In this document: one piece after another, positions 1 through 55,239 of the stretch | Position numbering within the stretch: position 1 is the first letter of the stretch | How the letters are laid out: each line of letters opens with the position of its first letter | NCBI GenBank assembly: GCA_011620595.1 | Contig: WOYX01000001.1 | Coordinates: 1-55,239, forward strand | From: Bacteroidales bacterium | GTDB lineage: Bacteria; Bacteroidota; Bacteroidia; Bacteroidales; VadinHA17 | Length of the DNA stretch: 55,239 bases | Reading direction: 5' to 3' | Translations under genes and position numbers: made by a program | The notes under the pieces: model-generated | The model's input: only the letters and a program-made list of their open reading frames with translations | Databases searched by the model: none | Told to the model about the DNA's origin: nothing

Positions 1-271
1 CCCTGATCAGCTGTGCCGATCCGTCTGTCGACCCGTCATCATACACCAGTATCTCTGCATTATGGTATGTAAGAGATGCCAGCGAGCCTAAAAGTCTGTC
101 GATGTTCTTCTCCTCATTCCTCACAGGTATCAGGACTGACAGTGAAGGCAGATCGCCCTGCTGGCTGGCAACCTCCGGCAGGTAGGGCCTGCTCACCATA
201 TTCAGAAAGGAAACTAAGAACCTCAGAAAGGTAAGAAATAGGACCAGAAGAGCTGATATCGTCAGAATCAT
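1..271 (-). CDS. Glycosyltransferase family 2, N-terminal part (runs off the window)
   Basis: Only the first 90 codons are present; the gene continues beyond base 1. The protein opens with a hydrophobic membrane segment (about residues 1-22, MILTISALLVLFLTF...), followed by the GT-A fold entry: LSVLIPVRNEEKNIDRLLGS and then EILVYDDGSTDGS, the first nucleotide-sugar-binding aspartates of family 2 enzymes. It is therefore probably a membrane-anchored glycosyltransferase. The ATG (271-269) overlaps the TGA of the upstream acyltransferase in an ATGA arrangement, so the two are likely translationally coupled. GT2 plus acyltransferase pairs occur in glycolipid and carotenoid-tailoring clusters, but nothing here fixes the substrate. 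Confidence 0.85.
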   Translation of the reverse strand, partial: MILTISALLVLFLTFLRFLVSFLNMVSRPYLPEVASQQGDLPSLSVLIPVRNEEKNIDRLLGSLASLTYHNAEILVYDDGSTDGSAQLIR

Positions 272-882
272 GAAGGTATCTGCCTGGTAATACACTCGTT
301 AAGAAAAATATTGTAACTCTCCTCCAGGTCTGATGCTGATCTCTCCCTTGCTGTATATTCAATGACCCTCATCGTCAGTATAGGCTTTTTCTCAGAGTAC
401 CAGTCGGGCAATGCCACATAAAAGAGGATCATCAGTTTATCTGATGCCCCTGCGATGATGCGTTCCACCCCCTTCTCATACCTTACAGGCCTCTGGTGTA
501 TTGAGGCAATGGTCCCCTGAGGGTAAACGACGACCATATTCTCTTTCTCGTGCAACAGCGAGGAGGCATAGTGGAGCGACTCCACCACCGACCGTGATCC
601 CCTCTTTATAGAGAAAGCCCCGGCCTTGTTCAGAAAGAGCCTGGAAGATAGCTGCTCCTCCAGCATCATGATGTGGAACTTCTTATGAAGCCGCAGATCA
701 TTGAGCCGGTAGGCAATAAACCCGTCCCACCAGCTGAAGTGGTTGCCGATAAGGAGCACCGGCCTGCCTGACGTCTCAGCGGTGCAGTCAATGTCCACAC
801 TGTGAAACAGGCGGTTCAGTCCGTTGCGTGAATAGAAGCTGAAGAACCGGACGAAAAAGGGAATATGTCTTGCCTTTATCAC
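268..882 (-). CDS. PlsC-like lysophospholipid acyltransferase family protein
   Basis: A 204-residue acyltransferase of the glycerolipid (PlsC) superfamily. The catalytic HxxxxD motif is seen as NHFSWWD near residue 48 and the glycerol-phosphate-binding block as VVYPQGT near residue 118. It would transfer an acyl chain from acyl-ACP or acyl-CoA to a hydroxyl group at the membrane; the acceptor is unknown. The start is GTG (882-880), overlapping the TGA of the 5'-nucleotidase gene by four bases, and its own stop overlaps the start of the downstream glycosyltransferase, so the three form one operon. It is a little shorter than housekeeping PlsC (about 240 residues), which hints at a specialised lipid-tailoring role. 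Confidence 0.85.
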   Translation of the reverse strand: MIKARHIPFFVRFFSFYSRNGLNRLFHSVDIDCTAETSGRPVLLIGNHFSWWDGFIAYRLNDLRLHKKFHIMMLEEQLSSRLFLNKAGAFSIKRGSRSVVESLHYASSLLHEKENMVVVYPQGTIASIHQRPVRYEKGVERIIAGASDKLMILFYVALPDWYSEKKPILTMRVIEYTARERSASDLEESYNIFLNECITRQIPS

Positions 883-2684
883 CTTTTGCCGCTTACTGTT
901 ACAAGGGACCTGTCAGGGTTACGGTAATATTCCGGGATGACAGGAATCTCTTCTCCTTCCGGGCTTTCAAAATGGCGGAGATAGCTGAGCAGCGCCAGCC
1001 ACTCCTTGCCCTCCTGTATACCCGGGACCCCGACATCAAAGTCGGCAATGGCAACTGACAGGTCTGTCATGCGATTTCCACTGGCATCTTTGGGCTCGAC
1101 TTTTATGAGGCCAAAGGTTTTCTTCTTGATCAGCCCAAGATTGTCAACCATATAGGAATTAGCTACAATTGAATATAGCTTGTCGTTATCTTTAGAGGTA
1201 TCCAGTTCGGAGAAATTGCCATCACTGTCTGCCATTTCAATCTTCCTGACCTTGTTAAAGATCCTTCCATTCGGATCATACTCAATGCGAAGGTGGGAGT
1301 AATAACAGAAATTTGACGGGGTCGATTTCGAAAGAAAGATAAGTATTTCGGCAACATTCTTAATCTCCTTTCCCGTAACCCACAGTTTCGAAAGGCCGTA
1401 TCCCGGGGTTTTGTCCATGCCCGATCCCAGGGACATTGTTCTGAACAGGTCAGCCACGCTTTGTGTTCCCTGCAGAATCGGATCACGTATCACGCCGAGG
1501 GCCATCATGGCTATATCGGTACCAGGACCTTCGCTGTTTACATAATGGTAAAGCGCATCGGCAACGAGAGCTCCGAGATTGCTTCCCGCCATATCGCCGT
1601 GTTCTTCCACTGTCAATGGGTAGTCAGCCATGGCCACTGGCTCTTTGTATTCCAGTCCGATGGGTTTTAGAATCTCACTGTTGACCTTTTCAAGCTGCGC
1701 TTCAATGGCATTATGGATCGAAACATCAGCACCGATTTTGTCATCCACCTTCATGAGCGTATATCTGTCAAGACTGGTTCCGCCTGGCCCGTACAGCATT
1801 TCAATCTTACCCACGTATCTTCCGTTGTCACCCACTGAGACTATCGGAACACCGCCGGCAATGAGAGGCTCTTCCAGGAGAACGTGGGTATGCCCTGAAA
1901 TTATCAGGTCAATACCTTTTACTTTCTTTGCCAGCGCAACATCCTCTCCTGCCCAATCTCCCTTTTTGTTCCTTGACACACCACTGTGCGACAGGCATAT
2001 GATCATATCGCACCCCTCCTTCTCCATGGTCTTTACCAGTCGCTTTGCTGCCTTTGCGTTTTTCCCGAAAGTAATCGGCAAGGCATAGGGGGCCGACTCA
2101 TCAGCATCCTCTCCCAGCAGTGAGAAGAGGCCTATTTTAATACCATCCTTTTCCAGAATATGGTATCTCTTTATATGTCCCGCGGAGAGTGCCGCCTCAA
2201 AATCATCATCAGCCGGATCATCAGGGTCAGTGATGGAGTTGCCCGACAGCAGAACCGGTGTTCCTCCCTTCTCCGTGGCTTTTTCTATCATATCCACAAA
2301 CCTGGAGGGGCCGAAATCGAAATCATGGTTTCCGACGGCGATTACATCATAGCCTGCTTTTTTCATGAGATGCAGCTGAAAACCCGTCTCCGGCTCCAGA
2401 GCCTGGAAAAGTGTTCCCATGTGGCAATCACCTCCGTCGAGCACCAGGATAGTGCCGGGATTTTCCGACCTGGTGTCTGCGATAATTCCTGCAATCCTTG
2501 CAAATCCCCCTACTGTCGGGTCACCGTCAGTCTCGAACGGCGTGTAGGCCGTCTCCGGGGCGTATCCCAGAAAATGAGAGTGGAAGTCGTTGGTATGAAG
2601 AATGGTGATTTTCTTTCCTTCCTGGCCATTAAGTGTAACGTCCGATATAACCAGAAAGCACAGCAGGAAAAGAATTAGTTTCAT
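879..2684 (-). CDS. Bifunctional metallophosphatase/5'-nucleotidase (UshA family), exported
   Basis: A 601-residue exported phosphatase. Residues 1-20 form a signal peptide (MKLILFLLCFLVISDV, then NGQ). The calcineurin-like metal centre is complete: HTNDFHSH, DGGDCHMGT, GNHDFDFG, CLSHSG and ISGHTHV. The second half, from about residue 350, matches the C-terminal 5'-nucleotidase substrate domain (SNLGALVADAL). UshA-type enzymes hydrolyse nucleotides and UDP-sugars outside the cytoplasm, releasing nucleoside and phosphate. It heads an overlapping minus-strand operon with the acyltransferase and glycosyltransferase. Length is typical of the family. Substrate preference cannot be read from the sequence. 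Confidence 0.92.
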   Translation of the reverse strand: MKLILFLLCFLVISDVTLNGQEGKKITILHTNDFHSHFLGYAPETAYTPFETDGDPTVGGFARIAGIIADTRSENPGTILVLDGGDCHMGTLFQALEPETGFQLHLMKKAGYDVIAVGNHDFDFGPSRFVDMIEKATEKGGTPVLLSGNSITDPDDPADDDFEAALSAGHIKRYHILEKDGIKIGLFSLLGEDADESAPYALPITFGKNAKAAKRLVKTMEKEGCDMIICLSHSGVSRNKKGDWAGEDVALAKKVKGIDLIISGHTHVLLEEPLIAGGVPIVSVGDNGRYVGKIEMLYGPGGTSLDRYTLMKVDDKIGADVSIHNAIEAQLEKVNSEILKPIGLEYKEPVAMADYPLTVEEHGDMAGSNLGALVADALYHYVNSEGPGTDIAMMALGVIRDPILQGTQSVADLFRTMSLGSGMDKTPGYGLSKLWVTGKEIKNVAEILIFLSKSTPSNFCYYSHLRIEYDPNGRIFNKVRKIEMADSDGNFSELDTSKDNDKLYSIVANSYMVDNLGLIKKKTFGLIKVEPKDASGNRMTDLSVAIADFDVGVPGIQEGKEWLALLSYLRHFESPEGEEIPVIPEYYRNPDRSLVTVSGKR

Positions 2685-2855
2685 CGGTTCTTAATTTTGC
2701 GATTAAGGTATGAAAAAAGCTTTAGATACTGATCACGTCAGGTCAAAAGCCTGATGGATTACAGAACAAATGCCTGCCTTCAATTAGATTTTCTCTGTCA
2801 ATCCGGGCAGTGGCGGTGATTTTTATTTTCCTGTACAAAATCAGTTGGTTTTATG

Positions 2856-2863
2856 TAAGTTTG
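2856..2863 (+). promoter_or_regulatory. Putative -7 box (TAAGTTTG) for the GMP synthase gene
   Basis: TAAGTTTG fits the Bacteroidota -7 consensus TAnnTTTG and ends 25 bases before the ATG at 2889. No convincing TTG/TTTG is seen 19-21 bases upstream, so the call rests on one box. The 204-base gap to the 5'-nucleotidase gene would hold both divergent promoters. Confidence 0.4.
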
Positions 2864-2888
2864 TTATAACCAATAATAGTCAGGAAGT

Positions 2889-3851
2889 ATGATCAATGAA
2901 ATCAAGGCACAGGATCTGAACACCGACACATTCATCACTGAGAAGGTGAATGAGATAAGGGCAGCTGTCGGCAGCGGCACGGCCATCAACGCTCTCTCCG
3001 GCGGGGTTGACTCATCAGTGGTGACCATGCTCGGACACAGGGCGCTTGGAAGCAGACTAAGGACCGTCTTCATTCAGAACGGACTGATGCGCGAGGGTGA
3101 GCCCGAGGCTGTCGTCGCTGTATTCAAGAGTCTTGGCATCACCGTGGAGATTGTCGATGCCAGCAAGGAGTTCCTTGATGCTCTGCGCGGTATTACCGAC
3201 CCCGAGGAAAAGCGTGAAGCAATTACCCAGACATTTTACAGGAATGTGTTCGGACGTATCGTCAGGGAGAGTGGGGTAAGATATCTTCTCCAGGGGACGA
3301 TCCTCACCGATGTTGATGAGACCGTCGCCGGCATAAAAAGGCAGCACAACGTCTTCGCCCAGATCGGTATTGATCCGCAGTCAACCTTCGGCTACCAGAT
3401 CCTGGAACCTCTCATTCAGCTGAGAAAGGACGGGGTGAGGATGACCGGCAAGGCCCTGGGGCTGCCTGAGGAGATGTTCAACAGGATACCCTTCCCCGGA
3501 CCGGCCCTGGCGGCACGCATCATAGGTGAGGTGACGCAGGCAAAGCTTGACACCGTGCGGCGTGCCACAGCAATAGTTGAGAAGAGGCTTGCCGGCAGCG
3601 GCGCATTTCAATATATGGCCATCCTCCATGACGACAGGGTCACCGGCATGCGCGACGGTAAACGCGACTTCGGGCGACAGATAGAGGTGCGCTGCTGGGA
3701 CAGCCTGGATGCCCGCACTGCCACCCCCACAAGACTGGCCTTCGAGGTGCTGGAGGCTCTCGCAGCCGAGATACTGCGCGAGGTGCCAGGCGTGGTATCC
3801 GTTACCTATAATATAGCTACCAAGCCACCGTCAACTATTGAGGCAATATAA
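2889..3851 (+). CDS. guaA: GMP synthase ATP-pyrophosphatase subunit (no glutaminase domain)
   Basis: A 320-residue protein matching only the C-terminal half of GMP synthase. It begins at the synthetase domain: the PP-loop SGGVDSS lies at residues 37-43, followed by LLQGTILTDV and the dimerisation-domain blocks PFPGPALAARIIGE and the C-terminal KPPSTIE. It would convert XMP, ATP and ammonia to GMP. The class I glutaminase domain of usual bacterial GuaA (about 510-525 residues) is absent, and the ATG at 2889 directly opens the PPase domain with a promoter box just upstream, so the gene is not simply truncated. This split form is the archaeal arrangement. A separate glutaminase partner may lie elsewhere, or the enzyme may use free ammonia. 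It ends facing folC. Confidence 0.88.
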   Translation: MINEIKAQDLNTDTFITEKVNEIRAAVGSGTAINALSGGVDSSVVTMLGHRALGSRLRTVFIQNGLMREGEPEAVVAVFKSLGITVEIVDASKEFLDALRGITDPEEKREAITQTFYRNVFGRIVRESGVRYLLQGTILTDVDETVAGIKRQHNVFAQIGIDPQSTFGYQILEPLIQLRKDGVRMTGKALGLPEEMFNRIPFPGPALAARIIGEVTQAKLDTVRRATAIVEKRLAGSGAFQYMAILHDDRVTGMRDGKRDFGRQIEVRCWDSLDARTATPTRLAFEVLEALAAEILREVPGVVSVTYNIATKPPSTIEAI

Positions 3852-3950
3852 GTCTCAAAGTCGAAAGTCCGTAATGTCTGAGGGATTTGCGATTTGCGAT
3901 TTGCGAATTTTTATTAAATCGACAATCGAAAATCTGAAATCGAAAATTCC
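3849..3950. repeat. Simple intergenic repeats after the GMP synthase stop
   Basis: Directly after the stop codon comes GTCTCAAAGTCGAAAGTCCG, which recurs almost unchanged after the ispF stop at 20575-20604. It is followed by three copies of a 7-base unit (GATTTGC, 3884-3904) and then by AATCGAAAATCTGAAATCG repeats (3922-3948). None of it looks coding. Confidence 0.7.
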
Positions 3951-3973
3951 TCTACTGCCTCCTGCTTTTAGTC

Positions 3974-4179
3974 GCCGAAGGCTTCTTCGGGCTCCATAGC
4001 TTAAGCGAAGGAGGTGGCGAAGGTGGCCGACTGCTTCCAGCCGCCGAAGCCTTCTTCGGGCTCCATAGCTTAAGCGAAGGAGGTGGCGAAGGTGGCCGCC
4101 TGCTGACTGCCGCCTGCTGACTGCCGACTGAGGACTGCCGACTAAGGACTGCAGCCTGAGGACTGCCGACTGAGGACTG
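3974..4179. repeat. 69-base tandem repeat with hairpins, then a degenerate ACTGCCGACTGAGG array
   Basis: Two near-identical copies with a 69-base period start at 3974 and 4043. Each opens with a perfect hairpin (first copy CCGAAG, loop GCTT, CTTCGG) and contains GCTTAAGC and GGAGGTGGCGAAGGTGG. From about 4096 to 4179 a degenerate short array of ACTGCCGACTGAGG-like units follows. The block fills the gap between two convergent genes, so it may act as a bidirectional transcription end or be a mobile miniature repeat. An open frame through it is low-complexity and was not called. Confidence 0.75.
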
Positions 4180-4183
4180 TCTC

Positions 4184-5473
4184 TTAGAGAGCATCCGCCA
4201 CCACGAAGGTTGACCCTCCGATGAAGATCATATCGTCACTACCGGCGGCGGCCCGCGCCGCGTCAAGAGCCTCGGCAACTGAAGGGTAGCTGTCTCCGGT
4301 AAGCCCGTAATTCACTGCCTCGGCCATGAGCAGCTTCTCATCCAGTGCCCGCGGTACGGAGGCCCTGGTAAAATAATATTCGGCATCACGGGGAAAGAGG
4401 GGCAAAACGGATGAGAGATCCTTGTCGCTGACAAACCCGATGACCATGTGCAGGTTATTCCTGGGCGTAGACTCTATCTGCCGCATCACATACTCCAGAC
4501 CCTCCCTGTTATGGCCTGTGTCACAAATGGTTAATGGCTTGCGCGACAGAACCTGCCACCGGCCGAGCAATCCTGTTGAAGCAACCACATCTGCCATCCC
4601 TGCCAGAAAATGTTCTCTTTCCAGCCCGAATGACCCGGAGAGCAGCTCCACAGCAGCAGCCACGGTCTGAATGTTCTTCTGCTGTGCCTCCCCGCCCAGC
4701 GGTGTGGAGCCGCCCACGACGGAGCCGTTCCGCATGTCTGTCAGCCTGAAGCTCCGCGTTGCCCGCGAGGCGGAAAACCTGCCCAGGCTGCACCTGAAAA
4801 CCGAATCGGCAAAGGTGACGGGCGCGTTCATCGCCGCCGCCCTCCCGCGGAAAACACTTTCAGTCTCATCCTGTGTCTCGCCAATGACCACGGGCACCCC
4901 TTCCTTTATGATACCCGCCTTTTCACCAGCCACAGCTGCGAGGGTTTTTCCAAGGAACTCCATGTGATCATGACCTATATTGGTTATCACTGACAGCCCG
5001 GGAGTGATGATATTGGTCGAATCGAGCCTGCCTCCCATCCCCACCTCTACCACCGCCACATCAACCTCCGTGCGTGCAAACCAGTCGAAGGCCATGGCAA
5101 CTGTCAGCTCAAAGAAGGAAGGCTGCACGCGCCGGATCAGAGCGTCATGCTCCTCAACAAACGCGATGACATCCTCCTCCCCCATCATCTGTCCGTCAAC
5201 CTTTATCCTCTCCCGAAAATCCTTAAGGTGCGGCGAAGTGTAGAGTCCTGTCCGACATCCGGCCGCCTGCAGCACCGAGGCAATCATATGGGAGACAGAC
5301 CCCTTTCCGTTGGTGCCTGCCACGTGCACGGTACGGTACCTCGAGTGAGGGTGACCCAGGAGCCTGTCAAGTTCCAGGGTGTTGTTCAGATCCCCCTTGT
5401 ATGCCGGCTTACCAACGCGATGGTATGCCGGAAGGAGGCTGTAGAGATAATTGACGGTTTCCTGATATGTCAT
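4184..5473 (-). CDS. folC: Bifunctional folylpolyglutamate synthase/dihydrofolate synthase
   Basis: A 429-residue Mur-ligase-type enzyme that adds glutamate to dihydropteroate or folate using ATP, in the cytoplasm. The P-loop VAGTNGKGS is at residues 51-59, followed by YTSPHL, GMGGRLDSTNI (metal and substrate site), NIGHDHMEFLG and EKAGIIKEG, all FolC hallmarks in the normal order; the C-terminal ligase domain carries ICDTGHNREGL. Length is typical. The ATG at 5473 lies 26 bases downstream of a minus-strand box TAAATTTG (5507-5500), making the folC-phoH gap a divergent promoter region. The 3' end runs into the repeat block. Confidence 0.95.
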   Translation of the reverse strand: MTYQETVNYLYSLLPAYHRVGKPAYKGDLNNTLELDRLLGHPHSRYRTVHVAGTNGKGSVSHMIASVLQAAGCRTGLYTSPHLKDFRERIKVDGQMMGEEDVIAFVEEHDALIRRVQPSFFELTVAMAFDWFARTEVDVAVVEVGMGGRLDSTNIITPGLSVITNIGHDHMEFLGKTLAAVAGEKAGIIKEGVPVVIGETQDETESVFRGRAAAMNAPVTFADSVFRCSLGRFSASRATRSFRLTDMRNGSVVGGSTPLGGEAQQKNIQTVAAAVELLSGSFGLEREHFLAGMADVVASTGLLGRWQVLSRKPLTICDTGHNREGLEYVMRQIESTPRNNLHMVIGFVSDKDLSSVLPLFPRDAEYYFTRASVPRALDEKLLMAEAVNYGLTGDSYPSVAEALDAARAAAGSDDMIFIGGSTFVVADAL

Positions 5474-5499
5474 GTTGATAACCTTGTGACGGTTGTTCG

Positions 5500-5507
5500 C
5501 AAATTTA
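5500..5507 (-). promoter_or_regulatory. Putative -7 box (TAAATTTG) for folC
   Basis: On the minus strand TAAATTTG matches TAnnTTTG, 26 bases before the folC ATG. No clear -33 TTG is seen at the expected distance, so confidence is moderate. Confidence 0.4.
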
Positions 5508-5517
5508 CAAAAAGCGG

Positions 5518-5548
5518 CTTGAGGCCCGCCATGGGTGGGCTATCTTTG
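5518..5548 (+). promoter_or_regulatory. Putative promoter of the PhoH-like gene (TTG, 19 bases, TATCTTTG)
   Basis: TTG at 5519-5521 and TATCTTTG at 5541-5548 are separated by 19 bases, matching the Bacteroidota -33/-7 architecture. The box lies 55 bases before the ATG at 5604. Confidence 0.6.
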
Positions 5549-5603
5549 TGGCCTGTGACAGCATCGGCGCCGGAGATGCTGACGTTTTATAAACTATCCT
5601 GTT

Positions 5604-6941
5604 ATGGCGAAAAGAAAAAAACAGAAAAAGATTTTCATTCTTGACACAAATGTTTTGTTGCATGACTACACATGCATCTACAATTTTGAGGAAAACGATG
5701 TTGTGATACCCATCGTGGTGCTGGAGGAGCTTGACAAGTTCAAGCGGGGCAATGACATGATCAATTTTCATGCACGGGAGTTCACCCGTGAGCTCGACAA
5801 GATATCCGGAGACATGCTTCTCACCGGCAACATTCCGCTTGGTGACAAGCTGGGAACACTACACATCGAAACCGGCAAGCAGTTTTCCGAAAGGGTTTCG
5901 GAATCGTTCCCCGAGCGCACCCCTGATCACCGCATACTGGCTATAGCCGATTATGTTACCCAGGCAAACAGGGACAAGGTTGTGGTGCTCATCACCAAGG
6001 ATATCAACCTGCGGATGAAGGCGAAGTCGCTGGGAGTGCTGGCAGAGGACTATCAGAACGACAAGGTGGCGAACCTTGACGATCTCTACAAAGGGATAAA
6101 GATCATTGAAAACATCGATCATGATCTGATAAACAAGCTCTACGAGCAGTCAGAGGGTGTGCCAGCCACCGAACTGAAGATAAAGGATACTGAGCCGGGG
6201 CATCATTTCTTCATACTGCGTAACAGCAACTCCAGTGCACTGGCGCATTACAACCCGGTCACAAAGATGCTTGTCAGGGTGCTGAAGCAGACCACCTACG
6301 GCATTGAACCGCGCAACGCCGAGCAGACCTTCGCCCTCGACGCCCTCTGTGATCCTGACATCCAGCTGGTCTCACTCACCGGCAAGGCCGGTACGGGCAA
6401 GACGCTGCTGGCACTGGCGGCAGCGCTGCACCAGCACAAGCGTTACAAGCAGATTTTCCTTGCCAGGCCCATAGTGCCGCTGGCCAACCGTGACCTCGGG
6501 TATCTTCCGGGCGACGTCAAGGAGAAGATGGATCCCTATATGCAGCCCCTGTTCGACAACCTTACTGTCATCAAGCACCGCTTCAGCGCCCAGAGTCCTG
6601 AGTTCATCCGTATCAATGACATGATCAAGGACGAGAAGCTTGTCATTACGCCACTGGCCTACATCAGAGGACGAAGCCTGTCAAACATATTCTTCATCGT
6701 TGATGAGGCTCAGAATCTCACCCCTCACGAGGTAAAGACCATCATCACCAGGGCTGGCGAAGGCACCAAGATGATATTCACCGGTGACATTGAACAGATT
6801 GATTCCCCCTACCTTGACTCAGGGTCGAACGGCCTTAGCTATCTTTCGGACAAGATGAAGGGACTTGATCTATTTGCACATGTTCACCTGCTCAAGGGAG
6901 AGAGAAGTTTCCTGGCAGAACTGGCGAGCAGGCTGTTATAG
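5604..6941 (+). CDS. PhoH family protein with N-terminal PIN domain (PhoH2 type)
   Basis: A 445-residue cytoplasmic protein. Residues 9-150 form a PIN nuclease-like domain (IFILDTNVLLHDY with the first acidic residue Asp14; later acidic positions in PDHRILAIADY and VLITKDINLR). Residues 240-445 form the PhoH P-loop ATPase: Walker A GKAGTGKT at 260-267 and Walker B FFIVDEAQNL followed by TGDIEQIDSPYLD. PIN-PhoH proteins are reported as RNA helicase/ribonuclease toxins or stress-linked RNA-processing factors; the actual role here is unknown. No antitoxin-like small gene is visible upstream. A predicted promoter precedes it and a hairpin with a T-run follows it, so it is probably monocistronic. 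Confidence 0.9.
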   Translation: MAKRKKQKKIFILDTNVLLHDYTCIYNFEENDVVIPIVVLEELDKFKRGNDMINFHAREFTRELDKISGDMLLTGNIPLGDKLGTLHIETGKQFSERVSESFPERTPDHRILAIADYVTQANRDKVVVLITKDINLRMKAKSLGVLAEDYQNDKVANLDDLYKGIKIIENIDHDLINKLYEQSEGVPATELKIKDTEPGHHFFILRNSNSSALAHYNPVTKMLVRVLKQTTYGIEPRNAEQTFALDALCDPDIQLVSLTGKAGTGKTLLALAAALHQHKRYKQIFLARPIVPLANRDLGYLPGDVKEKMDPYMQPLFDNLTVIKHRFSAQSPEFIRINDMIKDEKLVITPLAYIRGRSLSNIFFIVDEAQNLTPHEVKTIITRAGEGTKMIFTGDIEQIDSPYLDSGSNGLSYLSDKMKGLDLFAHVHLLKGERSFLAELASRLL

Positions 6942-6987
6942 AGCGGCCTGTCTGATATTCCGGCAAGCTTCTGTGGAGCGGCGTATT

Positions 6988-7023
6988 TGCTCCCAGGGCA
7001 GGCTGTTACGGAGCATTTTTTTT
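6988..7023 (+). terminator. Possible rho-independent terminator after the PhoH-like gene
   Basis: TGCTCC (6988-6993) pairs with GGAGCA (7010-7015) across a 16-base loop and is followed by eight Ts (7016-7023). The stem is short, so this is a moderate call. Confidence 0.45.
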
Positions 7024-7025
7024 GC

Positions 7026-7033
7026 TATTTTTG
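7026..7033 (+). promoter_or_regulatory. Putative -7 box (TATTTTTG) that decides the mtaB start
   Basis: TATTTTTG matches TAnnTTTG. It lies downstream of the first in-frame start-like codon of mtaB (TTG, 6987) and upstream of a second TTG at 7059, arguing that translation begins at 7059. Confidence 0.5.
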
Positions 7034-7058
7034 CAGCCGGAACAGTAACCGTTTAATT

Positions 7059-8363
7059 TTGAAGAGGAAAGTAGCGTTTCAGACCCTGGGATGCAAGCTT
7101 AATTTTGCCGAGACCTCAGCCATTGCCCGCTCTTTTTCCGGGGAAAGGTATGAGCGTGTTTCTCCGGCGAGCAAAGCTGATGTATATGTCATTAACGGCT
7201 GTACGGTCACCGATGCGGCTGACCGCAAGTGCCGGCAGGCTGTCAGGAAGATAATAAACAGCAACCCCGATGCCTTTGTGGCCGTGGTGGGCTGCTGGGC
7301 ACAGCTGAGACGTGAGGAGATAGCTGCCATACCCGGTGTCGACCTGATCCTCGGTACGGAAGAGAAGTTTGACGTGGCCACATATATTGACAGGCTTGAA
7401 CGTAGGGACACACCCGAGATACACGCCTGCGAGAGGGTCGGGACCGAGCAGTTCAGAGCAGCATGGTCTGCCGGGGACCGCACCCGCACCTTCCTGAAGG
7501 TGCAGGACGGATGTGACAACCGCTGTTCCTACTGCACCGTGCCCCTGGCAAGAGGCAGGAGCCGCAACCCCGGGATTCGTCAGGTTATTGAGGAGGCCTC
7601 GCAGATAGTCGCCTCAGACATCAGGGAAATAGTGCTCACCGGTGTCAACGTGGGCGACTTCGGCAAGAGCACCGGAGAGACACTGGAACAGTTGCTCAGG
7701 GCACTGGCAGGGGTTGAGGGTCTTGAACGGCTGCGGCTTTCATCCATAGAACCCGATCTGCTCACCGATGCAATAATTGACCTCGTGGCTGAAGAACGGA
7801 TGATAATGCCTCATATTCATATGCCCCTGCAGAGCGGCAGCGACAGGATACTCGGCCTGATGCGAAGGCGCTACCGAAGAGAGCTGTTCCGAGACCGGGT
7901 GATGGCCGTCAGGAAGAAGATTCCCGGTGCAGGCATAGGCGCTGATGTGATAGTGGGATTCCCCGGCGAGACGGAGGCCGATTTCGAAGAAACCCTCCAT
8001 TTCCTGGAAGAGCTGCCTTTCTCATACCTTCATGTGTTCGCCTTCTCGCCCAGACCCGGCACCCCGGCGGCGGCGATGTCGGACTTTGTTGCCAGGTCAG
8101 TGAAAGAGCAACGCAGCAGGCAACTGATAAGATTGTCGGAGAGCCGCCGCATGCTCTTCATGCAGAATGCATCCGGCACCCTGCAAGAGGTGCTGTTCGA
8201 AAAGAAGAGCGCTGACGGGATGGTGGCAGGATTGACAGGCAATTACATCAGGGTGGTGACCCCATACCGCAGCAACCTTCCCGGGACGGTACGAACAGTG
8301 AAGCTAACCGCCGTCCGTGATGATGCATCAATGAACGGAGAACTGACCGGAACGGAAGAGTGA
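7059..8363 (+). CDS. mtaB: tRNA t6A37 methylthiotransferase MtaB
   Basis: A radical-SAM methylthiotransferase that converts t6A to ms2t6A at position 37 of tRNAs reading ANN codons. The N-terminal UPF0004 cluster cysteines are in FQTLGCKLNFAE, INGCTVTDAADRKCR and VVGCWAQL; the radical-SAM cysteines are in CDNRCSYCTVPLARGRSR; the C-terminal 60 residues fit a TRAM RNA-binding domain. The frame stays open up to a TTG at 6987, but the extra 24 residues resemble no family member and a promoter box lies at 7026-7033. I therefore start at TTG 7059 (434 residues, beginning KRKVAFQTLGCK after the initiator). The stop overlaps the next gene's ATG by one base (TGATG), opening a four-gene overlapping run. 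Confidence 0.92.
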   Translation: MKRKVAFQTLGCKLNFAETSAIARSFSGERYERVSPASKADVYVINGCTVTDAADRKCRQAVRKIINSNPDAFVAVVGCWAQLRREEIAAIPGVDLILGTEEKFDVATYIDRLERRDTPEIHACERVGTEQFRAAWSAGDRTRTFLKVQDGCDNRCSYCTVPLARGRSRNPGIRQVIEEASQIVASDIREIVLTGVNVGDFGKSTGETLEQLLRALAGVEGLERLRLSSIEPDLLTDAIIDLVAEERMIMPHIHMPLQSGSDRILGLMRRRYRRELFRDRVMAVRKKIPGAGIGADVIVGFPGETEADFEETLHFLEELPFSYLHVFAFSPRPGTPAAAMSDFVARSVKEQRSRQLIRLSESRRMLFMQNASGTLQEVLFEKKSADGMVAGLTGNYIRVVTPYRSNLPGTVRTVKLTAVRDDASMNGELTGTEE

Positions 8364-9247
8364 TGGAAAGAATCGGCTTCCGGCTTTTTTATGCTGCCAT
8401 CTGGCTGCTTGCCCTGCTCCCCTTCAGAGTACTCTATATCATCTCGGATCTTCTCCAGCCGCTGATATGGCACGTGATACGCTACAGACGGAATGTTGTG
8501 GAAATGAACCTGAAGAATGCCTTCCCGGAGAAAAGACCTGAAGAGAGGAGAAAGATTGCGCGCCGTTTTTACAGCCATTTTACAGATCTCCTATTGGAGA
8601 CGGTCAAGGCTATACACATGAGTCCCGGGCAGATTTCACGCCGCTTCGTAGTGAAAGATACAGGAGAGTTTGACCGTCTCTATGAACAGGGAAGGGACAT
8701 AGTGGCCCTGTGCAGCCATTACAATAACTGGGAGTGGCTCTCTGCAGTGCAGCTTTCCACCCGCCATCAAATAATTACCATTTATAAACCCCTGACAAAC
8801 AAATATTTTGATAGATTTATACTGAAACTCCGGACAAAATACGGCACCAGTGCCACACCCATGCATAACATCATTAGAGAGCTGCTGCGATTCAGGAGTG
8901 AAAATATTCTGACCATGTCGGGCTTCATAGCCGATCAGACACCTACCCGCGGCGACAATAACTTTTGGACCACCTTTCTGAACCAGCAGACTGCCTTCTA
9001 CCGGGGCGCAGAGAAGGTAGCGGTGAAGTACGATATGGCAGTGGTGTTTGTGAAGATCATCAAGGTCAGGAGAGGTTATTATGAGCTCCACAACAGCGTT
9101 ATAACCGAGCATCCCCGTGAGGAGGAGCCTGACCGGATCACCTCAGTGTATGCCTCTATGCTTGAGGAGATGATAAGGGCTCAACCTGAATACTGGCTCT
9201 GGTCCCACAGACGCTGGAAATATAAAAGGCCGATAGACAATGATTAA
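8363..9247 (+). CDS. LpxL/HtrB-type lipid A acyltransferase family protein
   Basis: A 294-residue inner-membrane acyltransferase of the LpxL/HtrB family, which adds secondary acyl chains to lipid A precursors. An N-terminal hydrophobic stretch (FYAAIWLLALLPFRVLYII) is followed by the conserved RRNVVEMNLKNAFPEK and the catalytic H-x4-E motif HYNNWEW; FIADQTPT and the C-terminal PEYWLWSHRRWK are also family signatures. ATG 8363 is preferred over GTG 8360, because it forms a TGATG junction with mtaB. The gene overlaps the following glycosyltransferase by eight bases. Co-expression with two envelope genes fits a role in outer-membrane lipid assembly. Confidence 0.88.
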   Translation: MERIGFRLFYAAIWLLALLPFRVLYIISDLLQPLIWHVIRYRRNVVEMNLKNAFPEKRPEERRKIARRFYSHFTDLLLETVKAIHMSPGQISRRFVVKDTGEFDRLYEQGRDIVALCSHYNNWEWLSAVQLSTRHQIITIYKPLTNKYFDRFILKLRTKYGTSATPMHNIIRELLRFRSENILTMSGFIADQTPTRGDNNFWTTFLNQQTAFYRGAEKVAVKYDMAVVFVKIIKVRRGYYELHNSVITEHPREEEPDRITSVYASMLEEMIRAQPEYWLWSHRRWKYKRPIDND

Positions 9248-10265
9248 GACAGCTGTTGTCATACTTAACTGGAACGGAAAAGAGTTTCTGAGCCGATTCC
9301 TCCCTGGCGTTGTGGAGAACACACTCTCAACGGAAATATCGGTCACTGTCGCTGACAATGCATCGGATGACGGTTCCGTGGAATGGGTACGGGATAACTT
9401 TCCCGATGTAAAGATCATACAGCTCGACAGGAATTACGGCTATGCCGGAGGCTACAACAGGGCACTGCATGAGACGGAGGCGGAGTTCTATATCCTGCTG
9501 AACTCGGATGTGAAGGTGGAACCGGGATGGGCAGAGAAACTTACCACATTCATGGAACTGCATCCCAATGTGGGGGCCTGCCAGCCGAAGATCCGCTCTT
9601 ACGCGGAGCCGGCGGCGTTTGAGTATGCCGGTGCTGCCGGAGGCTACATTGACAACCTTGGCTATCCCTTCTGCCGCGGACGCATCTTCAGTAGTGTTGA
9701 GGTTGACAGCGGGCAGTATGATGATACCCGTGAGATTTTTTGGGCCTCCGGTTCGTGTATGGCAGTAAGGGCCTCGGCCTTCGGACAGTGTGACGGCTTT
9801 GATGAGTCATTCTTTATGCATATGGAGGAGATAGACCTCTGCTGGAGGATGCAGAACGCAGGGTTTACAGTCTGTTATGTGCCGTATGCCACCGTCTGGC
9901 ATGTCGGGGGAGGCACACTCGGCTACGGTTCCCCGTCGAAGATATACTACAACTTCCGCAACAGCCTCATAATGCTGGCAAAAAACCTTCCTGCACGGCA
10001 TCTCAGGAGAACCATCCTTGCTCGGCAGTTGCTTGACGGAGTGGCAGCAGTGGTGCTTCTCTTCCGTGAAGGACGTGCCGCTGCTGCTGCCATACCAAGG
10101 GCACACAGGCACTTCCGCAGGCTCAAAACTGCCATCAAAACCTATAGGGCAATGAATCCGCACCCCGACATGTATCATAATCCACACACCATGATGAACA
10201 AATACCTCCTTTTTGAGTATTATATACGCGGAAGAAAAAAGTTCCGTGAACTGAAGTGGAACTAA
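9240..10265 (+). CDS. Glycosyltransferase family 2 (rhamnosyltransferase-like)
   Basis: A 341-residue GT-A glycosyltransferase. It starts with TAVVILNWNGKEFL, then VADNASDDGS and YILLNSDVKVE, the nucleotide-sugar and metal-binding motifs, and has the conserved acidic block FMHMEEIDLCWRMQNAG. No membrane segment is obvious, so it is probably peripheral on the cytoplasmic face. The sugar and acceptor are not readable from sequence; dTDP-rhamnose transferases are the nearest look-alikes. It overlaps both neighbours (8 bases upstream, 10 downstream), consistent with a lipid or surface-glycan operon. Confidence 0.88.
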   Translation: MIKTAVVILNWNGKEFLSRFLPGVVENTLSTEISVTVADNASDDGSVEWVRDNFPDVKIIQLDRNYGYAGGYNRALHETEAEFYILLNSDVKVEPGWAEKLTTFMELHPNVGACQPKIRSYAEPAAFEYAGAAGGYIDNLGYPFCRGRIFSSVEVDSGQYDDTREIFWASGSCMAVRASAFGQCDGFDESFFMHMEEIDLCWRMQNAGFTVCYVPYATVWHVGGGTLGYGSPSKIYYNFRNSLIMLAKNLPARHLRRTILARQLLDGVAAVVLLFREGRAAAAAIPRAHRHFRRLKTAIKTYRAMNPHPDMYHNPHTMMNKYLLFEYYIRGRKKFRELKWN

Positions 10266-11422
10266 ACAAAAAACAGCAGATGGCAATTTTCCTGACGGTG
10301 GCGCTTACCGTCTATTTTCTGGCCAACCTCTATCTTTATCTCAAGGGCCGCAGGGCGCTCTCAGGAGCCGGACTCCCTGTCAGGGCATATACAGTGATCT
10401 TCCTTCTGCTGGCCTCAGCCTTTGTGGCAGGAAAGATTCTCGAACACAGTTATACCAACCTCTTTTCCGATATTCTCAACGTTATCGGCGGCTTCTGGTT
10501 GGCCTTCATGCTTTACGGATTTTTCCTCTGGCTGACGGCTGATATTCTGCTGCTGCTGCAGAAGCCGTTCCATCTTGTTCCTGATGCTGCACTTCCGAAA
10601 CTCAGATTATGGCTTTTTATTGGCGTCACCTCCGTCACCGCACTCCTGATCATCATCGGTTTTATCAATGCCGTCACTCCGGTCATAAAGCGTTATGACA
10701 TCACTGTCGACAAACATTTCAGGGACGGAAGCGACCAGATGCACATTGTGGCAGTATCTGACATCCACCTGGGAAGCATCATACGAAAGAGGAGCATGAG
10801 ACATCTCTCCGCCATGATCGCTGAAGAGAAGCCGGAGATGGTGCTTTTCCTCGGCGACCTGATTGACGGAAGCATCGGTCCCGTGCTCCGCGACGACCTC
10901 CTTTCGCACCTCTCGCTGCCGCAGCTGCGCTATGGCACTTATGCCATCACCGGAAACCACGAGTTCATGAGTGACCTGAAGAAGTCACTGCCATATATTG
11001 AAAGCAAAGGCATCCGGGTTCTTACCGATGAGACTGTAAGACTTGAAAATGGCGTTCAGATTGTGGGACGGACTGACAGGACCGTCATGCAGGGATCAGG
11101 GAATGGACGTGCCTCGCTCGACTCTCTGCTCGCCGACACCGACTCTTCCCTGCCGGTTATCATGCTGGATCATCAGCCTTACGGTCTCTCCGATCTCGAA
11201 GGCACCATTGTAGACCTCCAGCTTTCCGGGCACACCCACAATGGCCAGATGTGGCCGCTAAATCTCATAACAAAAAGAATGTTTGAGCTGAGTTACGGGT
11301 GGAAGAAGTTCGGTGACACCCATGTGATAGTATCATCAGGATTTGGTATCTGGGGGCCCCGCATGCGGCTGGGCACCAGGCCGGAGATAGTATCCATTCA
11401 CCTCCGAGGCAGGTCAGAGTAA
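10256..11422 (+). CDS. Membrane-anchored metallophosphoesterase
   Basis: A 388-residue protein with about four hydrophobic segments in residues 1-145, then a calcineurin-like phosphoesterase domain: VSDIHLGS, FLGDLIDGS, ITGNHE, LDHQPYG and LSGHTHNGQ. This layout matches YkuE/YaeI-like membrane phosphoesterases; related enzymes act on lipid-linked substrates such as UDP-diacylglucosamine, but which substrate is used here is not known. Translation starts at GTG (10256), ten bases inside the upstream glycosyltransferase gene. The 3' end overlaps murF tail-to-tail by nine bases with no space for a terminator. Confidence 0.88.
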   Translation: MELNKKQQMAIFLTVALTVYFLANLYLYLKGRRALSGAGLPVRAYTVIFLLLASAFVAGKILEHSYTNLFSDILNVIGGFWLAFMLYGFFLWLTADILLLLQKPFHLVPDAALPKLRLWLFIGVTSVTALLIIIGFINAVTPVIKRYDITVDKHFRDGSDQMHIVAVSDIHLGSIIRKRSMRHLSAMIAEEKPEMVLFLGDLIDGSIGPVLRDDLLSHLSLPQLRYGTYAITGNHEFMSDLKKSLPYIESKGIRVLTDETVRLENGVQIVGRTDRTVMQGSGNGRASLDSLLADTDSSLPVIMLDHQPYGLSDLEGTIVDLQLSGHTHNGQMWPLNLITKRMFELSYGWKKFGDTHVIVSSGFGIWGPRMRLGTRPEIVSIHLRGRSE

Positions 11423-12706
11423 AGGAAAAACCTTCTCCATCATCATTCCGCGGGATCCCTTCACCAGGACACTATATCCCTCCGGCCGCTTCTGCCGGAG
11501 CCATTCCGCCACCTCCTCCGATGTGCCGAAGAGTGCTGCCCGCGTGCCTGCAGCCGCCTGCCGGAATTGAGGCCCTGCCAGCAAAATCTCGGCATTGCCG
11601 AGGCTGCTGAGATGCCTCACCACTGACGCATGGCCCGTCTCACTCTCAGACCCCAGTTCGAGCATGTCGCCCAGGATGACCATCTTCTTCTCCGACCTCA
11701 GGGCAGCGAATGAGGCTATGGCTTTCTCCATACTTGAAGGGTTGGCATTGTATGCGTCGCAGATAATGATATTCCTTCCCGTATCAACTACCTGCGAACG
11801 GTTGTTTGCCGGCCGGTATGAAGCTATGGCATCAACAATCTCTTTTGCAGGGACATCAAACAGAAGCCCTGTGGCCATCGCCGCCCGCACGTTGTCAATG
11901 TTGTATGATCCGAACAACCCGGTTTCGAACTCATAACTGCTTTCGTCTACTGACGCCGTGACCCGGAGAGTGAGGCCCTCACCCCCTGCAGGGTCTGCCC
12001 TGAGGCTCCTTCCTGCAGGCGAAGAGTATGGCACTGATCTCCCGGCCAGTGCAACGAGGTCGCTGAGTACTGTGCTCTGATCATTGTATATGGCTGTGCC
12101 GCCACTCTTTCCCAGCCACCTGTAAAGCTCCGATTTAGCTGCCTTAACATCCTCCAGGGAACCGAATCCTTCAATATGCGCTGTACCTATGTTGGTGATG
12201 ATGCCGTGTGTTGGCATGGCCGTCTCGCAAAGTGCCGCAATCTCACCCTTGTGGCTGGCTCCCATCTCCACCACCAGGAATGCTATGTCTTCAGGAGCAC
12301 CGAGCAGTGTAAGGGGGACACCTATATGATTATTGAGGTTGCCAGTCGTGCTGTGCACCCTTCCCTTCCTGGCGAGAACGGCGGTGATAAGTTCGCGGGT
12401 GGTGGTCTTGCCGTTGCTGCCGGTAATTGCTATTACCGGCACGTCGAGACTGCGGCGGTGACGTCTGGCAAGCACGTCGAGCGTCTCGAGGACATCGTTA
12501 ACAACAATATAACCCTCACCTGTCAGTGAAGGATCATCCACCACGGCGGCTATGGCTCCGGCCTCCAGTGCTGCGGGCGCATGCCTGTTGCCATCATGGG
12601 TTGGGCCTCGCAGGGCAAAAAAGATCTCTCCCTTACGCAGCGTTCTCGAGTCTGTGGTTACACCCACACTGCTGCGGTAAAGCTCATACAAGCGGTCAGG
12701 TTCCAT
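11414..12706 (-). CDS. murF: UDP-N-acetylmuramoyl-tripeptide-D-alanyl-D-alanine ligase MurF
   Basis: A 430-residue cytoplasmic Mur ligase that joins D-Ala-D-Ala to UDP-MurNAc-tripeptide. The N-terminal domain shows GVTTDSRTLRKGEIFFALRG, the ATP site ITGSNGKTTTRELI, then NNHIGVPLTLL, MGASHKGEIA and NIGTAHIEGFGS; the C-terminal domain has DAYNANPSSM. It is full length. It lies 67 bases downstream of gldJ, separated by a terminator hairpin, so expression depends on read-through or its own promoter. A gldJ-murF neighbourhood is, to my knowledge, also seen in other Bacteroidota. Confidence 0.95.
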   Translation of the reverse strand: MEPDRLYELYRSSVGVTTDSRTLRKGEIFFALRGPTHDGNRHAPAALEAGAIAAVVDDPSLTGEGYIVVNDVLETLDVLARRHRRSLDVPVIAITGSNGKTTTRELITAVLARKGRVHSTTGNLNNHIGVPLTLLGAPEDIAFLVVEMGASHKGEIAALCETAMPTHGIITNIGTAHIEGFGSLEDVKAAKSELYRWLGKSGGTAIYNDQSTVLSDLVALAGRSVPYSSPAGRSLRADPAGGEGLTLRVTASVDESSYEFETGLFGSYNIDNVRAAMATGLLFDVPAKEIVDAIASYRPANNRSQVVDTGRNIIICDAYNANPSSMEKAIASFAALRSEKKMVILGDMLELGSESETGHASVVRHLSSLGNAEILLAGPQFRQAAAGTRAALFGTSEEVAEWLRQKRPEGYSVLVKGSRGMMMEKVFPLL

Positions 12707-12711
12707 AAACT

Positions 12712-12748
12712 CTAAAAAGAGGCCTCACTACTTTTGATAATGAGGCCT
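12712..12748 (-). terminator. Rho-independent terminator downstream of gldJ
   Basis: On the minus strand AGGCCTCA and TGAGGCCT (bases 12720-12727 and 12741-12748) form a perfect 8-base stem with a 13-base loop, followed by TCTTTTTAGA. It stands between gldJ and murF. Confidence 0.75.
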
Positions 12749-12772
12749 GATATTTTCCGAAGGTCCTTATAA

Positions 12773-14260
12773 TTACAGTCCTGAGGGACTCCCCACCCGG
12801 ATCATCGCGCACCTGAAACCCAGGTCATCGCGTGATGCCTCCTGGTCAAGATAACGGCGGGTGGAAGGATTGAGCCAGTAGGCCCTGTCTTTCCATGATC
12901 CGCCCTTGATGACCCTGGCCCTGTCATTGATAAGGGTCACATAGTCATTGTCGGTCTCGTTCTGAGAATACATTCTTTCAGTCTGGGGAAGGTCGGCGTT
13001 GCCTGACCATTCGAGGCTGGAGGAGATGCTCGAGATTACGTCACCGTCAAGGTAGTTCCTGTAATCCGACTTCTGGTAGTTATACCTGTCGGCCACATCC
13101 TCGGGCTTGACAGTGTCTATCTGCAGCCGTCCCAGCCTGTCCTTCTCCACCACCATGCCATTGGCATCACGACGCAGGTCGGTGAAGACGTTACCCCTGA
13201 ACGGGTTGAACATATCCACATCCTCAGAGGAGAGCGGACGGTAAACATCCTGCACCCACTCATTCACGTTGCCGGCCATGCAATAGAGGCCGTAATCATT
13301 GGGCCAGTAGGACCTCACATCCACGGTTATGCTACCGCCATCGTTGAGGTTACCGGCCACACCCATCATGTCACCGCGGCCACGGACGAAGTTGGCCATG
13401 AACTCACCCCTGTGCTTGGGTGTGGCGTTGCGCACGTTGTGCCCGTCCCACGGGTAAATGGCTCTCTCGTATATCCTCTCCTCAAAGGTGTTGCCCCTGA
13501 GGCCGTAGGCTGCGAACTCCCACTCGGCCTCCGTCGGCAGACGGTAACGGGGAAGAAGGATACCATCCTCCTGCCGCACGCGCGGGTGAAGCTCATCAAC
13601 CCTCTGTCCCGGCACACCTTCATACTGCCCGGCAAGATATGATTCGGTGTTGAAGTTGTTGGCACCGGACTGCTCAACATTGGCATCCTGCCACTTGCTG
13701 TCAAGGAGTATCTGCTCATTGACCCTGTCGGTACGCCATACGCAGTAGTCGTTGGCCTGAAGCCAGCTTACGCCGACAACCGGGTAGGTATTGTACGAGG
13801 GGTGCCTGAAATAATACTGAACATAAGGCTCATTGAAAGCCAGCGGGCTTCTCCATACCAGCGTATCGGGAAGGGCACGGCGGTGCACCTCGGGATAATC
13901 GCTGTAAACACGCCTCAGCCAGTAGAGATACTCGCGGTAATCGAGGTTGGTAACCTCTGTCTCATCCATATAGAAGGATGACACGGTCACCCTGCGGGGG
14001 TTGTTGTTCCAGTCGAACATCACATCCTGCTCCACACGCCCCATGGTGAAGGTACCGCCTTCAATGAGAACGAGGTTGGGGCCGGTGATCTGCTCCGATG
14101 CTTCCCCGATAGGATAGCCGAGATCATTAACATCACTCGACCTGGGATCACGGTAACTCCATCCGGTGGTAGGAGATACATTATCCTGTTTCCCTCCCTT
14201 GCAGGAAAAGAGAAAGAGTGCAACAACCAAAAAAACCGGTAAAGCTCTGAGTCTATACAT
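12773..14260 (-). CDS. gldJ: T9SS/gliding lipoprotein GldJ (FGE-sulfatase-like fold)
   Basis: A 495-residue lipoprotein: signal peptide with lipobox LFSC (Cys20), then a formylglycine-generating-enzyme-like domain with LIEGGTFTMGRVEQD, FYMDETEVTNLDYREYL, PVVGVSWLQANDYC, RLPTEAEWEFAA, MAGNVNEWVQD and the C-terminal RVIKGGSWKDRA and DLGFRC. GldJ is required for gliding and stabilises the T9SS complex with GldK/GldN; it sits in the outer membrane facing the periplasm. Length and motif order fit GldJ better than GldK or a sulfatase-maturing enzyme, and its location next to porU supports the assignment, since gldJ and porU are adjacent in Flavobacterium johnsoniae. A terminator hairpin follows. 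Confidence 0.88.
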   Translation of the reverse strand: MYRLRALPVFLVVALFLFSCKGGKQDNVSPTTGWSYRDPRSSDVNDLGYPIGEASEQITGPNLVLIEGGTFTMGRVEQDVMFDWNNNPRRVTVSSFYMDETEVTNLDYREYLYWLRRVYSDYPEVHRRALPDTLVWRSPLAFNEPYVQYYFRHPSYNTYPVVGVSWLQANDYCVWRTDRVNEQILLDSKWQDANVEQSGANNFNTESYLAGQYEGVPGQRVDELHPRVRQEDGILLPRYRLPTEAEWEFAAYGLRGNTFEERIYERAIYPWDGHNVRNATPKHRGEFMANFVRGRGDMMGVAGNLNDGGSITVDVRSYWPNDYGLYCMAGNVNEWVQDVYRPLSSEDVDMFNPFRGNVFTDLRRDANGMVVEKDRLGRLQIDTVKPEDVADRYNYQKSDYRNYLDGDVISSISSSLEWSGNADLPQTERMYSQNETDNDYVTLINDRARVIKGGSWKDRAYWLNPSTRRYLDQEASRDDLGFRCAMIRVGSPSGL

Positions 14261-14336
14261 AGCGCTAAAAGGTTAACTTATTTAATTTTCAACATTAGAA
14301 TTTTAATCTGTTGCATTACACGCTGCATCAAAATAA

Positions 14337-15326
14337 CTACAAAAGAGGTAACTTTATTATATGTATTACCCTTCTTTTTTCAACATTATTGAAAGCCAGT
14401 GAGAGCCCTGCCCGGACTATGGCCGTGCCCCCGAAAGTAAAATTATTTCCGGCAATAGCATAACTGTATGATAATATGATCCTTACAGAGCCGGTGCTCC
14501 ATCCCGCAGCCGGTTGAACAGTGGTAAAGCCCCCGTAATACTCTTTTCCTTCAACACTGAATGAGTGCCAGGCAGACAGGCCGAAAAGAAGGTCACCGTA
14601 TCCGGCCTCAGCACCGGCATGAACGGTAAGGTCACTGCCCTGAACCGACAGAGTGACATATGGCCCGACAGTTAGCTTGCTGCTACCGGGATTGAAAGAG
14701 CTTCCTGCCGTTACATTAATCAGCCGCCTGAGCCTGTTGTGAGCCTGCTGATCATCACCCAGCTGAGGCTGGGTAAGATGCATGACCGACACTCCGCCGT
14801 ACCACGGTGCGGTGGCGAATGATACTCCGACGCCAAGGTCAAAGCGGGCAATGTTACCCGGCCCTGTATAGTCTGAAGAGCCGCCGGTGATGCCCCTGAA
14901 GGGATCGATATCTTCCGGCAGTATTATGGATCCGCTGCTGATACCGCGCCATATCAGTGAAGCGGTAAGGCCGGCATTGAAAAAGAGGTCCCTGCCGGCA
15001 CGCAGATGGTACGCATAGGAGGCCCCTGCCCTGTAGTCATTCATCACCTCTCCCGTCATGTCATCACTCATCCAGATACCGGCACCGCCGTGAAGCAAAG
15101 GTATGTAGAAGTCTGCCGAGGCATAGGCGGAACGGAGTCCGAAACCCCCGGCGGGAAGAAAGGAGAAGGCCGACAGATTAATGACGCTGCTGCCTGTGGC
15201 ACCGGCATAGGCAGGATTATACATGAAATGCATGCCTGATACCGATCCGTACCATGTATCCTGACCGTGCACTGCCGCCGGGCAGAGGAGAATAAACACC
15301 AAAATAGTCCTGTATCTGATCCTCAT
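14337..15326 (-). CDS. PorP/SprF family T9SS membrane protein
   Basis: A 329-residue outer-membrane beta-barrel of the PorP/SprF family. A signal peptide (FILLCPAAVHGQ) is followed by the family opening MHFMYNPAYAGATGS, then repeated amphipathic strands and YYGGFTTV. PorP links the T9SS to the PorK/N ring through PorE, while SprF-type members serve single large adhesins. The frame extends to a TTG at 15341, but ATG 15326 gives the normal signal peptide. It is divergent from porU; a minus-strand box TATCTTTG (15405-15398) lies 71 bases upstream. No SprB-like adhesin is adjacent, so PorP-type and SprF-type roles remain open. Confidence 0.85.
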   Translation of the reverse strand: MRIRYRTILVFILLCPAAVHGQDTWYGSVSGMHFMYNPAYAGATGSSVINLSAFSFLPAGGFGLRSAYASADFYIPLLHGGAGIWMSDDMTGEVMNDYRAGASYAYHLRAGRDLFFNAGLTASLIWRGISSGSIILPEDIDPFRGITGGSSDYTGPGNIARFDLGVGVSFATAPWYGGVSVMHLTQPQLGDDQQAHNRLRRLINVTAGSSFNPGSSKLTVGPYVTLSVQGSDLTVHAGAEAGYGDLLFGLSAWHSFSVEGKEYYGGFTTVQPAAGWSTGSVRIILSYSYAIAGNNFTFGGTAIVRAGLSLAFNNVEKRRVIHIIKLPLL

Positions 15327-15397
15327 GGTCCTGTTCCGCAATTATCAACGGGCCGGTGTCATCAATATTTTACCGCCGGCTTGCATCATTCCGGGAG

Positions 15398-15424
15398 CAA
15401 AGATAACCTACTTCACTATCTTTG
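15398..15424. promoter_or_regulatory. Divergent -7 boxes forming a perfect inverted repeat (porP-like/porU)
   Basis: CAAAGATA (15398-15405) and TATCTTTG (15417-15424) are exact reverse complements separated by 11 bases. Read outward, each is a TAnnTTTG box, one toward the porP-like gene and one toward porU. The plus box ends only five bases before the porU ATG, so its transcript would be leaderless or nearly so. Only the minus box has a possible TTG (15430-15428) upstream, at a slightly long 22-base spacing. Confidence 0.5.
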
Positions 15425-15429
15425 CACCA

Positions 15430-18400
15430 ATGAGATTGAAAAGCCTTATCCTGCTGACCTCAATTCTGCTGCCCGGAGTTCATCATGCGGCAGCGGACGG
15501 CTATGCATCGGCGTCAGTGCTTGGCACGGGCCAATGGATTAAGATCGGGGTCACCGAGGCAGGGGTTTACAGGCTCGACTACTCACGCATACGGGCCATG
15601 GGTATCACCAACCCGGGTAACGTTGTCCTCTACGGCAACAACAGGGGCCAGCTCTCATTTTACAACGACGGCACAGCACCCGACGACCTGAGAAAGATAG
15701 CAGTCCATGTTGAGACAGGCATTGACGGCATCTTTAACGAAGGTGATTACCTGCTTTTTTATGCCGAAGGAACACACCGGTGGGTCTTTGACAGATCGGA
15801 GAAGACCTACAGGTTTGTGAGGCACTTCTACTCTGACACTGCCTGGTATTTCATGACCTCACAACCGGGAGGCATGCTTCGGGCTGTTACCGAAACGACT
15901 CCCACAGAGCCCGTAAACAGGTCCTCACAGGCTACGGATGTAACCTATCGCCATGAGATCGAGGCGGTGAACCTCATCAGGTCAGGGAGAGAGTGGTACC
16001 AACAGGTAGTGCAGGGAGCGGAGAATGATGTCGGACCGGAGTTCACAGACCTTTTGCCGGGCGAAAGAGTCAGGTACAGCGTCAGGGTTTTGGGACGGTC
16101 AGACAGCGGCAGCGCCTTCTCCCTGAGACAAGAGTCTCAGGAGCTGAATATGATTGCCGTCACCGCGGTCAATATGACCGATCTGAACGGCATCTTTGCA
16201 TCAGTAGCCACCGTGGCCGACTCATGCCTGCCCGACTCACCGGCCCCGTCATTCAGCCTGACATGGTCCTCCGGCGGCAACCTGGCAGCAACAGGTTACA
16301 TAGATTACGTCGACTTCCAGGCCAGGGCCGGACTGCAATACCGCGCAAGACAACTCTTCATCACTGACACCCGAACGGTGGCGCCAGGCGCGATCACCCG
16401 CTTCACGGTCGGAGGATCCTCCTCCCTGAAAGTGTGGGATGTCACAGACCCCTTCGCCCCCAGGATCATGCAGACCTCACAGGCATCAGGCAGCACACTC
16501 TTCACCGCTGCCACCGACACCCTGCGAAAATTCGTGGCCTTTGAAGCCGGAAGCCTGAAGCAGCCGGTCACTGAGGCAGTTGCGGTGCCGAACCAGAACC
16601 TTCATTCGCTTGCCCCTGCCAACATGATCATCGTTACCCACCCCCTGTTTGAGTCTTATGCAATAAAACTGGCAGAACTGCATATGGCTGATGACGGAAC
16701 AACTTCAATCATTGTCACTCCCGGGCAGATTTACAATGAGTTTTCAGGAGGAATACCCGATGCAGCCGCAATTAGGAATTTCGTGAGGATGATCCGTGAC
16801 AGGGGTGCAGGAACGCCATCACCCCTAAGATACCTGCTGCTCTTCGGTGACGGGTCATACGACAACAGGACAGCTCCGCCCGGCAACACTGCCTTCATAC
16901 CAACATGGCAGTCGGTCAACTCCCATACAGGAGTGCTCTCCTTCACTTCTGACGATTTCTACGGGCTTCTTGACGACGGTGATGGTGAAGCTGAAGGTCT
17001 CCTTGACATCGGCATAGGGAGGCTGCCTGCCTCCGACACCGCCTCGGCGGGGGTGATGGTGAGAAAGATAGCCTCTTACATGAGCAGCGCCGCAATGGGC
17101 TCCTGGCGTAACGTGCTATGTCTCGTGGCTGATGATGAAGACTCCAATCTGCATATGAATGATGCCGAAGGACTGGCCTCCACGGCTGCTGCAGCAGCAC
17201 CTTCGCTCATGACCGAGAAGATTTATCTTGACTCCTACAGGCAGATAACGACGGTGACGGGAAGCTCCTACCCCGATGCGGTCAGGGCTGTCGACGACCG
17301 CATGGCATCAGGCTGTCTGATAATGAACTATGTGGGTCATGGTAATGAGACAGGACTGGCACATGAGAGGGTCATAAGGACAGACAACATCAACTCATGG
17401 GAGAACTTCGGCATGCTGCCGCTCTTCATCACTGCCACCTGTGAGTTCTCAAGGTTTGACGATGTAGATATCAGCCAGGCTACGGGGCTCGTTTCGGCAA
17501 AGACCTCAGCCGGAGAGATGGTGCTGCTCAATCCCCATGGGGGAGGGATAGCGCTTATGAGCACTACACGGGTGGTATATTCGGCTCCCAACTACATCCT
17601 GAACCGCAACATCTACGACTTTGCCTTTGAAACAGCTCCTGACGGCCGTTCCATGAGGCTTGGCGACATCATCAGGCTGGCCAAGGTCAACGCCGGAACC
17701 GGGATGAACAAACGCAACTTCCTGCTTCTCGGCGACCCCGCCCTGAGGCTTGCCTGGCCGATGCAGGGCAGGGTGGTCACCGACAGCATCAACAGCATCT
17801 CCGTTGAATACCCCACAGACACACTGAAGGCGCTCTCGTGTGTTACCGTGAGCGGCCACATGGAAGATAATGAAGGTAATCTGCTGAAAGGCTTTAACGG
17901 CACCGTATGGCCAACCGTTCTCGACAAGAGCAGCTATGTCACAACACTGGCCAATGACGGCGGCACACCCATGACCTACCCCGTTACCGGCAATATTCTT
18001 TTCAGGGGTACGGCCACTGTCACTGAGGGCAGGTTCAGCTTCTCGTTCATGGTTCCTCTCGATATAAATTACTCATATGGCAAGGGGAGCATCATCTATT
18101 ATGCCTGTGACGAAAACAGTGACATCAACGGCAGCTTCAATGAGATCACCGTGGGAGGCTTCTCCGGAATCAACAGCAATGATACCGATGGTCCGGCTGT
18201 CAGGCTCTTTATGAATGACACCCTCTTCAGCGACGGGGGTATTACTGACACCTCTCCCACGCTGCTGGCGCTGCTATCCGATGAATCGGGGATCAACGCC
18301 ACCGGCACCGGCCTAGGGCATGACATCATAGTCTGGCTGGATGATGATATGTCGAATGCAGTGGTGCTCAACAGCCTGTACCGCTCAGACGTCGGAACAC

Positions 18401-18840
18401 ATAATGCCGGCAGCCTCTCCTACCCGATGATCATCACCGACAGGGGGAAGCACACTCTGTCGCTGCGGGCATGGGACAACCTGAATAATCCCACTGTGGC
18501 CACCCTTGAATTTGTGGTTGAGACTGACGGCCTCTTCAGGCTCACCGACCTGTTTGCCTTCCCCAACCCTGCTGCGGCAGACGTCAATTTCACCGCCGGA
18601 CACAACAGGCCCGGGACAGAAATGGATGTGACGATCACAATATTCAACAGCAATGGCAGCAGCGTACGTGTCCTGAAAGAAAAGATATTTACTGCCGGCT
18701 ATGCACTGCCTGACATACCCTGGGACGGCTGTGACGCGAAAGGCAGCAGACTTGCCCGAGGGTTATACCTGTGGAGGGTAGAGGCAGTTACTTCCAAAGG
18801 CGAAAAAAGCAGTGCCACAGGACGCATCATCATTTTGTAA
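15430..18840 (+). CDS. porU: Type IX secretion system sortase PorU
   Basis: A 1136-residue cell-surface cysteine peptidase of the gingipain (C25) family that removes the C-terminal signal of T9SS cargo and attaches cargo to A-LPS. The signal peptide is residues 1-20 (MRLKSLILLTSILLPGV...). The C25 domain spans about 390-760, with catalytic His637 in NYVGHGNE and Cys671 in FITATCEFSRF. Beta-rich domains follow, and the last 90 residues form a CTD-like module (FAFPNP, ending GLYLWRVEA...GRIIIL), which PorU keeps. The frame is open back to 15325, but only ATG 15430 gives a proper signal peptide. porV follows 65 bases later with its own box. Confidence 0.93.
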   Translation: MRLKSLILLTSILLPGVHHAAADGYASASVLGTGQWIKIGVTEAGVYRLDYSRIRAMGITNPGNVVLYGNNRGQLSFYNDGTAPDDLRKIAVHVETGIDGIFNEGDYLLFYAEGTHRWVFDRSEKTYRFVRHFYSDTAWYFMTSQPGGMLRAVTETTPTEPVNRSSQATDVTYRHEIEAVNLIRSGREWYQQVVQGAENDVGPEFTDLLPGERVRYSVRVLGRSDSGSAFSLRQESQELNMIAVTAVNMTDLNGIFASVATVADSCLPDSPAPSFSLTWSSGGNLAATGYIDYVDFQARAGLQYRARQLFITDTRTVAPGAITRFTVGGSSSLKVWDVTDPFAPRIMQTSQASGSTLFTAATDTLRKFVAFEAGSLKQPVTEAVAVPNQNLHSLAPANMIIVTHPLFESYAIKLAELHMADDGTTSIIVTPGQIYNEFSGGIPDAAAIRNFVRMIRDRGAGTPSPLRYLLLFGDGSYDNRTAPPGNTAFIPTWQSVNSHTGVLSFTSDDFYGLLDDGDGEAEGLLDIGIGRLPASDTASAGVMVRKIASYMSSAAMGSWRNVLCLVADDEDSNLHMNDAEGLASTAAAAAPSLMTEKIYLDSYRQITTVTGSSYPDAVRAVDDRMASGCLIMNYVGHGNETGLAHERVIRTDNINSWENFGMLPLFITATCEFSRFDDVDISQATGLVSAKTSAGEMVLLNPHGGGIALMSTTRVVYSAPNYILNRNIYDFAFETAPDGRSMRLGDIIRLAKVNAGTGMNKRNFLLLGDPALRLAWPMQGRVVTDSINSISVEYPTDTLKALSCVTVSGHMEDNEGNLLKGFNGTVWPTVLDKSSYVTTLANDGGTPMTYPVTGNILFRGTATVTEGRFSFSFMVPLDINYSYGKGSIIYYACDENSDINGSFNEITVGGFSGINSNDTDGPAVRLFMNDTLFSDGGITDTSPTLLALLSDESGINATGTGLGHDIIVWLDDDMSNAVVLNSLYRSDVGTHNAGSLSYPMIITDRGKHTLSLRAWDNLNNPTVATLEFVVETDGLFRLTDLFAFPNPAAADVNFTAGHNRPGTEMDVTITIFNSNGSSVRVLKEKIFTAGYALPDIPWDGCDAKGSRLARGLYLWRVEAVTSKGEKSSATGRIIIL

Positions 18841-18872
18841 TACAACACAATAACTCACTGTTTTTTTTGTTT

Positions 18873-18880
18873 TATATTTG
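18873..18880 (+). promoter_or_regulatory. Putative -7 box (TATATTTG) for porV
   Basis: TATATTTG matches TAnnTTTG and ends 25 bases before the porV ATG at 18906. No TTG stands at the preferred -33 distance. It suggests that porV can be expressed independently of porU. Confidence 0.45.
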
Positions 18881-18905
18881 CACGAAATCTTGAAACCCAC
18901 ATATA

Positions 18906-20072
18906 ATGAAAAGCAAGGCGCTGACAATAAGCACACTACTTATTTTGTTTGCATTGAATATACCCGTGGCGGCACAGGAGGATGATCCCTATAATGTCAT
19001 CCAGACGGCAGTCCCGTTTCTTTCCATTGCGCCCGATTCACGTGCCGGAGCACTCGGCGATGCCGGAGTGGCTACCTCTCCGGATATCTTCAGCATGCAC
19101 TGGAACCCCGCCAAATATGCCTTTATTGATGGCAACGGAGGATTTGGAATGTCATACTCACCCTGGCTCAGGGCACTGGTGCCTGACATAAACCTGGCTT
19201 ACCTGACCGGATATTACAGGTTCGACAGCAGACAGGTGCTTGCCGGAAGCCTGATGTATTCATCCCTGGGGGAGATACAGTTCACCGATAACTACGGTGA
19301 GTACCAGAACACTTTCAATCCGAATGAATTTTCCGTTGACCTCGCCTATTCGCGGCTCTTCTCACAGCACTGGTCAGGTGGTGTGGCACTCAGGTTCATC
19401 TATTCAAACATAACTGGCGGTATGCTGGTCGGCGGTACCGAGACAAAGGCAGGCACCGCCTTTGCTGCCGATGCATCGGCATACTACACCGATGATCTTA
19501 AGCTCGGATCCAAAACCGGCAGGATATCGGCAGGCCTTAACCTATCCAACATCGGTTCCAAGATGAGTTACACCTCCGATGTAGATCCCGACTTTATCCC
19601 TGTTAACATGAGGCTCGGGACAACCTTTTCCGTTGATCTTGACAAATACAATATTATATCCGTCTCTTTCGATCTTAACAAACTGCTTGTTCCTACTCCT
19701 CCCACATATGATCCCGAGAGCGGTGAGATCATTGCAGGAAAAGACCCCAATGTCTCAGTCCCGGTAGCCATATTCCAGTCGTTCTACGATGCCCCCGGAG
19801 GGTTCAGTGAGGAGATGAAGGAGTTTACCCAGTCGGTGGGCGTGGAGTACTGGTACAACCAGCAGTTTGCCATCAGGGCCGGTTATTTCAACGAGTCGCA
19901 GATGAAGGGCAACAAGAAGTATTTTACTGTCGGCGCCGGCTTCAGGCTCAGTGTCTTCTCACTCGACTTCTCGTACCTGATGCCCTTCACACAGAATAAC
20001 CCGCTGGCCCGCACCCTCAGGTTCTCCCTCGGTTTTGAGTTTGCCTCACTGCGCAACCTGAGCCAGAAGTAA
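18906..20072 (+). CDS. porV: Type IX secretion system outer-membrane shuttle protein PorV (LptO)
   Basis: A 388-residue FadL-like outer-membrane barrel. The signal peptide ends in IPVAAQ. The mature start (FLSIAPDSRAGALGDAGVAT, then MHWNPAKYAF) is the PorV signature, and the C-terminus ends in barrel strands (ARTLRFSLGFEFASL). PorV collects folded cargo from the SprA/Sov translocon and carries it to PorU, so its position directly after porU is functionally sensible. Length matches the family (about 380-400). ispF follows after four bases, so the last two are probably cotranscribed. Confidence 0.93.
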   Translation: MKSKALTISTLLILFALNIPVAAQEDDPYNVIQTAVPFLSIAPDSRAGALGDAGVATSPDIFSMHWNPAKYAFIDGNGGFGMSYSPWLRALVPDINLAYLTGYYRFDSRQVLAGSLMYSSLGEIQFTDNYGEYQNTFNPNEFSVDLAYSRLFSQHWSGGVALRFIYSNITGGMLVGGTETKAGTAFAADASAYYTDDLKLGSKTGRISAGLNLSNIGSKMSYTSDVDPDFIPVNMRLGTTFSVDLDKYNIISVSFDLNKLLVPTPPTYDPESGEIIAGKDPNVSVPVAIFQSFYDAPGGFSEEMKEFTQSVGVEYWYNQQFAIRAGYFNESQMKGNKKYFTVGAGFRLSVFSLDFSYLMPFTQNNPLARTLRFSLGFEFASLRNLSQK

Positions 20073-20076
20073 ACTG

Positions 20077-20577
20077 ATGACACTGCATCAGCGGATAGGA
20101 CAGGGCATTGACTTCCACCGTCTTGAGGAGGGCTGTGAGCTTTGGCTCGGTGGCGTCCGCATCAGCTCCCCGAAAGGGTGCGTGGCCCATTCTGACGGCG
20201 ACGTCATTTTACATGCCCTATGTGATGCATTGCTTGGTGCTGCAGGACTTAATGACATCGGCACCCACTTCCCTGACACCTCCGAAGAGTTCAGGGGCAT
20301 CGACAGCAAGATACTGCTCAAGCGGACGGTGCAGATGGTCACCGGTAAGGGTTACAGGATTGCCAACATTGACTGCACGGTATGCCTGGAGGTGCCAAAG
20401 CTGGCTCCATATATCACCGCCATGCGCACCACGATAGCCTCCGTAGCCGGTATCTCACCCGATGCTGTCACAGTCAAGGCAACCACTACCGAGAAGATGG
20501 GCTTCACCGGCCGCGGTGAGGGAATAGTGGCAATGGCTGTCTGCCTGCTCACCGACCTTATCCCAGATAATATATAA
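20077..20577 (+). CDS. ispF: 2-C-methyl-D-erythritol 2,4-cyclodiphosphate synthase
   Basis: A 166-residue MEP-pathway enzyme that cyclises CDP-ME-2-phosphate, releasing CMP, for isoprenoid synthesis. The metal-site residues are in GIDFHRLEEG (Asp12, His14) and in AHSDGDVILHALCDALLGA; the C-terminal signature is ATTTEKMGFTGRGEGI. Full length. It starts four bases after porV, within the same likely transcript although the pathways are unrelated. The spacer after the stop carries the same repeat seen after the GMP synthase gene. Confidence 0.95.
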   Translation: MTLHQRIGQGIDFHRLEEGCELWLGGVRISSPKGCVAHSDGDVILHALCDALLGAAGLNDIGTHFPDTSEEFRGIDSKILLKRTVQMVTGKGYRIANIDCTVCLEVPKLAPYITAMRTTIASVAGISPDAVTVKATTTEKMGFTGRGEGIVAMAVCLLTDLIPDNI

Positions 20578-20690
20578 GTCTTAAAGTCGAAAGTCCGTAA
20601 AGTCGAAAGTCTGTAAAGACTAAAGGTCCGACGGACCAAGCACCTGATATTCTGCTCTTAATTCTTAATTCTTAATTCTTTTCACTACTG
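20575..20690. repeat. Intergenic repeats between ispF and hutU
   Basis: From the ispF stop the sequence repeats AAAGTCGAAAGTC(C/T)GTAA twice (20582-20615), followed by GGTCCGACGGACC (20626-20638, a small inverted repeat) and AATTCTTAATTCTTAATTCTT (20660-20680), which runs into the hutU 3' end. The first unit matches bases 3849-3878 nearly exactly. Confidence 0.7.
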
Positions 20691-22701
20691 CCCATTGCCT
20701 GATTATCTCATCAATGAGATCATCATCCGCCAGCGTAGGCATGGTCACCACCAGTTCCGGTGTCCGTTCCATCTCCCTGGTTATTGCCGCCACGGCTCCG
20801 CTGTTTCTGGCCCAGCTGCGGCGTGCCAACCCGTTGGTTACATCCCACATGAGCATGCTCCTCAGGCGGCGTGATGCTTCCGGGGTGCCGTCGAGCACCA
20901 TTCCGAAGCCCCCGTTTATCACCTCTCCCCAACCCACACCGCCTCCGTTATGGAGTGAGACCCAGGTGGCACCGCGGAAGGAGTCGCCGATCACATTCTG
21001 CACCGCCATGTCAGCGGTGAAGCGTGACCCGTCATAGATGTTGGCCGTCTCCCTGAAGGGTGAGTCAGTGCCCGACACGTCATGATGATCGCGTCCGATG
21101 ACTATGGGAGCGCTGACGTCGCCGGCAGCAACCGCTTCGTTGAACGCCTCGGCAATCCGTGTCCTGCCGCGGGCATCGGCATAGAGAATGCGAGCCTGTG
21201 AGCCCACCACCAGCCTGTTGTGCCCGGCCTCACGAATCCAGTGAATATTGTCAGACATCTGCTGCCTGATATCATCGGGAGAATCATTGACAAGCCTCTC
21301 CAGCGTTGCGGCAGCTATGGCATCCGTTTTTGCAAGGTCGGCAGGATCGCCCGAGCAGCAGACCCACCTGAAGGGCCCGAAGCCGTAGTCGAAACATATG
21401 GGACCCATGATATCCTCAACATATGAAGGGTAGCGGAAGCCTCCCCTGCCGTCGGTTATGTCGGCACCGGCACGCGATGACTCAAGCAGAAAGGCATTAC
21501 CGTAATCGAAGAAATAGGTTCCGTTTGAGGCATGCCTGTTGATGGCATCAACCTGTCTGCGCAGCGAGGCCTGTACCAGGCTGCGGAACCTGTCGGGGTC
21601 CTCCGCCATCATCCGGTTGGACTCATCAAAGGTCAGTCCTGCAGGATAATATCCTCCAGACCACGGATTGTGCAGTGAGGTCTGGTCAGACCCGATGTCA
21701 GCCCACAGGCCCTCCTCTGCGAACTTCTCCCACAGCTCAACAATGTTGCCGTGATATGCCAGGGAGACCACCTCACCCGACCGGCAGGCAGCTCGTGCGC
21801 GTTCTGCCAGGAGGGAAAGGTCATCATGTACCTCATCAACCCAACCCTGGGCATAGCGTTTCTCTATGGCCTTGCGGTTCACCTCGGCAATGACCGAGAC
21901 TACACCTGCTATGTTACCGGCCTTGGGCTGTGCCCCCGACATGCCTCCCAGTCCTGATGAGATGAACAGCCTGCTACGCCGGGTGCTGTCATCGGCAGGC
22001 TTCAGCCGGCGGACGGCGTTGAGCAGTGTGATGGTTGTTCCGTGGACTATCCCCTGCGGTCCTATGTACATGTATGAGCCCGCGGTCATCTGGCCATACT
22101 GCGACACACCCAGGGCATTGAACCTCTCCCAGTGATCCTGTGATGAGTAGTTGGGTATGACCATCCCGTTGGTGACCACAACCCTTGGTGCATCGGGATG
22201 CGAAGGAAACAGCCCCAGCGGATGACCTGAATAGATCACCAGTGTCTGGCTGTCAGTCATCTCTGAAAGGTACTTCATGGTGAGCCTGTACTGTGCCCAG
22301 TTCTGAAAAACGGCACCGTTGCCACCGTAGGTTATCAGCTCGTGGGGGTGCTGTGCCACCCGCGGATCGAGGTTATTGGTTATCATCAGCATGATCGCCG
22401 CGGCGTGAACCGACCTGTGCGGGTACTCCTGGAGGGGCCTGGCCTTCATCTCATACGCAGGTCGGTAGCGATACATATAGATGCGTCCGTAATCACGAAG
22501 CTCAGCAGCAAATTCCGGTGCCAGCACACCATGCAGCTGCCGGGGGAAATACCGCAGGGCATTGCGCAGGGCAAGCCTCTTCTCGTCTGTGGTGAGTATG
22601 TCACGCCGCCGCGGCGCATGATTGACAGCCGGATCATAGGGCTGCAGCTCCGGCAGTGATGAGGGAATGCCCCCGGTTACCTCTTTAGTGAAATTGTCCA
22701 T
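20665..22701 (-). CDS. hutU: Urocanate hydratase
   Basis: A 678-residue urocanase that hydrates urocanate to imidazolone propionate in histidine breakdown. NAD-binding and active-site blocks are recognisable: ITYGGNGAVFQNWAQY, YSGHPLGLFPSH, TAGSYMYIGPQGIVHGT, SGLGGMSGAQPKAG, RWVCCSGDPADLAKTD, GRDHHDVSGTDSPFRET and HNGGGVGWGEV. It is the long form (about 670 residues) rather than the 550-residue proteobacterial form. hutH, hutI and the formiminotransferase are not in this window, so it is a solitary hut gene here. A good promoter (22721-22751) precedes it. Confidence 0.95.
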   Translation of the reverse strand: MDNFTKEVTGGIPSSLPELQPYDPAVNHAPRRRDILTTDEKRLALRNALRYFPRQLHGVLAPEFAAELRDYGRIYMYRYRPAYEMKARPLQEYPHRSVHAAAIMLMITNNLDPRVAQHPHELITYGGNGAVFQNWAQYRLTMKYLSEMTDSQTLVIYSGHPLGLFPSHPDAPRVVVTNGMVIPNYSSQDHWERFNALGVSQYGQMTAGSYMYIGPQGIVHGTTITLLNAVRRLKPADDSTRRSRLFISSGLGGMSGAQPKAGNIAGVVSVIAEVNRKAIEKRYAQGWVDEVHDDLSLLAERARAACRSGEVVSLAYHGNIVELWEKFAEEGLWADIGSDQTSLHNPWSGGYYPAGLTFDESNRMMAEDPDRFRSLVQASLRRQVDAINRHASNGTYFFDYGNAFLLESSRAGADITDGRGGFRYPSYVEDIMGPICFDYGFGPFRWVCCSGDPADLAKTDAIAAATLERLVNDSPDDIRQQMSDNIHWIREAGHNRLVVGSQARILYADARGRTRIAEAFNEAVAAGDVSAPIVIGRDHHDVSGTDSPFRETANIYDGSRFTADMAVQNVIGDSFRGATWVSLHNGGGVGWGEVINGGFGMVLDGTPEASRRLRSMLMWDVTNGLARRSWARNSGAVAAITREMERTPELVVTMPTLADDDLIDEIIRQWAVVKRIKN

Positions 22702-22720
22702 GATATTGCATTATTCCAAA

Positions 22721-22751
22721 CAAACTTACACAAAACTGCTGACCTCAGCAA
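22721..22751 (-). promoter_or_regulatory. Putative hutU promoter (TTG, 20 bases, TAAGTTTG)
   Basis: On the minus strand TTG (22751-22749) and TAAGTTTG (22728-22721) are 20 bases apart, the classic Bacteroidota arrangement. The box ends 19 bases before the hutU ATG. Confidence 0.6.
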
Positions 22752-22795
22752 GGATAAAAACAACCCACGGCCACGGCCGCATTTTAAACAGGAAA

Positions 22796-22836
22796 GATAA
22801 TAAAACGCGCAGAGACGCCTGCTAAAACGTCTCTGC
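22796..22836 (-). terminator. Rho-independent terminator after the zinc-ribbon gene
   Basis: GCAGAGACG (22809-22817) and CGTCTCTGC (22828-22836) form a perfect 9-base stem. Read on the minus strand it is followed by GCGTTTTATTATC. It ends the minus-strand run that includes the M23, MerR, Nif3-like and zinc-ribbon genes. Confidence 0.7.
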
Positions 22837-22867
22837 TTAAGTCATCAAAAAGTATATTGTATATTGT

Positions 22868-23632
22868 CTATCGCTGTTCGCCTACAATCTCGTCGTCAAC
22901 AAGAATGCGTCCGCAATACTCGCAGACGATGATCTTCTTCCTCGATTTGATGTCAAGCTGACGCTGCGGGGGTATCTGGTTGAAACAGCCACCGCAGGCA
23001 TCTCTCTGCACGGAGACGACTGCCAGCCCGTTGCGGGCATTGACGCGTATGCGCTTGTAGGCCGTCAGAAGCCTCTCCTCAATCCTGGTCTGCAGCTCCG
23101 CGGATTTCTCCTCCAACTGCTCTTCCTCCTTCTGCGTGTCACGGGTAATATCATCAAGCTCTGACCTCTTCCCCTCCAGGTCGCGCTTTCTCTCGTCGAG
23201 CGCTGTCTGAGCCTCTTCCAAAACTGCCTTCTTATCTTCAATCTGAGCTGCAAACTCACGTATCTTCTTGTTGCATAGCTCTATCTCCAGCGTCTGAAAC
23301 TCTATCTCCTTGGAGAGGGAGTCATATTCGCGGTTGTTGCGGACATTGTTCTGCTGCTCCTCGTATTTCTTTATCAGAGCCTGCGAATTGGTGATCTCCG
23401 TATTTTTCCCCGCCGAAGCCTTCTCCAGCTCGGCGATCTCGTTCCTGAGATTGCCTATCCTGGTCTCAAGGCCTTCCACCTCATCTTCAAGGTCCTGCAC
23501 CTCCAAAGGCAGCTCGCCCCTCAGCGTTCGTATCTTGTCTATCTCTGAATCAACAAGCTGCAGGGAATAGAGAGCTCTCAGTTTTTCCTCTATGGTCAGT
23601 TCGGACTCTGCTGTTTTGTTTTGTTTTATCAT
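22868..23632 (-). CDS. Coiled-coil zinc-ribbon protein (CdsZ/CT398-like)
   Basis: A 254-residue protein: residues 15-190 form a long charged heptad-rich coiled-coil hairpin, and the C-terminus carries four cysteines in CGGC and CEYC within a zinc ribbon (CGGCFNQIPPQRQLD, then IVCEYCGRIL). This is the family related to chlamydial CT398/CdsZ and the C4-type zinc-ribbon proteins found next to Nif3-like genes across bacteria. The molecular function is not established; nucleic-acid or sigma-factor contacts have been proposed for relatives. It lies 89 bases downstream of the Nif3-like gene and ends at a strong terminator. Confidence 0.85.
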   Translation of the reverse strand: MIKQNKTAESELTIEEKLRALYSLQLVDSEIDKIRTLRGELPLEVQDLEDEVEGLETRIGNLRNEIAELEKASAGKNTEITNSQALIKKYEEQQNNVRNNREYDSLSKEIEFQTLEIELCNKKIREFAAQIEDKKAVLEEAQTALDERKRDLEGKRSELDDITRDTQKEEEQLEEKSAELQTRIEERLLTAYKRIRVNARNGLAVVSVQRDACGGCFNQIPPQRQLDIKSRKKIIVCEYCGRILVDDEIVGEQR

Positions 23633-23721
23633 AGTCTGATATTGTTTTTAAAGGTATGACAAGCCCCGCATGCCGGCATTGTTATTGAATTCTGGTGTTT
23701 GATACATAAGCGGGTCTCATA

Positions 23722-24819
23722 TTACCGGTAGAAATTTATCGGATTCGTTTTTGTCTCTGAAAAGCGGAGTGCAAAGTTAGGAAATTTTTTTTGAATCAGG
23801 TTGTGAAGCAGCTCAAGAGAAAATTTTTCACTCTCATAGTGTCCGATATCTGCAACGAGCATTGAGTGCGGGGCCCCGGCGAAGGCATGATACCTGATGT
23901 CTGCGGTGAGGAAAACGTCGGCGCCGGCGCGGGCAGCAGCACTAATGTATTCAGAGCCTGACCCTCCGCAGAGGGCCACGGTTGACACTGTCCGCTGCAA
24001 ATTGCCGCTGTAGCGTATTGCCGGTATGCCTGTCAGCTTCTTCAGCTGTTCCAGAAGCTTCTCTCCCGGCAGCGGAGCAGGCAGTCGACCAATGGCGCCG
24101 GCGCCGTTGAACCCGTTCTGCAGGGCTATGATGTCATAGGCTACCTCTTCGTAAGGATGAGCATCAAGTAGCGCCATGACGCATTTGTGAACCAGATATG
24201 ACGGCACCACCACCTCTATCCTCACCTCCGGCTCCGTATGATCTCTGCCCACCTCACCGGTAAAGGGCTCTGCCCCCTGGCCGGCACGGAAGGTGCCCTC
24301 CCCCGTAACGTTGAAGCTGCAACGATCGTAGTTGCCCGTCACGCCGGCACCGGCGGCAAAGAGCGCATCCCTCACCGTCCCGGCATGCTCGTGAGGAACG
24401 AAGGTCACGATTTTGGAGAGTCTCCCCTCCAGGGGAGCCAGCACCCTTATATCCTGCAGCCCGATCTTCTCTGCCAGGATGTGACTTACCCCTCCGACAC
24501 TGTTATCAAGACTGGTGTGCGCTGAGTAAACAGCGATATCCTTACGAATGGCCACGGCAACGGACCGCTGAGCATCACTGCCATAGACAAGGTGTCTTAG
24601 CGGTTTGAAGATGAGCGGATGGTGCGAGACTACCAGGGTACAGCCTGCTGCTGCCGCCTCTTCCATCACCGCGGGAGTAACATCAACGGTGAGCAGAACG
24701 GATGAGATCTCTGCAGAGAGATCTCCCACCTGCAGCCCGCTGTTGTCATAGCTTTCCTGAAAGGCAGGAGGGATCAGCTCCTCAAACCATTGCACAAAAT
24801 CTCCGAGGGTGACCGCCAT
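23722..24819 (-). CDS. Nif3-like dinuclear metal centre hexameric protein
   Basis: A 365-residue Nif3/YbgI family protein. Metal ligands appear in VVSHHPLIFKPL, YSAHTSLDN and, near the C-terminus, VADIGHYESE. Length over 350 indicates the form with an inserted PII/CutA-like central domain (about 140-235). Members form toroidal hexamers and have been suggested to be GTP cyclohydrolase I type 2-like hydrolases, but the physiological reaction is uncertain. It starts two codons' distance after the MerR gene and is followed by the zinc-ribbon gene, a conserved pair. Confidence 0.9.
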   Translation of the reverse strand: MAVTLGDFVQWFEELIPPAFQESYDNSGLQVGDLSAEISSVLLTVDVTPAVMEEAAAAGCTLVVSHHPLIFKPLRHLVYGSDAQRSVAVAIRKDIAVYSAHTSLDNSVGGVSHILAEKIGLQDIRVLAPLEGRLSKIVTFVPHEHAGTVRDALFAAGAGVTGNYDRCSFNVTGEGTFRAGQGAEPFTGEVGRDHTEPEVRIEVVVPSYLVHKCVMALLDAHPYEEVAYDIIALQNGFNGAGAIGRLPAPLPGEKLLEQLKKLTGIPAIRYSGNLQRTVSTVALCGGSGSEYISAAARAGADVFLTADIRYHAFAGAPHSMLVADIGHYESEKFSLELLHNLIQKKFPNFALRFSETKTNPINFYR

Positions 24820-24823
24820 GAGC

Positions 24824-25162
24824 TCATTTTATTTCATCCCTGATGCTGACGAGCATATCCCTGATATTCCTTAGGCTGTCGGCTATCTCAAGACGGTATT
24901 CGGTCTCCTCCCGGTTATGCTTCAGGTACCGTTTTGCACCTTCGATGGTCATTCCCCTCTCCCTCAGCAGGTGATGAATTAACCGCAGATTCTTAATATC
25001 CTCCTGCATGAAGAGCCTGTTGCCCTTGTTGTTCTTCTTCGGACGGAGGATATCAAACTCCTTCTCCCAGAAGCGGATAGTGGAGACAGGTTCGGAAAAC
25101 ATTTCTGAAACCTCTCCTATCTGATAAAAAAGCTTTTCTGTTTTCTTTTCCCTGTAAGGCAT
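24824..25162 (-). CDS. MerR family transcriptional regulator
   Basis: A 112-residue protein with a MerR winged-helix domain: YQIGEVSEMFSEPVSTIRFWEKEF, with the wing region around NRLFMQEDIKNLRLI, followed by a short helical tail that lacks metal-binding cysteines. ATG 25162 is preferred to the GTG at 25165. This small MerR type is common in Bacteroidota and its ligand is unknown. It lies 14 bases after the M23 peptidase gene and just before the Nif3-like gene, so all are probably on one transcript. Confidence 0.88.
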   Translation of the reverse strand: MPYREKKTEKLFYQIGEVSEMFSEPVSTIRFWEKEFDILRPKKNNKGNRLFMQEDIKNLRLIHHLLRERGMTIEGAKRYLKHNREETEYRLEIADSLRNIRDMLVSIRDEIK

Positions 25163-25176
25163 CACACGCAGATAAA

Positions 25177-26148
25177 TCAGTCGAAGGTCTGTCCGCTCTT
25201 GCTCGAGATCTCGAGCATACGGTCATATTCATCAGGGGTAAGATCATTGAAATAATAGAGAGCCGGGTCAACGTGGCGGCCGTTAAGCTTGACCTCGTAG
25301 TGGAGGTGAGGTGCAACGGAGAGACCTGTATTACCGACAAAACCAATAACATCACCGCGCCTTACCTTCTGTCCTGCCCTCACATTGAAACTGTTGAGAT
25401 GGGCATAGACAGTCTGGTACCCAAATCCGTGATTGATGACAATGTGATTGCCGTAACCGCGCCGGGTCGATTTCACGGCATCGACAGTGCCATTGCCCGT
25501 GGCATAGACCTCGGTACCTGTAGGTGCCGTAAAGTCCATGCCTGAATGGAACTTCACAATCTTGTAGATGGGGTGAATCCTGGGTCCGAAACCTGAGGCA
25601 GTGCGCTTCAGGTCACTGTTGGAGAGAGGCTGAATTGCAGGTATGCTGGTGAGCATCTCCTCCTTCTCCCTGGCATAGGCTATCAGCTCATCAAACGACT
25701 GTGACTGGATATATATCTTCTTCCTGATATTGTCAAGCCGCTTGGCTGTCTCAATGATAAGCTCGGAGTTTGAGAATCCTTCAAGCTCAACATAGCGGTT
25801 GGAGCCTCCCATGCCACCCTGCCTGTAGGATGCGGGAACAGGCTCTGCCTCAAAGATGGTCCTGTAGAGATTGTCATCCGTCTCCTCCAGATGACTGAGC
25901 ACCTTCTCAACATTCTCCATCTCCCTGTTCATCAACTCATACTGGAGAGTCAGCTGTTCAATCTCCCTCTTGAGGGCCTTCTCCTGCGGGGAATCAAAGA
26001 CAAAGGCAAAGATGAAGCCGTATATGCCTGCCAGGAACAGTGATGCTATAAAATAGCCGAAGAGCCTCAGAAAGGTCTCTTTTAGTCCCAGCCTTATCCT
26101 GTCAAAGCTGAGAGTCTCATGATTGAACTTATACTTTGTCTTTGGCAT
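25177..26148 (-). CDS. M23 family metallopeptidase with membrane anchor and coiled coil (copy A)
   Basis: A 323-residue envelope protein: a short basic N-terminus, one membrane segment (about 31-50, FIASLFLAGIYGFIFAFVF), a coiled coil (55-110), then a LytM/M23 domain with SGFGPRIHP, FHSGMDF (zinc His and Asp) and HLHYEV (zinc His). Such proteins cut peptidoglycan cross-links or act as inactive regulators; here the metal ligands are all present, so an active endopeptidase is likely. Its paralogue lies directly upstream. It has its own strong promoter (26177-26207) and leads into the MerR gene. Confidence 0.9.
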   Translation of the reverse strand: MPKTKYKFNHETLSFDRIRLGLKETFLRLFGYFIASLFLAGIYGFIFAFVFDSPQEKALKREIEQLTLQYELMNREMENVEKVLSHLEETDDNLYRTIFEAEPVPASYRQGGMGGSNRYVELEGFSNSELIIETAKRLDNIRKKIYIQSQSFDELIAYAREKEEMLTSIPAIQPLSNSDLKRTASGFGPRIHPIYKIVKFHSGMDFTAPTGTEVYATGNGTVDAVKSTRRGYGNHIVINHGFGYQTVYAHLNSFNVRAGQKVRRGDVIGFVGNTGLSVAPHLHYEVKLNGRHVDPALYYFNDLTPDEYDRMLEISSKSGQTFD

Positions 26149-26176
26149 TTGCTACGGTAGCAACCTGAATGCCCTG

Positions 26177-26207
26177 CAAACATAATAAATATTAGGGAAA
26201 ATGCAAA
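26177..26207 (-). promoter_or_regulatory. Strong putative promoter of M23 copy A (TTTG, 19 bases, TATGTTTG)
   Basis: On the minus strand TTTG (26207-26204) and TATGTTTG (26184-26177) are exactly 19 bases apart, an ideal Bacteroidota promoter; the box ends 28 bases before the ATG at 26148. Confidence 0.7.
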
Positions 26208-26249
26208 CAGTCCGTTTTAACGGAAAAAGCATCTATTCACTCTTTTTTC

Positions 26250-27206
26250 TTATGGTCTTGACAGAAAATCCAGCATCCTGTAATACTCCTCTTCCGTCAG
26301 GCTGTCTTCAAAATACCACAGAGGGTTCACATGTTCCCCGAAGAGGTCTATCTGGTAGTGCAGGTGGGGTCCGGAGGATACTCCCGTGTTACCGGAGATG
26401 GCTATCCGGTCACCGCGGGATACCTTGTCGCCCCTTTTGACCCGGCATTCACTCAGGTGGCCGTAGATGGTACGGTAGCCATAACCGTGGTCTATCACCA
26501 CCTTAATTCCGAACCCGTCATTGTCATTACCGGCATAATATACCGTGCCGTCACCCGTGGCATGCACCTCCGTGCCTACCGGACAACGGAAGTCCTGCCC
26601 GAAGTGCCACCTGGGCGACCCCAGCACCGGATGCTTCTCCCGGAACTTAAGGCCGTCGCCCAGCCTGATGTTGACCTCCACCGGCCTGATGTACGGCAGA
26701 TGTGCCCACATCTTCTTCCATTCGTCAGCTCTCTCTGTCAGCTCTGTCAGTGAGTTGTACTGGATATTGGTCTGGGTCTTGAGATCTTCAAATTTTGACC
26801 TTACTGACATCATCATGTCCGTGTTCATATAACCACTTAGGTCTCCGAACTTGAACGTACCGCCGGAGCCCCCTTCGGAAATATCTTCCGGAATCATTTC
26901 AAGGTCGAGAATAGCTCTGTAAGAACTGTTGTCACTGGCACGAAGGTCGGCAATGACTGCGGAAGAGTAATCGATTTTTCTTTCCAGCAGGGAGTAGCTG
27001 AGCTTTAGCTCTTCTATCTTCTGGGTAAGAAGCTCCTCCTTGGGGTCACCTGCTATCCGGTGAAAAATAAATGCATAAATGACTGTCAGTGCAACAGATA
27101 CGCCAAACCAGACCATGAAGCGAATGAGCTTCTCACTCAATCGCCGCCGGTGTTGCAGGTACTGCAGATTGGCTGCATCAAAAACGTAGTTCTTCCTTCT
27201 CGGCAT
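26250..27206 (-). CDS. M23 family metallopeptidase with membrane anchor and coiled coil (copy B)
   Basis: A 318-residue paralogue of the next gene with the same layout: membrane segment (about 32-50), coiled coil (55-110) and M23 domain with WHFGQDF and HLHYQI. The sequence before the first zinc ligand differs from copy A (the usual G-x-R-x-HP block is replaced by FREKHPVLGSPRWH), so substrate preference may differ. The two copies share the openings MP[KR][TR]K and a closing DxLTxDExYRML-like segment, indicating an old tandem duplication. It carries its own promoter (27249-27279) and is divergent from alaS. Confidence 0.9.
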   Translation of the reverse strand: MPRRKNYVFDAANLQYLQHRRRLSEKLIRFMVWFGVSVALTVIYAFIFHRIAGDPKEELLTQKIEELKLSYSLLERKIDYSSAVIADLRASDNSSYRAILDLEMIPEDISEGGSGGTFKFGDLSGYMNTDMMMSVRSKFEDLKTQTNIQYNSLTELTERADEWKKMWAHLPYIRPVEVNIRLGDGLKFREKHPVLGSPRWHFGQDFRCPVGTEVHATGDGTVYYAGNDNDGFGIKVVIDHGYGYRTIYGHLSECRVKRGDKVSRGDRIAISGNTGVSSGPHLHYQIDLFGEHVNPLWYFEDSLTEEEYYRMLDFLSRP

Positions 27207-27248
27207 CAGCAGTTCAACGGTTTGCCACTAAATTGGGTTGCTACCTGA

Positions 27249-27279
27249 CAAACGTAAAATAAATAAATTAATTTTACAA
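27249..27279 (-). promoter_or_regulatory. Putative promoter of M23 copy B (TTG, 20 bases, TACGTTTG)
   Basis: On the minus strand TTG (27279-27277) and TACGTTTG (27256-27249) are separated by 20 bases; the box ends 42 bases before the ATG at 27206. No equivalent box was found for alaS in the same gap. Confidence 0.6.
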
Positions 27280-27321
27280 GCCCGTAAAAATAAGAAAAAT
27301 CGCACAGGTTGCGGAGTCAGG

Positions 27322-29955
27322 ATGAAGGCAAACGAGATCAGGGAGCAGTTCCTCAGTTTTTTCCGTTCAAAAGAGCACATGATAGTGCCATCGGCCCCGA
27401 TGGTCATCAAGAATGACCCTACGCTGATGTTCACCAATGCAGGCATGAACCAGTTCAAGGATATCTTCCTGGGCAACCAGCCTGCCGTTTACAGGCGGGT
27501 CGCCAATTCACAGAAGTGTCTGCGGGTCTCCGGCAAGCACAATGATCTTGAGGAGGTAGGCCTTGATACCTACCACCATACCATGTTTGAGATGCTCGGC
27601 AACTGGTCGTTCGGTGACTACTTCAAAAAGGAGGCCATTGAATGGGCCTGGGAGTTCCTCACGGCTGTGCTGGGTATTCCGGTGGAAAGGATCTATGCCA
27701 CAGTCTTTGAAGGTGATTCTGAGCAGGATGTACCGAGGGACGATGAGGCAGCCGGTTACTGGAAGAGATGTTTCAGGGGGGCCGAAAACCATATTATAGA
27801 CGGATCCAAAAAAGACAACTTCTGGGAGATGGGTGACACCGGACCGTGCGGTCCCTGTTCGGAGATACATGTAGATCTGAGAAGCGACAGCGAGCGGGCG
27901 GAAAAACCGGGTCATCTGATGGTGAACACGGGCCATCCGCTGGTAATTGAGATATGGAACCTGGTCTTCATTCAATATAACCGCAGGGCAGGCGGCGAGC
28001 TGGAGCTGCTTCCGGCAAAACACGTTGACACAGGCATGGGTTTTGAACGTCTGTGCATGGTCATACAGAACAAAAAGTCAAATTATGACACTGACATCTT
28101 CCAGCCTCTCATAGCAGCCTCCGCCAGGGTAACCGGCAAACCGTACGGCGAGAATAATGAATGGGATACGGCCCACAGGGTCATCGCCGATCACCTCCGC
28201 ACGGTGGCATTTTCCATTGCCGACGGGCAGCTTCCGTCAAACAACAGGGCCGGCTATGTCATCAGAAGGATATTGCGGCGCGCCGTAAGATACGGTTACA
28301 CCTCACTCGGCATGAGAGAGCCCTTCATGTATAGCCTCCTGCCCACCCTGACGGAGACGATGGGCGGCCACTACCCCGAGCTGGCTACACAGCAAGGGAT
28401 AATCACCAGGGTCATTCGCGAAGAGGAGCAGGCATTCCTCAGAACATTAGGCAAGGGACTGAGGATGATCGAACGGAGGGTGGAGGCGCTGAAACAGAAC
28501 GGGGAAACCCTATTCCCTGGCAGCGATGCGTTTGAACTGTTTGACACCTACGGCTTCCCGGTGGACCTCACTCAGTTGATCCTCAGGGAGAACGGAATGA
28601 CACTTGATGAGGAGTCCTTCAGGGCTGAGCTCAATACCCAGAAGAACAGGTCCAGGGATGATGCTGCCGTATCGGCAGAAGACTGGGTGGTGCTGGAAGA
28701 TGCGGATAGTACCCTTTTTACAGGGTATGACCGCACTGAAGACAATGTCCGTATCGTCCGGTACCGCAGGGTAAGCTCACGGGGTAAGGAGACCGTCCAG
28801 CTGGTATTCGACCGCACACCCTTCTACGCCGAGTCAGGCGGCCAGACAGGCGACAAGGGCTATATCGCCTCGCAGGATGAGAAGATCATGATCACTGACA
28901 CTGTCAGGGAAAACAACCTTATATTACATATCGCCAGGCAGCTACCGAAAAACCCGTCAGCCGGCTTCCGCGCCGTTGTAGACAGCAGGGCAAGACGCGA
29001 TACTGCCCGTAATCATACTGCCACCCACCTTATGCACCACGCTCTGCGGGAGGTACTCGGCAGCCACGTTGAACAGAAGGGGTCGCTGGTGACGCCGGAG
29101 AGACTGAGATTCGACTTCAGCCACTTCAGGCAGATGACACAGGAAGAGGTAGCCGCTGTGGAGGAGAAGGTCAATGAGATGATAATGAATAACATCCCCT
29201 CCGTGGTGCATGATGATACGCCTTTTGATGAGGCCCTGGCCATGGGAGCCATAGCCCTCTTCGGGGAGAAGTACGGCGAGAAGGTCAGGGTGGTCTCCTT
29301 CGGTGACTCTGTTGAGCTGTGCGGCGGCACGCACGTAGCTGACACAGGATCCATAGGCCTTTTCAAGATAATATCCGAGGGTGCCGTAGCCGCAGGGGTG
29401 CGGCGCATAGAGGCCGTTACCGGCAAGGGTGCCCTGGCGTACCTCAACGGTAAGCTAAACAAACTGAATGAGATAACCGCAATGCTGAGGAGCACCGGAG
29501 ACCCGGCGGCCAACATCTCAAAGCTGATGGCTGAAAACAGCTCCCTGCGGCAGACGGTTGAGAGGATGCAGCACTGCGCGGCAGCTGATGCGGTGAAAAA
29601 ACTGGCTGCCGGTGCAGTGAATGCCGGCAACTGCAAAATCTATTCCGGGCTGCTTGCCGCCACCCCGGCCGAGACGTTGAGAAGCATCGCTCACCAGATC
29701 AGGCAGTCTGACGGCAGCAGTATCATAATCATCGGCTCTGCCGACGAAGGCAAGGCCTCCCTGCTGGTGGGACTGGGAGAAGAGGCTGCTGCATCGTCAG
29801 GAGTGAACGCCGTTGATATTATCAGGGCCGTCGCACCGGAGATAAGCGGCGGCGGCGGCGGACAGCCATTTATGGCCACCGCGGGAGGCAAGCGGCCGGA
29901 AGGACTCGAAGCTGCCATCGCAAAAGCCTTGGAGATGGTCAGAAAAGTACTGTAG
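27322..29955 (+). CDS. alaS: Alanyl-tRNA synthetase
   Basis: An 877-residue class II synthetase that charges tRNA-Ala. The N-terminal catalytic domain has FTNAGMNQFKDIFLG, RVANSQKCLRVSGKHNDLE and WEMGDTGPCGPCSEIH; the editing domain carries NHTATHLMHHAL and the zinc-site CGGTHV; the C-terminal oligomerisation domain has GGGGGQPFMATAGG. The frame is open to 27238, but ATG 27322 (MKANEIREQFLSFF) is the family start. Full length. It is divergent from the M23 genes and followed after 32 bases by a lipoprotein gene with its own promoter box. Confidence 0.96.
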   Translation: MKANEIREQFLSFFRSKEHMIVPSAPMVIKNDPTLMFTNAGMNQFKDIFLGNQPAVYRRVANSQKCLRVSGKHNDLEEVGLDTYHHTMFEMLGNWSFGDYFKKEAIEWAWEFLTAVLGIPVERIYATVFEGDSEQDVPRDDEAAGYWKRCFRGAENHIIDGSKKDNFWEMGDTGPCGPCSEIHVDLRSDSERAEKPGHLMVNTGHPLVIEIWNLVFIQYNRRAGGELELLPAKHVDTGMGFERLCMVIQNKKSNYDTDIFQPLIAASARVTGKPYGENNEWDTAHRVIADHLRTVAFSIADGQLPSNNRAGYVIRRILRRAVRYGYTSLGMREPFMYSLLPTLTETMGGHYPELATQQGIITRVIREEEQAFLRTLGKGLRMIERRVEALKQNGETLFPGSDAFELFDTYGFPVDLTQLILRENGMTLDEESFRAELNTQKNRSRDDAAVSAEDWVVLEDADSTLFTGYDRTEDNVRIVRYRRVSSRGKETVQLVFDRTPFYAESGGQTGDKGYIASQDEKIMITDTVRENNLILHIARQLPKNPSAGFRAVVDSRARRDTARNHTATHLMHHALREVLGSHVEQKGSLVTPERLRFDFSHFRQMTQEEVAAVEEKVNEMIMNNIPSVVHDDTPFDEALAMGAIALFGEKYGEKVRVVSFGDSVELCGGTHVADTGSIGLFKIISEGAVAAGVRRIEAVTGKGALAYLNGKLNKLNEITAMLRSTGDPAANISKLMAENSSLRQTVERMQHCAAADAVKKLAAGAVNAGNCKIYSGLLAATPAETLRSIAHQIRQSDGSSIIIIGSADEGKASLLVGLGEEAAASSGVNAVDIIRAVAPEISGGGGGQPFMATAGGKRPEGLEAAIAKALEMVRKVL

Positions 29956-29970
29956 GAGAGCTGAATTTTA

Positions 29971-29978
29971 TACCTTTG
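29971..29978 (+). promoter_or_regulatory. Putative -7 box (TACCTTTG) for the DUF6452 gene
   Basis: TACCTTTG matches TAnnTTTG and ends only nine bases before the ATG at 29988, implying a very short leader. No clear -33 TTG is seen. Confidence 0.4.
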
Positions 29979-29987
29979 ACAACCGTA

Positions 29988-30455
29988 ATGAGAGCTGTTC
30001 GCCAGATATCTGCCTGCGGCATTGCTGCAGTGATGGCTTTTGTCATCAGCTCCTGTTCAGTGCAGCCCTGTTATGAGGAGACTGACCCTATGATGAACAC
30101 TGTTCTGCTTGCCAGTGGTACCGGGGAGAGCGTCAGGGCTGACTCCCTGAGGGTACGCGGCGTCTCTGCAACTGACACCGTTGAGTTTGTTGATGCCAGG
30201 TCGGTAACATCCTTCTCTCTGCCTCTTGACCCGGCCAGTAACCTCTCCATGTTTTACATTACGGTCAACGGCATTCATGATACGGCTGTGATATACTATA
30301 CCCACCTGCCTCACCTTGTCTCCCCGGAGTGCGGATATACCTTTACAAGCAATATAACAGGCGTGGCAACCACTCACAATATTATTGATACTCTGATAAT
30401 TGAGAACAGCAAAGTGGATCTTGATGGCAAAAAGAACCTGCATCTCTTTTTTTAG
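29988..30455 (+). CDS. DUF6452 family lipoprotein
   Basis: A 155-residue predicted lipoprotein: signal peptide with lipobox FVISSC, then a small beta-rich domain containing CYEETDPMMNTVLLASG and ECGYTFTSNI. The frame opens at TTG 29976, but ATG 29988 lies just after a promoter box and gives the cleaner signal peptide. It resembles the Bacteroidota-only DUF6452 proteins, encoded next to DUF6048 proteins as here. No function is known. The 3' end overlaps the next gene by 32 bases. Confidence 0.75.
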   Translation: MRAVRQISACGIAAVMAFVISSCSVQPCYEETDPMMNTVLLASGTGESVRADSLRVRGVSATDTVEFVDARSVTSFSLPLDPASNLSMFYITVNGIHDTAVIYYTHLPHLVSPECGYTFTSNITGVATTHNIIDTLIIENSKVDLDGKKNLHLFF

Positions 30456-31188
30456 CCTCCTCCTCTTCCTGGCAGGCAGCAGGGCCGTGGCGCAGGATAC
30501 GGTGATGGTGCCGCTGCATCTCAGGGCCGGTTTCGATATTTCGGGACCAATGCTTAAGTTCGTGAACAAGGATCTTGTCAGTTACGGTCTCCTCACCTCT
30601 GTTGATATCACCGAAGCGGTTACCCTCAATGCCGGGTTGCGTTACTCCTCATTTCATACAGAACGGCACATTTATGATTTCAGCAGCCGCGGTCTGAGCA
30701 TAGTCACGGGTGCTGAATACAACTTCCTGAAGGCCAACGTATCGAAGGGGAAGTACTATGCGGGCATCGGTCTCCGTTACGGTCTCAGCCTCTATGCTGA
30801 GGAGGCTCCCGTCATCAGGTATACAAATGCCTGGGGAGAAGGGGTGTCGTCGATTCCTCTTTCACGCCACGCCGGCCATTACATTGAGATCACCCCGGGC
30901 TTCCGGACAGAGCTCTTCCGGGGAGTCACCATCGGGTGGAACCTTTACATGAGGCTGCTGATCAGCGCAGGAGCTGGCAAGGATCTCAAACCTGTATGGA
31001 TGCCGGGCTACGGACCCGCCACTAAAGGCATGGCAACGGCTGCTGAATATTATGTTTCATTCTCCATCCCCTACAAAAGGAAAAAGGTCATAATAATGCC
31101 TAAAACTGAAGACCCGGAATATGAAGACGAGGGTGAACCGGTCACGGCTCCCCCGGGAACACCGTCAGGCTTCGGTGGAGGACGGTAA
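30424..31188 (+). CDS. DUF6048 family outer-membrane protein
   Basis: A 254-residue protein with a signal peptide (SFFSLLLFLAGSRAVAQ) followed by amphipathic beta strands (LRAGFDISGPML, ITEAVTLNAGLRYSSF, YYAGIGLRYGLSLY), as in small outer-membrane barrels, and a charged, proline-rich tail (PEYEDEGEPVTAPPG). It matches DUF6048, the regular partner of DUF6452. ATG 30424 is chosen because it opens the signal peptide (MAKRTCISF). It overlaps the upstream lipoprotein gene, so the two are translationally linked, and its end overlaps the convergent symporter gene by 24 bases. Confidence 0.75.
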   Translation: MAKRTCISFFSLLLFLAGSRAVAQDTVMVPLHLRAGFDISGPMLKFVNKDLVSYGLLTSVDITEAVTLNAGLRYSSFHTERHIYDFSSRGLSIVTGAEYNFLKANVSKGKYYAGIGLRYGLSLYAEEAPVIRYTNAWGEGVSSIPLSRHAGHYIEITPGFRTELFRGVTIGWNLYMRLLISAGAGKDLKPVWMPGYGPATKGMATAAEYYVSFSIPYKRKKVIIMPKTEDPEYEDEGEPVTAPPGTPSGFGGGR

Positions 31189-32634
31189 TTTCTTCCTGTG
31201 ACTGAAGATCAGCAGTCCCATAAAGGTCAGGAACCCGTTTACCAGAAGCATCTCAAATCCGAACTGGTAACCGTTGAACAGCTCTTCCGAGAAGATATTG
31301 AGAACATAGCAGATGATCGGGGAAATGATGGCTATCCAGGGCGTAACCCTGTCATTGACATGCAGTTTAGTGAATAGGCCGAAAGTATAGAGGCCTAGCA
31401 GCGGCCCGTAGGTATAGCCGGCAATGGTAAAGAGCTTGTCAATTATTGCCCTGTTGTTCATCTGCTTGAAGATCAGGATGCAGATAAAGAACACCAGGGC
31501 GAAGGCGATATGAACTGAATATCTTATCCTCGTCTTCCTGCGGTCATTCATCACCGTGTTCTTCTCCAGCCCCAGGAAGTCTATGCTGAAGGATGTGGTC
31601 AGCGAGGTAAGAGCTCCGTCGGCACTCGGAAAAGCCGCTGATATGAGCCCTAGCAGGAAGACCACCCCCGCTGCCGGCCCCAGGTATCTGAATGCTATCG
31701 TCGGGAAGAGATCGTCGGTCATGGCAACAGTCACACCCTTCTCTGCGGCATAGAACACCAGGAAGGCACCCAGTACCAGGAACATAAATACCACAACCAT
31801 GTTTATGGAGCTGAAGGTGAACATATTCTTCTGCGCGTCCTTGAGACGGCTGATGCTGAGGTTCTTTTGCATCATCTCCTGGTCAAGCCCCGTCATGGTA
31901 ATGGTTATGAACATGCCACTGAAGAACTGCTTTATAAAATGGCGCGGATGATTCCAGTCAGTTATGACCACCCTGGAAAGGTCGCTCTCAAACAGGTCTC
32001 CCATAAGGCTCTTTATCGGAGTCCCGAGATCTTTGCTGATGTAGTAGACAGAGAGCACCACAGCAAGCAGCATAAAGGTTGTCTGCAGGGTATCGGTCCA
32101 GATGATCGTCCGGATACCCCCCTTGAGCGTGTAGGCAATGATGAGTGCTATAAATATCAGCACATTGACCCAGAAGGGAATATTCCATGCGTCAAACACA
32201 AATATCTGCAGCACATTTATTACAAGGAACATGCGCAGGGAGGCACCCAGCACCCTGGATATGATGAAGAATCCGGCTCCGGTCTTGTAGGACCAGAACC
32301 CGAACCGCTGTTCAAGGTAACCATATATTGACGTCAGCTTAAGCCGGTAATAGAGCGGCAGCAACACCAGGGCAATCACAATATAACCGAAGAAGTAGCC
32401 GAAGACCACCATCATGTATGAAAACTGAGTCTCCCCCACCCATCCGGGCACCGACATGAATGTCACGCCCGAAAGGGATGCCCCGATCATGCCGTAGGCA
32501 ACCACAAACCATGGAGAGGCCTTGTTTCCATTATAGAAAGACTGGTGATTGGCCTTGCGCGCGGTGAAGAAGGTCACGGCGAAGAGCATCACGGTGTAGG
32601 CCAGAAAGATGAAAAATATAAGCGTTGGTGTCAT
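31165..32634 (-). CDS. Sodium:solute symporter (SSS family)
   Basis: A 489-residue inner-membrane transporter with about 13 hydrophobic helices. The family pattern is visible in NHQSFYNGNKASPWFVVAYG, GASLSGVTFMSVPGWVG, KGGIRTIIWTDTLQTTFML (SSS signature region) and ISAAFPSADGALTSL, which holds the Ser/Asp sodium-site residues of the LeuT fold. The substrate is not predictable; sialic acid, sugars, proline and others occur in this family. ATG 32634 is preferred to an upstream TTG (32655). It is divergent from recR. Confidence 0.88.
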   Translation of the reverse strand: MTPTLIFFIFLAYTVMLFAVTFFTARKANHQSFYNGNKASPWFVVAYGMIGASLSGVTFMSVPGWVGETQFSYMMVVFGYFFGYIVIALVLLPLYYRLKLTSIYGYLEQRFGFWSYKTGAGFFIISRVLGASLRMFLVINVLQIFVFDAWNIPFWVNVLIFIALIIAYTLKGGIRTIIWTDTLQTTFMLLAVVLSVYYISKDLGTPIKSLMGDLFESDLSRVVITDWNHPRHFIKQFFSGMFITITMTGLDQEMMQKNLSISRLKDAQKNMFTFSSINMVVVFMFLVLGAFLVFYAAEKGVTVAMTDDLFPTIAFRYLGPAAGVVFLLGLISAAFPSADGALTSLTTSFSIDFLGLEKNTVMNDRRKTRIRYSVHIAFALVFFICILIFKQMNNRAIIDKLFTIAGYTYGPLLGLYTFGLFTKLHVNDRVTPWIAIISPIICYVLNIFSEELFNGYQFGFEMLLVNGFLTFMGLLIFSHRKKLPSSTEA

Positions 32635-32687
32635 TGTTGAAAAGAGTGTCTGCAAGAATAATAAAAAGTTCGGAGATAAAAGTTATC

Positions 32688-32700
32688 AACCTGACAGGTT
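32688..32700. repeat. Perfect palindrome AACCTG-A-CAGGTT between the symporter and recR
   Basis: A 13-base palindrome with one central base lies 54 bases upstream of the symporter ATG and 41 upstream of the recR ATG. It could be an operator or a dispersed intergenic motif. Confidence 0.5.
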
Positions 32701-32718
32701 TGGGGGATTAATTTGATT

Positions 32719-32726
32719 TATTTTTG
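32719..32726 (+). promoter_or_regulatory. Putative -7 box (TATTTTTG) for recR
   Basis: TATTTTTG matches TAnnTTTG and ends 15 bases before ATG 32742. A TTTG upstream (32699-32702) is at a short 16-base spacing. Confidence 0.45.
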
Positions 32727-32741
32727 CCACAAAGCCTATAT

Positions 32742-33368
32742 ATGTCAGCGAACTTCCCCTCAAAACTGCTGGAAGAGGCTGTGAATGAGTTCGCATCTCT
32801 TCCGGGCATAGGCCGCAAGACAGCCTTCAGGCTTGTCATGCATCTGCTTCGCCGCGACAGCGGAGAGGTGCGCCGTTTCGGAGAGACGGTGATGAAGCTG
32901 CGCGATGAAGTATGTTACTGCAGTGTGTGTCACGGCATCAGTGATACGCCGGTATGCAGTATCTGCAGCTCAGGCTCAAGGGACAGATCGGTAATCTGCG
33001 TGGTCGAAAGCGTGCAGGATGTCATGGCTGTTGAGAACACCAGACAGTACCGGGGGTTGTACCATGTGCTTGGAGGAATCATCTCACCGGTCGACGGCAT
33101 CGGTCCGTCAGATCTCACCATCAACAGTCTGGAGGAGAGGGTGCGCGAAGGCGGAGTGCAGGAGGTCATCCTCGCCCTCAGCACCACCATGGAGGGTGAC
33201 ACTACCAACTTCTATATCAGCAAACGCCTATCGGGCTGCGATCTCCGTCTTACCACCCTGGCCCGCGGAGTGGCTATCGGCGATATACTGGAATATACCG
33301 ATGAGATCACCCTGGGCCAGTCCATCATCAATCGCCAGCCTTTCTCCACACAGCAGGGACGCCAGTGA
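32742..33368 (+). CDS. recR: Recombination mediator protein RecR
   Basis: A 208-residue DNA-repair protein that, with RecF/RecO, loads RecA at gaps. It shows the helix-hairpin-helix [12 protein letters not shown], the C4 zinc finger with cysteines in [20 protein letters not shown], and the Toprim domain ([42 protein letters not shown]). The frame is open to a TTG at 32724, but that codon lies inside the promoter box, so ATG 32742 is the start. Full length. Confidence 0.95.
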
Positions 33369-33463
33369 CCCGCCGGCAGACGGAATCCATTAAAATTTCC
33401 AGATGTCATTTTTTTTATTCTGAAAATCTTGCTTAATTTGATAAAAATCAATACCCGGCGCCC

Positions 33464-34672
33464 ATGACCTTCGACAGATTTTTTTCGGGTTCATCGCAAA
33501 TGATGAAGAAGTCATCCATCCGTGAAATCCTCAAGCTCACGCAGCAGCCTGAGATGATATCGTTTGCCGGGGGTCTTCCCTCTCCCGACTCATTCCCGAT
33601 AGATGACATAAGGCAGATAGCCTGTGAGGTGCTTGAGGAAGACGGCAAGGCTGCCCTTCAGTACGGCACCACCGAGGGTGACATAAAGCTGCGCACCCTC
33701 CTCGCCAAACGGCACCTGAATGACGGGCTGGACATCTCCCCCGAAAATATCGTCATTACCACCGGCTCGCAACAGGCCCTCGACCTCTGCGGCAAGCTTT
33801 TCATTGACAAGGGGGATGTGGTCATCTGCGGACTCCCCTCCTACCTCGGGGGACTCAATGCCTTCTCAAACTACGGTGCAATCCTTAAAGGCATTCCTCT
33901 TGACAGTGAGGGCATGCACCCCGGGCTGTTGGAAGAGACCATCATAAACCTTAAAAAGGAAGGCAGAATAATCAAGTTCATTTACATAATCCCCGATTTC
34001 CAGAATCCCGCCGGTGTGACTCTGCCCCGTTCACGGCGCCTTGATATAATATCGGTGGCAGAGAGACATGACCTGTTGATCGTGGAAGACAGCCCCTACC
34101 GCGAGGTACGCTTTGAAGGCACTCCCGAGCCACTCATGGCATCACTCGACAGATCCGGCAGGGTGATAACCCTCTTTACCTTCTCAAAGATCCTCGCCCC
34201 GGGATTCAGACTGGCATGGGTCACCGGTCACCCGCAGATCATTGATAAGATCGTTACTGCCAAACAGTCTGCCGACCTCTGCTCTCCACCGCTGATACAA
34301 AAGATTGCAGCACGGTATATTGAAAAGGGACTCCTCGACGTTAACCTGAAGAAGACGGTTGAACTCTACCGACAGCGACGTGATTATATGATCAGCTGCT
34401 TCCGGGAGTTCATGCCGGAGGGTGTGACATGGACCGAGCCCTCGGGCGGAATGTTCCTCTTTGTTACACTGCCTCCGTCAATTGATGCTACGATGCTGCT
34501 CGAAAAGGCCATCATGAAAAAAGTTGCCTTTGTCAGCGGCTCGGCATTCTATTGTAACAGCGAAGGGCATAATACAATGAGAATAAACTTTTCCTTCGCA
34601 GATAAAAATGACACCTGCGAGGGGGTCCGCAGGCTGGCCGCAACCATAAGGGAGGAGATGGACCGGGCCTGA
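33464..34672 (+). CDS. PLP-dependent aminotransferase, 2-aminoadipate/LysN-like
   Basis: A 402-residue fold-type I aminotransferase. Signatures are ISFAGGLPSPDSFP, TTGSQQALDLCGKLF, YIIPDFQNPAGVT, LIVEDSPYREVRF and the PLP-lysine block FTFSKILAPGFRLAWVTG (Lys in FSKIL); the C-terminus ends with SGSAFYCNSEGHNTMRINFS. It lacks the GntR DNA-binding domain of MocR proteins, so it is a free enzyme. Members transaminate 2-aminoadipate, leucine or aromatic amino acids; the exact substrate cannot be read. A glycosyltransferase follows five bases later. Confidence 0.9.
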   Translation: MTFDRFFSGSSQMMKKSSIREILKLTQQPEMISFAGGLPSPDSFPIDDIRQIACEVLEEDGKAALQYGTTEGDIKLRTLLAKRHLNDGLDISPENIVITTGSQQALDLCGKLFIDKGDVVICGLPSYLGGLNAFSNYGAILKGIPLDSEGMHPGLLEETIINLKKEGRIIKFIYIIPDFQNPAGVTLPRSRRLDIISVAERHDLLIVEDSPYREVRFEGTPEPLMASLDRSGRVITLFTFSKILAPGFRLAWVTGHPQIIDKIVTAKQSADLCSPPLIQKIAARYIEKGLLDVNLKKTVELYRQRRDYMISCFREFMPEGVTWTEPSGGMFLFVTLPPSIDATMLLEKAIMKKVAFVSGSAFYCNSEGHNTMRINFSFADKNDTCEGVRRLAATIREEMDRA

Positions 34673-34677
34673 AACCG

Positions 34678-35538
34678 ATGGAGCTCTCGGCAGTTATCGT
34701 CTCCTACAATGTCCGTGATTACCTGAAGCAGGCTCTGTTGTCACTGGTCAGGGCAGCAGAGGGCATTCCTTACGAGATAACCGTTGTTGATAACGCCTCT
34801 TCCGACGGGTCGGCAGAGATGGTGAGGGATGAATTCAGCTACGTCAGACTTATCGTTTCCGTCACCAACGAAGGATATGCGGCGGCATGCAACAGGGGCA
34901 TAAGGGTCTCCTCCGGCGATTTTGTACTGATACTCAATCCCGATACCGTGGTTGCCCCTGACGCTCTGACCCATGCCCTGGCATTCATGCATGGCCACCC
35001 CGATGCCGGTGCCGCCGGGGCCAGGATGACAGACGGCAACGGAAAGTTCCTTCCGGAGTCCAAAAGAGGATTTCCCTCACCGATGACATCTCTCTTCAGG
35101 CTCAGCGGTCTTGGCAGACTCTTCCCGCGTTCTCCGCTCTTCAACGCATACTACCTCGGCCACCTCCCGGAAAAAGAGACATGCAGGGCCGATATCCTAA
35201 CCGGCGCCTTTATGCTTCTGCGCAGAAAGGCTCTTGATGATGCCGGACTCTTTGACACTTCCTTCTTTATGTACGGTGAAGATATCGATTTGAGCTGGCG
35301 CATCAGGAAGGCGGGGTGGTTCAACTACTACCTGCCTGATGTACATATTGTCCATTACAAGGGCAGAAGCCCCTTCGCTGACAGCGAGAGCAGGATAAGA
35401 CACTTCTGCGGAGCCATGAAAATCTTTGCCGTCAAACACCTCGGCCGCGGATGGCACCTGCCTGTCAAAGCTGCCGTGACACTGATTGAAAAATCGAAAA
35501 TAGTGCTGCTGCTCACGACACGGTTGATTAAAAAGTGA
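34678..35538 (+). CDS. Glycosyltransferase family 2
   Basis: A 286-residue GT-A enzyme. Motifs are LSAVIVSYNVRDYL, VVDNASSDGSAEMV, LILNPDTVV (DxD-like), ILTGAFMLLRRKAL and FMYGEDIDLSWRIRKAGW. It resembles O-antigen and rhamnosyl-type transferases and has no clear membrane span. It starts five bases after the aminotransferase gene and is probably co-transcribed, although the two have no obvious biochemical link. The substrate is unknown. Confidence 0.88.
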   Translation: MELSAVIVSYNVRDYLKQALLSLVRAAEGIPYEITVVDNASSDGSAEMVRDEFSYVRLIVSVTNEGYAAACNRGIRVSSGDFVLILNPDTVVAPDALTHALAFMHGHPDAGAAGARMTDGNGKFLPESKRGFPSPMTSLFRLSGLGRLFPRSPLFNAYYLGHLPEKETCRADILTGAFMLLRRKALDDAGLFDTSFFMYGEDIDLSWRIRKAGWFNYYLPDVHIVHYKGRSPFADSESRIRHFCGAMKIFAVKHLGRGWHLPVKAAVTLIEKSKIVLLLTTRLIKK

Positions 35539-35625
35539 CCTCTGTTGTTAAAAAGGAATATATTGGCTCACGGCTGTTTCAATATTTCAATTATATTAGT
35601 CTCTTTAAGAAAACCAATTATCTGA

Positions 35626-37746
35626 ATGAGAAGGGCTAAACATCTCCTCTTCCTTGTATTTATAATGTATGCGGTCTCCATGGCAGGCCAGTCAAGGGGA
35701 GATCTTCGCGAATTGTTTGTCTCCGCCGAAGGAGATATACTGTTTGAGGATTATGCCGAAGCCCTGCCGAAGTATCTGAGCCTCCTGCAGATCTACCCTG
35801 AGAATTACAATCTCTGTTTCAGGATCGGCCAGTGCTATCTCAACACCCCCGGGCAAAAGGAGAAGGCTATTCCCTTCCTTGAGGCCGCATCACGGAATAT
35901 TGACCCGGAATACCGCCGCGGCAAGCTGCGTGAGACGGGAGCCCCCTATGATGTCCTATACTTCCTGGCAAATGCCTATAGAATCAGCAATGACTTTGAC
36001 AGGGCGGTTGAGACCTATGAGCTCTTCCTCAGGGATGTGGATACGGAGATGTATGACACCTCCCTTGTCAGGTTCCAGATAGAGACCTGCCACAACGCCG
36101 AAAAGATGATGCGTAGACCTGCCTATGTAGTGGCGAAGAACCTTGGCAGCACAGTCAACAGCCGGTTTTCTGAAATCAATCCCGTTATATCATCTGATGA
36201 GAAGACCCTCCTCTTCACCCGCGAACTGCCATTCTACGACGCTATCTTCTGGACGGTGAAGGTGAACGGCAACTGGTCTGAGCCGGTCAACCTCACACCT
36301 CAGCTGGGCATCGACCAGGATTACTATACCTCATTCGTCTCGCATGACGGTAAAACGCTTCTGCTCTACAGGACTGACACCTATGACGGGAACATCTACG
36401 AGAGCACACTGAGTGGCGACACCTGGAGCACCGTCAGGAAGCTGAACGGCAATATCAACACAAAATACTGGGAGTCGCATGCCGCCATGTCACAAGACGG
36501 CCGGAGGATTTTCTTCACCAGCAACCGCAGGGAGAGCCTCGGCGGACTTGACATATTCATGGCTGAGCGTGACAGCACGGGCGACTGGGGTACGGCGGTG
36601 AACATCGGGGGTGTCATCAACACTCCTTATAATGAAGAGACCCCGTTCCTCGCCAACAATGACCGCACCCTCTTTTTCAGCTCACGGGGCCACTATAATA
36701 TGGGGGGCTTTGACATCTTCCGCTCCGACCTTGATGAAAACGGCAACTGGGGTAAACCTGTCAATGTCGGCTACCCGGTCAACACTACCGATGATGATCT
36801 CTTCTTCTCACCGGCAAGGGAGGGCAACAGGGGGTATCTCTCACGATTCATTGAGGAAAGCGAGGGTCTTGGGGATATTATAAGCTGCGACATATACTCG
36901 GAACTCAATCCGCGCATCTTCATAATCATGGGAAGAGCAGGCGTCAGGAACCTGCTGGATGAGTTTCCGCAGCCGGTGAAGGTCACTGCCGTAAACACCA
37001 CTGACCTGCAGAAAGTGATAAGCACTCTCACCAACCCACTAACGGGACTGTGGTCGTTCAGGCTCCCGCACGGGTCGTACCGTTTTACCTATGAGTCCGA
37101 TGACGCCATGCCCGTCACCATGGAATATGTGATACCCCCGGGACACCCCGGTGACACCATAAGACTTGAGCCTGTCATCCTCGACGAGACCGACTTTTCA
37201 GCGCAGCTTCTGCTCCCGGGTGACACCCTCATCAATGTCACGGGTGAAGAGCCCGTGGAGATAAGCGTCATGTCCGGGGAGAGGGCCCTGCTTGATATAG
37301 AGGTGCTCTCTCCCGATTCCGTTCTGACATCCGAACGTCAACAGCTGGCTGACTCCGTCTTTACCTACTCTTTCGTGCCGGAGGAGGGCCGGAGCGACGT
37401 CACTTTACGGCTCACTGACCGCTTCGGCAATGAGGCCGGCGCAGCCGTAACCGTGAACCGCAGTGACGCTCCGGAAAGAAGAGAGGTGCCCCTCTATCAT
37501 GAGATACCCGTGTACCCCGCCTCTGAGAAAACGGAACAGGGACAGGAGGATGAGATCGCCACACAAGATGTTTCCACAGGTGATACCCTTACCTGGGGTG
37601 AACAGGAAGCCCTGCCCGTCAGCAATGATGACGACGGGGAAAAGAGAAGGTGTTGTCTCTGGTGGCTGCTGCCGATAACTGCACTTTTTATACTGTTCCT
37701 TATCCTTATAAGACGGAAAAAGAAGAAAAATGACAATGATCAATAG
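35626..37746 (+). CDS. PorE-like TPR/beta-propeller protein with C-terminal membrane anchor (A)
   Basis: A 706-residue exported protein, first of three paralogues. Order: signal peptide (1-21, ending SMAGQ), TPR-like helices (25-165, with FRIGQCYLNTPGQKEKAIPFL), PD40/WD40-like propeller (about 175-415; blades such as IFFTSNRRESLGGLDIF and LFFSSRGHYNMGGFDIF), a carboxypeptidase-regulatory-like beta domain (about 425-510), a further beta region, then a single membrane helix (about 677-695, WWLLPITALFILFLILI) with a KKKK tail. PorE of the T9SS has TPR, propeller, this beta domain and an OmpA peptidoglycan-binding domain; here the OmpA part is replaced by a membrane helix. The function is inferred only from architecture. 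Confidence 0.82.
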   Translation: MRRAKHLLFLVFIMYAVSMAGQSRGDLRELFVSAEGDILFEDYAEALPKYLSLLQIYPENYNLCFRIGQCYLNTPGQKEKAIPFLEAASRNIDPEYRRGKLRETGAPYDVLYFLANAYRISNDFDRAVETYELFLRDVDTEMYDTSLVRFQIETCHNAEKMMRRPAYVVAKNLGSTVNSRFSEINPVISSDEKTLLFTRELPFYDAIFWTVKVNGNWSEPVNLTPQLGIDQDYYTSFVSHDGKTLLLYRTDTYDGNIYESTLSGDTWSTVRKLNGNINTKYWESHAAMSQDGRRIFFTSNRRESLGGLDIFMAERDSTGDWGTAVNIGGVINTPYNEETPFLANNDRTLFFSSRGHYNMGGFDIFRSDLDENGNWGKPVNVGYPVNTTDDDLFFSPAREGNRGYLSRFIEESEGLGDIISCDIYSELNPRIFIIMGRAGVRNLLDEFPQPVKVTAVNTTDLQKVISTLTNPLTGLWSFRLPHGSYRFTYESDDAMPVTMEYVIPPGHPGDTIRLEPVILDETDFSAQLLLPGDTLINVTGEEPVEISVMSGERALLDIEVLSPDSVLTSERQQLADSVFTYSFVPEEGRSDVTLRLTDRFGNEAGAAVTVNRSDAPERREVPLYHEIPVYPASEKTEQGQEDEIATQDVSTGDTLTWGEQEALPVSNDDDGEKRRCCLWWLLPITALFILFLILIRRKKKKNDNDQ

Positions 37747-37754
37747 CGCAATGA

Positions 37755-37810
37755 AACTTACATGAGCAGAAACTCACCAAAGGGAGGGATTAACTAATTT
37801 CATGTAAGTT
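37755..37810. repeat. 11-base inverted repeat between TPR/propeller genes A and B
   Basis: AACTTACATGA (37755-37765) and TCATGTAAGTT (37800-37810) are perfect reverse complements around a 34-base loop, in the 93-base gap between two like-oriented genes. No T-run follows, so it is not a standard terminator; it could be an RNA processing or attenuation structure. Confidence 0.5.
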
Positions 37811-37839
37811 CCATTCGACAAATTAAATAAAATAACCGA

Positions 37840-39120
37840 ATGAAAAGCAAGAGAGTTTTACTTTTTGTGTTGATTCTTTCGGCTGCCTGTTATGCCGGAG
37901 CACAGGACAACATCCGGTTGCAGGAAGCCTTCTACGAAGCTGAATACTTTCTGATGAGAGGAGACTACTCCGATGCACTGCCCTACTATCAGGGTATATA
38001 TGCAGCCATGCCCGATAACGCAAACATTGCATTCCGCATCGGCCTCTGCTATCTCAACATGGAGGGAAGCAAGCACCTGGCGATCGAGTATCTTGAGAAT
38101 GCATCCCAGAAGGTACATGCCAAATACCGTGAGGGATCTCTGCGACAGACTTATGCGCCGTATGAAGCCATCTTCTTCCTGGGAGATGCCTACAAGATTA
38201 ACTATATGTTTGAGAAGGCCAGGGATGCATATCTCAGGTACCGTGAGACACTCCTTCCCGGTGACATTGAAAATATGATGTTCGTTGACCAGCAGATTGC
38301 CACCTGTGCCAACGCTCCCGCCATCATGGCCACACCGGTGCGGTTCACCCTGGAACCCGTTGACAACATGATTAACGACAGCAATGACAACTTCTTTCCC
38401 GTCATATCTGCCGACGGTGAGTCGATGGCATTCATGACCGCCATGAAGTTCTACGATGCGATTATGTTTTCACGGAAAGTCAGGAACGAGTGGACTTCTC
38501 CCGTGAACATCACTCCGGAGCTTCAGTCTGACGGAGATCACTACGTCTCATGTCTCTCTTCCGATGGCACTATGATGCTCCTCTCAAAGGATGACAACAT
38601 CAACAGCGACATATGGATGAGCAGGTACGACGGTGCAAGGTGGGAACCGGCACAGAAACTCAAAAAGGATATCAACACCAAATACTGGGAGGCTCACGGC
38701 TACATCACCGAGGACGGCTCCACACTGATATTCTCGAGTGACAGGCCGGGCGGCTTCGGCGGACTTGACCTGTATGTCTCAAAACTTGACAGTAACGGTG
38801 AATGGGGCACACCGGTAAATATGGGACCGGAGGTCAACACTCCCTTCAATGATGACAGGCCTTTCCTCATCAATGAGGGCAAGATCCTCTTCTTTGCATC
38901 ACAGGGTCACTACAACATGGGAGGCTATGACATCTTCCGCAGTGACCTTCAGTATAACGGCCTGTGGAGCAAACCTGTCAACCTGGGATATCCGCTCAAT
39001 ACTCCCGACGACAACATCTTCTTCTGCCCCACTGACAAAGGCAGGGCAGGCTACATGTCGATGACCGGAAAGGAACCGGGAGCCGGCAAGGCTGATATTT
39101 ACCTCGTCAGGCTTAAATAA
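37840..39120 (+). CDS. PorE-like TPR/beta-propeller protein, short form (B)
   Basis: A 426-residue exported protein: signal peptide (1-21, LILSAACYAGAQ), TPR-like helices (25-160, FRIGLCYLNMEGSKHLAIEYL) and a PD40 propeller (175-425; LIFSSDRPGGFGGLDLYVS, ILFFASQGHYNMGGYDIF). It stops right after the propeller and lacks any anchor, OmpA or SPOR domain. It is clearly paralogous to the genes on either side. It would be a soluble periplasmic member unless held by partners. It may be a T9SS or envelope scaffold component; no direct evidence. Confidence 0.82.
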   Translation: MKSKRVLLFVLILSAACYAGAQDNIRLQEAFYEAEYFLMRGDYSDALPYYQGIYAAMPDNANIAFRIGLCYLNMEGSKHLAIEYLENASQKVHAKYREGSLRQTYAPYEAIFFLGDAYKINYMFEKARDAYLRYRETLLPGDIENMMFVDQQIATCANAPAIMATPVRFTLEPVDNMINDSNDNFFPVISADGESMAFMTAMKFYDAIMFSRKVRNEWTSPVNITPELQSDGDHYVSCLSSDGTMMLLSKDDNINSDIWMSRYDGARWEPAQKLKKDINTKYWEAHGYITEDGSTLIFSSDRPGGFGGLDLYVSKLDSNGEWGTPVNMGPEVNTPFNDDRPFLINEGKILFFASQGHYNMGGYDIFRSDLQYNGLWSKPVNLGYPLNTPDDNIFFCPTDKGRAGYMSMTGKEPGAGKADIYLVRLK

Positions 39121-39178
39121 TACCGGGAAAAAATGCCATTATGCTCCGGAAGAGTTAATTTTATAATCAAATCTTGAC

Positions 39179-40825
39179 ATGGGAAAAAGGGGAATTGCAT
39201 TTTTAACGTTACTGTTGGTTCTGGCGCCGCTGAGTGCACAGAAAAAGAGTGAGATAAAGGAGATCTGGCTTGAGGCGGAATCGCACTACCTCTTCGGCGA
39301 GTTTGAACTGGCCAACCCGCTCTATCTCATACTCAATGAAGTAAACCCCGGAAACGCCAACATAAAATACAAGATCGGCAACTGCTATCTCAACATCTTC
39401 GATGAGAAACCCAAGGCCATACCCTTCCTGGAAGATGCCGTCAGAAACACCAGTTACAACTCCAGGACAGGAAAGCTGAAGGAGACGCAGGCTCCACTTG
39501 ACGCTTACTTCTCCCTTGGAAATGCCTACCGCATCACCAACAGGCTTGACAGCGCCCTGAATACTTACCGTTTCTTCAAACAGCTGGTCTCCGAGACGGG
39601 TGATATGGAGAACCAGGAGTTTATCAACCAGCAGATACAGGCCTGCAATCTTGCCACCGCACAGATGAACAACCCTGTCAGGGTGCTGATACAACCCCTC
39701 AAGGAGTACATTAACCAGGGCTCTGTCAATGAGCGTCCGGTTATCAGCTTCGACGGCAACGTGATGGCTTATACCGAGAGACGCGGGCTCGAGAGCGTGG
39801 TCTATGTGACACGCAGGGAGGGCAGCAGCTGGGGCACACCGAAGGATATTACCCTTGAAGCATCAATGGGAACTGACTGTCATACCACCTCACTCAACGG
39901 CGACGGCACGGAGCTCTACCTCTTCAAGAACGATAACTATGACGGCAATATATATGTCACGACCTTCAGCAACGGCCGCTGGTCTCCCGTCACAAAGCTC
40001 AACCGGAACATCAACACCAGATTTTACGAATCACATGCCACCGTCTCTGCCGATGGAAACAAACTGTGGTTCACCTCAAACCGTGAGGGCAGCCTCGGTG
40101 AACTAGACCTCTGGATGTCGGAGAAGGATGCCACCGGCGAGTGGGGCATACCTGTAAACCTGGGCAGCAGTGTCAATACTCCCTATAACGAGGAGACACC
40201 GTTCATCTCCAAAGACGGGCTGACACTCACCTTCAGCTCTGAAGGGCACGGCTCCATTGGAGGATATGACATCTTCCTGTCTGCAATGTCGGCCGGTGAG
40301 TGGGGTAAACCCGTCAACCTGGGATACCCGGTCAGCACAACCGATGATGATACCGGCTTCCAGCCCTTTGATGACGGAGCCTTCGGACTCCACTCCATTA
40401 TGACCGGCTACAAGAAGAAGGAGATAGCCCTCTTTATGTTCAATCCTCCCGTGGAAGAGAAAGCGGACACTGTTACCATCAGCTTCGACCCCGATGATCT
40501 GCCATATATCTCCCAGGTCGACTCTGCATCACTGATAACCGACCTGCTGCTGAGAGATGTCTCTGACAGCGATGATGAGATAGAACCTGAGGTACTTTAC
40601 TATACCGTACAGGTGATGGCACTCTATAACCCGGTTGACCCGGCCTATTTTGAGTATGCCGATATATCGGTCTTTTACAACAGTGAGGACCGTTTCTACC
40701 GTTATACAACCGGACGCTTCAATACCAAACGTGCAGCCTACGATGAGCTGACAAGACTGCTCAGGCTGGGATATCCCACTGACATATTCGTCAAGAAAGT
40801 CTACAGGAATGATTCTGGAAGGTGA
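39179..40825 (+). CDS. PorE-like TPR/beta-propeller protein with SPOR-like C-terminus (C)
   Basis: A 548-residue exported protein, third paralogue: signal peptide (1-21, LLVLAPLSAQ), TPR-like helices (25-165, YKIGNCYLNIFDEKPKAIPFL), PD40 propeller (about 180-420; LWFTSNREGSLGELDLWMS), an acidic linker, then a C-terminal domain (about 470-545) that opens YYTVQVMALYNP, continues RFYRYTTGRFNTKRAAYDEL and ends LGYPTDIFVKKV, which reads as a SPOR-type fold. SPOR domains bind peptidoglycan glycan strands stripped of stem peptides. Together with protein A this suggests different anchors for the same TPR-propeller body. The 3' end overlaps the GNAT gene by 17 bases. Confidence 0.82.
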   Translation: MGKRGIAFLTLLLVLAPLSAQKKSEIKEIWLEAESHYLFGEFELANPLYLILNEVNPGNANIKYKIGNCYLNIFDEKPKAIPFLEDAVRNTSYNSRTGKLKETQAPLDAYFSLGNAYRITNRLDSALNTYRFFKQLVSETGDMENQEFINQQIQACNLATAQMNNPVRVLIQPLKEYINQGSVNERPVISFDGNVMAYTERRGLESVVYVTRREGSSWGTPKDITLEASMGTDCHTTSLNGDGTELYLFKNDNYDGNIYVTTFSNGRWSPVTKLNRNINTRFYESHATVSADGNKLWFTSNREGSLGELDLWMSEKDATGEWGIPVNLGSSVNTPYNEETPFISKDGLTLTFSSEGHGSIGGYDIFLSAMSAGEWGKPVNLGYPVSTTDDDTGFQPFDDGAFGLHSIMTGYKKKEIALFMFNPPVEEKADTVTISFDPDDLPYISQVDSASLITDLLLRDVSDSDDEIEPEVLYYTVQVMALYNPVDPAYFEYADISVFYNSEDRFYRYTTGRFNTKRAAYDELTRLLRLGYPTDIFVKKVYRNDSGR

Positions 40826-41339
40826 TGGCGTCAGACTGAGGGCTGTTGAACCGGAAGACCTGGAACTGCTTTATAAATGGGAGAATGAGGAATCCGACTG
40901 GAAGCAGAGCAATACTCTTGTTCCCTACTCAAGGTACACCCTGAAGAGGTATATCGCCAGCTCCCACAAAAGCCTCTATGAGACAAGCCAGCTGCGACTT
41001 ATGATTGACCGGACGGCTGACGCCCTTACCGTGGGGACCATTGACCTGTTCGACTTTGATCATTATCATATGCGTGCCGGTGTGGGCATACTGATCGCCG
41101 ATCCCGCAGAACGCAGGAAAGGATATGCTTCAGCAGCACTGGGATGCATAATTGCATATGCTTTTGAAACTATCGGATTGCATCAGCTCTGGTGCAACAT
41201 CCTTGAAGGCAACAGTGACAGCATGAACCTGTTCAGGCGTCACGGCTTTGAACTCTGTGCCACGAAGCGTGAGTGGGTGCGGACACGGGAACGGTTTGTG
41301 ACGGAATACATGCTCCAGCTGATCAATCCCGGGAAATAG
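40809..41339 (+). CDS. GNAT family N-acetyltransferase (RimJ/RimL-like)
   Basis: A 176-residue acetyl-CoA-dependent acetyltransferase: VRLRAVEPEDLELLYKWENE at the start, the beta-bulge VGILIADPAERRKGYASAAL that binds acetyl-CoA, and LWCNILEGNSDSMNLFRRHGF near the end, typical of the RimJ/RimL/SpeG-like group. Substrates range from ribosomal protein N-termini to polyamines, so no specific reaction is assigned. ATG 40809 lies 17 bases inside the upstream gene, so it is probably coupled to the PorE-like triplet. Confidence 0.88.
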   Translation: MILEGDGVRLRAVEPEDLELLYKWENEESDWKQSNTLVPYSRYTLKRYIASSHKSLYETSQLRLMIDRTADALTVGTIDLFDFDHYHMRAGVGILIADPAERRKGYASAALGCIIAYAFETIGLHQLWCNILEGNSDSMNLFRRHGFELCATKREWVRTRERFVTEYMLQLINPGK

Positions 41340-41399
41340 CTCCTGAGTCAGTCCTGTCTGCTCTTACTATACCGATGGCATTATCGCCCGGATGAACCC

Positions 41400-42431
41400 T
41401 CATCCTTTCCTCTTACGCGTAGTGCCACCCGATGCCAGCATCCCGCATGCCGCGGCTATATCGGCTCCGCGCGACCTTCGCACCGAAGCCCCTACTCCTG
41501 ATGTCACTAGCTGGTGCCTGAACTGCATCATGGTCTTCTCATCGGCACTCTTTTCACTGTCTCCCGGAAGGGGATGGTACGGCAGGAGGTTGACTCTTAT
41601 GCCGGTGCCGTGCAGAAGCCTCCTTAACTCTTCCAGGTGCCTCCCGCTATCATTTTTACCCTTTATCATCACATAGGCAACAGTAAAGCGCCGACGACGG
41701 CTGTTGTCATACTCCTGCATCAGCTCCAGTGACTCCGTGAAAGGCCATCTCCGCTCTGCAGGAATGACCTCCGCCCGCTCGTCCGCGAAGGGCGAATGGA
41801 GGCTGAGGGTGATATTGACCTCCGTCTCATCCAGCAGCCTCCTCACCGCGGGCGTCACCCCCACGGTCGAGACGGTGACCTTGCTCCTCCCCGCGGCCAG
41901 TCCCCACTCTGCCGTAAAAACTCTGCAAGCCCTGATCACCTCACCGATGTTGTCACCCGGCTCTCCCATGCCCATAAGAACTATGTGAGTGAAGGGATCG
42001 GTTATGCCCACTACCTGATTGACGATCTCACCTGCCGTGAGATTGCCCCTCCAACCGTCCCTGCCAGTGGCACAGAAGCGGCAGCCCATGCGGCAGCCCG
42101 ACTGTACCGAGACGCACACCGTCATCCTCCTGCCTTCCGGCAGCCAGACAGTCTCATGAGACAGGCCCCCGGCAGTGCCGAAAAGATATTTCACCGAACC
42201 GTCAGACGATCTGACAGAAGAGACGGGAGGGTTTACTCCGGTGATAAACCGCTCTTCCAATGCGGACTTAACCCTCACCGGTATATCGTCAGGCTCGCTG
42301 AACGACCGGATACCCCTCCTGTAAACCCAATAAAGCAGTCGCCTGGCATATCTCTCGTCTATTCCCGCAGTGGCGAGATGTATGGCCAGCATATCAGGGT
42401 CCATACCCGCTATGACCTTTTTCTCTTCCAT
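41400..42431 (-). CDS. rlmN: Dual-specificity 23S rRNA/tRNA A-C2 methyltransferase RlmN
   Basis: A radical-SAM enzyme that methylates C2 of A2503 in 23S rRNA and A37 in tRNA. The CxxxCxxC cluster is SGCRMGCRFCATG; other marks are GMGEPGDNIG, STVGVTPAVRRL, LSLHSPFADERAEVIPA and YVMIKGKNDS; the second catalytic cysteine lies near the end in DIAAACGML. The frame is open to 42512, but a box TATCTTTG (42454-42447) stands just upstream of ATG 42431 and the residues before it resemble no RlmN, so the shorter 343-residue start is taken. It is convergent with the GNAT gene. Confidence 0.92.
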   Translation of the reverse strand: MEEKKVIAGMDPDMLAIHLATAGIDERYARRLLYWVYRRGIRSFSEPDDIPVRVKSALEERFITGVNPPVSSVRSSDGSVKYLFGTAGGLSHETVWLPEGRRMTVCVSVQSGCRMGCRFCATGRDGWRGNLTAGEIVNQVVGITDPFTHIVLMGMGEPGDNIGEVIRACRVFTAEWGLAAGRSKVTVSTVGVTPAVRRLLDETEVNITLSLHSPFADERAEVIPAERRWPFTESLELMQEYDNSRRRRFTVAYVMIKGKNDSGRHLEELRRLLHGTGIRVNLLPYHPLPGDSEKSADEKTMMQFRHQLVTSGVGASVRRSRGADIAAACGMLASGGTTRKRKG

Positions 42432-42446
42432 TTTTTTATAATATGG

Positions 42447-42454
42447 CAAAGATA
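42447..42454 (-). promoter_or_regulatory. Putative -7 box (TATCTTTG) for rlmN
   Basis: Minus-strand TATCTTTG matches TAnnTTTG and ends 15 bases before ATG 42431. It supports the shorter rlmN start. Confidence 0.5.
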
Positions 42455-42784
42455 TCAAATAACCTATTGAGATTTTTTTTACCATCTTTACCATAGTATC
42501 TGATTCATACATCGCTCAGTAGGTCATATATGGAAGCAAAGCCTGCAAAAAACAAGTTCGGCACAGCCCCCGTCTTTTTCACTGCCATCTCAACCAAAAG
42601 GGCGACTCGGCAAAAAAACTCATAAACATCCGCTCCTCCACGGCGGCGCTGGTCATGACGGGCTTCAGGCACCAAGGTCTTAAGCATAACGGTGAGTCAA
42701 TTCTCAGCGGCTATGATGACACCGGCACAATCCTCTTTTTAACTCACACAACCAAAACGAGATAATATATAGAGGCACATGTTC
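42455..42784. other. Gene-less spacer upstream of rlmN
   Basis: About 330 bases between the rlmN promoter box and the terminator of the M3 peptidase gene. Short open frames exist on both strands (the longest about 60 codons, 42505-42687 minus) but none has a recognisable domain or start context. It may hold remnants of a lost gene; I see no RNA gene or repeat. Confidence 0.5.
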
Positions 42785-42818
42785 AAAAAAAGAGGCTGTC
42801 ACCCATCACGGATGACAG
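42785..42818 (-). terminator. Rho-independent terminator downstream of the M3 peptidase gene
   Basis: Bases 42796-42804 and 42810-42818 form a 9-base stem (one G-T pair) with a 5-base loop; on the minus strand it is followed by CCTC and seven Ts. Confidence 0.75.
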
Positions 42819-42833
42819 TCTTACCTGTGATCT

Positions 42834-42930
42834 CCTGTTCTCAGATCAGCGCCCTGTTTTCAGTTCTGTGCCCTGTTCAGGTTCGGGCCCTGCTTCAATT
42901 CTGGTCCCTTTACCGGTTCGGTCTGAAGTC
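42834..42930. repeat. Degenerate 17-18-base tandem units after the M3 peptidase stop
   Basis: Units resembling GCCCTGTTCAGTTCTG recur about five times, flanked by two copies of TCTCAGATCAG (42838-42848, 42929 side copy TCTCAGATCAG at 42930-42940). They lie between the stop codon and the terminator and are presumably untranslated. Confidence 0.45.
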
Positions 42931-45024
42931 TCAGATCAGGCCCCTGTTTCTGAGGAGAGGTTCGATGTCCGGTTCGCGACCGCGGAAGTTGAGGTACATC
43001 TGTTCAGCATCCATGGTGCCCATCGGTTCAAGGACATTCTTCCTGAATGATGTGGCTGTAGCCTGGTCGAAGATACCCTTCTCCCTGAAGGCTTCGAATG
43101 CATCATGGTCAAGCACCGCAGCCCAGGTGTAGACATAGTAGCCGGCATCGTAACCGTCGATTATATGGAGGAAATAGGTGCTCCTGTATCTCGGCTCGAT
43201 CTCGGGTATGAGTCCTATCTTCTGCATGGTTTCCTTCTCAAACTTTTGCACGTCAACCTCAACCGGGGCCTCCAGTGAGTAGTATGCCATGTCAAGCAGT
43301 GATGCCGCCATGATCTCCACATTGTCGAAGCCGGTGTTGAAGTAGCTGCTGTTCCTGATCTTGTCAATCAGCTCCTGCGGTATCACCTCGCCGGTCTCAT
43401 AGTGTTTTGCGTACATACTGAGCACCTCAGGCTGTGTTGCCCAATGCTCCATTATCTGTGAGGGAAGCTCCACGATATCCCATGCAACGGTGGTGTTTCC
43501 GTAGACGTTGTTTGAGAAGAGTGCCTGCAGTCCGTGACCGAACTCATGGAAGAGGGTGTGCACGTCATCCATGCTCAGCAGGGCCGGCTTACCCTCTGCC
43601 GGCGGGGTGAAGTTGCCAACGATGGTCACAACGGGTGTTATCTCCTTGCCGTCGATCACCCGGTGGTCACGGTATCCGCCGCACCATGCACCCTGGCGCT
43701 TGCTCTCACGTGGAAAGAAGTCCATATAGAGCACTCCAACGTGGCTGCCGTCGGCCTCTTTAACCACGAAAGCCTGTGCATCGGGGTGCGGCAGCGGTAT
43801 ATCATTGATGCGGGTGAAGGTGATGCCGTAAAGCCTGTTGGCCACGGCAAAGGCTCCGTCACGGGCATTGTCAAGAGTAAAGTAAGGTTTCAGCTCTGTC
43901 TCGTCAAGGTCATACTTTGCCTTACGCAGCTTCTCGGCATAATACCACCAGTCGTGCGCTGCCAGCTTGAAGTTACCACCCTCGGCATCTATTATCTGCT
44001 GCATCTCCTCACGCTCACGCTTTGCCACAGGCAGTGCCCTGCCGAGCAGGTCGGTGAGAAGGTTGAGAACGTTCTCCGGGGTCTTGGCCATCCTTGTTTC
44101 AAGGACCAGGTCGGCATGGGTCTCATAGCCCAGCAGCTTCGCCCTCTCAGCCCTCAGTCTCACCAGATCAGCCAGTATCTTGTTGTTATCCCTGTCGTTG
44201 CCGTTGTTGCCACGGTTGAGGTAGGCGTCATAAAGCTTCTTACGCAGGTCGCGGTTATCGGCATACTGCAGGAAGGGCAGCATGCTCGGCTTCTGAGTGG
44301 TGAAGACCCACTTGCCATCCATATCCTCGGCCTTTGCCATCTCAGCAGCATTGGCAATCACCCCGTCGGGTAGACCGGCGAGGTCAGCCTCATTATCGAT
44401 CACCAGTTTGAAATCGTTGGTCTCTCCAAGAACGTTCTGGCTGAACCGGACCGTTAGCACGGAGATCTCCTGGTTCAGTTTTTTCAATGTCTCCTGGTTG
44501 GCGGAGTCGAGCAGTGCACCGTTGCGTACAAAGCTCTTGTAGAGGTTATCAAGCAGGAAGAGCTCCTCTGGGTTAAGCTGCTCAGCCTCCCTGTTTTCGT
44601 ATACTGCCTTGACCCGGGCGAATAGCCCTGCATTGAGAAGCACCTCATCATTGAAGGCTGATATCTTGGGAGCCACCTCCATCTGAAGCTGCTCCAGCGT
44701 GTCGTTGGTATTGGCGCTGGTCTGCGAGTAGAAGACGTATGCCACCTTGTTGAGGAGCTGTCCGGCCCTGTCATAAGCTGCAACGGCATTCGCAAAAGTG
44801 GCTGGTTCCGATGACGACACTATTGCGTCGATCTCCATACGGGCAGCCGTAATGCCTGAGTCGATGGCAGGCATGTAGTGGTCATTCTCTATCAGATCAA
44901 AGGGAGGTACGCCGAATGGCGTCTGCCATTCAGCAAAGAAGGGGTTTCCCTGATCCTGCTGCGCGGTGTTGCACGATACAGCCGCGATTGATGCTAACAT
45001 CATGATAACGATTAGTTTTTTCAC
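42931..45024 (-). CDS. M3 family zinc metallopeptidase (Dcp/oligopeptidase A-like), lipoprotein
   Basis: A 697-residue thimet-type oligopeptidase. The N-terminus carries a lipoprotein signal (IAAVSC, Cys19), placing it in the envelope. The zinc site is FHEFGHGLQALFS (HExxH), with YMDFFPRESKRQGAW before it and RSTYFLHIIDGYDAGYYVYTWA after it, both M3 signatures. It probably trims short periplasmic peptides, as peptidyl-dipeptidase Dcp does; Dcp and OpdA activities cannot be separated here. A promoter box lies at 45072-45065 and a terminator downstream, so it is monocistronic. It is the last gene with the host-like base composition. Confidence 0.92.
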   Translation of the reverse strand: MKKLIVIMMLASIAAVSCNTAQQDQGNPFFAEWQTPFGVPPFDLIENDHYMPAIDSGITAARMEIDAIVSSSEPATFANAVAAYDRAGQLLNKVAYVFYSQTSANTNDTLEQLQMEVAPKISAFNDEVLLNAGLFARVKAVYENREAEQLNPEELFLLDNLYKSFVRNGALLDSANQETLKKLNQEISVLTVRFSQNVLGETNDFKLVIDNEADLAGLPDGVIANAAEMAKAEDMDGKWVFTTQKPSMLPFLQYADNRDLRKKLYDAYLNRGNNGNDRDNNKILADLVRLRAERAKLLGYETHADLVLETRMAKTPENVLNLLTDLLGRALPVAKREREEMQQIIDAEGGNFKLAAHDWWYYAEKLRKAKYDLDETELKPYFTLDNARDGAFAVANRLYGITFTRINDIPLPHPDAQAFVVKEADGSHVGVLYMDFFPRESKRQGAWCGGYRDHRVIDGKEITPVVTIVGNFTPPAEGKPALLSMDDVHTLFHEFGHGLQALFSNNVYGNTTVAWDIVELPSQIMEHWATQPEVLSMYAKHYETGEVIPQELIDKIRNSSYFNTGFDNVEIMAASLLDMAYYSLEAPVEVDVQKFEKETMQKIGLIPEIEPRYRSTYFLHIIDGYDAGYYVYTWAAVLDHDAFEAFREKGIFDQATATSFRKNVLEPMGTMDAEQMYLNFRGREPDIEPLLRNRGLI

Positions 45025-45064
45025 GTTGTTGGGTTTAAATTATTAGCGATGAATTTCCTGCGTG

Positions 45065-45072
45065 CAAAGATA
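45065..45072 (-). promoter_or_regulatory. Putative -7 box (TATCTTTG) for the M3 peptidase gene
   Basis: Minus-strand TATCTTTG matches TAnnTTTG and ends 40 bases before ATG 45024. It marks the likely left edge of the adjoining AT-rich segment. Confidence 0.5.
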
Positions 45073-45218
45073 GATTTTTTATCCGCATGCCACCTTGATT
45101 ATGATCATGTATGCATCTCGGTATTTATTCTCCGGGCGATTAAAAAGAGGCTTCCGATGCTGATTTTTTTTAATCACAAGCTGTTGAAGTTGATGAAATA
45201 AGAATTACCATACAGGCA

Positions 45219-45638
45219 TTAAACGACCAGGTAACGTTTATTGCATGTATATTGACAGGTGCGGTTGCTGGCTGCCAGTATGTCGATGGTTGTATCATTA
45301 AGTGCAAAACCGTAGCGCAAATCGCAATTGTTCATATCGCCGGTCGGGTAGTAATTCAATAGTTGACCTGCCAGGTCATATATTGCCAGCCCTCCTTTTT
45401 TATCGGTACCGATTATAAAAGAGTTAGCAGGATTTTTACGATTTATCCAAATAGCAGGGTCATCAGATGAATCAACGTTTTTGCCATGCATTGTGGATTC
45501 GGTTTCAACACTTGCCTCCACGACATTTGGTATTTGTTCACCTGCTTTGTGGGACTCTTTGCCTTGCCGGTTACACGAATGAATAAAGGATGCAATTGTG
45601 AATAAGAAGATCACAAGTATTATTGAACGAATTTTCAT
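45219..45638 (-). pseudogene. Beta-propeller phytase, N-terminal fragment with frameshift
   Basis: The first 127 codons match the start of a beta-propeller (BPP, alkaline) phytase: lipoprotein signal (FIHSC, Cys22), then SSDDPAIWINRKNPANSFI, IGTDKKGGLAIYDLAG, NNCDLRYGF and ILAASNR, all in family order. After ASNRT the frame turns to CQYTCNKRYLVV and stops; in another frame the same bases give VNIHAIN, close to the expected SxxIxIYAI strand, so a frameshift is likely. Intact enzymes have about 330-400 residues, so roughly two thirds of the propeller, including most calcium and phosphate sites, is missing, and the following 150 bases give no convincing continuation. It is probably non-functional. 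Confidence 0.8.
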
Positions 45639-45763
45639 ATTTATGGCCTTTTAATTATAGAGGGGTCTGGAAATTTTATCCGGTTGACATCTCTGCCGTA
45701 TTCATTGGTAAAACCGATAATTCAGTTTCTGGTTCTGTATTGGAAAATTTAAAAACAAAGTAA

Positions 45764-45792
45764 CCCTGAAAACCAAATTACAGTCTTCAGGG
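45764..45792 (-). terminator. Possible terminator after the purple-acid-phosphatase-like gene
   Basis: CCCTGAA (45764-45770) pairs with TTCAGGG (45786-45792) over a 15-base loop; the minus-strand continuation is TTACTTTGTTTTTAAA. It separates this gene from the phytase fragment. Confidence 0.5.
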
Positions 45793-45826
45793 ATACCTCT
45801 TCTGATTTATCTATCTCACTAACCCA

Positions 45827-47209
45827 CTACTTGTTGAATTTCTTCTGATATTGTTCTAATTCATCTTCTGAATAATTTTCCAAAGCGCTTTCCGGTATCT
45901 CGGTCCTTTGGACAATGGCAGCCACTTCAGGGCTTTCAAGAAAAGTATTCATCCCATTATCAGTTTTGCTGATTACAAAATGGTCGTAGAGTTCGCCGGC
46001 AACAGTAAATGCTTTGAATTCCAGTTTTTCCCTGCTTACCGAAACATACTGGTAGAGTTGTGTCAACGAAGCCATGCGTTCGCTCCAGAAACTGGTGTTC
46101 AGCCCATACATTTTGGGACCGGCTACCGAAACCACATACAACGGCATATTCTTTCCCCGGACTTCTATTCCCTCAGGATTAAAACCTCGGCAATAGGTAT
46201 GGTCATGTCCTGCAAGTACCAGATCTACGCCGTATTTTTCAAGCAACGGCTTTATTGTATTCCTGTATTTTTCGTTGTTTCGTCCCTGTGAACACGAATA
46301 GACAGGATAGTGAGTGAAAAGCACCGTCCACCTGTTAGGGTTTTCAGCAAGGGTTTTATCGAGCCAGGTGATCACAAGGACGCTGTCTTCCTCATTTTCA
46401 CCAAGTGCCGGAGAATCAAAAGATATAAACCTAACTCCCTGATAATCCAGATAGTAATTTCGATTGTAATACTCTTCTGAAGGCGAATTTGCAGGTGCAC
46501 TGTAGATCTGATTCCAGTGCTTCGAGAAAGTGCGCGGTTGATTTTCCGGTTTGTCGTATTCGTGGTTTCCCGGTGTAACGACACTGGGCATCATTCCAAA
46601 AATCCAGCCACCTGCGTAAAAGAATTCACGCCAGTATTCCTCGGTACTTCGGCTCACAAGGTCGCCGGCAAAAAGCATAAAGTCAGCTTCGGGAAAATGT
46701 GTGTATGCCTGACGAACAGTGCGTGAACCGAGCGATTTTATGTCGTTCTGTACATCACCAAAGTAAAGAAAGGTAAAAGGTCCGTCTTCGGCGGAGGAGG
46801 TTTTAAATTGAAGCCATTCACTCCACCTTTCGCCGTCGCCCACACGGTATGCATATTTTGTTGCGGGCTTAAGGTTTTCAAAAACAACTTTGTGCCCCAT
46901 TGAAACCTGACTACCCTCCTCCCATGGAGTGCTGGTGCCTTTTTTTGTAATTGCATCCTTTTCAAGTCCGGGGGAAGCGACAACTGGTGTAATTTGGGCA
47001 ACACTCTCTGTTATGGTGAAGAGTGTACGCCACGAAACAGCACGACTAGTAGCCGGATCGCCGGGGATGCTCAGCATTATTCTGTCCGGGAAGAGAGTTG
47101 GTTCAAAATTGGAATATTCATTCTCACTTTGTTTCACACTATTTTGTTCAACTTGCGGATTGCAAGAAACAAGAACAGCAATAAGAAAAAGAAATATATT
47201 TTTCATCAT
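45827..47209 (-). CDS. Purple acid phosphatase-like metallophosphoesterase lipoprotein
   Basis: A 460-residue exported phosphoesterase with a lipoprotein signal (AVLVSC). Residues 35-145 form a fibronectin-like N-terminal domain as in purple acid phosphatases (IMLSIPGDPATSRAVSWRT, ATKYAYRVGDG). The catalytic domain has FLYFGDVQN, FAGDLVSRS, VTPGNHEYD, LFTHYPVYS and LAGHDHTYCRG, with the metal ligands in place. Plant and bacterial relatives release phosphate from phosphomonoesters including phytate. The gene starts eight bases after a TonB receptor gene and is followed by a phytase fragment, suggesting a phosphate-scavenging locus. Base composition is more AT-rich than the left part of the window. 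Confidence 0.88.
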   Translation of the reverse strand: MMKNIFLFLIAVLVSCNPQVEQNSVKQSENEYSNFEPTLFPDRIMLSIPGDPATSRAVSWRTLFTITESVAQITPVVASPGLEKDAITKKGTSTPWEEGSQVSMGHKVVFENLKPATKYAYRVGDGERWSEWLQFKTSSAEDGPFTFLYFGDVQNDIKSLGSRTVRQAYTHFPEADFMLFAGDLVSRSTEEYWREFFYAGGWIFGMMPSVVTPGNHEYDKPENQPRTFSKHWNQIYSAPANSPSEEYYNRNYYLDYQGVRFISFDSPALGENEEDSVLVITWLDKTLAENPNRWTVLFTHYPVYSCSQGRNNEKYRNTIKPLLEKYGVDLVLAGHDHTYCRGFNPEGIEVRGKNMPLYVVSVAGPKMYGLNTSFWSERMASLTQLYQYVSVSREKLEFKAFTVAGELYDHFVISKTDNGMNTFLESPEVAAIVQRTEIPESALENYSEDELEQYQKKFNK

Positions 47210-47217
47210 TGTGAATT

Positions 47218-50200
47218 TTAATAGATATTCAATTTTAGTCCGGCCTGCAATCTGATACCGTTTTCCAGCGACGAATAAGTGTAATCAGGTTTCCACTGAT
47301 AGGTACGTTGGACTTCGTTCAGCAGGTTATTGGCCGAGGCAAAAAGTACAAGTTTCCGGGTGATAAAGATATCAATGTTGGCATCGAGGTACGAAACCTT
47401 ATCATAGAAAACATCATATTGTTCTGTTTGGCCGTTACCGGTTAAAAAGTCGGCAGTATAATTATAGGAAATGCGGGCGCTGAAACGTTTGCTATCGTAA
47501 GCCAGCGAAGCATTGAGAATGTCTTCGGCTGTTCCTGAAAGTTCGTATTCATTGTCTTTATTATCGACCCAGTTGTGTGTATAGTTGGCATAAACACTAA
47601 AATTGCTCAACACTCCCGGAAGAAAATCGAGTCTTTTCTGAAAAGCTACTTCCACCCCATAAAGGTTTGCATTCCCTCCGTTGCCTGGTGTAAAACTCTC
47701 AAATTCTTTTCCTTCAGCCTTATTATACCGGTTTATGTAATTGGCTTTCTGATCTTCTGTAATATCGGTGCGGGCATTAATTTCATCGGGGGTTATTAAA
47801 TACGGTGAAACCTCTTCCCATGGCAAAACCTCAATTATCCGTACTTCATAATCACGGATATTTTTCACAAAAATACCTGCTGAAAGCAGACCTGTCGATC
47901 CAAGGTAATATTCGCCCAACAGGTCGAAATTGTGGGCCGCAGTTGGTTTAATATCAGGATTCCCAAAAAATATCTCTAAGTCACTGATATCACATTTGGT
48001 GTACGGTACAATATCACGATAATTCGGGCGGCTGATGGTTTTAGTGTAAGCCATGCGAAATACACTTTTTGAGGTGGGCATATATTTCAGGTGAACACCT
48101 GGCAAAAGTGAAACATAATCCTGACTGGCGCTTACCTCGTCAAAGGTTTCAGCACGTTCAAAATATTCAAAACCATGGTAATCTATTCTGGTTTGTTCAA
48201 CCCGTAACCCGGCGAGCAGGCTCATCTTATCGCCTAATTTCTGTGTAGACATAACATAACCACTGTAAATATCTTCAGAAGCTGTATAGCCATCAGCAAT
48301 TTCAGAATTGTAAAGCGTGACTATTTTCCATCTGTCGGTTGGTCCATCAAAGCTTGTATTCTGCTGTCCAACCCAATTGGCTGTAACCGACTGTCCAACT
48401 GTATAGTATGAATTGCTGAAAGCAGAACTTACATATTGCATGTTTTGGGCAAAATCACTCCACATCCATTTCCAGTTATATACACCGGGAGATTCCGGAT
48501 CGTTGTCGAGAGGTTTCCATTTGACACGGCCGGGAATTTTACGGCTCTTATCCATAGTTTTGGCTTTCACTCCAAATTTCAGTTTATTTTCATATTTACC
48601 CTGAATTAAAGGAAGCTCAAAATCAGCCTGGTAAAGAAACTGATCTACATTCGAACGTCTTTCACGACCCTTAAAACCGTCCAGTTCCCAGGTATCTACC
48701 CGGTTTTCATCGATATCTGCTGAAGTTCTACCTGCAATTTGTTCCACAACATTATCAATCCCAAACCCTTTATCAAGACCTATAAAACGGGGATTAGTGA
48801 AGTCCATGACTACTGTTTTTTCATTGTAGCTCTGCAGCTCGAAATCGCGTGAATCTGGTTCGTCTTCTATGGTTGAGATGTAGGCGAATTTCCAATTGGC
48901 CTTTAAAAGGCCCAGGTTATGTTCGCCTTCAAAACCATAGTTAAGGATTTTTTTATGCACTAAATCACCACCCTTTTGGTTTGCACCGGCATAAACATGG
49001 CGTTCAAGTTCGGGATGGAATGTGGGATGTTCCGGATCATAATCTACATACATAGTACCCGAATTATCGTCAATCCCATTGTTATCTTCATCTAAAACAA
49101 TATATGGTTTGCCGGTTACATCATTAACACCGTCGCCATCAGCATCAATATCTCCGTCAATTTCATCCTGGAAATCTTCTATATCATCAAAAACCTGCTC
49201 AAAACTTTTAATGTCGCTGTAGTCATCGGTCATTAACCAGTTTCCTTTATAGCCTCCTCCAATATCGTCGATACGCAGTGAGTAGGTTTTACGCCAGTCT
49301 TTATAATCGTTGAAAATACCCGTGAATGCTATCGAATGGTTTTCATTGAAATTGAAATCAATTCCAAGCGTGTAACTCTGACGAAGGCGTTCCATTAGTG
49401 TTTGTTCAATATTCAGATATTTTGGGACAAAATATTCCGTGCTACCAACCATAGTCGGTTCCCAGGATGAGTTGTGATTATTTGAACCCAGTTTCTGGTC
49501 ATAAGCCGATGCAGAGCCGATAATTCCCAACTTATCATTAAAATACCTGTCTCCAAAAATGATACTCCCATTTATCTGCGGATCTCTTGTTAAAAAGTTG
49601 TAACCTCCTGCACCAGAAACAGAAAGACGTTTTGAATAAGGAGCTTTTCGAGTCACCAGATTTACAGCACCACCAATGACATCACCATCCATATCGGGGG
49701 TAATTGCCTTGCTCACTTCAATGACTTGTACCATATCTGCCGGGATTGCATCAACGCCAACCGAACGGTTATCCCCAGTGCCGGATATGGCGGTGCCGTT
49801 GATTGAAATGGTGCTTTTTGAAGGATCGGTACCACGAATACTTATTAATTTGGCCTCACCCTGGTCGTACTGGACATGGATACCAGGAATACGCTTTAAG
49901 GCATCACCAATATTGGGATCGGGAAAACTTCCTACCTGATCCGATGAAATTACATTCATAATACTCGGCGAGTTTAGCTGCATATTAAGAGCTTTTAATA
50001 CTCCACCGGCGCTTCCCATTACCACTACTTCTCCTATTATTTCATTATCGGATAGCTGAAAGTTAAGCGTTTGTGTTGTGGCTTCTTCAATGGTAACACT
50101 CTTTTCTATGGGTTTAAAACCAACATATGAAACGGTTACAATGTATTCACCAGGGTTTAACCCGATCAGGCGATAAGCACCATTATTATCGGCGATTGTT

Positions 50201-50373
50201 CCTTTGTTTAACGACAAAATAACCACTGCGGCACCTGGAAGAGGAAGATTCTCGGAATCAACCACTCTTCCAACAATGGCACCTTTGTTATCCTCGATTT
50301 TATCAACTTCTGCAAAAAGGTATGTACCTGATAATAAGTGTGATAAAATGAACAATAAAAAGAGTTTTTTCAT
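47218..50373 (-). CDS. TonB-dependent outer-membrane receptor
   Basis: A 1051-residue receptor: signal peptide (1-22), carboxypeptidase-regulatory-like domain (about 30-110, GAIVGRVVDSENLPLPGAAV, then YVGFKPIEKSV), plug domain (about 125-235, IGDALKRIPGIHVQYDQGEA, ISINGTAISGT, DGDVIGGAVNLVTRKAP), then a long barrel with an EF-like insert (DADGDGVNDVTGKPY, DEDNNGIDDNSG) and the C-terminal strand QAGLKLNIY. No SusD-type partner is adjacent, unlike glycan loci. With the phosphatase eight bases downstream and a phytase remnant, the ligand is plausibly a phosphorylated organic compound. A near-ideal promoter lies upstream. Confidence 0.92.
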   Translation of the reverse strand: MKKLFLLFILSHLLSGTYLFAEVDKIEDNKGAIVGRVVDSENLPLPGAAVVILSLNKGTIADNNGAYRLIGLNPGEYIVTVSYVGFKPIEKSVTIEEATTQTLNFQLSDNEIIGEVVVMGSAGGVLKALNMQLNSPSIMNVISSDQVGSFPDPNIGDALKRIPGIHVQYDQGEAKLISIRGTDPSKSTISINGTAISGTGDNRSVGVDAIPADMVQVIEVSKAITPDMDGDVIGGAVNLVTRKAPYSKRLSVSGAGGYNFLTRDPQINGSIIFGDRYFNDKLGIIGSASAYDQKLGSNNHNSSWEPTMVGSTEYFVPKYLNIEQTLMERLRQSYTLGIDFNFNENHSIAFTGIFNDYKDWRKTYSLRIDDIGGGYKGNWLMTDDYSDIKSFEQVFDDIEDFQDEIDGDIDADGDGVNDVTGKPYIVLDEDNNGIDDNSGTMYVDYDPEHPTFHPELERHVYAGANQKGGDLVHKKILNYGFEGEHNLGLLKANWKFAYISTIEDEPDSRDFELQSYNEKTVVMDFTNPRFIGLDKGFGIDNVVEQIAGRTSADIDENRVDTWELDGFKGRERRSNVDQFLYQADFELPLIQGKYENKLKFGVKAKTMDKSRKIPGRVKWKPLDNDPESPGVYNWKWMWSDFAQNMQYVSSAFSNSYYTVGQSVTANWVGQQNTSFDGPTDRWKIVTLYNSEIADGYTASEDIYSGYVMSTQKLGDKMSLLAGLRVEQTRIDYHGFEYFERAETFDEVSASQDYVSLLPGVHLKYMPTSKSVFRMAYTKTISRPNYRDIVPYTKCDISDLEIFFGNPDIKPTAAHNFDLLGEYYLGSTGLLSAGIFVKNIRDYEVRIIEVLPWEEVSPYLITPDEINARTDITEDQKANYINRYNKAEGKEFESFTPGNGGNANLYGVEVAFQKRLDFLPGVLSNFSVYANYTHNWVDNKDNEYELSGTAEDILNASLAYDSKRFSARISYNYTADFLTGNGQTEQYDVFYDKVSYLDANIDIFITRKLVLFASANNLLNEVQRTYQWKPDYTYSSLENGIRLQAGLKLNIY

Positions 50374-50401
50374 GAGATCATAGTTTTATCTTTTTCATGG
50401 G

Positions 50402-50431
50402 CAAACGTATTTTGATTATATCACAGGACAA
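50402..50431 (-). promoter_or_regulatory. Strong putative promoter of the TonB receptor operon (TTG, 19 bases, TACGTTTG)
   Basis: On the minus strand TTG (50431-50429) and TACGTTTG (50409-50402) are exactly 19 bases apart; the box ends 28 bases before ATG 50373. Confidence 0.65.
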
Positions 50432-50526
50432 TTACCAAATCGTTACAATAAAATTTCTCAATGATTGAATAACAGCATGGCAAATATTGCTACTGCCACA
50501 GTAACCTGACAATATGTACATCTGTT

Positions 50527-50564
50527 TATAAGCACAGCAACGCTGTATATAAGCACAGCAACGC
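50527..50564. repeat. Two direct repeats of TATAAGCACAGCAACGC
   Basis: Two identical 17-base units (50527-50543 and 50548-50564) with a 21-base period lie between the TonB receptor promoter and the broken DUF5689 gene. Function unknown; too few copies to call an array. Confidence 0.6.
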
Positions 50565-50635
50565 GTTGCATTGTATCAGCCGCGAGTTTTTGGTCAATAT
50601 TGTAAATAAGGAAAATTTCAGCAATTTTGTACGTA

Positions 50636-51306
50636 ATGTTTTTTCTCCCCTTCCATAGGCTGCCAAGCCTGCTTATTCTGGCACTGGCAAGCATGGTCAT
50701 ATCCTGCCGCAGGATCCCGGATCCGCCGTCGCCCGATGACACCTCCCTGTTTGCTGCGTGCGTCATTCCCGGCAGTGACGGAGTTATGACTATCTGGTCA
50801 AACAGGTTCACACCGTCACGGTAGTAAAGTGATCCTATCCCTTTTATGAAGAGAGGGAACCAGGTATTGAACAACTCGCCCTTCTGAACCACAGGTAGAC
50901 TATATCACCATCGGACAACTCAGGATGATGCATGAACAGGGTACTGTGACTGTGGATACCAACGTCTATATCCATGGCATCATCACACTCACCCCGGAGC
51001 CGGGTAATATTCCTGACTTTGTGGCCTATATCCAGGATACTACAGCGCTTCCGGACTCACGGGAAGAGCTCTCCAACAGTCGTTTCATGACATCATCGAT
51101 GAACATACGCAGCTGGAATACAGCAATCTGTGGCAGTGTTTCTCCACCACTGACGTCATCAGTGACGGAGTAACCATATAGGATATTTATTCCGACATTC
51201 CCGACGGCACTCCTGCCTCACGGGTGGCTACCAGCAGTGACCTGTCGCTCTTTGTCAGTGGCACGTTGTGTGCAGCCAGCAATTGTTCCGGCGAATCATC
51301 TATAAT
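50636..51306 (+). pseudogene. Shattered DUF5689/endonuclease I lipoprotein gene
   Basis: Three protein-like pieces lie in different frames in the right order. From ATG 50636 comes a lipoprotein signal (LILALASMVISC, then RRIPDPPSPDD), lost at a stop near 50822. From 50895 a second frame gives VDYITIGQLRMM...VYIHGIITLTPEP and FVAYIQDTTA, a DUF5689-like domain. From 51071 a third frame gives LQQSFHDIIDEHTQLEYSNL and, after an in-frame TAG at 51179, DIYSDIPDGTPA, which resembles the start of the endonuclease I (EndA/NucM) domain. Secreted DUF5689-nuclease proteins are known in Bacteroidota. This copy is inactivated by at least two frameshifts and one stop, and most of the nuclease is gone. Base composition resembles the left part of the window. 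Confidence 0.65.
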
Positions 51307-51446
51307 CTGAAGCATAAATTCAATAAATCCGGTTATACCCCATAAATTTGCCACGTTTTACCGTAGCTTGCCTGTGCAGGTATCGCGCCACACTGGTTGT
51401 TCAAATTTAAGCCCCAAAATAACAAATTACATGTTGGATCGTTTCT

Positions 51447-51905
51447 TCACCCATGGATAGTTCCCGGCACATCCCTGACGTGCAGATCGACCTGCGGAAA
51501 AGGTATGGTAATGTTGTTCCCGATGAACTTCCGGTTTATGATCTTCCTGATCTCACTCTTTATCTTCTCGATCCTGAATACATTATCACTGAAGAATAGC
51601 AGATGGAAGTCAAGTGATGAGTTTCCGAAGTCTACAAAGCGTGCCTCGATATGTTCCTTGTTGCCAATCTCCGGATGTTCCAGCGCACTTGCCTCCAGCA
51701 CTTTTACAACAAGGCCCACATCACTTCCGTAAGCAACTCCTCTGATGATCCGGAAGCGTGTCTTCTTCGACTGATGGCTCCAGTTGATCACTTTATTTGT
51801 AGTTATGTAGGAGTTGGGAATAATTACCACAATGTCGTCACGCGTCAGTCCCTTCGATATGCGTATTCCTATCCCCTGAATTTTTACAGCCGCGACGGAT
51901 TCCAT
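51447..51905 (-). pseudogene. MscS-type mechanosensitive channel, C-terminal fragment
   Basis: The 152 codons match only the cytoplasmic end of an MscS channel: VKIQGIGIRISKGLTRDDIV, IIPNSYITTNKVINWSHQ, RGVAYGSDVGLVVKVLEASA (the upper beta/alpha domain) and ITIPFPQVDLHVRD at the C-terminus. The pore helix and all membrane helices are missing; upstream of 51905 the frame continues for about nine codons (KVAYRLKKP) and is then broken by a TGA. The remnant cannot form a channel alone. AT-rich composition; it lies between two other damaged or acquired segments. Confidence 0.75.
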
Positions 51906-52000
51906 CGGTTTTTTTAGTCTGTAAGCGACTTTTCATACGATCATGGATGTTGGTCTCAAGATACCCAGGCAATACCGCGAAACACTTTTACAGAGAAGAT

Positions 52001-52039
52001 ATTTTCCATGGAGAAACAATATATTCCTCCATGGAAAAT
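52001..52039. repeat. 13-base inverted repeat downstream of the HMA-domain gene
   Basis: ATTTTCCATGGAG (52001-52013) and CTCCATGGAAAAT (52027-52039) are perfect reverse complements around a 13-base loop. It lies 20 bases after the stop of the minus-strand metal-binding gene. There is no T-run on the 3' side, so it may stabilise the mRNA end rather than terminate. Confidence 0.55.
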
Positions 52040-52058
52040 CTGCTTATCTGGTCTCCGG

Positions 52059-52406
52059 TCATTTCTTTTCAGGCTCGGTACGGTCATACTTGCAGCAAGC
52101 CGGAAGTTTTTCATAAACTTCATCTTTTGCTTTGTGCATGGGTGTATCATGGCCTGCATCCGCAATGGCCATCTGTACTTTGTGTACCGAGGTTTTTGTC
52201 GAATCAAAAGCGACAACCAGCATCTTGGTTTCCTGTACCCAGTCGGCTGCAGTCACTCCTTCAACCGATTTGGCTGCTGTTTCAATACGTGTTTCACACA
52301 TTCCGCAGTTGCCTTTAACCTCAAATTTTTCTGTTTTTGCCTGTGCAAAAAGTGCACTTGTTCCCAGAAGGAACAGACTTACTAAGCTAAAAATTTTTGT
52401 TTTCAT
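52059..52406 (-). CDS. Exported heavy-metal-associated (HMA) domain protein
   Basis: A 115-residue exported protein: signal peptide (1-21, FLLGTSALFAQ), then a single HMA ferredoxin-like domain with the metal motif GNCGMCETRIE (CxxC), followed by TKTSVHKVQMAIADAGHDTP and a C-terminal CCKYD pair of extra cysteines. Such proteins bind Cu(I) or similar soft metals in the periplasm and may pass it to an oxidase or pump. It lies 104 bases downstream of the multicopper oxidase gene in the same orientation, which supports a copper role. A 7-base inverted repeat stands upstream. Confidence 0.88.
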   Translation of the reverse strand: MKTKIFSLVSLFLLGTSALFAQAKTEKFEVKGNCGMCETRIETAAKSVEGVTAADWVQETKMLVVAFDSTKTSVHKVQMAIADAGHDTPMHKAKDEVYEKLPACCKYDRTEPEKK

Positions 52407-52438
52407 ACTAATACAATTTTAATGATTACTAATATTTT

Positions 52439-52464
52439 CACGTTTGATTACAGGCTTAAACGTG
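52439..52464. promoter_or_regulatory. Inverted repeat CACGTTT/AAACGTG upstream of the HMA gene
   Basis: CACGTTT (52439-52445) and AAACGTG (52458-52464) are perfect complements 12 bases apart, 33 bases before the HMA start codon. It could be a metal-regulator operator or part of a small hairpin; no regulator gene is in view. Confidence 0.35.
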
Positions 52465-52510
52465 CACCTGTTTTTTTTATTTATTTTCAGTTTGGCCTCT
52501 TAGGTTTTTA

Positions 52511-54802
52511 TTAAAACCTGACACTTAAGCCACCACCCCAACCATAAAGGTTATTATAATTAACCTGGATGGAAAAATTGCGGGATAGTATATAAGAAGC
52601 CCTGATTAGCCATTCATATTCACCCTCAAACCCTGTGTTGTCTTCTAAATCATTGACCCAGCCAAAGTCTGCCCGATATTCGTATTCTCCTTCCAGGAAA
52701 AACCGTGGAAACAGAAGAATTTCTTTATTAACGCGAACTCTTGGACGAAGCTGATTGTCTATACTCACATCAACATTGAACATGTAAGGTGTGAAATACT
52801 TTACACCTACTAACCCGACAGTGTTAAATTTATCGTAGGAATCGGGGATTACGTTTTCCGAATTAACACCCGCATAAATTCTTATCCAGTCATTCAAATA
52901 CCGGTTATAGCTAATTTCTATTTCTGAATTTTGGTTATAATCGCTTTCCACACGCAAATCAAATTCATTACGAATACTGCTGGTTGTAACCCTTAATTCA
53001 GAGAAATTAGAACCTAATTGAGCCAAACCCCAGGAAAAATAATGGTCTGTTTCATCTATAAATTCCTTTACGGGGAAATCTTCCATTCGTTCATCCCTTG
53101 GTGTATCATAACTAATTACCCGGGCCATGCCACCCATCATATGGTAAAGTATGTGACAATGGAAAAACCAGTCGCCGTATTCTTCATTGGAAAACTCAAT
53201 AGTTAATTTTTCCATTGGGGGTACATTTGCTGAATGCTTTAAAGGCGAATATTCACCTTTTTCGTTTATAACCCTGAAATAATGACCGTGAAGGTGCATC
53301 GGGTGGTGCATCATGGTGAGGTTATTCAATGTGATCCGGGTAATCTCACCACCTTTAATTTTTATTCTGTCGGCCTCTGAAAGCGGGATGCCATTTAAAC
53401 TCCACACGTAACGGTTCATATTGCCGGTAAGGTTTAGGAGCATTTCGTTTACCGGTATATCCGGATTATAAGCTGTTTTCTCTTTTGATTCAAGGAAATT
53501 GTAGTTAAAATACGTCATACGTTCAGTGTAAGTAAAATCATTGCTTGTATCTTTCTCAGGCATGGTGTTATGGTTCATGTGCCCCATATCCATGTCATCA
53601 TTCATCGGCATATTATCTTCTTTGCTCATCTGGTCATTTTCCATATCCATCTGCATTTTCATGCCATATTTTTTTTCCAGGAATTCCGGCGTTTTCTTCT
53701 TTTTATTTCCTATTAAAGCAGGTGCCCCCATTTTCATATCCATTTTTGCCATTTGCTTCATCATTTCCACTTTATCTGGTCTGTGAATTACTTGTGCGGC
53801 AAATAATTTCCCACTGCCCAGATGAATGGTCGTGTGGCCGGAGCCATCCTGTGCCGTGGCAATAATTTCGAGTTTGCCTTCCGGGATGGTTACAATGACA
53901 TCATAGGTTTCGGCAATGGCAAAGAGCAATCTGTTTTTGTGTACGGGTTTGACATCAACTCCATCGCCTGCAACCACTGTTGGATTGCCTTCGCCAAAAT
54001 CCATCCAATAATAAGTAGAAGCAGAAGCATTTATAAATCGCAGCCTGACTTTTTCACCTGGTTTAAAATCCGGATATTCGGCCTGTTTTTTTCCGTTACT
54101 TAAAAAGGCCGGATAATAAATATCTGCGATATCGGCCCCTTCCATCCGGTCACGCCACATCTTAAGCTGTGCCCCAAAACCTCTTTGCGCAATAGCCCTG
54201 CTCAAAGGAACAGCTGTTCCTTTTTTAATTTGATACCACTCGTTGCGTCTCTTTAGGTTTCGCAACACATTCATCGGTTTTTCATTGGTCCAGTCAGATA
54301 AAACCACTACCAAATCTTTGTCGTATTCCAGGGTTTTCTCTTTGGGTTGAATCATAATAGAACCATACACCCCTTTTTGTTCCTGTAACATGGTATGGGA
54401 GTGGTACCAATATGTGCCCGATTGATTGACAGGTATTCTGTATTGAAACGTAGCCCCGGGTTTAATTGGAGGTGTGGTCAGGTATGGAACACCATCAAAA
54501 AAGTTTGGAAGAATTAACCCATGCCAATGCACCGATGTTTCAACATCCATTTTATTGGTCACGTTAATTATAGCAAGGTCTCCTTCATTAAACTCAAGTA
54601 CCGGCCCGGGAATACTTCCATTTATGGTCATAGCTTTTGCTGACACACCACCAAGGGTCATTTCATTTTGCTCAATGGTAAGTTTATATTCCTTAACAGG
54701 CCTTCCTTCTTCATTTCTGTCATTGCCGTTTGTCCCTGATTGGGCAAAAGTGATTTGTGAAATGAATAGTGTGCTCATAACTGCAATAATGCCATATTTC
54801 AT
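52511..54802 (-). CDS. Multicopper oxidase (CopA-like) fused to a C-terminal beta-barrel-like domain
   Basis: A 763-residue exported copper oxidase: signal peptide (1-20), three cupredoxin domains to about residue 570 with all four copper-site motifs: HWHG (92-95), WYHSHTM (132-138), HHPMHLHGH (499-507) and HCHILYH (548-554) with an axial Met at 559. A Met/His-rich insert (about 346-415, KMDMKMG, MKMQMDM, MDMGHMNHN) fits Cu(I) oxidation. Residues 585-763 have no oxidase homology; they read as alternating amphipathic strands (FDLRVESDYNQNSEIEISYN, WIRIYAGVNSENV) and end in the aromatic GGGLSVRF of outer-membrane barrels, like CopB. It would thus be a CopA-CopB fusion anchored in the outer membrane. 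Confidence 0.88.
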   Translation of the reverse strand: MKYGIIAVMSTLFISQITFAQSGTNGNDRNEEGRPVKEYKLTIEQNEMTLGGVSAKAMTINGSIPGPVLEFNEGDLAIINVTNKMDVETSVHWHGLILPNFFDGVPYLTTPPIKPGATFQYRIPVNQSGTYWYHSHTMLQEQKGVYGSIMIQPKEKTLEYDKDLVVVLSDWTNEKPMNVLRNLKRRNEWYQIKKGTAVPLSRAIAQRGFGAQLKMWRDRMEGADIADIYYPAFLSNGKKQAEYPDFKPGEKVRLRFINASASTYYWMDFGEGNPTVVAGDGVDVKPVHKNRLLFAIAETYDVIVTIPEGKLEIIATAQDGSGHTTIHLGSGKLFAAQVIHRPDKVEMMKQMAKMDMKMGAPALIGNKKKKTPEFLEKKYGMKMQMDMENDQMSKEDNMPMNDDMDMGHMNHNTMPEKDTSNDFTYTERMTYFNYNFLESKEKTAYNPDIPVNEMLLNLTGNMNRYVWSLNGIPLSEADRIKIKGGEITRITLNNLTMMHHPMHLHGHYFRVINEKGEYSPLKHSANVPPMEKLTIEFSNEEYGDWFFHCHILYHMMGGMARVISYDTPRDERMEDFPVKEFIDETDHYFSWGLAQLGSNFSELRVTTSSIRNEFDLRVESDYNQNSEIEISYNRYLNDWIRIYAGVNSENVIPDSYDKFNTVGLVGVKYFTPYMFNVDVSIDNQLRPRVRVNKEILLFPRFFLEGEYEYRADFGWVNDLEDNTGFEGEYEWLIRASYILSRNFSIQVNYNNLYGWGGGLSVRF

Positions 54803-54850
54803 ATTATAACTCTTTTTTCGTTTTTGAGTTTAAACTGCATGAATTTATGA

Positions 54851-54908
54851 GGTTACTCCGAAAAGTCCATCTTGCATTTTTGGCAAGTAGTGCCTAACCG
54901 AAGTAACC
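54851..54908. other. Nested stem-loop between two copper-related genes
   Basis: An outer stem GGTTACT/AGTAACC (54851-54857, 54902-54908) encloses an inner hairpin CTTGC/GCAAG (54871-54875, 54883-54887). It lies just after the stop of the partial gene and 48 bases before the oxidase ATG. It lacks a T-run; a leader element or processing site is possible. Confidence 0.4.
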
Positions 54909-54915
54909 TTAAAAA

Positions 54916-55239
54916 TTACTTCCTAATACCTTTAAAATGTAAATCATCCGAGGCATCACTCCTGTTCATTTGGAAAGTATATGAAAAACTGTGATTTTTC
55001 AAATCAAACCCCCCAAAGTGTTCATCACCATTATGATGTTCCTCATTCATGTGGTGCATCCATTCGGTTTCACCCTTATGCATATCCTCCATCATACCTC
55101 TCATGTGGCCCTCACCGAGAATGTGGCCGTACATTTTTTCAAATTCATCGCCGGTGTAACAAACGTATGCGCTGTCGTTATCCATGTAATAATTCATCAC
55201 AAAAGTGGTATCGAAATTTTCTGAATAACAATGCACCTG
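54916..55239 (-). CDS. His/Met-rich putative metal-binding protein (cut by the window end)
   Basis: The last 107 codons of a gene that continues past base 55239; the frame is open at the edge (a GTG at 55236 is unlikely to be the true start). The protein is rich in His, Met and acidic residues (GHILGEGHMRGMMEDMHKGE, WMHHMNEEHHNGDEHFGG), suggesting copper or other metal binding. I do not recognise the family. It is upstream of, and in line with, the multicopper oxidase and HMA genes, so it is probably part of the same copper-handling group. Confidence 0.65.
   Translation of the reverse strand, partial: QVHCYSENFDTTFVMNYYMDNDSAYVCYTGDEFEKMYGHILGEGHMRGMMEDMHKGETEWMHHMNEEHHNGDEHFGGFDLKNHSFSYTFQMNRSDASDDLHFKGIRK

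Follow-up and report, generated by a model that had tools for sequence, protein, structure and literature searches.

The window, a 55,239-nt stretch of contig WOYX01000001.1 (assembly GCA_011620595.1) from a Bacteroidales bacterium, carries three tandem genes, hereafter referred to as A, B and C. They are flanked by recR and a family-2 glycosyltransferase (GT2) gene on the left and by a GNAT acetyltransferase gene on the right, and gldJ, porP-like, porU and porV genes are located approximately 16-23 kb upstream of the array. The features are as follows.

12773-14260, minus strand: GldJ-like protein, context (437 bits against a model cut-off of 458)
14337-15341, minus strand: PorP/SprF-family protein, context
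15325-18840, plus strand: PorU, the type IX sortase, context
18906-20072, plus strand: PorV, context
32724-33368, plus strand: recR, left flank
33464-34672, plus strand: PLP aminotransferase, in the left flank in part of the relatives
34678-35538, plus strand: GT2, left flank of the array
35626-37746, plus strand: gene A, 706 aa, encoding a signal peptide, TPR helices, a propeller, a pair of beta domains, a disordered linker and a membrane helix at the C-terminus (ORF list, Pfam, body alignment, AlphaFold)
35695-36114, plus strand: predicted TPR helices of A, residues 24-163 (AlphaFold model; Pfam TPR_19)
36124-36900, plus strand: PD40 beta-propeller of A, residues 167-425 (AlphaFold; PD40 E 1.3e-15)
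36916-37134, plus strand: predicted beta domain of A at the position of PorE's carboxypeptidase regulatory-like domain (CRD), residues 431-503 (AlphaFold)
37228-37461, plus strand: predicted second beta domain of A, residues 535-612 (AlphaFold secondary structure; "Ig-like" is our own description)
37657-37734, plus strand: predicted C-terminal membrane helix of A, residues 678-703, then basic residues (AlphaFold and sequence)
37840-39120, plus strand: gene B, 426 aa, encoding a signal peptide, TPR helices and a propeller without a tail
39179-40825, plus strand: gene C, 548 aa, encoding a signal peptide, TPR helices, a propeller, a linker and a SPOR-like domain
39683-40441, plus strand: PD40 propeller of C, residues 169-421 (AlphaFold; PD40 E 6.4e-19)
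40598-40807, plus strand: SPOR-like domain of C, residues 474-543 (AlphaFold, Pfam, tail alignments, residue mapping)
40809-41339, plus strand: GNAT acetyltransferase, right flank of the array, overlapping the end of C by 17 bases

The initial annotation described a signal peptide, TPR helices and a PD40 propeller as common to the three proteins, and the alignment, Pfam and the models of A and C agree with it. The bodies of A, B and C can be aligned pairwise over approximately 400 aa with 39.6-43.4% identity (E 1e-103 to 1e-122); judged by this sequence similarity, the three genes are tandem paralogues. PD40 was found by Pfam in all of them (E 6.6e-14 to 6.4e-19), and the Pfam TPR models also matched all of them, the family cut-off being passed in A only. 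The AlphaFold models of A and C are composed of TPR helices and a propeller; these parts of B were assigned from the sequence. A PDB sequence search with the single proteins returned mostly designed TPRs, a few propellers and chance matches. At the aligned place, the leader is followed by Q in 29/29 C-type and 48/49 A-type rows, and such a Q matches the Q-rule for Bacteroidetes leaders (PMC5837995).

The three proteins differ in what follows the body. In the AlphaFold model of A, the propeller is followed by beta domains (431-503 and 535-612), a low-confidence stretch (616-677), a helix (678-703) and a basic end, so that the membrane helix previously assigned to this end is seen in the model. 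The position of PorE's CRD is occupied by a beta domain in A and by a low-confidence linker in C (both in the AlphaFold models), and the sequence of B stops before it. CarboxypepD_reg (Pfam) was matched in 7 of the 49 A-type proteins scanned, with no match in A. These 49 (alignment A3) are part of the 59 complete membrane-helix proteins, those of L036, L049, L060, L062, L063, L070, L072, L073, L074 and L079 being left out; among the 59, K and R are more frequent after the helix than before it in 56. Visual inspection showed a cysteine ahead of the A-type helix in the nearer relatives of the window. No known C-terminal sorting signal was found in A among the NCBIfam models at E ≤ 0.1; on this ground and in view of the cysteine, the helix of A is treated as an ordinary anchor. 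B, which had been described as having no anchor, does end 3 residues past the body, and a tail-less B-type gene (424-465 residues, 54-93% identity to B) is present in all of the 15 loci L012-L026. B may originate from an OmpA-type gene without its tail: the trees lean to this origin over kinship with the later short-tailed or tail-less genes of other lineages, and the AU test (p 0.128) does not decide between the two.

The SPOR-like domain proposed for residues 470-545 of C was supported by the model, by Pfam on the homologues and by the contact residues, and the residue range was right. AlphaFold predicts strands at 474-482, 496-501 and 506-514, a helix at 517-529 and a strand at 537-543; compared with the SPOR order (beta-alpha-beta-beta-alpha-beta), the strands and the second helix occur in order, and the first helix comprises three residues. 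With the tail of C alone, Pfam SPOR (PF05036) gave E 0.063 (14 bits, under the gathering score of 21 bits). Of the 35 tails homologous to it, 32 were matched by the same model at E ≤ 1, the lowest E being 4.2e-9; the last gene of L077 exceeded the Pfam cut-off (21.8 bits), and a tail profile found the solved SPOR domain 1x60 at E 0.01. According to our own mapping, Q478, A481, F506 and R508 of C lie at the places of FtsN Q251, S254, W283 and R285, glycan-contact positions being known from FtsN and RlpA (PMC6895207); A at the place of S254 is also found in RlpA. In alignment A1 (29 complete SPOR-typed proteins), Q, A, R and F/Y were each found in 29/29. In alignment A2 (35 tails, namely the 29 of A1 and 6 of the 7 complete untyped tails, that of L033, a cut OmpA, being left out), Q and A are invariant and R is present in at least 90%. 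The rows listed by Foldseek and VIA for whole C and by Foldseek for whole A are propellers and other mostly beta proteins with no SPOR entry; since the queries were whole proteins and not the tail of C alone, they say nothing against SPOR. Taking the tail alignments and the predicted structure together, C ends in a SPOR-like domain whose glycan-contact positions are conserved. The tail resembles the SPOR proteins FtsN, DamX, RlpA and CwlC in its contact residues and in the predicted order of its strands and second helix, but its first helix is nearly absent and it is fused to a TPR-propeller body.

As for the likeness to PorE that had been suggested, the body belongs to the PorE superfamily, but the genes are not PorE itself. 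PorE shares with A, B and C the signal peptide, the TPR and the PD40 propeller, and with A also a beta domain after the propeller. However, A-C scored 103-139 bits against the PorE model (NF052230; cut-off 600), and no OmpA domain was matched in any of them at E ≤ 0.1 (Pfam). The idea that the array supplies the genome's missing PorE was rejected, because a full-length PorE (694 bits, cut-off 600) is encoded elsewhere in the genome, at G000:C43 (L160). For these three reasons, A-C are PorE-superfamily paralogues and not PorE. P. gingivalis PorE has a lipoprotein leader, whereas the leaders of A-C lack a lipobox and are followed by Q; lipoprotein sorting of that kind was rejected for the array, since the lipobox pattern was found in just 6 of the 214 complete array proteins. 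Such a leader is not universal for PorE, as the pattern is also absent from the PorE of this genome.

Among the best 80 of 110 stretches, 72 other loci carrying 1-5 such genes were found; more distant arrays are therefore missing from this set, and the loci are not all separate genomes, since L024 and L067 come from one MAG. In the 38 loci with both flanks (window included), the array lies between recR/GT2 and the GNAT gene. Tail types were assigned by text patterns of our own together with a hydropathy threshold, both chosen once the tails had been seen. With these types, and with an untyped member skipped in 4 of the 38 loci, no typed member breaks the order membrane helix, OmpA, none or short, SPOR in any of the 38. 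A gene of the membrane-helix type comes first in 52 of the 54 left-flank loci and in 38/38 both-flank loci (window included), and the gaps between array genes are shorter than 300 bases in 153 of 158 cases (window included). OmpA-typed members occur in 22 of the 38 both-flank loci, and an OmpA match is found, for example, in two members of L027. There are two exceptions: in the partial locus L062 the tail types are out of order, and in L083 a body gene lies on the far side of GNAT. The array is thus not a local oddity, and its order of tail types is near-fixed. The three-gene synteny sought outside this genome therefore holds for the array order, but the A-B-C triplet is one variant of a larger array. 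Taken as a whole, the initial annotation was confirmed in its observation and partly supported in its interpretation: the body, the ends, the SPOR-like fold and the synteny stand, the genes are not PorE, and the triplet is one form of a larger array.

In a tree of the bodies alone, built from 32 of the 73 loci by a short search under LG+G4 with no mixture model, the genes group largely according to tail type. The membrane-helix type lies on one side of a branch with SH-aLRT 97, and all tail labels together require 15 changes, compared with 71.8 in shuffles. The SPOR-labelled bodies do not form one group (at least 3 changes). Contig-cut ORFs were left out of the alignments and trees; in the alignments, the final residue is missing from most locus references.

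With regard to type IX secretion, SprA is encoded in the genome. PorU lies on the contig and strand of the array, 17.5-36.6 kb away, in 11 of 21 genomes; 7 of the 21 give no call, in G024 PorU lies a long way from the array, and it was not found within 50 kb upstream in G031 or 33 kb upstream in G033. SprA or PorU is present in all of the 89 genomes of the order whose body match reaches E ≤ 1e-70. Nearly all genomes of the order sample have type IX (SprA in 275/294); the 16 genomes without SprA and PorU have no such body match (P 0.003), and they represent only 6 family codes. The co-occurrence of the body with type IX therefore has thin support at the family level.

Our preferred reading, which we hold at even odds, is that one binding scaffold, composed of the TPR and a TolB/PorE-type propeller, is carried by old PorE-superfamily paralogues to different places of the envelope. 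In this scheme, A would be anchored in the inner membrane, its body reaching into the periplasm on a spacer. B would be soluble and could bridge or compete. C may bind peptide-free glycan strands, and for this reason would be found mainly at the division site. The OmpA-tailed members of other lineages would add an attachment to peptidoglycan. The body most likely would bind a partner common to all members, which by analogy with PorE would be a PorP/SprF-class barrel of the outer membrane or else some other complex, either of type IX or of the outer membrane. The set would span the partner complex or position it, both across the envelope and over the course of the cell cycle. It probably serves type IX or outer-membrane complexes. 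This reading is favoured by the body homology and models, the SPOR matches, the synteny, the body tree, the leaders and the type IX context; against it count the lack of a PorP-like gene in the available array flanks, the near-universality of type IX in the order sample, the genomes in which PorU is distant or was not found, the exceptions L062 and L083, the sub-cut-off SPOR score of C and the split of the SPOR-labelled bodies in the tree.

Tol-Pal, together with CpoB, is a model for a system of envelope integrity and constriction. A system of this kind, independent of type IX secretion and with its TolB-like propeller, TPR, Pal-like OmpA tails and SPOR targeting divided among paralogues, is a competitor that we regard as rather unlikely. 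Foldseek placed TolB structures first for whole C and near the top for whole A, and an OmpA/Pal-type domain is present in the array relatives. The best-scoring model for A, B and C is that of CHU_0125 (NCBIfam NF053607; 134.7-145.1 bits), an OmpA-like protein needed for outer-membrane integrity in Cytophaga hutchinsonii (PMC5891637), and SPOR points to the septum (PMC6895207). However, A-C share with the CHU_0125 family the TPR and PD40 body but lack its OmpA end and fall below its cut-off of 620, and they scored only 14-21 bits against the TolB model (TIGR02800; cut-off 343). The array, unlike TolB-Pal, unites the parts within a single polypeptide family. Propellers are a widespread fold, the VIA structure list for whole C being headed by GH62/GH43 enzymes, and a pg1058 (porE) mutant retained normal envelope integrity (PMC5053529). 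Moreover, 205 of the 294 genomes in the order sample have no body match at E ≤ 1e-70, which means that this is not a general division system.

It is improbable that the genes are classical PorE-type anchors, each with its own PorP/SprF barrel and type B adhesin, and reflect a mere family expansion that lacks a joint function. A PorE-PorP-PG1035 (type B) complex has been reported in P. gingivalis (PMC9143113), and in Flavobacterium johnsoniae PorE-like genes lie beside PorP, in PorE-like/PorP/type B operons where a PorE-like body serves as an anchor, as is proposed here (PMC12618676, PMC9143113). Elsewhere in the present genome, PorE-like genes also lie beside PorP-family genes, and two of them adjoin very large ORFs as well. 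The array differs from these operons: the genome has nine PorP-family matches, and an HMM built from four of its PorP-family proteins detected none of this kind in the available flanks of the 72 loci or at positions 28001-47000 of the window; a PorP partner beside the array was rejected. The body tree places the paralogues linked to PorP outside the array, although on long branches, and preservation of the tail types and their order in 38/38 both-flank loci is not what one would expect from free expansion. It is highly improbable that the array is a chance mixture of genes neighbouring a housekeeping cluster, in which the tails have decayed and B is a broken, functionless gene of the OmpA type: recR and GNAT or GT2 occur together without a body gene in 12 of the 20 other genomes looked at, and B may descend from an OmpA-tailed paralogue (body tree; AU test as above), but the tail-less B-type gene recurs throughout L012-L026 and a tail-less or short-tailed member is present in 37 of the 38 both-flank loci.

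The scaffold carried to different envelope places can be extended to a dedicated trans-envelope machine of these Bacteroidota, which we regard as rather doubtful. Here the body would have been duplicated before the lineages split, and an outer-membrane or type IX complex would be coupled to division and the inner membrane, through A at the inner membrane, B as a free member, the OmpA members of other lineages on stem-peptide peptidoglycan and C on denuded septal glycan. If true, such a machine would combine a Tol-Pal-like with a PorE-like system and would have a division-site targeting of its own.

PorE is a known link of type IX secretion to peptidoglycan (PMC7192894, PMC9143113). The same body with a membrane helix, OmpA, nothing or SPOR in an ordered array suggests that the anchoring place is a selected variable, and that the array is a multi-anchored envelope system related to a known part of a secretion machine. 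Since SPOR points to septal peptidoglycan, cell division may be linked to PorE-type scaffolds; our literature searches, which covered openly accessible papers other than preprints, listed no paper on such a link. What the PorE body binds, and where, becomes directly testable, and the tail type and order can be used as markers for annotating TPR/PD40 genes of this kind. As a minor observation that was not used as evidence, a promoter and terminator scan gave 16 promoter-like sites against 7.9 (sd 2.4) expected, and terminators at the chance level.

The initial annotation's coordinates for three tandem ORFs were confirmed:

35626–37746, + strand: A, ending in a membrane helix
37840–39120, + strand: B, without a tail
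39179–40825, + strand: C, ending in a SPOR-like domain

Its claim of a common body (signal peptide, TPR helices and PD40 propeller) also held: about 400 residues are alignable among the three proteins, at 39.6–43.4% identity. With Pfam, PD40 was found in all three, and TPR models match A, B and C, the family cut-off being exceeded only in A. The top two NCBIfam models for each protein are CHU_0125_OmpA (A, 137.8; B, 145.1; C, 134.7 bits; far below the cut-off of 620) and T9SS_PorE (116.5, 139.2 and 102.9 bits, respectively; far below the cut-off of 600), and their best-matching stretches fall inside the first ~420 profile positions. The A–B–C set is a new, conserved variant within the PorE/CHU_0125 kind.

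Alignments of the locus proteins (49 rows for A, 29 for C) were used as AlphaFold input, and the models obtained had a mean pLDDT of 85.2 and a pTM of 0.70 for A, and of 82.1 and 0.74 for C. The predicted parts are as follows.

Segments of A and C in the AlphaFold models (residues)
A, 24–163: TPR helices
A, 167–425: propeller
A, 431–503: beta domain
A, 535–612: second beta domain
A, 616–677: low-confidence stretch
A, 678–703: helix
C, up to 164: TPR helices
C, up to 421: propeller
C, 426–453: linker, uncertain
C, end domain: strands 474–482, 496–501 and 506–514, helix 517–529, strand 537–543

In Foldseek, the top PDB match of C was TolB (E 2.4e-10; TM-score of 0.42 by target). For A, the list is headed by a YVTN propeller/PKD protein, with TolB entries next. 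Re-ranking by VIA-align brought GH62/GH43 propellers to the top (Z 19.2), whereas TolB 1crz scored Z 16.9 (217 aligned, rmsd 3.6). The matches of these predicted structures point to a propeller fold and to no specific function.

A SPOR-like fold at the end of C had also been proposed, and it came out as predicted in the AlphaFold model and in the homologous tails. The C tail alone scored E 0.063 and 14 bits against Pfam SPOR (cut-off, 21), and 32 of 35 homologous tails were matched at E ≤ 1 (best, 4.2e-9); the last gene of locus L077 exceeded the cut-off (21.8 bits), and that of L030, searched as a whole protein, gave no match at E 0.001. Against the PDB, the tail profile found the sporulation amidase domain 1x60, that of CwlC (E 0.01), and, weakly, FtsN 1uta (0.14). 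A NOMO2 beta domain outscored 1x60 (0.0005), because some rows have a CRD-like part ahead of the SPOR part. According to the available excerpts of PMC6895207 (the articles cited below are likewise represented by excerpts), the sheet residues that matter in SPOR include FtsN Q251, S254, W283 and R285, whose RlpA counterparts are Q270, A273, L307 and R309. By spacing and alignments, we mapped the FtsN residues to Q478, A481, F506 and R508 of C; among the 29 C-type rows these columns are Q (29), A (29), F (26) or Y (3), and R (29), and in the wider set (35 rows) Q and A never vary and R exceeds 90%. In our reading, the C end is a SPOR domain whose first helix is reduced and which would bind glycan. 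By eye in the alignment, two other tails (L054 10331–11290 and L083 5401–7092) seem to have at least two SPOR-like repeats. OmpA plus SPOR-like ends were seen in L023 13261–15771 and L077 12965–15469, in each case the last gene, after a SPOR-only member.

Conserved synteny outside this genome, likewise anticipated, was found in 72 loci, obtained by a single contig scan with B (from the best 80 of 110 matching stretches). By record titles, which can be wrong for MAGs, 43 of them are Bacteroidales, and the rest bear other Bacteroidota names and, once, Chlorobiota. With the window's locus included, one, two, three, four and five body genes occur in 6, 10, 34, 12 and 11 loci, respectively, many loci being clipped by contig ends. 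The median gap between neighbouring array genes is 62 bases, and all but 5 of the 158 gaps are below 300. The membrane-helix member comes first in 52 of the 54 loci with recR, GT2 or aminotransferase on the left; the exceptions are L080, which is contig-cut, and L062, where a tail-less gene precedes the membrane-helix one and which is the sole locus with typed members out of order. Where GNAT flanks the array on the right (50 loci), the array ends with a SPOR-typed member (25 loci), a tail-less one (11), a short-tailed one (10) or an untyped one (4); L083 has one body gene on the far side of GNAT. Both flanks are present in 38 loci, carrying three (24), four (10) or five (4) genes. There, the membrane-helix type is always first (38/38), and no locus has typed members violating the order of membrane helix, OmpA, no tail or a tail of 60–76 residues, and SPOR. 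A tail-less or short-tailed member occurs in 37 of them, an OmpA-typed one in 22, a SPOR-typed one in 16 and an untyped one in 4: the SPOR member is frequent, yet not universal. The loci nearest to the window have the A, B, C form wherever complete; in many others, one or two OmpA-tailed members follow the first gene, and some finish with an OmpA+SPOR protein. A–C and their relatives share a common body, with different ends and in a near-fixed order.

A body tree, with tails excluded, was built from 112 array bodies of 32 of the 73 loci and 6 other bodies (400 columns). All 28 membrane-helix members fall to one side of a branch (97), and the eight tail labels jointly require 15 changes, as compared with 71.8 in shuffles (0/200 as low); OmpA accounts for 4, none for 3 and SPOR for 3. 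The tree is largely sorted by tail label, and therefore most tails have been kept with their bodies since before the split of these lineages. L042, L046 and L050 have end genes that lie apart from the cluster containing C, and the OmpA+SPOR proteins are of two kinds, which occupy different places. B clusters with OmpA-type members and not with other tail-less genes; forcing it together with the latter was not rejected (AU p 0.128). Five paralogues of the window's genome fall outside the array (98) on long branches: PorE, another OmpA-ended protein and three beside PorP.

In the 59 complete membrane-helix proteins, K/R is commoner after the helix than before it in 56, with a mean count of 5.5 in the ten residues past the helix. 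By the positive-inside rule, this excess most likely places A in the inner membrane with its body in the periplasm. The aligned position following the leader is Q in 29/29 C-type and 48/49 A-type rows, which fits the Q-rule described for signal peptidase I substrates in Bacteroidetes (excerpts of PMC5837995); among the 214 array proteins that are complete, 6 have a lipobox pattern. The first gene and its relatives range from 597 to 1369 residues (59 complete members), the spread lying mostly between the body and the membrane helix.

In the rest of the genome, B found body-like matches on contigs C22, C62, C43, C58 and C11 and at two weaker places. The C43 gene (L160 1195–3168) is a canonical PorE (694 bits; NCBIfam cut-off, 600) with TPR-type matches, PD40, CRD and OmpA; P. 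gingivalis PorE is a lipoprotein, whereas this one has no lipobox pattern. The body-like genes on C62, C58 and C11 adjoin PorP-family genes, and those on C62 and C58 also adjoin ORFs of 1647 and 1269 residues, a neighbourhood to be compared with the PorE-like/PorP/type B arrangement reported in F. johnsoniae (PMC9143113, PMC12618676; excerpts). No PorP-like gene was found near the array, either at 28001–47000 of the window or in the 72 loci. The PorE-like genes L159 3068–5200 and L161 4620–6092 carry PKD domains beside PorP-family genes and very large ORFs, the L161 protein giving no OmpA match. On C11, a PorE-like protein of 492 residues (L162 3824–5299), beside a PorP-like gene, has a C-terminus that is SPOR-like by eye, with no Pfam match at 0.001; anchor swapping may thus extend outside the array.

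Twenty comparison genomes were picked for having no strong or tandem body match (G104 and G131 have separate weaker ones), and none carries the array. Its flanking genes do occur there: a GNAT gene is close to recR in nine (L124–L131, L133; L131 also with GT2), and GT2 is close to recR, with no recognised GNAT, in four (L132, L134, L136, L139); recR is alone in seven. L132 and L143 are short stretches. In G104, of the same class and another order, a single 705-residue body gene (L136 6527–8641) lies near recR-GT2; from this one case, a single copy may be ancestral to the array.

The most economical reading, drawn from the families, is that the array proteins would form an adaptor set showing one binding face, offered at the inner membrane, in solution and at septal glycan, to which other lineages would add OmpA-bound peptidoglycan. 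The excerpts describe binding of PorP by PorE, a peptidoglycan fragment held in the OmpA end of PorE (PMC9143113, PMC7192894), and binding of denuded glycan by SPOR (PMC6895207). Candidates for the common partner are a type IX/PorP complex, towards which the context points, and an outer-membrane integrity complex of the kind seen with CHU_0125 and Tol-Pal, towards which the best family score and SPOR point. The arrangement described in the initial annotation is real; its function and joint complex are putative. Heath et al. counted 424 proteins with a domain order similar to PG1058 and 2–13 homologues in some species, and retained those with all four domains, a filter by which the A, B and C types would drop out (PMC5053529; excerpts). 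Trinh et al. gave 14 PorE homologues for Tannerella forsythia (PMC7192894). No SPOR or PD40 variants of the body were found in the literature covered, a scope outside which most subscription papers and preprints lie.

As to the type IX context, the window's genome has SprA and nine PorP-family matches (eight above cut-off), and window 12773–20072 carries GldJ-like (437 bits; cut-off, 458), PorP-family, PorU and PorV genes. In 11 of 21 genomes, PorU shares contig and strand with the array, at 17.5–36.6 kb (5′ end to 5′ end); it is ~1 Mb away in G024 and was not found in the upstream stretches examined in G031 (50 kb) and G033 (33 kb), and in the other seven genomes the stretch is cut short by contig ends. 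This proximity may be ordinary gene-order conservation. Among 294 genomes of the order, including the window's, a body match at E ≤ 1e-70, which is not equivalent to an array, occurs in 89, and SprA in 275. Of the 19 SprA-less ones, only G451, which has PorU, has such a body match; G543 and G564 also have PorU. A type IX marker is thus present in 89/89 body-positive genomes, and the body in 0/16 marker-less ones (P 0.003), which is weak evidence for a type IX link because these 16 span six family codes. SprA occurs in 59 of 60 relatives; in the phylum sample, again including the window's genome, the body (E ≤ 1e-45) occurs in 11 and SprA in 228 of 296. In G017, of the same genus, a strong body match (best, 1.9e-32) and PorU are both lacking from an assembly 89% complete; one missing stretch may account for both. 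At window 46000–54000, GC drops from ~0.52 to 0.40–0.44 across genes for a phosphatase, a TonB-dependent receptor, a short MscS-type channel ORF and a multicopper oxidase.
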